The translations under genes were made by a program, and so were the position numbers. From positions 1-28,347 of IMG/VR virus record IMGVR_UViG_3300042868_009843: a stretch of DNA of 28,347 nucleotides; one strand, 5' to 3'. The notes under the pieces were generated by a model. The model saw only the letters and a list, made by a program, of their open reading frames with translations, was not told the origin of the DNA and did not search any database. Of the stretch, positions 1-28,347 are shown piece by piece. Within the stretch, counting starts at the first letter, position 1. Each line of letters opens with the position of its first letter. This DNA is from a virus.

Positions 1-3000
1 ATTTGCGTTTTGCTGGCGACTTAACACGTTATTACTACCGCCACCGCCACCACCGCCGCCGCCGGCTGAGGATATAGGCACCGTTGTATTAATCAAGCCA
101 AGGGAGTAGAATATTGCACTTGCACCGCCACCGGCTCCGCCGCCACCACTTGCACCGCCAGGTCCTTCTCGGCCACCCCGGCCACCATCTGCAAAAATTG
201 GAAGTGGCGTTGCTGAAAGCGTAATCTCGCCACTATAATATCCAATTCCACCAGGTTCGGTATCTTTTTTTCCATATCCGGCACCACCGTTTCCAGGCTC
301 ACCAATTCCGCCATACAAATACTTTGGCCCAGAGGTAGCCGGTAGTCGCACAATGCCTTCCACATATGTGCCAGCACCTCCGGCACCTCCACCATTTTGT
401 GCTAAAGATGCAGTGTCCCAGATTATATAATGGGAAATTTGAATTACTACACCAATGGATGCTGGGCCACCTGTATTGGTAGCTGACAATCCAACTGTAT
501 GATTTCCAGCTGTTACATTTAATGTAGCGTAGGCGGTATCTGTAAAATTGCTGTAACTAATAACTGTCACGCCATCAACGGATACACTTCCAATATTGTC
601 TACACTCAATGTAAAACCATATGTACCAGTAGATGGAAAATAGACTTGGAAAGAGTCAGTCCAGGACGCACCGGCGCCTTCTCTCCAGACTCCCCATCTG
701 TTTAGAAATGCGCTATATGTGCCATAGGTTGCAACATAATATCCGTATCCTGAATTGGGTTGGCCATCCTGTCCGCCGCCACTGCCGCCAGCGCCAATCA
801 TTTTAAATGCTACCCAGGTTGCGGAGCTTGGCAACACTCCTAAAAGGTTAAGTTGTCGGGTATCTGTTAATACCGCGGTGCCAGTCTTTTCCTGCGAAGT
901 GTCGTTGATTGATACAGTGTGCGACACAGCTGGACTAACTGAAGTTATACTAATTGTAAAAGTTTCTGGACCTTCTGGAGTGGCGTCATCGGATATGTAC
1001 AACGGAAAAGAATCTGCATTGTTGGTAACAGTAAAGTTTCCTTCAAATCGGCCTGTAGACGGATTCCAAGTGATTCTAGTTGACGACATATCGTCGGCGT
1101 TGATATTGGTTCCGCTGATTGTGAAAGGTATAACTGATCCGTCACGGTAGCCAAATGCTGACAATGAGATTGTAATTGTTTTATCTTCATCAGTATTGGT
1201 TACTGAGTTTATACTAAATCCTTTGGCAATTGATGTATCAAAAATTTCAAAACTGGTACTTACTTCTGGAGTAATTCCATTTAGTGCAAATTTAAGAGTC
1301 TCAATTCCTTCAGTTACCCGGTCTGCTGCTATATTCAGTCTGACCGTGCCCGACCCTGCACGGAACGTGCCTGTTACCGGCATAGACCCAGTTAAAGGAG
1401 CATTGGTTATGTCCCCAGAAATTACTCCAGAAATAGTATAAGGCACCTGTGTCCCAACTCCAACGTTTGCTGTTATCAGATTAACATCAACCGATGTACC
1501 TTCAGACACTCTTTGAACTCCGTCCCACACTTGTGCTTCTGATGAGTTGGCAATACCAGCTTCAGTTTGTGCCAAACTCGACACTCCGCTGGCAATACGA
1601 GAGGTCCAATAAGATAATCCGTCTTCGTCTGCGTCACGGCCGAGATATGTTCTATACCATTGATTAATAGTTTGTTGAGTTGGTGTGACCACATACGACG
1701 GTGCACCAACTCTGGTGTGAGACAACCGGTACTCTGGGATTGGATCTTTTGATGTGTCTCGAATCAATACAGATGCAAATGCACTTGACCCAGTGATACG
1801 CATGGTCATTGTTTCGTTGCCTTCTGTTCTTTCGTCGGCTGTTGATGTATAAGTTAAACTGGTTTGAGCAACACCTGACTGGTTAACTATAAAAAATCCA
1901 GTAATAGGTACATTGCCTATATCAGCCGACTGAATTCCTTGTATAGTATAAGGTACTTGAACTCCGGCATTTACGTTGACTGTTGTCAGAGTAAAAACAA
2001 CAGATTCGCCTTCGTCAATTGCTGTTTTGTTAGCAAACAATGCATAACTGCCAGGTTTAGGTGCAGTAGAAGTGTCAATGATAGTGGTACTTGCACTAAC
2101 TGGTGGAGTAACCCCAGTCAATGACAATGTAAGAACCTCGGTTCCCTCTGAGATCTCGTCAGCTGCAATTGTAAGATCAACTATGCCAATTCCGCTGGAA
2201 TTTATAATAAATCTGCCTGTCAGGCTGGCAGTGATATCGCCAGTGGTAATTCCAGTCCCAGTAATGGTATAGGGAATCTGTGCCAAATTTGGAATATTTG
2301 TTGTAGCCAATGTAAAACGAACCATGCTGCCTTCTGATACCTGGCTGATATTTGCAGAAAGAGAATATGTTGCTGGAGTACTAGACTGCGACGAGTCTTC
2401 AATAATAACTGATGTTCTAACAAGAGGAACAATGTTATCCAAAGTAATTACAAATGTTTCAATTCCTTCTGTCAACTGATCAGCTGCTGCATTAAACACT
2501 TTGAAGTCTGTTCCGGCAGCAGTGACTTGAAAATTGCCTGTCAAAGAAATATTACCCAAGTCAGCAGAGGTGACGCCAGTTATAGTGTACGGGACCAAAT
2601 TTCCTGCAGGAACATTATTGGTCAATAAATTTATAACAAAAGAGTTGGTGCCAGCAGTTTCGTCAACACTGATTTCAGACGCTGTTAAACTGTATGCCGG
2701 CAAGTTGCCTGGAGTTGTGGACACATCGTTGATCAACACAGAAACTGCAACAATAGGATCAATGTTATCTAATGTCATTACCAAAGTTTCAAATCCTTCG
2801 GTTGTTAAATCAAGAGCCAGGGTAACAGATGTGGTTGCTGTACCTGTTGAGCCAACATTAAAAACACCAGTCAATTGACCACTGCTCAAATCTGCAGCAG
2901 AAATTCCTGTGATAGTATAAGGTACCAATGTACCCCCTGGCACGTTCAGGGTGGTCAAATTAAACGTAAGTGTATTACCTTCATCGGCCAGACTGGGTGT

Positions 3001-3240
3001 CACCGACAGAGAATAAGATGGCAATGGACTGACTTGACTAGTGTCATTAATTATAACAATATTGGATTGTGCCAATATGTTACCAGTTGGTCCATCTTTT
3101 CTTAACGTAGCAATAAACTTTTCCACTCCCTCTGTAGTAGCATCACTGACAATTGTTTTAGCAAACGATGCAGTTTTGGATCTTACTGCTATGTTTCCTA
3201 CTAATCCTTGTGGAATAAAATCTGAGTTACTGATTGACAT
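1..3240 (-). CDS. Very large tail fibre/adhesin, 3' end outside the window (Calx-beta-like repeats, DUF4214-like insert, glycine-rich tip)
   Basis: An ATG at 3238-3240 opens a frame that stays free of stops for 1080 codons to the window edge, so the protein is longer than 1080 residues. After a short partial unit (about 22-57), Calx-beta-like repeats of 105-110 residues run to about 795, each with DEG-x-x-V-x-F-x-L, [VI]P[YF]TI-x-G, a LTG segment and [ST]EG-x-E. A DUF4214-like domain (about 519-572: INQWYRTYLGRDADEDGLSY) interrupts one repeat. A glycine-rich adhesin-like part begins at 809 (WVAFKMIGAGGSGGG), is split by a PA14-like sandwich at about 824-921, and resumes at about 949 with a run of nine glycines near residue 1060. 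It follows the Ig-repeat gene by eight bases; no clear ribosome site is visible. Fibre or receptor-binding role is inferred. Confidence 0.82.
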   Translation of the reverse strand, partial: MSISNSDFIPQGLVGNIAVRSKTASFAKTIVSDATTEGVEKFIATLRKDGPTGNILAQSNIVIINDTSQVSPLPSYSLSVTPSLADEGNTLTFNLTTLNVPGGTLVPYTITGISAADLSSGQLTGVFNVGSTGTATTSVTLALDLTTEGFETLVMTLDNIDPIVAVSVLINDVSTTPGNLPAYSLTASEISVDETAGTNSFVINLLTNNVPAGNLVPYTITGVTSADLGNISLTGNFQVTAAGTDFKVFNAAADQLTEGIETFVITLDNIVPLVRTSVIIEDSSQSSTPATYSLSANISQVSEGSMVRFTLATTNIPNLAQIPYTITGTGITTGDITASLTGRFIINSSGIGIVDLTIAADEISEGTEVLTLSLTGVTPPVSASTTIIDTSTAPKPGSYALFANKTAIDEGESVVFTLTTVNVNAGVQVPYTIQGIQSADIGNVPITGFFIVNQSGVAQTSLTYTSTADERTEGNETMTMRITGSSAFASVLIRDTSKDPIPEYRLSHTRVGAPSYVVTPTQQTINQWYRTYLGRDADEDGLSYWTSRIASGVSSLAQTEAGIANSSEAQVWDGVQRVSEGTSVDVNLITANVGVGTQVPYTISGVISGDITNAPLTGSMPVTGTFRAGSGTVRLNIAADRVTEGIETLKFALNGITPEVSTSFEIFDTSIAKGFSINSVTNTDEDKTITISLSAFGYRDGSVIPFTISGTNINADDMSSTRITWNPSTGRFEGNFTVTNNADSFPLYISDDATPEGPETFTISITSVSPAVSHTVSINDTSQEKTGTAVLTDTRQLNLLGVLPSSATWVAFKMIGAGGSGGGQDGQPNSGYGYYVATYGTYSAFLNRWGVWREGAGASWTDSFQVYFPSTGTYGFTLSVDNIGSVSVDGVTVISYSNFTDTAYATLNVTAGNHTVGLSATNTGGPASIGVVIQISHYIIWDTASLAQNGGGAGGAGTYVEGIVRLPATSGPKYLYGGIGEPGNGGAGYGKKDTEPGGIGYYSGEITLSATPLPIFADGGRGGREGPGGASGGGGAGGGASAIFYSLGLINTTVPISSAGGGGGGGGGSNNVLSRQQNAN
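856..3063 (-). repeat. Calx-beta-like repeat array in the partial fibre
   Basis: The [VI]P[YF]TI marker falls at residues 107, 217, 323, 430, 600 and 705, giving spacings of 110, 106, 107, 170 and 105. The one long spacing holds the DUF4214-like insert. Repeats share DTS linkers, an EG turn early and TEG-x-E late. DNA copies are well diverged. Confidence 0.78.
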
Positions 3241-3248
3241 AATTTATT

Positions 3249-5486
3249 TTATTGGTTGTTTTCTTGTATAGTTACTTGCCCGTACGTAGCAACATTGTGG
3301 CCTAGCCCATTTTCAATTCGAATGGTTACAGTATTAACATCTGCCGGTAACATACTCTTAGTTACCAACATTGGAGCAACACCAATATAATTGGTCAGAG
3401 GAACCATAGTGCTTGCTACAGTGTCATTTCCAACCTTGGCCACCAATTTGACAATTGCCAATGGGTTAACTGTAATAGGTGCTGTGACTCTAAATATCAA
3501 CGGATCCCCATCGGTTAATGTAATCGGTGCAAATCCTTTTGTTGTTTCTTCTATTATCCAATGTGACGGTTCTATGATAAATTCGTAGTCTTTGGTTATA
3601 ACAACTGTATCGTCCAAGTCGGATATAGCAGATACACTGATCACCGTAGGCCCGATTGCTATTGGTATTCCGGAAAGCAATCCAGATGGGCTCAATTCAA
3701 TACCATTCGGAAGGTCATTGTTTGAACTGTATGTATAAGATCCATATGGATTTACAACTTCCAGTTGTACCACATAATCAGCAGACGATGTTCCAATTGG
3801 CAAAGATAACGGACCCATTGTTGCTGGCAATATTGTCACTGAGTACTGATTTCTTCCAGTATTGGTGTTGGCATCTCTTGCTTCAATTGAAAATGTCCAA
3901 ATTCCAAATGCTGTAGGTGTGCCGGTTATTGATGCATTGCTTAATGAAAGTCCCGATGGTAGGCCGCCTGAGAACAGTCTAAAAGTATAAGGTGCGGCGC
4001 CGCCCGAGGCCGTGAATGTTGCACTATACGGTGCAGTAACTGTTCCGTCGGGAACAGTATTTGGGGCAACAAATATTGCAACTGAGCCAATGACCATTGT
4101 ATAGTCTTCGTCTTTAATGTTGTTGTCTGCATCTGTTGCACGTATCTTAAACAAGAACGACCCAGACACTGTGGGTTTTCCAGAAAGAATACCATTGTCA
4201 AATGTTAGCCCGGTTGGTATAGTACCCTGTTGTATTGAAAAATTATAAGGACTTGTACCACCTTGAGCCGCAAAAGTAGTTGTTGGGTATGTTATATTAA
4301 TAGTACCATCCGGCACTTCAGACGGCAGTATGATCATGGCTATGTTTTCAACTGACAATTCAAAGTCTTTGATTGCATAGTTGAAGTTGAAATCTGTAAC
4401 TTTAACTCCAAATATAAATGTACCAACTTGCGTTGGGCGACCTGATATTATACCAGTTTGTGCATCGAGCGTGAGTCCTGTTGGCAAGCTGCCTACTTCC
4501 AATGTAAACACATATGGAGCTGTGCCGTTTATAGCTGACAATGTTATAGAATAAAATGCATTGATCTTGGCTGTTATTAAATCAGTGGGTCCTATGGAAA
4601 TTGCTACATTCTGCACTTGTAGTGTGTACTGTCTGGTACCAAAATTGGTATTGGCATCTTGCGCCCTAACTGTAAATGTCGAAGCCCCGACATTGCTCGA
4701 AGTTCCAGTTATAATGCCCACATTGGACATTATCAAGCCTGCCGGTAAAAAACCAGACGTAATAGTGTACGCATATGGTGGAGCACCATCAATTGCAATT
4801 ATAGTACCTGTGTATGGAACGTTAACTAATGCATTTGGTAACTGTGTTGGGGTAATTGTGATAGGCACAGGTTGCACTACCAAAGAATATGTTTTAAATC
4901 CAGAATTGTTATCCGAGTCCTCTGCCGTAACAGCAAACAACGAAGTTCCAATAGTGGTAGGTTTACCAGACAATAATCCGTTTGCTGCCAGTGTCATGCC
5001 AGTGGGCACAGCGCCATAAGTAACTGAAAAATTGTAAGGCGATACGCCACCAGATGCTGTTAACTGCTGTGCCAGGTATTGTATATTTCTAGATGCATTA
5101 GGTAACACTTCTGGAGCAAGATTGATCTTGATGGTGGCATCTTCAATGGTCCAATATAATATACTTTCGTCTTGCAGGGGCGCAGTAATAGTAAAAATAA
5201 CCACATCGCCTTCGTCGTAGGAAACTTGGTCTGTTGAAATGGTATACGATATCGAGCTGGCTCCATAAAAATTGCTAATAGATATAGTTTCGCCAATTTT
5301 AGGAATAGCTGTTTCTATCCCCAGTGGATATCCCACGCGGTCACTAGTGACGTACCCGGTATACGAATTTCTATAGTAATCGCTAAGGTTAATAGGAAGG
5401 GCTTGTCTATTGCCTACGAATTCTACTTCTATCTCAGTCATCGACAGAGATGTAAACGGGTCGGTTGTCCAAACTGGTAAAGTCAC
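3249..5486 (-). CDS. Adhesin-like tail protein with six putative-Ig (He_PIG) repeats
   Basis: A 745-residue protein. Residues 1-75 (IEVEFVGNRQALPINLSDYYR, then ISISNFYGA) look like a phage tail-protein N-terminus and may anchor it. Residues 78-102 (DQVSYDEGDVVIFTIT) match the repeat opening used in the next gene. Six repeats of about 85 residues follow at 122-205, 208-292, 294-380, 382-466, 469-553 and a diverged one at 556-640, each with the He_PIG pattern (P-[YF]-x-[FY]-x7-LP-x-GL-x-[LF]-x5-[IL]-x-G-x-P). The last 100 residues are a distinct beta-rich end. Such arrays act as stalks or carbohydrate-binding surfaces. No catalytic motif is seen. Translation starts at GTG (5484-5486); the upstream AGGAAC at 5493-5498 supports it. 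It lies 21 bases after the S74 fibre stop. Confidence 0.8.
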   Translation of the reverse strand: MTLPVWTTDPFTSLSMTEIEVEFVGNRQALPINLSDYYRNSYTGYVTSDRVGYPLGIETAIPKIGETISISNFYGASSISYTISTDQVSYDEGDVVIFTITAPLQDESILYWTIEDATIKINLAPEVLPNASRNIQYLAQQLTASGGVSPYNFSVTYGAVPTGMTLAANGLLSGKPTTIGTSLFAVTAEDSDNNSGFKTYSLVVQPVPITITPTQLPNALVNVPYTGTIIAIDGAPPYAYTITSGFLPAGLIMSNVGIITGTSSNVGASTFTVRAQDANTNFGTRQYTLQVQNVAISIGPTDLITAKINAFYSITLSAINGTAPYVFTLEVGSLPTGLTLDAQTGIISGRPTQVGTFIFGVKVTDFNFNYAIKDFELSVENIAMIILPSEVPDGTINITYPTTTFAAQGGTSPYNFSIQQGTIPTGLTFDNGILSGKPTVSGSFLFKIRATDADNNIKDEDYTMVIGSVAIFVAPNTVPDGTVTAPYSATFTASGGAAPYTFRLFSGGLPSGLSLSNASITGTPTAFGIWTFSIEARDANTNTGRNQYSVTILPATMGPLSLPIGTSSADYVVQLEVVNPYGSYTYSSNNDLPNGIELSPSGLLSGIPIAIGPTVISVSAISDLDDTVVITKDYEFIIEPSHWIIEETTKGFAPITLTDGDPLIFRVTAPITVNPLAIVKLVAKVGNDTVASTMVPLTNYIGVAPMLVTKSMLPADVNTVTIRIENGLGHNVATYGQVTIQENNQ
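3567..5123 (-). repeat. Tandem array of six He_PIG-type Ig repeats
   Basis: Protein-level tandem repeats of 84-88 residues inside the 745-residue adhesin (residues 122-640). Conserved points are the SPYNFS/APYAYT/APYTFR segment, LPTGL/LPAGL/LPSGL, the GKPT/GRPT/GTPT turn and a closing D-A/T-D/N-x-N. The sixth copy keeps the LPNGI and SGLLSGIP motifs but not the rest. DNA identity is low, so expansion is old. Confidence 0.82.
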
Positions 5487-5498
5487 AATACTGTTCCT
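5484..5498 (-). promoter_or_regulatory. Ribosome binding site and GTG start of the Ig-repeat gene
   Basis: The minus strand reads AGGAAC (5493-5498), six bases, then GTG. This core decides the start: the next in-frame ATG is residue 16 (MTEIEVEF), which would lose the opening LPVWTTDPFTSLS and has no comparable purine-rich site close by. Confidence 0.7.
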
Positions 5499-5507
5499 AT
5501 CTCTGAA

Positions 5508-6743
5508 TTAAGCATTCATCTTGAGTTGTTCGATCTCGGCCTTAAGTTCTTTGATAGCTTCTATCAGTAACGGAATTGTTTTTTCATAATGAACCGCCAT
5601 ATACCCGTCAGTTCTAGTGGTTACTGCTTCTGGCAAAACAGCATTCACTTGTTGAGCCAACAAGCCAGCTTCCCGAACAGACATGTTTTTACCAACTGCC
5701 AGTTCATTCCAATTGAATGTAATTCCTTCCAACTGATTGACTTTGTCTAAAGCATTATCAATTTTTTGTAGGTTTGTTTTTAATCGTTGATCAGAAGTAT
5801 AGTACGCTGTTATATCACCGTTGGCCAATACACTACCAGCAACATATACTGTGCCAGCAATGCTCATGTTTGCTGCTCCAACTATGTTGCCCTGGAACTG
5901 AGCAGAATTATCCTGATTAAGAGTTACTGCAATCACTGGTATTGTTGAACCATTGGGAGTAACAGAGAATACAACTTTGGTTCCATTGGAACCAATGGAC
6001 CAGTTTTCAGCTGCCTGAAAACTAATTCTACTTCTGACAGATGAATAGTTGCTGCCGTTGTAACCCTGTGCGACCAACGATCCAATAAAATCGTTGTTCT
6101 TTACAGACTCCAATGAATTGTTTGACCCGTTTGCACGTCTGAGCACTATCAACGAAGAATTATTTGCGCTGTAATCGTTTGTGGATATAGACCCACCATA
6201 TGAATCTATTAGAACATTGGTTGGCTCGCCCACTCGACCATGTGTTTGTATAGTGGTCGTAGTGTCTGGATCTGACAGTAATGTGCTGGTATTGTTGCTG
6301 ACAACAAATTTTGCCTCAGGCAAGTTGGTTCCTAACCCAAATCTACCTGTAGACGGAATGTATACCAGGCCTCTACCCGACAAGGACGACACTTTGAATT
6401 GCGGAGCGCCAGCAATGGCATCACTGAACGTTAAAAAATGCGGAGTTGTACTAACTGTATCGTTGACCACTGTGGGTTTACTAGCAGCAATCCATTGTGT
6501 GGAATTCCAAACTTTTAGTTCGCCATTGGTTACATCGTACCAAAGTTGCCCAACCAATTGATTTGCTGGAGCAGTTTCGCCAGCAAAATTTTCTGTCAGA
6601 TGTATAAAGTTTTCATTCAGATACTGTCCATATCCTGAAAAATTCTTGCCCACCAAAGCAATACTGGCAGAACTTATGTCAGCAGTGCCGTCATCGACTA
6701 TTGCTAACACATCACCATTCGACAAACTTATATTATATGCCAT
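5508..6743 (-). CDS. Tail fibre with N-terminal attachment domain and C-terminal S74 self-cleaving chaperone
   Basis: A 411-residue fibre. Residues 1-85 carry a fibre N-terminus seen in aquatic myoviruses (ALVGKNFSGYGQYLNENF, LTENFA, GQLWYD, LKVWNSTQW), probably the attachment end. Residues about 125-310 are Ser/Asn/Gly-rich beta-structure with FGLGTNLPEAKF, common in fibre shafts. Residues 315-411 are a peptidase S74 intramolecular chaperone: SDQRLKTN, then VNQLEGITFNWNE, EAGLLAQQVNAVLPEAV and a closing coiled coil (LLIEAIKELKAEIEQLK). S317 and K322 have the five-residue spacing of the Ser-Lys pair in the endosialidase chaperone, so cleavage before S317 after trimer folding is expected. ATG start; GGAG lies about 10 bases upstream. 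The receptor is unknown. Confidence 0.88.
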   Translation of the reverse strand: MAYNISLSNGDVLAIVDDGTADISSASIALVGKNFSGYGQYLNENFIHLTENFAGETAPANQLVGQLWYDVTNGELKVWNSTQWIAASKPTVVNDTVSTTPHFLTFSDAIAGAPQFKVSSLSGRGLVYIPSTGRFGLGTNLPEAKFVVSNNTSTLLSDPDTTTTIQTHGRVGEPTNVLIDSYGGSISTNDYSANNSSLIVLRRANGSNNSLESVKNNDFIGSLVAQGYNGSNYSSVRSRISFQAAENWSIGSNGTKVVFSVTPNGSTIPVIAVTLNQDNSAQFQGNIVGAANMSIAGTVYVAGSVLANGDITAYYTSDQRLKTNLQKIDNALDKVNQLEGITFNWNELAVGKNMSVREAGLLAQQVNAVLPEAVTTRTDGYMAVHYEKTIPLLIEAIKELKAEIEQLKMNA

Positions 6744-6767
6744 TTAACTTTAACTCCGAATTATATG

Positions 6768-6775
6768 TATTTACC
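6768..6775 (-). promoter_or_regulatory. Putative phage late promoter before the S74 fibre gene
   Basis: In the 48-base gap before the fibre gene the minus strand reads GGTAAATACAT, sharing TAAATACAT with the site upstream of gp6 (22913-22920). It ends 24 bases before the ATG. The gap is one of the two longest in the window, which suits a promoter. The match to TATAAATA is six of eight. Confidence 0.4.
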
Positions 6776-6791
6776 CTTTTTCTAGCACAGT

Positions 6792-7418
6792 TTATGCAGT
6801 ACCAGTCAGGTTGGTCAAGCTTTGTATTCTTACCGTATATTCAATTTGAATCAATCTGTTCAAGCTCTTTTGTACTGGATGAAAAATAACGTGAGTCAAC
6901 AATTTACCTGTCCCTGGGCCTGCTGAACTCCAACCCTTGAGTCCTAGCTCATCAAACACAAATGTGTCTTCAGTAAATGGACTGTTATCAAATGCCTGCT
7001 GACCAGCTGGTTCGCCGTAATCGAGCAAACAGGTTACCAATATGTCAGTGTAAACAGTACCAGGCACATGTCGAACTTCCATTTTGTTTCTGATTGGATC
7101 AGTATTGGTGTCGTCATTGTTGTCTACTGTTTTATAGAATGTAGGATTGTATAAATCAGCATTTTGTGTGTTGACATTGGGTGGCAAATAATTGATGATA
7201 CCAGTAGGATCCACGTTGGTTCCGCCGTTGCCAAAGTGCATTTCACTAATAAAAGCTGTCTTTTTATTGGCTAGACTTTGAGCCATAGCTTCACTTATAT
7301 TTTCAAAATGTATTGCATTCTTTTTATCAATCAACAATACGGGATTGTCGCGATCAGTTACATCAGTAATCTTGATCATTCCTAATACTGTTGGTTGTAT
7401 TGATTCGTGTGTATGCAT
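6792..7418 (-). CDS. Tail/baseplate-associated structural protein, function unknown
   Basis: A 208-residue protein. The opening (residues 10-51) has the pattern LGMIKITDVTD, LLIDKKNAIHFENISEAMAQ, which I associate with small phage structural proteins having an N-A-I-H-x-x-N core. The end (153-198) reads FVFDELGLKGW, LLTHVIFHPVQKSLNR and IQIEYTVRI, a beta-rich pattern also typical of phage tail proteins. No enzymatic motif, signal peptide or membrane segment is visible. It lies between the baseplate cluster and the fibre genes, so it may be a fibre connector or peripheral baseplate part (the T4 gp8-gp9 region), but this is inference from place. ATG start with AAAAGGG five bases upstream, a good ribosome site. 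Confidence 0.6.
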   Translation of the reverse strand: MHTHESIQPTVLGMIKITDVTDRDNPVLLIDKKNAIHFENISEAMAQSLANKKTAFISEMHFGNGGTNVDPTGIINYLPPNVNTQNADLYNPTFYKTVDNNDDTNTDPIRNKMEVRHVPGTVYTDILVTCLLDYGEPAGQQAFDNSPFTEDTFVFDELGLKGWSSAGPGTGKLLTHVIFHPVQKSLNRLIQIEYTVRIQSLTNLTGTA

Positions 7419-7438
7419 TTCTGCCCTTTTATAATTTT

Positions 7439-7585
7439 TTAATCTCTACCTTGAGCAATAATTTCACCAGACTCTGGATCAAAGATCTTTAAAAAACTTT
7501 GAACAAAGATACCCGGCTGTTCGTCGGGTATCTTTGAATCGTCAGCTGATTGCTCTTGTGGCTCTTTATCATTATTTATCATCAT
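7439..7585 (-). CDS. Small 48-residue protein of unknown function
   Basis: An ATG at 7583-7585 opens a 48-codon frame ending TAA at 7439-7441, between the giant gene (gap of five bases) and the 208-residue gene (gap of 20 bases). A second ATG follows at once. The peptide has an acidic N-terminal half (NNDKEPQEQSADDSKIPDEQ) and a more ordered end (FVQSFLKIFDPESGEIIAQG). That end resembles the LGMIKITDVTD opening of the next protein. The close packing and protein-like pattern support a real gene. The ribosome site is poor (no clear purine-rich core), so translation may be coupled to the giant gene. It contains a perfect 12-base inverted repeat. No function can be assigned. Confidence 0.6.
   Translation of the reverse strand: MMINNDKEPQEQSADDSKIPDEQPGIFVQSFLKIFDPESGEIIAQGRD
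7504..7536 (-). repeat. Perfect 12-base inverted repeat (hairpin) inside the small gene
   Basis: Positions 7504-7515 (caaagatacccg) and 7525-7536 (cgggtatctttg) are exact reverse complements around a nine-base loop. Transcribed on the minus strand this gives a stable stem, followed after a few bases by TTCAAAGTTTTTT (7491-7503). The T run is offset from the stem, so it is not a textbook intrinsic terminator. It could act as a partial terminator, an RNA-processing site or a 3' protection element between the giant gene and the fibre genes. Confidence 0.6.
7573..7580 (-). promoter_or_regulatory. Possible late promoter at the start of the small gene
   Basis: The minus strand reads GATAAATA, seven of eight against TATAAATA. 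It overlaps codons near the start of the small gene, so it would serve the 208-residue gene about 155 bases downstream rather than the small gene. The hairpin at 7504-7536 would then lie in its leader. It may be chance in AT-rich coding DNA. Confidence 0.25.
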
Positions 7586-7590
7586 ATTTT

Positions 7591-10500
7591 TTAGGTATTT
7601 CCAAGTTGTATGTATCCTGTTGCTGGCACAGATGCGGCCTCTACTAATGTGCCCATTGGATGCAGCAACGGAACTGAAGTTCCTCCTACACCTCTTCTCA
7701 ATTGTCCCAGTGTGGTACCAACCAAGGTGTAATATTCAATTCTTTCACCGTTTATGTGAATAATACCTGGAGTAATAGCGAATACATTGGGCACTGGCAA
7801 ATTGCTAGCGTCAGCTACTTCAATTGTGTTATCAGTCAGATTCAACGGATTAACCAATGTAGTTTTGTAAGTTGGCGCAACTTCAGCTGCTGAACGCACG
7901 TCATTCATGCTAACAAACAGTTTGGCACCAATGCCGTTGTTGTCCATTATGGTAACAATAACACTGTCGTATGTTCTACCAGGCAAAAACTCTTCCGGTG
8001 CATGACTAAACAAGTCAGACACAAAAGTGCCACCTTGTGCTACAATAGCATCAGGACTAAAACCACTGGCAGTGCTGAATGCATTGGACGTAATTGCTAT
8101 TGTTGCAGAACCTGTTCCGGTTCCAGCAGCATTGGCTACAAATATAACACCAACTCCGTCCTTGTGTGCACCAATTGATGTAAATTCTGTAGTACCTACA
8201 TTGGTAACAATATACCTGGTGCCAGCAACAAAGTTACCAGCCGGAATTGAAACTCCAGTAAATCCACCGCCTGTTACCGCAGTATCTTGTATAACCGCTG
8301 TATTGGCATTCAAAATTTGGTTATCCAATCCAGTCATCAATCTTGACAGTACTTTTGGTATCATTGATACAGTCGGGCTGTACGAAGACATGACTCGATC
8401 ATTTGCATTGTTAAAATTTGCAGAGTTGTGCGGAATCCAATCGCTGCGAATAAACTTGCTGTTGGCAGAAACATTAGAAGAATTGATATACGAATTACCG
8501 TTGTAACTCACATATGTTCCTGTTGGATAAGAAGTATTTACTTGCCAATCAACTACTTGAGTACTGTATTGCACTCGATCAAATCTAATAGAAGTTTTAA
8601 TTTTTCTAATTTTGTTGTTATTGATTCGAACCGATCCAATGGTTTGTTTGCGCGGTGTGGTTTCAAATTTACTCAATTGAGTAGTACCCGAACCGCTTAC
8701 AGCAACCAATGGAGTTGTTGTATATCCAGAACCCGGTTGTTCTACAACAAATGCTTGTACGCCGCCTGTTAACGGATCAATGAAAGACCTAACTGCTGTG
8801 TTACCGCCAGTTGCATCGGTCGGAATAATAGAAACATCAGGTGCCTCAATATGACCAAAACCTGCAGATGCAATCTCGACACTTTCGACTTCAAATTTGT
8901 AGTTGTTGTACCAATCTTGATATTCAGGTCTGTTGGCTAACAAATCTGCATCTTTTTCTGGAAATTGGCCGTTAGGGCTGCGAAACACTCCTAGAGTACG
9001 ATCATAATACGACGGCAAATCAAAATCTGTGAATGTAGTAGACAGCAACGGCTCAGTGGTATGATACTCCATGTTGTATTCACGAACTTTGGTTCTGTAC
9101 GGTTTGACTTCGTTTACATACTGTTCATAAAATTCTTGTCTGTTCTTGACATACGACGAAGACGGTTTCAACGCATTTATTCTGTGCTTGATGGATAAGA
9201 AACTGGTTTTAAAAATCCAATCACTGTACTGTTGTTCTGCCAATACAAAATCAATCAAAATAAACAATACCTTGTTGTAGAATTCTGCAAGGTCCTTGAC
9301 AAACACATCGTGCTTGAGCCCTTTGAGGATAAACCTGAGTTCGTTAAACAAACTAAAATCCCAAGGATCAGTATCGTATTCAAATCTATCAAATCCAATT
9401 TGATTCCACAAGTCGGCTTTGATTTGTATGGTTCCGTTTTGTTTGCCAACCAATATATATTTGTTATTGACCTCGTAACGATAGAAGTCAAACAATTGGT
9501 TCCCGCTGTCTTTGACTTTTATAATGTCCCCTACATTGAGATCAATTTTGTATATGTCATTGAATGTGTCAACCACATGAGTAGCCAGAGTTTTATTGTT
9601 GTAACCATCTGCATACCAGTCAGCAAAATCCCATGAGTTGGCAGTATCGAACCCTTGTACTTCTATCAGTACATTATCATCGGTAGTAATGTTTTTACGA
9701 TATATTGTCCATCTGTTAGTGTAATTTTCATCATTTTTAACATATACTCGACTTGGTAGCGCAAACCCCAATAGATTTGAATCACCACTGCCAGTGGCAG
9801 TGAATACTGTGCCAACAGTGTTGGAGCTGGCGCCCACTGTAGTAAAATTAAAGTCGATTATTTCTGTGATAATGTATTGTTTGCCAATTTCAAACGAACC
9901 CGAACTGAACTCAGGAACATAATCTACTTGTTCTTCTGTGTCAACTGTGTAATCGTAACGATCTTCTGGTGGCTCAGGATCTGCTGCATAAAAATTATCA
10001 GAATAAATTGTCTTGTTATTGACAATTCTACCAGCCACAGGATGTTTGATTAGAATTGTGTTGACATATTTCAACACATCTGAAATTGCTTTCTTTCGAT
10101 TCAAAATTATTGTTTGTCTAGGCTTGTTAGATAGACCAACTTGATCACCCGGTAGCAAGGTTGGATCTGGTACCAACGCTCCGCTTTCGTCCATTCCTAC
10201 CAGGCTGTCAATCAGCTTGTTCTCTATCCTTGGATCCATTATGGCAGTTGCATTGTCCTGCTGGAACAATTGATATTCACTGTGTGTGATATTTTCTGTA
10301 ACCTTGACTCGGTATTCGATATGCAATGCAGTATCAGTGCCAGATAAAAAATTACCAACATTATAAAGAGCAACAGCATTGTTTCTCAGAACAGCAGCAT
10401 ACGGAATACCTTGCAGCACAGGTTGTTCAATTCTATAGGCAATATTAAATGCACTATGTGATTTTGACGGTAGTGTTGTAGTTGTTCGGTCTTTGACCCA

Positions 10501-13500
10501 ATAGTAGTATTTGTTTCTGACTTCTTTACTGATGTCGTCAACATAAATCAATTGGACAAACGCCGAATCGTTGGCAAACTTAGGTGTGCCTTCAAGCCCT
10601 TGAGTTATATGCTGCGAAGGCAATACATCGCTTGCTACCCATTCGTATACATCAATGGTACTACCTTCAAACATCTCTGCCCAGTATTGAACTCTGTAAT
10701 TGTTGTCACTTTGTTCGTAATCAATATATCGAACAGTGTCCGTGTCCCACCATATTTTACCAACTTGCTTTTCGCCCCAGTGCAGTTCGTCATCGATGTT
10801 CAAATTCAAATTTGATCCAACATTGTATTGAGCTGGATCAATGTCTGTTTTGAAATCGATGTCTGCTTCGGCACTGCCAAGAATCTTGCCCTTAACTGGA
10901 TCTAAAAAGTCAAGTCGCGACAGTATGGTTTTTGTTTTTTTATTAAACAAATACATGCTGGATATGCTGGTGATGTCAACTACATCTGACTGTCCTTTGA
11001 CAAACTCCCAACTTGGATTTTCAGCGTCAAGGTCTCTGAACCTGATGTTTTTAAATTGTGCAAACTTTTGTGCATGAGCAGAATATCCTATGTTCGATTC
11101 TCCTCGGAACACACCTAATCTAGGATCAGTTGTTAAATTTACAGTCAACAATGTGGCTTCATCAATTGGAAGGCTGTTGAACTGAGAACAGCTGGCTGTT
11201 ATAATATCATCTTCTCTAACAACTGCAATTCGAGAACCAGCTGGGAAAGAATTCCAATTGTTTGGTCCTGGTGCAGATTCTGATCCGTTGTATACTTCCC
11301 ATTCGTCGGATCTGAGATAGTTGTAAACTATACTCCAAGTCTTGGTATTGTTAACAGCGCCTCCTGCTCTTATAGCAGACAATGTGTGCTCTCTACCATT
11401 TTTATCTATAGCAAATGCCAATATCAGTGCCATTGCACCGCCTTGAACAGCCGACGATGTCATAATAACATCATGTGTGTAACGGCTGTACTTGCGGAAC
11501 GAAATAAATCCAGTATAGGATTGTGTATCAGTTCTACATTCCACTAAATTGTTGTCATTGTTATACGCCCAGGCAAATGATTCTGCTGTGCTAGCCGGTT
11601 GCGTTTCCACATTTGGCCTGTGTGAGAATCGAGTCCAAGATATCGACTCACTTAGTGGATCAAACGAATTTGGCGTAGAACGATATGTAACAGGAGCATG
11701 CCCACTACCGCCTACAGTAGAGTTGGCTACTTCAGTAATCACGCTACCGTAAAACTGTGGGCCGATTACATAAGGATATACAGGAGTACCATTTGCATCA
11801 ATGGTTGTAAAATATGCGTATGTTCCATCAGGGTAGTCGGGTGTCACACAATATCTACCGTTGTATTGATCAAGGTCTCCTTGACCACTTAACTCGTAAT
11901 CCTGAATAAACGTGCCCATTGGGCTAGTTACTAGATCGCATGCATCTGTGGTGGCACGATATGCAGCATTGCGTAATCTGTAACCACTGACCATTCTTTT
12001 GATGGCAGCATTGGTACCAGTGGCACTGGTATATCCAAATGGGCCGTAAATTGGATATCCATCAAGGGCATAACCCAATATCTTGCTGTGTCCGCCAGGA
12101 TGAGTCAACACACCGCCAATATAAGTGGTTGATATTGAGTCAGGATCGCCCATGGTGTTACTGGTTGATCCCACGCCTGACAACCAAGCATTGCCAAATG
12201 TATACGCTTTGTATGTGTAAATCTGACTGTCTAGTATTATGCCGCCAGCTTGATCTTTGTTAAGGCCTAGCAGTCCAGGATACATCAGATCGTAATTAAA
12301 TTCTGGAACTATTAAATACCCTGCTGGTGCTAGCAATCCTGCGTCGGGGCTGGTTATTGCAACGCCGTTGATCCAAAATCCAATTAATCCGGTACCTATA
12401 TCCATGTGGGTACTTGCTTCAACGTTGCTGCCGCCATTGATAGGAAACGTTCTGTTGTAATTTTGCTCTACTGCTGTTGTAGAAACTTGTGCGTTACCAA
12501 AACTATGATACGGAAGACCAGATGCTCTTACATTGATTGAAGAGTTTTCAATTGTCCATGAATTTTTTGGTCCAACAAAGTTACCCAGTATACGCCTTAT
12601 ATAGCGGTACACTGCCCAACGATTGTCATTGTCGTTGTCAACCCATACCAAGTCGCCAACAGCTCGAGGTTCTTTTGTTATATCATTGTCTTTGTCTGCA
12701 ATATCTTTGTATCGAGATTTTTGCATTACAAACAATTCAGCTTCACCATCAACTGGATTTGCCAGCAATAACTTGTATTGGTCTTCTGTTACAATTACAA
12801 CCACAGTGTTTGAATCCTCAACATACACTGCTTGATAGAATCCATCAAAACTAGAGTTCAAGCCGCGAATAGCAAAGATATCACCTACTTGTATTCCGTG
12901 ATCAAATCGTGTGATTACTCTTGCTTTGTTATCCAGATTGTATTCAATTGTGACAACTGGTGTGCTAACCAGAATTGCACGATACACTTGCCAATCTTCG
13001 TCGAAGTCTTTGGCCACCCAAAGATTGTATCCAGACTGTAACTCGGCCAGACGTGATGTTAAACTGGCATAATTGTTAAAATCAAACAGTGTACCGTTGA
13101 CATCGTTTACATTGACATAACCAGCTGTCTTGACGTCTGTTTCCAACAAAGTGTCTGGTTCTCTGTTCAAAAAGACAGGTGCTCGGTAACCCTTGGGTCT
13201 GTTCAACAAATCTTTGGGTCGAATAGTGATAAGATTGTCAAGACTTGGTTCTGCTGAATTTAATAATTTAAATGCTGCAGGATTGGCTCTGTACTTGCTT
13301 TCATTTAAAATTATATCAATGCTTTGATTGGACTTGTTGGATCCGTACTCACCTACTCGTAGGCCCCATTCTTCATATATAGAAACATCGTTGACAATGT
13401 TATCAAATTGGCCAGAGTATATGGCAGTGATGGCATTCTTTGTACCTTTGTCTTTGATAAACCCTTGATAGAATCGGCTTTGGGTGTTTTCGTTCAGACC

Positions 13501-16500
13501 AATATTTTCCAAATAAGGTCTGCTGCGATACCCAATCAATCCATTGCTAAATTTGTCAAAATTTTCGTCTATAACAGGGCTATCAATATCGTAGATGCCG
13601 CCTATCTTGCTTGCATTGTGTGCAAAGTTAGGAATCAATCCAGCCGAGAATTGAGTATCTAATTGAGACCAATCCTCATAATTGAAATACATGGTACCAG
13701 GAATATTTCTTATAGCTGAATAATTTCTATTTTTATATTCAACAATGTCGGCCTTTTTGTAATCATGTTCAGGTTCCCATAGATCAACTACGTCGGTGTT
13801 GTACATGAAGCCAGGTGGATTCAATTCTCCAGTCCAGTCGGCTGTTTTGTTTCCAATAATTTTTAATCTGTACTGTCTGCTTCCTAACTCAGTCTTGTAG
13901 ACAATGTCGTTAAAGACGGTTGTGTTGTCAAATACCAATACATGTTCGTATTGAATCAAATTGAGTTCTGCATACGCAATAGTTTGTCCGCTGGTAGTTG
14001 TAATAGTAGTAACACCGGGATCCCTGACCACCGACAACTCATCTGTTCGTATTACATTAAAATTAGGACCCAAGACTTGGGAGTCGTTTGATATATTGGT
14101 TATTGTGTCAACAGCGGCATCGATTCCGTATATGGACATAGAGGACTCAAGCGGACTCAGTACTAGAATATTACCAGTTTTCCATCCTTGCAAAGTCCAG
14201 CTGATAAACTCTCTGGCGCTGAGAATCCAATCTCTCTGATGGCTCAAATTGGTATCATATCTTTCAAACGCAAATCCTTCAGACGACAGGTATCGTTGGT
14301 AGCCAACAAAAAAGTCAACTATCTGTTGTATATTTCTAAATTCAAAACCGTAAGGTACATTGACTTTTTGTGTTTTATAGTCTTGGTATATAACGCCTCG
14401 AACGCCCAATTCTTCTATGGTATAGAAATTTCCGTTAAACTCGCTTGGTATTACAGTGAAGTACGGGTACTTGAGATTGTAACCTGTTACAGTGTAACCA
14501 GCTGGGGATTTTTCTACAATAACTGCACTGTATGTTGCTTTGCGAACTGGTACACTCTTGTTAAGGTGCACCACATAATTCTCGTCTGGTATAATAACAC
14601 TCTTGTTGTTACTGGTAGGACTAAACTGCTCAGACATGACAGTGATGTATTTTTTGTCTGTAAAGGAGGCCATTTTGTAGCCAAGTTTTACATCAACATT
14701 ATTCAAGTTGTTGCGAATCTGTCCAGCTGCATCAAGTCCCAAGTTTGTTAGATAACCGTGTATCCAGTTTATATATCCGCTGGCTCTAACAATGTTACCG
14801 TTGACCAGTTCGCCGTTTATTTTAAACAACAAGGGATTGACTCTTTGATTTAACGAATTCAAAAAGTACTGATCAAGTCCATCGTCTTTGATTTGCGATG
14901 TTACATCAAATTGCAAACTAAAATATCTGGCCGGTGTCAACAAAGCTATAGCACGATTGATAGCAAATGCATAATCGCTGGATCTGACCCAGGCTGTTTC
15001 AACGGGTCCTTGGTCGCCTATTAGGTAAGACTGATTGAATCTGGTGCCGTCAAATGTTTTGACCATAATGGCCTGTGGTGATTTTAATGCACCAGTTGAG
15101 TCAACTGGCAACACCCTGCTGAGCCCAGGTCTTGCATACAAAGGATTACTAGTGCTATCATTCCTATAGAAACCATTTTCTAAATCTTTCCACATTTGAT
15201 TGCCTGGCAAATATGGTGCACTGCCATAAGCCAGGTTCCACCAGGCTGGTTTCTGCACAAATCCCAACATCTCCCATGGATGGGTTGACGGCTTGTCTGT
15301 GTCATAGAAATAGTTGTAAATAGCTCTCCAATAGCCTGGTAGCTTTTCACCTTCTAGTATTTCTGTAGTTTGATTATAGTTCCAGGTAAATTCATCATTG
15401 GGCTGAAAGTACTCGTTGGTACTGTAATCAAGTTGGTTGTTGCCAATCCATTTTAAGAACTCTGTATTTAAAACTTGATTGTATTCTGACAAACTGTAGT
15501 CAAGTTTTCTAAACTTTCCAGGACGTACAGAATTGATATCAAACAATTCTGGATTGTAAGTGACTCTGATATTGTTGTATATGCGATTTTCTAATTCCAA
15601 CATGTACTGATCACGCAGGTCGTCAAATGCCAGTGTAATACTACCATCATGGCCTTGAATTACATTGACCGGATTGCCAGACCTATAGGTAGCATCTTCA
15701 AAAATGCCAGGTTGAAACTTTGGATACAATCCTAGTTTTGTTGGGGTCTCTGGTACATAAGACCCATCAGTATCTCTATACCCTTTGATAAGAACTATGT
15801 CGTTCCTGTTCAGAGTCAACGAACCGTAAAATTGAACAGCGGCAACACTTGAATCAATGAAATAGTCCTTGTCTATTACCAACTGTTGGCCATTTAGATA
15901 GACCAACACTGCTTTGTTTGATAACCCATTTGTTGGAAAGAATTCTGTTCCCAACGCATCACTTATGTTAGGAACACTGTATATCCTGACCGTAGGATCT
16001 ATAATCTTGTAAGTGTCAACTACATAGTTGTCACCCCAAGGAATCATTCCAGAATAAAACCACGGAAAGGTTGGATTCTTGACTCCATTGATTTTGTTGA
16101 GCACGTGATCAACGCCCGACATCACGTCCATGGATATCAACTCTGGCAAGGTGATACACATTTCTAAAAATTTATTCTTAAACCTGCTGTAATCTTTGCG
16201 AGCAAGATCCAGTCCATTGATAAAATTCACTGTTGGATTTGTCAGGAACAACGATGCATACAAGGTAGGAGCACTGTGCTTTAATATGGATCCACCTTGT
16301 TGACTGATGTCCAAATCTCTGACATTGTTGTTGCTTAAAAGATTTCCAGTTACACCAATTGTGTTGTTACCTATTTCAACAAAATGGTTACGAATCTGAC
16401 CCAGTGTAACATAATCCAATGTGAGGTTCATTGGATTGAACTCCAAGTTCTTGGGGATTTGATAATACCCAAGTTCACTAACTTGGTTGGTGTAAATGAA

Positions 16501-19347
16501 AATATCTACACTGTCGTTTAATGCCAGTTCCAAGTCTATATAGACTGCTAGTCTAACGCCAACAGTCTGAACGCTGTGGCTGCTTCTCGGAATCATTTTG
16601 TTATTGACATAAACTTTTAGATTAGGAGTTGTAATATCTGCAGTTGGAACAATGTCTATTTCAAAATAGTTGGTTGTACCGTTGTACACGCCAGTAATGT
16701 GTTGGTATTGTTTTGTGGGTTCCGAAACGGTATTCCATATATTCTCAACACGGTAAGCAGTGCGTCCGATATTTTTTCGTAGGTACCCAGTAGACACATT
16801 TTTTGTAATGCGACTTATGTCTTTGTATGTAAATGTATCATTGTCAAAGTCGTTGACAAAACTAATGTCTGACACCGACCCACCAATTGTGTTATAACTT
16901 ATGGCAAAATTCAACACTGAATCAATTAATCCTGTGCCTGGCTTGTATGAAAAAATCTTAGTTCCAGCAAAAGTGCTTTGCGGATAAGCATTTGTATCCG
17001 ACAAACTGGTATCATTTTGATCTACTACGTCAAACAACGGGGCTTGATTTCGTCGTGTTTTCCATTGGCTTTGTGACCAGCTGGTACCGTTGTACCAATA
17101 ACTTTTCTTTAAATTGTGACCAGCTGTTGCCACAACTGTGTCATAAGCTGTTGCAGTTTTTATTTCCACCAAAGATATTCTAGGGCGTATAAATCTATAA
17201 CGACCTATTGCAGTAAACGTGGCAGGTTGATCAAAAATGATTTCGTTGTTGTTTGGTATTTGAACAACCTTTCCCAGGTATGTGCCATTCCAATCAAAAA
17301 CAAATGATCCAATTTCTAATTCGGTCTTAAATCGTGTCCTGGTGGGTGTGCCTGGTGTAGAGCCGTCTCGCCCCCTGACAGATCCTGCTGTAATAGACAG
17401 CAGCCCTGTGGCAATGCCGTCATAATCTATAGATGTTCGCTGATCTTTAAAATCTATCCTATACACTTTGGATCTAACAAACGAATCCAAATCGTTAGGA
17501 AAAATAACATGCTGTCCTTCCACATAATTCATTAGATCCAGAATTGTGCCGTTGACCAATTGACCGTTTACTTGAGCAAATGCACTGGTAATTCTGGGCC
17601 AGGATCCCTCAACACCTGCGGTCTTGATTTTGTCGTCAATTCGATCAATTATATCTAACAGTGCTCTGCCTGAATTGAACAATTGAAAATCTGCATCAAA
17701 TTCAATGATTGGTCTTTTTGCTCTCAACCTTTCGTCGATTATAACTTGAGTATTGTTGTACTCTGCAGTCTTCATGATAACATCTTCATGAAACCAACGG
17801 TTGGTTCTCACCCAGGCATTGAGATCCAGAGATCCCCGGTTGATAACAATATATTCAGGTGTATCAACACCCAAGGTCGGTTCGTCAAAATTGGTTAAAT
17901 CAAACGGAAAAATATCAAATGGTATGTTGGTTGGTTCAGTGTCGCTTTCAATTGCTCTCATTAATGAGTATTCAACTAATCTAATTGATTTACCGACACC
18001 GTCTACTAGATATGTTCTGTTTCTATAGCTGAAAGGAAAAATTGTTCCATCAAATTTTATTTTGAGACCGTTGGTAAAGACAATGCCTCTTGGCGCAGTA
18101 TAAGTTTTTTTGCCAACAATATCAGTATCAACATTGATGTCATCACCTATGCCATCAACAATTTTTATTCTGCCATAAGTGGATTCGTTGGTGCCATCTT
18201 GGTAATACAAGGTTGACAATGCAGCAGTGATAGGTGGACTTTGAACAATTAGCCCAACAGAGTTCTTGAAATACTCTCTGCCGCCATTGGTATTGCCAAG
18301 ATTGATCAAAATTCTGTGACCAATTGGAATATCTCGCACATATTCAAGCTGTATCTGCGAAGTGTCGCTGATCTTGATTTGCCATAAACCTTTGCGTTTA
18401 TCCACTGGTACAGTGCTACCAGTTCTGGTTGTCCATTGCAAGTCAGGAGTCAAACCGCCTAGGAATATAATATATGCACCATCAGGGAACCCAGTGTCAC
18501 CGTCAAAATCACTGACAATGTTTGCACTGGGGCGATTCCATAGCGACCCGTCGATCAACGAAAAAGGAGTTGATACTGCATAACTAACAAAGTCCAACAC
18601 AGGAGATTTGTAATAGTAATCCTGCGAGTCTTGCTGAGGCACAGTAAAGGTAACTGTACCAAGGTCAGCTCCGTTGCCTGTTACTCCAAATATTTCTCTA
18701 GTGGATGTTCGCTGGCTAAAATTTTTGTAACCATCTGTACCGGGTTCAGTTTGAATCCAAAATGCATTACCAACTTGGTCAACATTAAAATTGTATGTTA
18801 CACCACGAACCAATGTAATATCTGGATTAAGGTCAGAAGCAGTTAGATCTGTGGTATAGGAATTGTTACCACGAGTCACATTGTAAGTCTTGGGTACTTC
18901 TGGATTGCCTACACTGATAGTGACTGCGTCGGGCCCATTGGGCAACCAGTAGTATCGAGTGTAGTTGACAAACTTGTCTAGGTCAATACGGGGGTTATAG
19001 CTGTAATATTCAGATTTAAACAGACGGTCGTGATTTTCTACAACGCCACCGTAATATCCAATTTTGTCAACAATGTCAGTGTAATCACTGTACAGATCAA
19101 TTGCACCGGCCGAATTTTTTACAACCACAGCAGGTTCAAGTTGATAGTTCTGTCGTTGTGTTGTTGGTTCTACAATATAGCTAGAGCTGGTACCGTAGGC
19201 CAACGAAAACTTTCTTCCAGCAAAACCGTCAACTTTGGTAAAGTTGGGCTCGCTCATTAGTTGGTCAAGAGTTGCCCCTAAGAACTTCTTATTGACATCT
19301 GTTCGAAATATGTCAGGAAGAAAATTTATTGTCTTTCGTGTTGCCAT
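7591..19347 (-). CDS. Giant baseplate/tail structural protein, gp7/gpI position, with YHYH-type domain
   Basis: A 3918-residue protein, about 41% of the window. Residues 8-135 are a conserved-looking head (NFLPDIFRTDVNKKFLGATL, YYWLPNGPDAV). A chitin-binding-type module lies at about 1854-1894 (W-x4-DY-x4-IVEY-x4-Y). A YHYH-type domain spans roughly 2278-2486, with GYALDGYPIYGPFGY around D2429. A concanavalin/LamG-like beta-sandwich follows at about 2627-2772. GTTDFT-type modules lie at about 3148-3189 and 3699-3751, and a segment with WIFKTSF and EVKPYRTKVREY at about 3366-3430. Two GFG/GSGY repeats lie at 3486-3552, a second W-Y-Y module at 3597-3637, and a C-terminal HINGERIEYYTLVG/LGQLRRG module at 3838-3917. 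It directly follows gp6, so it occupies the gp7 (1032 residues in T4) or gpI slot. Wedge/tail-pin function is inferred from position; enzymatic activity is not evident. No frameshift is seen. Confidence 0.78.
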   Translation of the reverse strand: MATRKTINFLPDIFRTDVNKKFLGATLDQLMSEPNFTKVDGFAGRKFSLAYGTSSSYIVEPTTQRQNYQLEPAVVVKNSAGAIDLYSDYTDIVDKIGYYGGVVENHDRLFKSEYYSYNPRIDLDKFVNYTRYYWLPNGPDAVTISVGNPEVPKTYNVTRGNNSYTTDLTASDLNPDITLVRGVTYNFNVDQVGNAFWIQTEPGTDGYKNFSQRTSTREIFGVTGNGADLGTVTFTVPQQDSQDYYYKSPVLDFVSYAVSTPFSLIDGSLWNRPSANIVSDFDGDTGFPDGAYIIFLGGLTPDLQWTTRTGSTVPVDKRKGLWQIKISDTSQIQLEYVRDIPIGHRILINLGNTNGGREYFKNSVGLIVQSPPITAALSTLYYQDGTNESTYGRIKIVDGIGDDINVDTDIVGKKTYTAPRGIVFTNGLKIKFDGTIFPFSYRNRTYLVDGVGKSIRLVEYSLMRAIESDTEPTNIPFDIFPFDLTNFDEPTLGVDTPEYIVINRGSLDLNAWVRTNRWFHEDVIMKTAEYNNTQVIIDERLRAKRPIIEFDADFQLFNSGRALLDIIDRIDDKIKTAGVEGSWPRITSAFAQVNGQLVNGTILDLMNYVEGQHVIFPNDLDSFVRSKVYRIDFKDQRTSIDYDGIATGLLSITAGSVRGRDGSTPGTPTRTRFKTELEIGSFVFDWNGTYLGKVVQIPNNNEIIFDQPATFTAIGRYRFIRPRISLVEIKTATAYDTVVATAGHNLKKSYWYNGTSWSQSQWKTRRNQAPLFDVVDQNDTSLSDTNAYPQSTFAGTKIFSYKPGTGLIDSVLNFAISYNTIGGSVSDISFVNDFDNDTFTYKDISRITKNVSTGYLRKNIGRTAYRVENIWNTVSEPTKQYQHITGVYNGTTNYFEIDIVPTADITTPNLKVYVNNKMIPRSSHSVQTVGVRLAVYIDLELALNDSVDIFIYTNQVSELGYYQIPKNLEFNPMNLTLDYVTLGQIRNHFVEIGNNTIGVTGNLLSNNNVRDLDISQQGGSILKHSAPTLYASLFLTNPTVNFINGLDLARKDYSRFKNKFLEMCITLPELISMDVMSGVDHVLNKINGVKNPTFPWFYSGMIPWGDNYVVDTYKIIDPTVRIYSVPNISDALGTEFFPTNGLSNKAVLVYLNGQQLVIDKDYFIDSSVAAVQFYGSLTLNRNDIVLIKGYRDTDGSYVPETPTKLGLYPKFQPGIFEDATYRSGNPVNVIQGHDGSITLAFDDLRDQYMLELENRIYNNIRVTYNPELFDINSVRPGKFRKLDYSLSEYNQVLNTEFLKWIGNNQLDYSTNEYFQPNDEFTWNYNQTTEILEGEKLPGYWRAIYNYFYDTDKPSTHPWEMLGFVQKPAWWNLAYGSAPYLPGNQMWKDLENGFYRNDSTSNPLYARPGLSRVLPVDSTGALKSPQAIMVKTFDGTRFNQSYLIGDQGPVETAWVRSSDYAFAINRAIALLTPARYFSLQFDVTSQIKDDGLDQYFLNSLNQRVNPLLFKINGELVNGNIVRASGYINWIHGYLTNLGLDAAGQIRNNLNNVDVKLGYKMASFTDKKYITVMSEQFSPTSNNKSVIIPDENYVVHLNKSVPVRKATYSAVIVEKSPAGYTVTGYNLKYPYFTVIPSEFNGNFYTIEELGVRGVIYQDYKTQKVNVPYGFEFRNIQQIVDFFVGYQRYLSSEGFAFERYDTNLSHQRDWILSAREFISWTLQGWKTGNILVLSPLESSMSIYGIDAAVDTITNISNDSQVLGPNFNVIRTDELSVVRDPGVTTITTTSGQTIAYAELNLIQYEHVLVFDNTTVFNDIVYKTELGSRQYRLKIIGNKTADWTGELNPPGFMYNTDVVDLWEPEHDYKKADIVEYKNRNYSAIRNIPGTMYFNYEDWSQLDTQFSAGLIPNFAHNASKIGGIYDIDSPVIDENFDKFSNGLIGYRSRPYLENIGLNENTQSRFYQGFIKDKGTKNAITAIYSGQFDNIVNDVSIYEEWGLRVGEYGSNKSNQSIDIILNESKYRANPAAFKLLNSAEPSLDNLITIRPKDLLNRPKGYRAPVFLNREPDTLLETDVKTAGYVNVNDVNGTLFDFNNYASLTSRLAELQSGYNLWVAKDFDEDWQVYRAILVSTPVVTIEYNLDNKARVITRFDHGIQVGDIFAIRGLNSSFDGFYQAVYVEDSNTVVVIVTEDQYKLLLANPVDGEAELFVMQKSRYKDIADKDNDITKEPRAVGDLVWVDNDNDNRWAVYRYIRRILGNFVGPKNSWTIENSSINVRASGLPYHSFGNAQVSTTAVEQNYNRTFPINGGSNVEASTHMDIGTGLIGFWINGVAITSPDAGLLAPAGYLIVPEFNYDLMYPGLLGLNKDQAGGIILDSQIYTYKAYTFGNAWLSGVGSTSNTMGDPDSISTTYIGGVLTHPGGHSKILGYALDGYPIYGPFGYTSATGTNAAIKRMVSGYRLRNAAYRATTDACDLVTSPMGTFIQDYELSGQGDLDQYNGRYCVTPDYPDGTYAYFTTIDANGTPVYPYVIGPQFYGSVITEVANSTVGGSGHAPVTYRSTPNSFDPLSESISWTRFSHRPNVETQPASTAESFAWAYNNDNNLVECRTDTQSYTGFISFRKYSRYTHDVIMTSSAVQGGAMALILAFAIDKNGREHTLSAIRAGGAVNNTKTWSIVYNYLRSDEWEVYNGSESAPGPNNWNSFPAGSRIAVVREDDIITASCSQFNSLPIDEATLLTVNLTTDPRLGVFRGESNIGYSAHAQKFAQFKNIRFRDLDAENPSWEFVKGQSDVVDITSISSMYLFNKKTKTILSRLDFLDPVKGKILGSAEADIDFKTDIDPAQYNVGSNLNLNIDDELHWGEKQVGKIWWDTDTVRYIDYEQSDNNYRVQYWAEMFEGSTIDVYEWVASDVLPSQHITQGLEGTPKFANDSAFVQLIYVDDISKEVRNKYYYWVKDRTTTTLPSKSHSAFNIAYRIEQPVLQGIPYAAVLRNNAVALYNVGNFLSGTDTALHIEYRVKVTENITHSEYQLFQQDNATAIMDPRIENKLIDSLVGMDESGALVPDPTLLPGDQVGLSNKPRQTIILNRKKAISDVLKYVNTILIKHPVAGRIVNNKTIYSDNFYAADPEPPEDRYDYTVDTEEQVDYVPEFSSGSFEIGKQYIITEIIDFNFTTVGASSNTVGTVFTATGSGDSNLLGFALPSRVYVKNDENYTNRWTIYRKNITTDDNVLIEVQGFDTANSWDFADWYADGYNNKTLATHVVDTFNDIYKIDLNVGDIIKVKDSGNQLFDFYRYEVNNKYILVGKQNGTIQIKADLWNQIGFDRFEYDTDPWDFSLFNELRFILKGLKHDVFVKDLAEFYNKVLFILIDFVLAEQQYSDWIFKTSFLSIKHRINALKPSSSYVKNRQEFYEQYVNEVKPYRTKVREYNMEYHTTEPLLSTTFTDFDLPSYYDRTLGVFRSPNGQFPEKDADLLANRPEYQDWYNNYKFEVESVEIASAGFGHIEAPDVSIIPTDATGGNTAVRSFIDPLTGGVQAFVVEQPGSGYTTTPLVAVSGSGTTQLSKFETTPRKQTIGSVRINNNKIRKIKTSIRFDRVQYSTQVVDWQVNTSYPTGTYVSYNGNSYINSSNVSANSKFIRSDWIPHNSANFNNANDRVMSSYSPTVSMIPKVLSRLMTGLDNQILNANTAVIQDTAVTGGGFTGVSIPAGNFVAGTRYIVTNVGTTEFTSIGAHKDGVGVIFVANAAGTGTGSATIAITSNAFSTASGFSPDAIVAQGGTFVSDLFSHAPEEFLPGRTYDSVIVTIMDNNGIGAKLFVSMNDVRSAAEVAPTYKTTLVNPLNLTDNTIEVADASNLPVPNVFAITPGIIHINGERIEYYTLVGTTLGQLRRGVGGTSVPLLHPMGTLVEAASVPATGYIQLGNT

Positions 19348-19358
19348 TGTATACCTGT

Positions 19359-22300
19359 TTAATTAACTTCAACTATGCCTTGGTTTAGTTGGCTTGCTGT
19401 AACTGCTGCAATAACTTCAATGTCGTTTACTGTTGCTGCACTGATAATGATTTCGTTTGGTTCAGAATTGATTTGTTGTAGCGTGCCAAATCGAATTGAC
19501 GAATCTTTGGGAACAATAATAATACTAGCAATGTTGGGTGTCAATGCACGGTGCAGATACGCTGCTAGTTCACTGAAATAAAATGTTTCTCCAAAATCCC
19601 AATTACTGATATCAAAGTATTCGTTAATTGCACTTATTACTGTTGTCTTTATATCAGCATCACTGATATTTAAGTTGGGATTTTTAACTACTTTAAATAT
19701 TGCCTGCAAATTACTAGCAGCTTTGTCACCAAAAATTGGTTTGTAAATTGCTGGTTGGAACACAATAGTGTCACTGATGGTCTTTAAGTTATTTAACTCA
19801 CCAAATTCTACTGATAATTCTGCATTGGTAGGGTCGTCGGGTTTTGCAACAACTGAAGATACGTCATATATCCATCTGCGATAAGCAGTATCGTAATTGT
19901 TGGTCAACACATATACATCAATTATGTTGCTGATACTGGGGTCAACTCGTCTTGTGTTGGGACTGTTGTGTCGGTATTGAAAGTATATGTCTCGACGACC
20001 AACAAAAGCAGCATATCGTGTCAGTGCCGGGCTCAGACCTTTGGTCATAGAGTTTAGCTGTATAACAGAGTAAAATAATTTATCAGTTGTGGTATAAAAC
20101 ACCTGGCCAACCGGATACGTATCAATGTCTCCGAGTATAGCATTGCGTGTTGCATACTCTGAGATAATTTGCCCACTAGGAACCAGTGACGAATCTATGT
20201 ACCTATTAAAACCCACTCCTGTAACTGTTTCAAAGAAAATTAATTTGGAGCTTGAGTTTAATGCTGGATTGACAATTTGTTCAAACAGTTGCGGATCATC
20301 AGGAACTCCATCATTGTCACTGTCAGCATAAGTCAGATATATTCTAGTATTGTCTGAGTACCCGTCAACGTCAATTAGAGGTTTGTGAACAGCCCATACT
20401 TTGTTCTTGCCCAATGGTACATTCTCATCAGGTTTGGAATTTGTTTTTAAAACATTGATGTGATCTTGTATAACTTTGCCTGTTTTACTATCGTACACTT
20501 TCAACGATCTGTCAAAGTAAAATGTAGTCTCCAGTGGACTGTGAAACACATACTCAATGCCTCGATGGCTGACCAAGTATTGATCGTTGTTGCTGTTGTA
20601 TTCAAATTTAACCAACCAATCAGTATCGGTTAGCAAATTTACATCTCTAATTAGTCTCCAGGACTGCAACGAATCACTATACGCAATTCCAAAATTCTTA
20701 TAAGTTTTAATTAAATTTACCAGTGTAGTAGTAAATCCAATTGAGAAGTTGTTTTTGTATACTGGAATAATCGAATGTACAATAGCACCAGTAGGAATTT
20801 TGTCGTTTAGTGTAACAGGTCCCTGACCGTTGGTAAAATTGCCCAGACCTTGATTGGTACCATCATCAAATACTCCAATGATAGATGAATATATTTCTAA
20901 TCGATCGTCCGGACCAGTTGGTGTTCCAACTACCAAAATGTTTGAACCATTAAAATAGAAACCGTCGGGCGCAACAAATTTAATGGTTGCACCGTTGCGC
21001 AAATATTTACTATTGCCTCCAACTGTGACTGCTATCCTATACGGATCACCAAATCGTTTGAAGTAACCTGTAGAACTATTGTTGCCAACGGTACTCTGGC
21101 TCCATTCAACTGTTGCATCGTATGCCTCACCGTCACCAAATCCAGTGTCTGTTCCGATACTGGTTGCTACAAAATTTGCGCCAATTACATTACGAGTTCC
21201 GCCAATTGTGGTGAAATCAGTTGTACCAACGGAAGAAATAATATATCTACGCCCAATAATAAATTGTCCAGCTGTAAGAGCTGTACCCGGTAATGTCAAT
21301 GGCGCGGCTGTTGAATAGTACAGGTGCATCATTTCTTTGCTGGCTATCAGGTCATTGATCACTCGATCATATATTATATTCTGTATGTCATTTTGACTTC
21401 TGAAACTGAATGTAAAAGATTTTGTATAACGATTTTCATATAGAACACCGTCTTGACCAAAAATGTTGGTGCTAGAATATTTTCCAGTGGTATCAATCAT
21501 GTCAAGATATCGACTCAGACCACTGCTGGTTCTGTTGATTGCTTTGGCTTTGACTACCTGACTAAATGTGGTGTAAGGCAAGATATTATAATCTTCGCCT
21601 GTGATCATACGATTTTGAGTATAATACTGTTGCGGTGCCTTTTGCTTGATCTGTTCTGTGCTTTCTCTTGCACTTGCATTGGCCACAGTGTACTTCAGAC
21701 TGGCGCGGAATGTGACAGTTTCTACTCTGTTCAACCTACTCAGGTAATTGAAAGATATAGTAATAGATCGCATTTCGTCGGGGGTGATTCTATAGTTCAA
21801 GCCGTTGCCTGTTCTGTAGTAAAGTCTGTAGTTGCCTTGAGGAATGTTTGTAAAGGATCCGTCACCAAATACCAGACTGATCCTATCTCCGGCACGAGTA
21901 TTGATTTGATAAAGATTTCTGTCTTCGATATTGTTGTAGATAATGTTGATACCAGACGTTGCTGGTACTTTGGTCCACAGCTTGTCAGTTGTACCATCAG
22001 AATTCAAACTGTACAACCACACATCGTTGTTGTTGATGTTGTCAATGTCCACATCAACAACTTTGTTTGGCACTGCTTCGGCAATAGAAAAATCCAAGCT
22101 GGAGAGGTTACCTTGTTTAAAATAAAAGAAGTAACCAGTGTTGTTGCTGGTGTTGCCATTGAAATCGTTACGGTACAAGAAATTAAAAGGACGATTAAAG
22201 TCAGGCGCAACTTCGTACAGGTAATCTTTTCCAAGGCTGGATGCACTGACCAATTCAAATATGGTTCTGGTTCCTTCAACGCTGGAATCGTAACGATAAA

Positions 22301-22892
22301 CAGGTATAAGGTCAGGAACAAGATTCAAGCCATATTCGTCCGTTGTAACTCCGTTGAGTTCTTGTGTATTCGATGGTCGCCCAATTACTTGAGTGTTTAC
22401 TATTGCTGCATTTAGAATAGCTGTAAATTGTTCCTGCCAATTGTCATTGCTGGGATCAGTCCAATTGACAATGATATTGCTCAAGTTGAATCCATCGCTG
22501 TCGAAGATATTTTCCGTAGTGTTGATACTGTCAATTTTTAAATAGCCTGTGGCCGGGATACTTCTTTTGGGATTGTAGCTGATCAGTTTGGCCAGCTTTA
22601 AAACACTATCTCGTCGTTCAGCTGTATCAAGAAAGTTTTCTCTAGCATTTAAATCTGTACGGAATGCCAAACTCTGACCCAGGAATGCAATCAGATCAAT
22701 TAGTGCAATAAACTCACTGCTCTCTGTAAAGTCATTGAAATCTTCTGGATAGTACAGCTTGATATAATCAATCATCGACTTGCGAAGCGTTTCGAAGTCG
22801 TAGGTAGTAAAGTCAGCTTCGCGGAAGGTCTGATATATTTTTTTCCAATTCTCCGCAGAGACTAAACCAGTTTGACGAGATATAATGGCCAT
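19359..22892 (-). CDS. 6: Baseplate wedge protein gp6 (gpJ-like)
   Basis: A protein of 1177 residues. I chose the ATG at 22890-22892 (MAIISRQTG) over an in-frame TTG at 22899-22901, because the ATG opens the typical gp6 N-terminus. Residues about 28-120 carry the conserved wedge head (YIKLYYPEDFNDF, FIALIDLIAFLGQSLAFR, ARENFLDTAERRDSVLKLA). Residues about 411-439 hold the baseplate-J signature (KAPQQYYTQNRMITGEDYN). The C-terminus (DADIKTTVISAINEYFD, LAAYLHRAL) matches the J/gp6 wedge end. T4 gp6 forms dimers that close the wedge ring. T4 gp6 is 660 residues; the excess here includes an insert at about 536-591 with the motif GTTDFTTIGGTRNVIGANF, also found in the giant neighbour. It directly follows gp25, and a late-promoter-like octamer lies 20 bases upstream of its start. 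Confidence 0.9.
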   Translation of the reverse strand: MAIISRQTGLVSAENWKKIYQTFREADFTTYDFETLRKSMIDYIKLYYPEDFNDFTESSEFIALIDLIAFLGQSLAFRTDLNARENFLDTAERRDSVLKLAKLISYNPKRSIPATGYLKIDSINTTENIFDSDGFNLSNIIVNWTDPSNDNWQEQFTAILNAAIVNTQVIGRPSNTQELNGVTTDEYGLNLVPDLIPVYRYDSSVEGTRTIFELVSASSLGKDYLYEVAPDFNRPFNFLYRNDFNGNTSNNTGYFFYFKQGNLSSLDFSIAEAVPNKVVDVDIDNINNNDVWLYSLNSDGTTDKLWTKVPATSGINIIYNNIEDRNLYQINTRAGDRISLVFGDGSFTNIPQGNYRLYYRTGNGLNYRITPDEMRSITISFNYLSRLNRVETVTFRASLKYTVANASARESTEQIKQKAPQQYYTQNRMITGEDYNILPYTTFSQVVKAKAINRTSSGLSRYLDMIDTTGKYSSTNIFGQDGVLYENRYTKSFTFSFRSQNDIQNIIYDRVINDLIASKEMMHLYYSTAAPLTLPGTALTAGQFIIGRRYIISSVGTTDFTTIGGTRNVIGANFVATSIGTDTGFGDGEAYDATVEWSQSTVGNNSSTGYFKRFGDPYRIAVTVGGNSKYLRNGATIKFVAPDGFYFNGSNILVVGTPTGPDDRLEIYSSIIGVFDDGTNQGLGNFTNGQGPVTLNDKIPTGAIVHSIIPVYKNNFSIGFTTTLVNLIKTYKNFGIAYSDSLQSWRLIRDVNLLTDTDWLVKFEYNSNNDQYLVSHRGIEYVFHSPLETTFYFDRSLKVYDSKTGKVIQDHINVLKTNSKPDENVPLGKNKVWAVHKPLIDVDGYSDNTRIYLTYADSDNDGVPDDPQLFEQIVNPALNSSSKLIFFETVTGVGFNRYIDSSLVPSGQIISEYATRNAILGDIDTYPVGQVFYTTTDKLFYSVIQLNSMTKGLSPALTRYAAFVGRRDIYFQYRHNSPNTRRVDPSISNIIDVYVLTNNYDTAYRRWIYDVSSVVAKPDDPTNAELSVEFGELNNLKTISDTIVFQPAIYKPIFGDKAASNLQAIFKVVKNPNLNISDADIKTTVISAINEYFDISNWDFGETFYFSELAAYLHRALTPNIASIIIVPKDSSIRFGTLQQINSEPNEIIISAATVNDIEVIAAVTASQLNQGIVEVN
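22890..22892 (-). other. Preferred start codon of gp6
   Basis: The frame is also open from a TTG at 22899-22901 (reading M/L-H-N-M). The ATG here is preferred: it is the stronger codon, it begins directly at the conserved MAIISRQTG sequence, and a GAG-type purine run (AGAG) lies about 11 bases upstream of it but too close to the TTG. The difference is three residues. Confidence 0.75.
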
Positions 22893-22912
22893 GTTATGCA
22901 ACTCTATTCATG

Positions 22913-22920
22913 TATTTATT
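22913..22920 (-). promoter_or_regulatory. Putative phage late promoter before gp6
   Basis: On the minus strand the 46-base gap between gp25 and gp6 reads AATAAATA, seven of eight bases matching the T4 late consensus TATAAATA recognised by gp55-type sigma factors. It ends 20 bases before the gp6 ATG, leaving room for a short leader. In AT-rich DNA an octamer can arise by chance, so support rests on its intergenic place and on the similar site before the S74 fibre. Confidence 0.45.
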
Positions 22921-22938
22921 TTAAATTAATATGGTAGT

Positions 22939-23316
22939 TTAACCAGCAACAGCCAATGTTCTAGATGACCTGTCAAATCTCAGTGCAAGATTTTCAACCT
23001 GACTTGTTAGTACATATCGCAATTCTAGTTCAATTTGTATTCCGTGATTGAATTCTGTCACTACAACACTTTCTGCTTCGATTCGTGGGTCATAATTGAC
23101 CACATTCTTGATATCTGATATAATGACTTCTCTGACATCGTCTGTCAACGGTTCAAACAGCAGATCCCATATCACTGTGCCAAACTTTGGATTCATCAAT
23201 TTTTCTCCTCTACGAATAGAGAAGTGATTGAACAGATCCTGTCTTACCAATTCAAAATCTGTCAGCGTAAATTTGCGCACTCTATTATAGGTACTAAAGC
23301 CAAGGTATGTAGTCAT
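22939..23316 (-). CDS. 25: Baseplate wedge protein gp25 (GPW/gp25 family)
   Basis: A 125-residue protein that fits the gp25 family in length and motifs. The hallmark block is residues 35-56 (RRGEKLMNP, FGTVIWDLLFEP), followed by an acidic helix (DDVREVIISDIKNVVNYDPRI, residues 59-79) and a closing beta segment (GIQIELELRYVL). In T4, P2 (gpW), Mu and type VI secretion (TssE) this protein joins the inner baseplate and nucleates sheath assembly. It lies between the spike and gp6/J genes, the conserved order for contractile machines. ATG start; AAAGG lies 12 or so bases upstream, a modest ribosome site. Confidence 0.93.
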   Translation of the reverse strand: MTTYLGFSTYNRVRKFTLTDFELVRQDLFNHFSIRRGEKLMNPKFGTVIWDLLFEPLTDDVREVIISDIKNVVNYDPRIEAESVVVTEFNHGIQIELELRYVLTSQVENLALRFDRSSRTLAVAG

Positions 23317-23343
23317 AGTAATATTTAACCTTTATTTTTGTGG

Positions 23344-25509
23344 TTATCCTCTGCCGGTGCCGCCCAATGTGTTGACAGCATGTCTACCAGCATTGAAATA
23401 TGTGCCACCTGTTGTTCTGTTGGCGTCCTGGCCGGCACCAGTTTGTCTCCAAGTCTTGGCACCGCCTGCACCCAACAAGTGAGCAGTCGACAGCATGCCA
23501 CCAACCGTACTGGCATCATCGGTAGGTTTGATAGCACCATTTCTGACCATGGCTTTGTAATTTCTATCCAACAAATTGTCCATCGACCGTTCCTGTACAG
23601 CGGTATTGGTCAAGAATGAATCTTTTGAATTTACTCCATCTTTACCGGTCCAGCTGCTGGGATACTGCACCGCAGCGGTTCCATACTTGGCATAAGCATC
23701 GGGTTTGATGTATCCTTGGTCAACTAATGCAGCAGATCCAAATTGGTATTTTCCAAGGTAGTTGCCTCTGGCTTTTTCAGTGGCACCATAATCAAATCTA
23801 CTTTCGTTCCAGGCAATCTGAGTTTTTAACGCCTTGACCTGAGTGTCATCCAGGTTGCCCACTTCTTTGGTTGGAGTAGGATTATCTCTACGATACATGT
23901 AACTGGGATCAACTTGATTTTTTACACCTTTACCAGTGCACTCAAGTGGTCCGGCGTCTTGGCCAGCAGCCGGCCCTTCAAAGTTGGTCTTGCCCGCCTC
24001 ATTGACATTTACCCCGCCTGTACCCGGTGTAACAGCGCCCGATGTTTCCCCAAACCCTTTTTGTGTATCTTTTGCTGAGTACGGACCAGTTTCACTGGCT
24101 GCGGCACCTTGGTTAGAGTTTGCAGCACTGGCAGCACCACTGGCAGCTGGGTTAGCTGTTCCTTCGGCGTCTCTTTTCCACGGCTCATGAGTGGTTACTT
24201 TTTTAACAATACTTTTTATTTTGCCATCTTGGGATTTCCAGTCAACTCCTTGCTTTTCAGTCTCTGCATGATCGTTGACCGTGATAGGGTCTGGTTTGTC
24301 CACAGTGGGGCCGCTGCCCGAATTCAATTTGATGTTTGATCCTTTAAATGTTAGATCTCCGTCGGCAGTAAAACTACCGGCTCCTTTTGGATTCAAATTT
24401 ATATCACCCGATGCTCCAACATTAATATCACTGCCGTACAATGTTGTTTTTTGTGTGCTGACTGCGGTAATACTGTCGCCTTCAAAGTGCATTTCTTTCT
24501 TGGCACAAACTTTGAATGTACCTTCTGCATGAAAGTACATGTCCTTGTCGGCGTGCATGTTAAAGTTGCCTTTGGCTCGGATGTTTAAATCTTTGTCGCA
24601 GAAAATATTCAAGTTACCGTCTTTGTCAAGTTCTAACCAAACATTACCTTTGCCGTTGATGATGTGAAAAACTTCTTCGCTGTCGTTCATCATGATCTGA
24701 TGCCCGCTGGACGATCTGAGTCTCATCAATCGATTTTTTTCTTCGTAATTGCCATCGTCCATGACAAATGTGTGCCCACCTTTGCGTCCGTAGACTCGTA
24801 ATTGCTCGTCTTCATCGCCCAATGGTGCACCCGGGGTGCTTATACCAAACACACTGCTGGGACTTTCTCGTTGACTGCTGCTGGTAATTACACCTCTTGT
24901 GGTATCCTTGTTAAGCCCTTGTTCTATTATAGCCTTGAAATGATCTTCGTGAATAGGTTTTGATATATTGGTAAAATCTGCCCAATCCTTATCAGCATTT
25001 TCATTGAACTCAACCACTGGAACAACAGGCCCTTTTTCTGCTTGTTTAACAGTTGAGTCTTCAACTTTGCTTTCGTCATATTTTGCACTTCCTCCAATGG
25101 CCGGGACCATGTGATGTCCCAGTTGTGGGGGCACACAAGCAAACCAAAACCCACGCAATGGGTCACCTGCAATAAATGTACACAATACAAAGTTGTCTAC
25201 ATCAGGTGGAGTAAACCACATTCCGTAGGTGTGCCTTACATTTTTGTAGCCTTTTTCTTTGTCTTCGGGTTTCTGGGATGATGCTCCAAAGAAAGGACTT
25301 GCATAACTAACTGTTCGCCAGGACAACGGATCAGTTTCGTCGCCTGCTCCAATATCAGGAATCCAAACTTGTAATCTTCCGTTTCGGGCAGAATCCAAAT
25401 TGTTTTTGATCTTGCCAATGTATGGGCCAGAATCCAATCTGAAACCAGGTGCATCCTCTTTTAAAGCAAATGGCGCAACTTTTTTACCAATTCTTTTATT
25501 AGTAGACAT
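23344..25509 (-). CDS. 5: Tail spike/hub with OB fold, beta-helix and C-terminal lysozyme-like domain (gp5/VgrG type)
   Basis: A 721-residue cell-puncturing spike. Residues about 28-130 form the gp5/VgrG-type OB domain (GRLQVWIPDIG, WRTVSYASPF, GMWFTPPDVDNFVLCTF, RGFWFACVP). Residues about 265-400 are short alternating-hydrophobic repeats (NVWLELDKDGNLNIFCDKDL and following), as in the needle-like triple beta-helix. An Ala/Ser/Gly-rich linker covers about 450-525. Residues about 550-721 look like a lytic transglycosylase/lysozyme: AWNESRF with E569 as candidate catalytic acid, then GNYLGKYQFGSAAL. In T4 gp5 the lysozyme lies between OB fold and beta-helix; here it follows the helix. ATG start with a weak ribosome site. 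It sits between hub and gp25 as in T4/P2/Mu-type clusters. Spike identity is strong; the hydrolase class is inferred. Confidence 0.86.
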   Translation of the reverse strand: MSTNKRIGKKVAPFALKEDAPGFRLDSGPYIGKIKNNLDSARNGRLQVWIPDIGAGDETDPLSWRTVSYASPFFGASSQKPEDKEKGYKNVRHTYGMWFTPPDVDNFVLCTFIAGDPLRGFWFACVPPQLGHHMVPAIGGSAKYDESKVEDSTVKQAEKGPVVPVVEFNENADKDWADFTNISKPIHEDHFKAIIEQGLNKDTTRGVITSSSQRESPSSVFGISTPGAPLGDEDEQLRVYGRKGGHTFVMDDGNYEEKNRLMRLRSSSGHQIMMNDSEEVFHIINGKGNVWLELDKDGNLNIFCDKDLNIRAKGNFNMHADKDMYFHAEGTFKVCAKKEMHFEGDSITAVSTQKTTLYGSDINVGASGDINLNPKGAGSFTADGDLTFKGSNIKLNSGSGPTVDKPDPITVNDHAETEKQGVDWKSQDGKIKSIVKKVTTHEPWKRDAEGTANPAASGAASAANSNQGAAASETGPYSAKDTQKGFGETSGAVTPGTGGVNVNEAGKTNFEGPAAGQDAGPLECTGKGVKNQVDPSYMYRRDNPTPTKEVGNLDDTQVKALKTQIAWNESRFDYGATEKARGNYLGKYQFGSAALVDQGYIKPDAYAKYGTAAVQYPSSWTGKDGVNSKDSFLTNTAVQERSMDNLLDRNYKAMVRNGAIKPTDDASTVGGMLSTAHLLGAGGAKTWRQTGAGQDANRTTGGTYFNAGRHAVNTLGGTGRG

Positions 25510-25533
25510 AATGTGATTATTTTGATTTAGATA

Positions 25534-28029
25534 TTAGGGAGCCATACCAGTTGAAAACAAAGTTTCTACGTTAGTTGGATCCACAGTGGTAGGCGCAACT
25601 CGTGCAGCGTTTATTGCTTTATTAATCTGCCGTTGATTTTCCCCAGCAATTTCATCTGTATCAGTGACACTTCTGACTGGTGGGTTTTCTCTAATAGATT
25701 GATATATGTCATCCATTTTTACTGGCTCGTCGGAGTATTCAACACTGCCAGACATTTTTCGTAATGAATCGTCAAGTGCATCCCCTTCGAGCATTTCTTT
25801 TGCACCCGACGGTGCGTCCGAGCGGCGCTGATCACCAGCTGATCCCATTCCTCCGCCACCACCACCATTTTCTTGCCCAAACAATCTAATAGCATCTAAT
25901 GTTTGCGTAAATTGACCGCGTTCAAACAAAGATTCAACTCGCAATACTCGATAGATGCCACTGAACACAGTGTCCGGGTAGCTTGACGAATCCATTAGGC
26001 CAGTGTCTTGGTCGATATCAGTTGGTGCCTTAAAGAAAATCTTAATGTAAACTTCTTCAGTGTCTGTAGCTATACTATCCCCTGCTCCCTCGCCCGGGCC
26101 GTAAAAAATATCGTCTTGTTTAACAAAATTAGGGTCTCCGGCTATTTTTAATTTGACATTGATCATGTCACCACGACTGCTGCTCATTAGAGATTTATAC
26201 AAGTCATTGGCAGCTAGGTTTTCAACGTTGTTTGTACCTTGTTGAGAGGTCGAAGCATCGGTGGCCGCTACAGGGTGCATCTGTGCCGGTGATATTGATT
26301 TAGGACCGTTTGCTTGACCTGAGCCTTTGTCTTCGGCTTTCTTGCTTTCTGTATCCTCAGGCTTGACATCTGTTTTGGCTAACTTTTCTCTGGAAGTGGT
26401 CATCATGGTATAGAACATGGTATTAAAATCAATACTGAAGTCAATTATCTGTTGATTCAACCCAGTATAGATATAGTTGTATTCTTTGGACCATTTGTCA
26501 GCCGGCGGCAATCCCACAGGTGCGTCTGGATATTTTGTATTGTAAATCACATAAGGATCCACATGGTATGTAATAGTTTTTTGATGAGTGTTTCGCTTTT
26601 TGTCGTACGCACCGTATTTTATTTTTGGTGTAATCTTGAACCAATTGATTCTACCGTCGCCACCGCCACCAGAGCCTGGGCCAGGTTTAACTTGCCCAGA
26701 TATATATGTACTGTTTCTGACAACCAGGTTAATTGCATCAATCACAGAAGTCCCAGCGTTGATAGCTACACGCTGTTTTTGCATTTCCAGTGGAACTGAC
26801 TTGCCACTTTTTCGAGCCTGTTGCGCCTGAGGAGTTTTTGTTGTTTTGCTTTCGTCGTTGGGCATAGGAGTAGATCTTGTGCTGTTGAGCAAAGAAGTTA
26901 CAATTTCGGCCTTGCCAATTTGGTCGTTTATTACAAATTCATAAACATCTGGATGTTCTTGATGACCTTTTTGTTTCAAGTCGGTTTGGTGTTTGTTTAA
27001 AAATTTAGCATAACTGCCTAGTCCCTCGGACTCGAATATGTCTTGTACTGTTTGACCGTGGGCTTCGTGAGTGGTTGGAGTAGTTCCAACATTTTGTGTA
27101 TAGGCCTGGTGGGAGAAAGGAATTGCAGTAAATCTGTATTCTGATCCACGGGAAGTAGCCTTTATGTCACATCCAATTATTTTGGTTTGAAAATGTTTTG
27201 TTTGACCAGCTATGGGATTAACTGGCTCGCCGTCGTCGTTGTTGCCATAAAAGTCAACTTTTAAAGTAAAAACCATTTCGTGCCAGTTCTCAGCACCAAG
27301 ATTGCCAGCTACCTCAAGTAGCCGATCCATTAGACTTATACCAAACGGTTCTACAATAGTAAATTCAATTGTTATTACATTGCTGCTACGAGACTGCGCA
27401 TTTAATCCAATAACACTTTCCATTTTAAAAGACTCAAAATAGAAATCTTCATAGAATTGTGGCAATCGGCTTTCTCTTATACCACCACTGGCCACCATGA
27501 CATCTCCATTCACTGCACCCGGTGAATAACTTCCTGCAGACCCAACAAACAAGGTGATGCCATATGTATAAGTTACGTAATCATCAAGAGGGTTGTCTCT
27601 GACACCAGCTGTGTTACCAGCACCAAACGATGGGTAATTTGATACCGGGTTACTCTTGGCAGATGGTCGTTGCCCTGTGTCTTCATTGGCAGCAATACTC
27701 CGAGTAGTAGGAGTTGAAGTATTTTTACTGTCAGACAAATAAGAGTTCTGTCGCAACAGCCTTGCTGTTTCTGCTGCACTCTGATTTTCGCCTGTTTGTG
27801 CTTCAAATGCAGAAACAGCCGCTCTGGCATTTTGATTTATCAATCGTTGAGTTTCTGCTGGCGTTTGGTCATTGACTCTGGCTTGCCTGAGCAATCTTTG
27901 AGTTTCTGCATCAGACTGATTGTCGAGTAGCCGACGGCGTTCTGGTGGCGGTAAACGGCTCACAGGAGTAGGATAATCGACAGCCGACTGGTTGGCTGCT
28001 TGATCTTTTACCAATCGAAAATCAGCCAT
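25534..28029 (-). CDS. Baseplate hub protein (gp27 / gpD position)
   Basis: An 831-residue structural protein. Residues 1-145 are polar and contain three short N/D-Q-x-x-AET-x-RL-hydrophobic-x-Q repeats at about 37-49, 54-66 and 82-94. A folded part starts near residue 150 (DDYVTYTYGITLFVG), followed by beta-rich segments to about 310 and 410-550. A charged, Ser/Gln-rich linker spans 550-605, and 620-720 forms another beta-rich domain (VKLKIAGDPNF, YRVLRVESLFERGQF). A Gly-rich stretch at 721-727 leads to a polar tail. It lies between the LysM-like gene and the spike gene, where T4 gp27 and P2 gpD analogues sit, and the 620-720 region resembles the late domain of such hubs. The function is mainly inferred from gene order; I cannot show gp27 similarity from sequence alone. 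ATG start, one base after the preceding stop. Confidence 0.62.
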   Translation of the reverse strand: MADFRLVKDQAANQSAVDYPTPVSRLPPPERRRLLDNQSDAETQRLLRQARVNDQTPAETQRLINQNARAAVSAFEAQTGENQSAAETARLLRQNSYLSDSKNTSTPTTRSIAANEDTGQRPSAKSNPVSNYPSFGAGNTAGVRDNPLDDYVTYTYGITLFVGSAGSYSPGAVNGDVMVASGGIRESRLPQFYEDFYFESFKMESVIGLNAQSRSSNVITIEFTIVEPFGISLMDRLLEVAGNLGAENWHEMVFTLKVDFYGNNDDGEPVNPIAGQTKHFQTKIIGCDIKATSRGSEYRFTAIPFSHQAYTQNVGTTPTTHEAHGQTVQDIFESEGLGSYAKFLNKHQTDLKQKGHQEHPDVYEFVINDQIGKAEIVTSLLNSTRSTPMPNDESKTTKTPQAQQARKSGKSVPLEMQKQRVAINAGTSVIDAINLVVRNSTYISGQVKPGPGSGGGGDGRINWFKITPKIKYGAYDKKRNTHQKTITYHVDPYVIYNTKYPDAPVGLPPADKWSKEYNYIYTGLNQQIIDFSIDFNTMFYTMMTTSREKLAKTDVKPEDTESKKAEDKGSGQANGPKSISPAQMHPVAATDASTSQQGTNNVENLAANDLYKSLMSSSRGDMINVKLKIAGDPNFVKQDDIFYGPGEGAGDSIATDTEEVYIKIFFKAPTDIDQDTGLMDSSSYPDTVFSGIYRVLRVESLFERGQFTQTLDAIRLFGQENGGGGGGMGSAGDQRRSDAPSGAKEMLEGDALDDSLRKMSGSVEYSDEPVKMDDIYQSIRENPPVRSVTDTDEIAGENQRQINKAINAARVAPTTVDPTNVETLFSTGMAP
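27748..27921 (-). repeat. Three AET-x-RLL-x-Q peptide repeats in the hub N-terminus
   Basis: Within the hub protein, residues 37-49 (NQSDAETQRLLRQ), 54-66 (DQTPAETQRLINQ) and 82-94 (NQSAAETARLLRQ) repeat one 13-residue unit. The unit looks amphipathic and helical, with Leu/Ile on one face. The DNA has drifted, so this is an old protein-level repeat rather than a recent duplication. Confidence 0.75.
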
Positions 28030-28030
28030 A

Positions 28031-28333
28031 TCAGATTCCCAATGCCGCTACTAGTGTTTCTTTACTAGGTATGTATATCATTTGTCCTGGAGAAAAATCA
28101 TATATAGGATCTCTAATAATGTTGGGATTTCTGGCTGCAAAAACCCACCACAAAGAAGAATACCCGTACAAGTCCGATGCCAACAGGTCAGGGCGATAAC
28201 CGTATGTTGAATTGATTGTGTATTGTACATCCAATGGATTTTTTGGTATTGGTCTTTGTTCTAGTACATCCAGGAACCCACCAAATGTTTTAGTAGTGTA
28301 ATACGGACTAAATTTGTTGTATTCTGCAGCCAT
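28031..28333 (-). CDS. 53: LysM-like baseplate protein (T4 gp53 / tail protein X type)
   Basis: A 100-residue protein. Residues about 39-95 look like a LysM-type fold: YTINSTYGYRPDLLA, then LYGYSSLWWVFAARNPNII and an ending GQMIYIP. T4 gp53 has the same pattern (A.A.YGN.QLYWVL), and P2 protein X and the Mu LysM tail protein hold the same slot before the hub gene. In T4, gp53 links wedges around the central hub. It is much shorter than T4 gp53 (196 residues), so only the LysM-like core is present. The start is an ATG with AGAGGA (28342-28347) eight bases upstream, the best ribosome site in the window. The stop lies one base before the hub ATG, so the two are probably translationally coupled. 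The general role is fairly secure; the exact gp53 name is less so, because other baseplate LysM proteins look alike. Confidence 0.72.
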   Translation of the reverse strand: MAAEYNKFSPYYTTKTFGGFLDVLEQRPIPKNPLDVQYTINSTYGYRPDLLASDLYGYSSLWWVFAARNPNIIRDPIYDFSPGQMIYIPSKETLVAALGI

Positions 28334-28347
28334 TATAGGAATCCTCT

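Follow-up and report, generated by a model that had tools for sequence, protein, structure and literature searches.

What kind of protein fills the position behind gp6 in a baseplate gene cluster when the gene found there has 3,918 codons? This question is raised by a single IMG/VR virus record, IMGVR_UViG_3300042868_009843, whose 28,347 bases, probably a fragment, were analysed as a whole and are called the window here. A sequence-only reading of the window had assigned the giant protein to the slot of T4 gp7 or P2 gpI.

Gene order around the giant gene

Every large gene of the window lies on the minus strand, and the order of transcription is gp53-like, hub-like, spike-like, gp25, gp6-like, giant, 208-aa, 411-aa fibre-type, 745-aa, and 1,080-aa protein, the last gene being cut by the contig end (Table 1). 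The giant frame starts with ATG 11 nt behind the stop of gp6 and runs uninterrupted for exactly 3,918 codons. The IMG/VR contig L010 holds the same gene (residues 26-3918, 100% identity in the best segment), so the frame is confirmed by translation and by a second contig and is not an assembly artefact of the window alone. The upstream order proposed from the sequence, LysM-hub-spike-gp25-gp6, was also found, but the supposed LysM protein is gp53-like, and the cluster is not otherwise compact, as gp6 has 1,180 aa here against 660 in T4. Towards its C terminus, the spike-like protein has a stretch (window 23344-23900 (-), NESRFDYGATEKARGNYLGKYQFGSAAL...) that had no Pfam match and may resemble a transglycosylase-type domain.

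Across 95 loci with a giant gene, gp6 is present and adjoins the giant in 88, gp25 lies upstream in 80, and spike, hub, and gp53 genes were found in 72, 58, and 47, respectively; the missing neighbours mostly reflect short contigs or contig ends. The assignment to the gp7/gpI slot holds family-wide. The order spike-gp25-gp6-gpI-fibre is the same in P2 and Mu with their small gpI and gp48, and in the wedge operon gp6 is followed immediately by the giant gene, which has the position of a T4-type gp7. On its 3' side, the 208-aa protein follows in 62 of the 95 loci and an S74 fibre gene in about 60. In RaK2, CBB, and PBECO4, this pair is found kilobases from the giant gene on the opposite strand, and gp25-gp6-giant is unbroken; in Vibrio 2.275.O, the 208-aa gene adjoins the S74 fibre gene. 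Because the fibre pair was relocated in the former three phages and gp25, gp6, and the giant remained together, the giant gene is linked to the wedge genes and not to the fibre genes.

Table 1 Features of the window in the order of transcription, with the evidence for each
Feature	Position	Strand	Evidence
gp53-like wedge protein	28031..28333	(-)	PF11246 E 2.7e-4
Hub-like protein, 831 aa	25534..28029	(-)	Position and synteny; no Pfam match
Spike-like protein, 721 aa	23344..25509	(-)	PF04717 weak, E 0.002; synteny
gp25-like wedge protein	22939..23316	(-)	PF04965 E 2.4e-10
gp6-like baseplate wedge protein, 1,180 aa	19359..22901	(-)	PHROG_10646 E 4e-292, PHROG_219 E 1e-25 (wedge subunits)
Giant baseplate protein, PHROG_10938 family	7591..19347	(-)	ORF, translation, PHROG_10938 1072 bits, 58 aligned relatives
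N-terminal scaffold, residues 1-650	17398..19347	(-)	Column occupancy mostly 0.8-1.0, 59 relatives
Central scaffold, residues 750-2250	12598..17100	(-)	Alignment; AF2 of 1195-2255 pLDDT 80
CBM5/12-type W-Y-Y module 1, residues 1846-1893	13669..13812	(-)	Profile match to chitin deacetylase/chitinase binding domains
gp7-block best match, residues 1952-1987, FYQGFIKDKGTKNAI	13387..13494	(-)	Rank 1 in position matrix
YHYH domain, residues 2314-2519, accessory	11791..12408	(-)	PF14240 E 3.2e-28; 8/59 relatives
Concanavalin-like/tail-fibre-type region, residues 2566-2775, accessory	11023..11652	(-)	PHROG_33406 tail fiber protein E 4e-32; 2/59
C-terminal scaffold, residues 2800-3480, EVKPYRTK helix region	8908..10950	(-)	Alignment; AF2 pLDDT 79; no matching fold in PDB
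GSF module copy 1, residues 3148-3188	9784..9906	(-)	Family HMM E 6.6e-20
GSGY beta module, residues 3476-3556	8680..8922	(-)	Common to ACP17, Yut3, S-SM2, S-CREM2 gp7-slot proteins
CBM5/12 module 2, residues 3595-3637	8437..8565	(-)	PF02839 E 2.2e-7 (Pfam at 3601-3621)
GSF module copy 2, residues 3702-3742	8122..8244	(-)	Family HMM E 3.2e-19
RGT (RGVGGT) beta module, residues 3828-3902	7642..7866	(-)	Common to cyanophage gp7
Conserved 208-aa protein downstream of giant	6792..7418	(-)	PHROG_11259; synteny
411-aa fibre-type protein, Peptidase_S74 chaperone domain	5508..6743	(-)	PF13884 E 6.8e-17
745-aa Ig-repeat (He_PIG) protein and 1,080-aa repeat protein (DUF4214 match)	within 1-5486	(-)	

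Family and build of the giant protein

The giant belongs to a family that is already known and widespread, and which is poorly described and unnamed. It matched PHROG_10938 ("virion structural protein") in four stretches that cover most of the protein, and it could be aligned over its full length with the proteins of RaK2, PA5oct, SCTP-2, CBB, and others. Relatives were detected by tblastn in 57 phage records, the matches listed being jumbo myoviruses or their fragments (PA5oct-like, RaK2-like, CBB/GAP32-like, PBECO4/121Q-like, SCTP-2, Atu_ph07, Phosso, Vibrio 2.275.O), and a scan of IMG/VR returned at least 588 confirmed relatives. The annotated giants of RaK2, CBB, PA5oct, SCTP-2, and Atu_ph07 have 3,326-4,555 aa. 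Over the whole scaffold, the window protein is homologous to those of RaK2, CBB (CBB_236), PBECO4, PA5oct (gp355), SCTP-2 (gp140), Atu_ph07 (gp180), and Phosso at 24-31% identity, and these genes share its place after gp25-gp6 where that is annotated; however, few of them have its YHYH domain or concanavalin-like region, and their annotation is generic only. The window phage is probably a RaK2/PA5oct/SCTP-2-type jumbo myovirus. The rarity that the sequence-only reading implied for a giant protein in the gp7 slot was not borne out, as both jumbo phages and cyanophages commonly encode such proteins.

Relatives of the giant are present in virions. CBB_236 was detected in CBB virions with 21 peptides and 7.72% coverage (PMC5259590), and gp245 of phAPEC6 (381.88 kDa), which is listed right behind the baseplate wedge protein gp244 and equals the PBECO4 homologue in size, was detected with 17 unique peptides (PMC7247149). 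The record of PA5oct gp355 bears an ESI-MS/MS note. The name gp7 is not given to the homologue in the available parts of the CBB, phAPEC6, and PA5oct sources. By analogy with these three relatives, the giant of the window phage should also be a virion protein.

The build of the giant is that of a conserved scaffold with exchangeable modules. This was seen in an alignment of 59 proteins, i.e., the window protein and 58 full-length frames from IMG/VR and phage records after removal of near-duplicates, which range from 3,326 to 6,307 aa. The conserved scaffold, about 2,700 residues in total, comprises residues 1-650, 750-2250, 2800-3130, 3200-3480, and roughly the last 150, and the variable stretches are residues 651-750, 2250-2800, 3150-3200, and 3480-3750. 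Family profiles recovered the CBM5/12 module in 56 of the 59 proteins, GSGY and RGT in 54 each, GSF in 9, YHYH in 8, and the concanavalin-like region in 2; these counts are lower bounds, because the profiles were grown from the window protein. The YHYH domain and the concanavalin-like region are regarded as accessory because so few relatives carry them. The surface-binding modules expected from the sequence are indeed present: the W-Y-Y modules are of the CBM5/12 type, with chitin deacetylase and chitinase binding domains matched at 1845-1891 by a profile of residues 1195-2255; the YHYH domain is PF14240; and the concanavalin-like region (about 2568-2771), which has no match in Pfam, matches tail-fibre PHROGs. 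The GSF module has about 42 residues (GSFxxGKxYxIxxxGTTxFTxIGAxxNxxGxxFxATGxG), and in addition to the two copies in the giant, one is found in the adjacent gp6 (window 21153-21275, E 1.6e-15). It is a short mobile module that appears to hop among neighbouring structural genes.

Comparison with gp7 and gpI

At 3,918 aa, the giant is far larger than T4 gp7 (1,032 aa), as had been noted, and the length of gp7-slot proteins in T4-type phages is itself highly variable: 482 aa in ACP17, 503 in Yut3, 1,937 in S-CREM2, and 4,156 in S-SM2. The closest precedents are S-SM2 gp7 ("baseplate wedge initiator"), which lies between gp6 and gp8 and, like the window protein, is giant and carries YHYH and GSGY, and S-CREM2 gp122, a large gp7-slot protein with the same two modules. 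The RGT module was detected in S-CREM2 by HMM and in S-SM2-type proteins by hhalign. More generally, non-T4 gp7-slot proteins share GSGY with the giant, and those of cyanophages also share RGT and YHYH. Because these modules are mobile, they do not prove homology of the giant core to gp7. In S-SM2, the gp7 block is clear and 41% identical to that of T4 over 34 aa, whereas the window protein has no clear block; no scaffold homology to the window protein is detectable in S-SM2 or S-CREM2; and gp8 and VrlC follow gp7 in S-SM2, whereas neither was detected in the jumbo relatives of the window (eight and seven genomes, respectively). T4 gp7, the wedge partner of gp6, shares its gene position and a weak trace of the DFYxSKGT block with the giant, but it is about a quarter of the size, has other modules, and shows no significant sequence or fold match. 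P2 gpI, Mu gp48, and XM1 gp17 (176-242 aa) likewise occupy the slot after gp6/gpJ and before the fibres, but they are minimal wedge proteins with no significant match to the giant.

Conservation among T4-type gp7s is highest in the block DFYxS[KR]GTxxSFxxLFxxLYNxxV, which ties cyanophage gp7 to T4 gp7 (hhalign 92.7%, E 4e-7) and ACP17/Yut3 to the cyanophages (hhalign 97.7%). When 400-residue slices of the giant were compared with the gp7 of T4, cyanophages, and ACP17/Yut3 by hhalign, there was no significant match to the gp7 core (best E 0.014-0.5), and significant matches were obtained at the mobile GSGY and RGT modules only. A core profile of 12 gp7s, which recovers the gp7 of T4 (6.5e-8) and that of Vibrio F86 (6.6e-8), had no match up to E 10 in any of eight complete jumbo genomes, be it in the giant or elsewhere; thus, no alternative gp7 candidate was found in these relatives. 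Profile searches gave no significant match of the giant to P2 gpI, and PF09684 (Tail_P2_I) matched neither the relatives' genomes nor T4 itself, which makes this a test without power. N-terminal 'LP' and C-terminal 'KP' motifs looked gpI-like by eye and were not supported by profile tests.

Usable AlphaFold2 models were obtained for residues 1195-2255 (pLDDT 80) and 2795-3480 (pLDDT 79), and no gp7 or gpI was among the PDB matches listed by Foldseek for either. The first model gave small-domain matches only (about 100 columns, phage endosialidases) besides spurious long ones, the second gave no PDB match, and BFVD returned members of the giant's own family. A phmmer search of the giant against the PDB found no match; the profile of 1195-2255 matched essentially CBM5/12 domains alone, and that of 2795-3480 matched nothing. 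Residues 3300-3450, one of the regions that the sequence-only reading singled out for comparison with gp7 and gpI, lie inside the second model.

There is nevertheless a stretch that is suggestive of a trace of the gp7 block, namely residues 1952-1987. When the block matrix was averaged over the giant family, residues about 1949-1988 ranked first of about 3,500-3,595 positions, with a z of 6.3 against 4.0 for the runner-up. The score was reached by 10 of 1,000 column shuffles with all gp7s, 2 with non-T4 gp7s, and 1 with ACP17/Yut3 alone, and after removal of sparse columns by 3 with the gp7 matrix and 2 with gp7 plus gpI; these p-values are optimistic, because the block was spotted by eye before testing. 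None of six control families taken from these loci reached it. A matrix of T4-type sequences alone did not place 1952-1987 first, a gpI-alone matrix placed it second without significance, and the block reaches 2-5 bits in the giant family against 30-40 in true gp7s. AlphaFold2 predicted a helix (1953-1965), KGT, and a second helix (1970-1978) in this low-confidence stretch. On the gp7/gpI identity, the slot and the weak block thus speak in favour, while the lack of a significant profile or fold match speaks against. Homology of the giant to T4 gp7 is not proven, and we do not file it as gp7.

The sequence-only reading had also proposed that the giant absorbed the functions of gp8-gp12. A gp8 profile that finds the gp8 of T4, F86, S-SM2, and ACP17 found no gp8 gene in eight complete jumbo relatives; the matches in Atu_ph07 and Phosso fell inside the giant frame and, like that of one further large Phosso frame, concerned the repeat-module part of the profile, and none of them lies on a gp8 gene. 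The Pfam gp9/10 N-domain had no match above the cut-off in seven complete jumbo genomes. In pelagimyophages, T4 gp7 was not seen and VrlC was suggested in its place, and their structural operon also holds YHYH and concanavalin domains (PMC7029224). Such a substitution of gp7 by VrlC, as proposed for pelagiphages and cyanophages, was rejected here, as no VrlC match was found in seven complete jumbo genomes. The absence of gp8 and VrlC fits a peripheral baseplate that is built differently; the absence of gp8 agrees with the proposal, but the takeover by the giant goes a step beyond these results, and fibre genes persist downstream.

Role of the giant protein and the fibre genes next door

We consider it somewhat probable that the giant is a wedge or peripheral baseplate protein that does the job of gp7, bears carbohydrate-binding arms, and relays contact. 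Its constant place beside gp6 and behind gp25 argues for the job of gp7. A wedge protein in the gp7 slot is further indicated by the P2/Mu order, the detection in virions, the 482-4,156 aa range of proteins in this slot, the shared GSGY, RGT, and YHYH modules, the block at 1952-1987, and the lack of another gp7 candidate. That a wedge protein may carry arms is supported by phage XM1, in which loops of the 242-aa gp7 orthologue gp17 hold the tail spikes (PMC10457771), and by AlgoCIS, in which fibres are bound by a gp7-like part that the wedge exposes (PMC8894135). We infer six copies of the giant, one per wedge, in which the scaffold would flank and contact gp6 and gp25. The modules (CBM5/12, GSGY, RGT, and sometimes YHYH and the concanavalin-like region) would project outward, touch glycans of the cell surface, and dock the fibres encoded next door. 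Binding would tilt the wedge, and the contact would pass to the gp6/gp25 core and from gp25 to sheath contraction, as in T4-type systems (PMC10457771, PMC8894135). It is possible, though doubtful, that one giant chain assumed the roles of gp7 and gp8 together with some of those of the peripheral baseplate and kept a remnant gp7 block in its scaffold of about 2,700 residues, which is suggested by the absence of gp7 and gp8 from eight complete relatives and of VrlC from seven.

It is rather unlikely that the giant is instead a peripheral adsorption protein, analogous to a short fibre or tail pin, that sits in the gp7 slot while the third wedge chain is small or gp6 alone suffices. This would agree with the lack of a detectable gp7/gpI fold or profile match, with the carbohydrate-binding and fibre-type modules, and with a gp6 that is enlarged too; however, the giant strictly adjoins gp6/gp25 even where the fibre genes switched strand, its conserved scaffold far exceeds any fibre, and precedents in the gp7 slot equal it in size. 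We also think it improbable that the product of the frame is split into several virion proteins with no 430-kDa chain in the particle, because although the peptide coverage of just 7-8% in CBB and phAPEC6 would allow this, a single uninterrupted frame is present both in the window and in the 58 relatives that were aligned. The idea that the 208-aa PHROG_11259 protein is the real wedge protein and the giant an inserted accessory is improbable as well, as its gpI-like length and its position 3' of the giant in 62 loci are outweighed by its having the S74 fibre gene as neighbour in RaK2, CBB, PBECO4, and Vibrio 2.275.O, by its location in the first three, kilobases away and on the strand opposite to the giant, and by the gp7 block profile, which found nothing in it.

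Hundreds of environmental jumbo-phage contigs encode a 350-700 kDa virion protein labelled merely 'virion structural' or 'YHYH protein', and placement in the wedge hands this family a testable structural role. It suggests that large myoviruses may build host contact into the wedge via swappable glycan-binding modules. Such a design would be in keeping with work on contractile injection systems, in which the gp7-like part was called a re-engineering hotspot (PMC8894135).

The 208-aa protein, which shows 39-91% identity among relatives and has the S74 fibre gene as its neighbour even where the two lie apart from the wedge genes, is perhaps a fibre adaptor. Between it and the giant gene lies a 48-codon ORF (window 7439-7585 (-), MMINNDKEPQ...GIFVQSFLKIFDPESGEIIAQGRD), which at its end is similar to the beginning of the 208-aa protein. 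A similar ORF of 46-64 aa is found 3' of the giant in about nine IMG/VR relatives, and the annotation of PA5oct and Atu_ph07 has a protein of 41-42 aa at this place. Further downstream, the 745-aa Ig-repeat protein occurs in 3 of the 95 related loci and the 1,080-aa repeat protein in 9, so the wedge region is far less variable than that of the fibres. In one relative (L040:7687), the match of the 1,080-aa repeat protein falls within the giant gene region, where fibre-type repeats may have been inserted into the giant protein.
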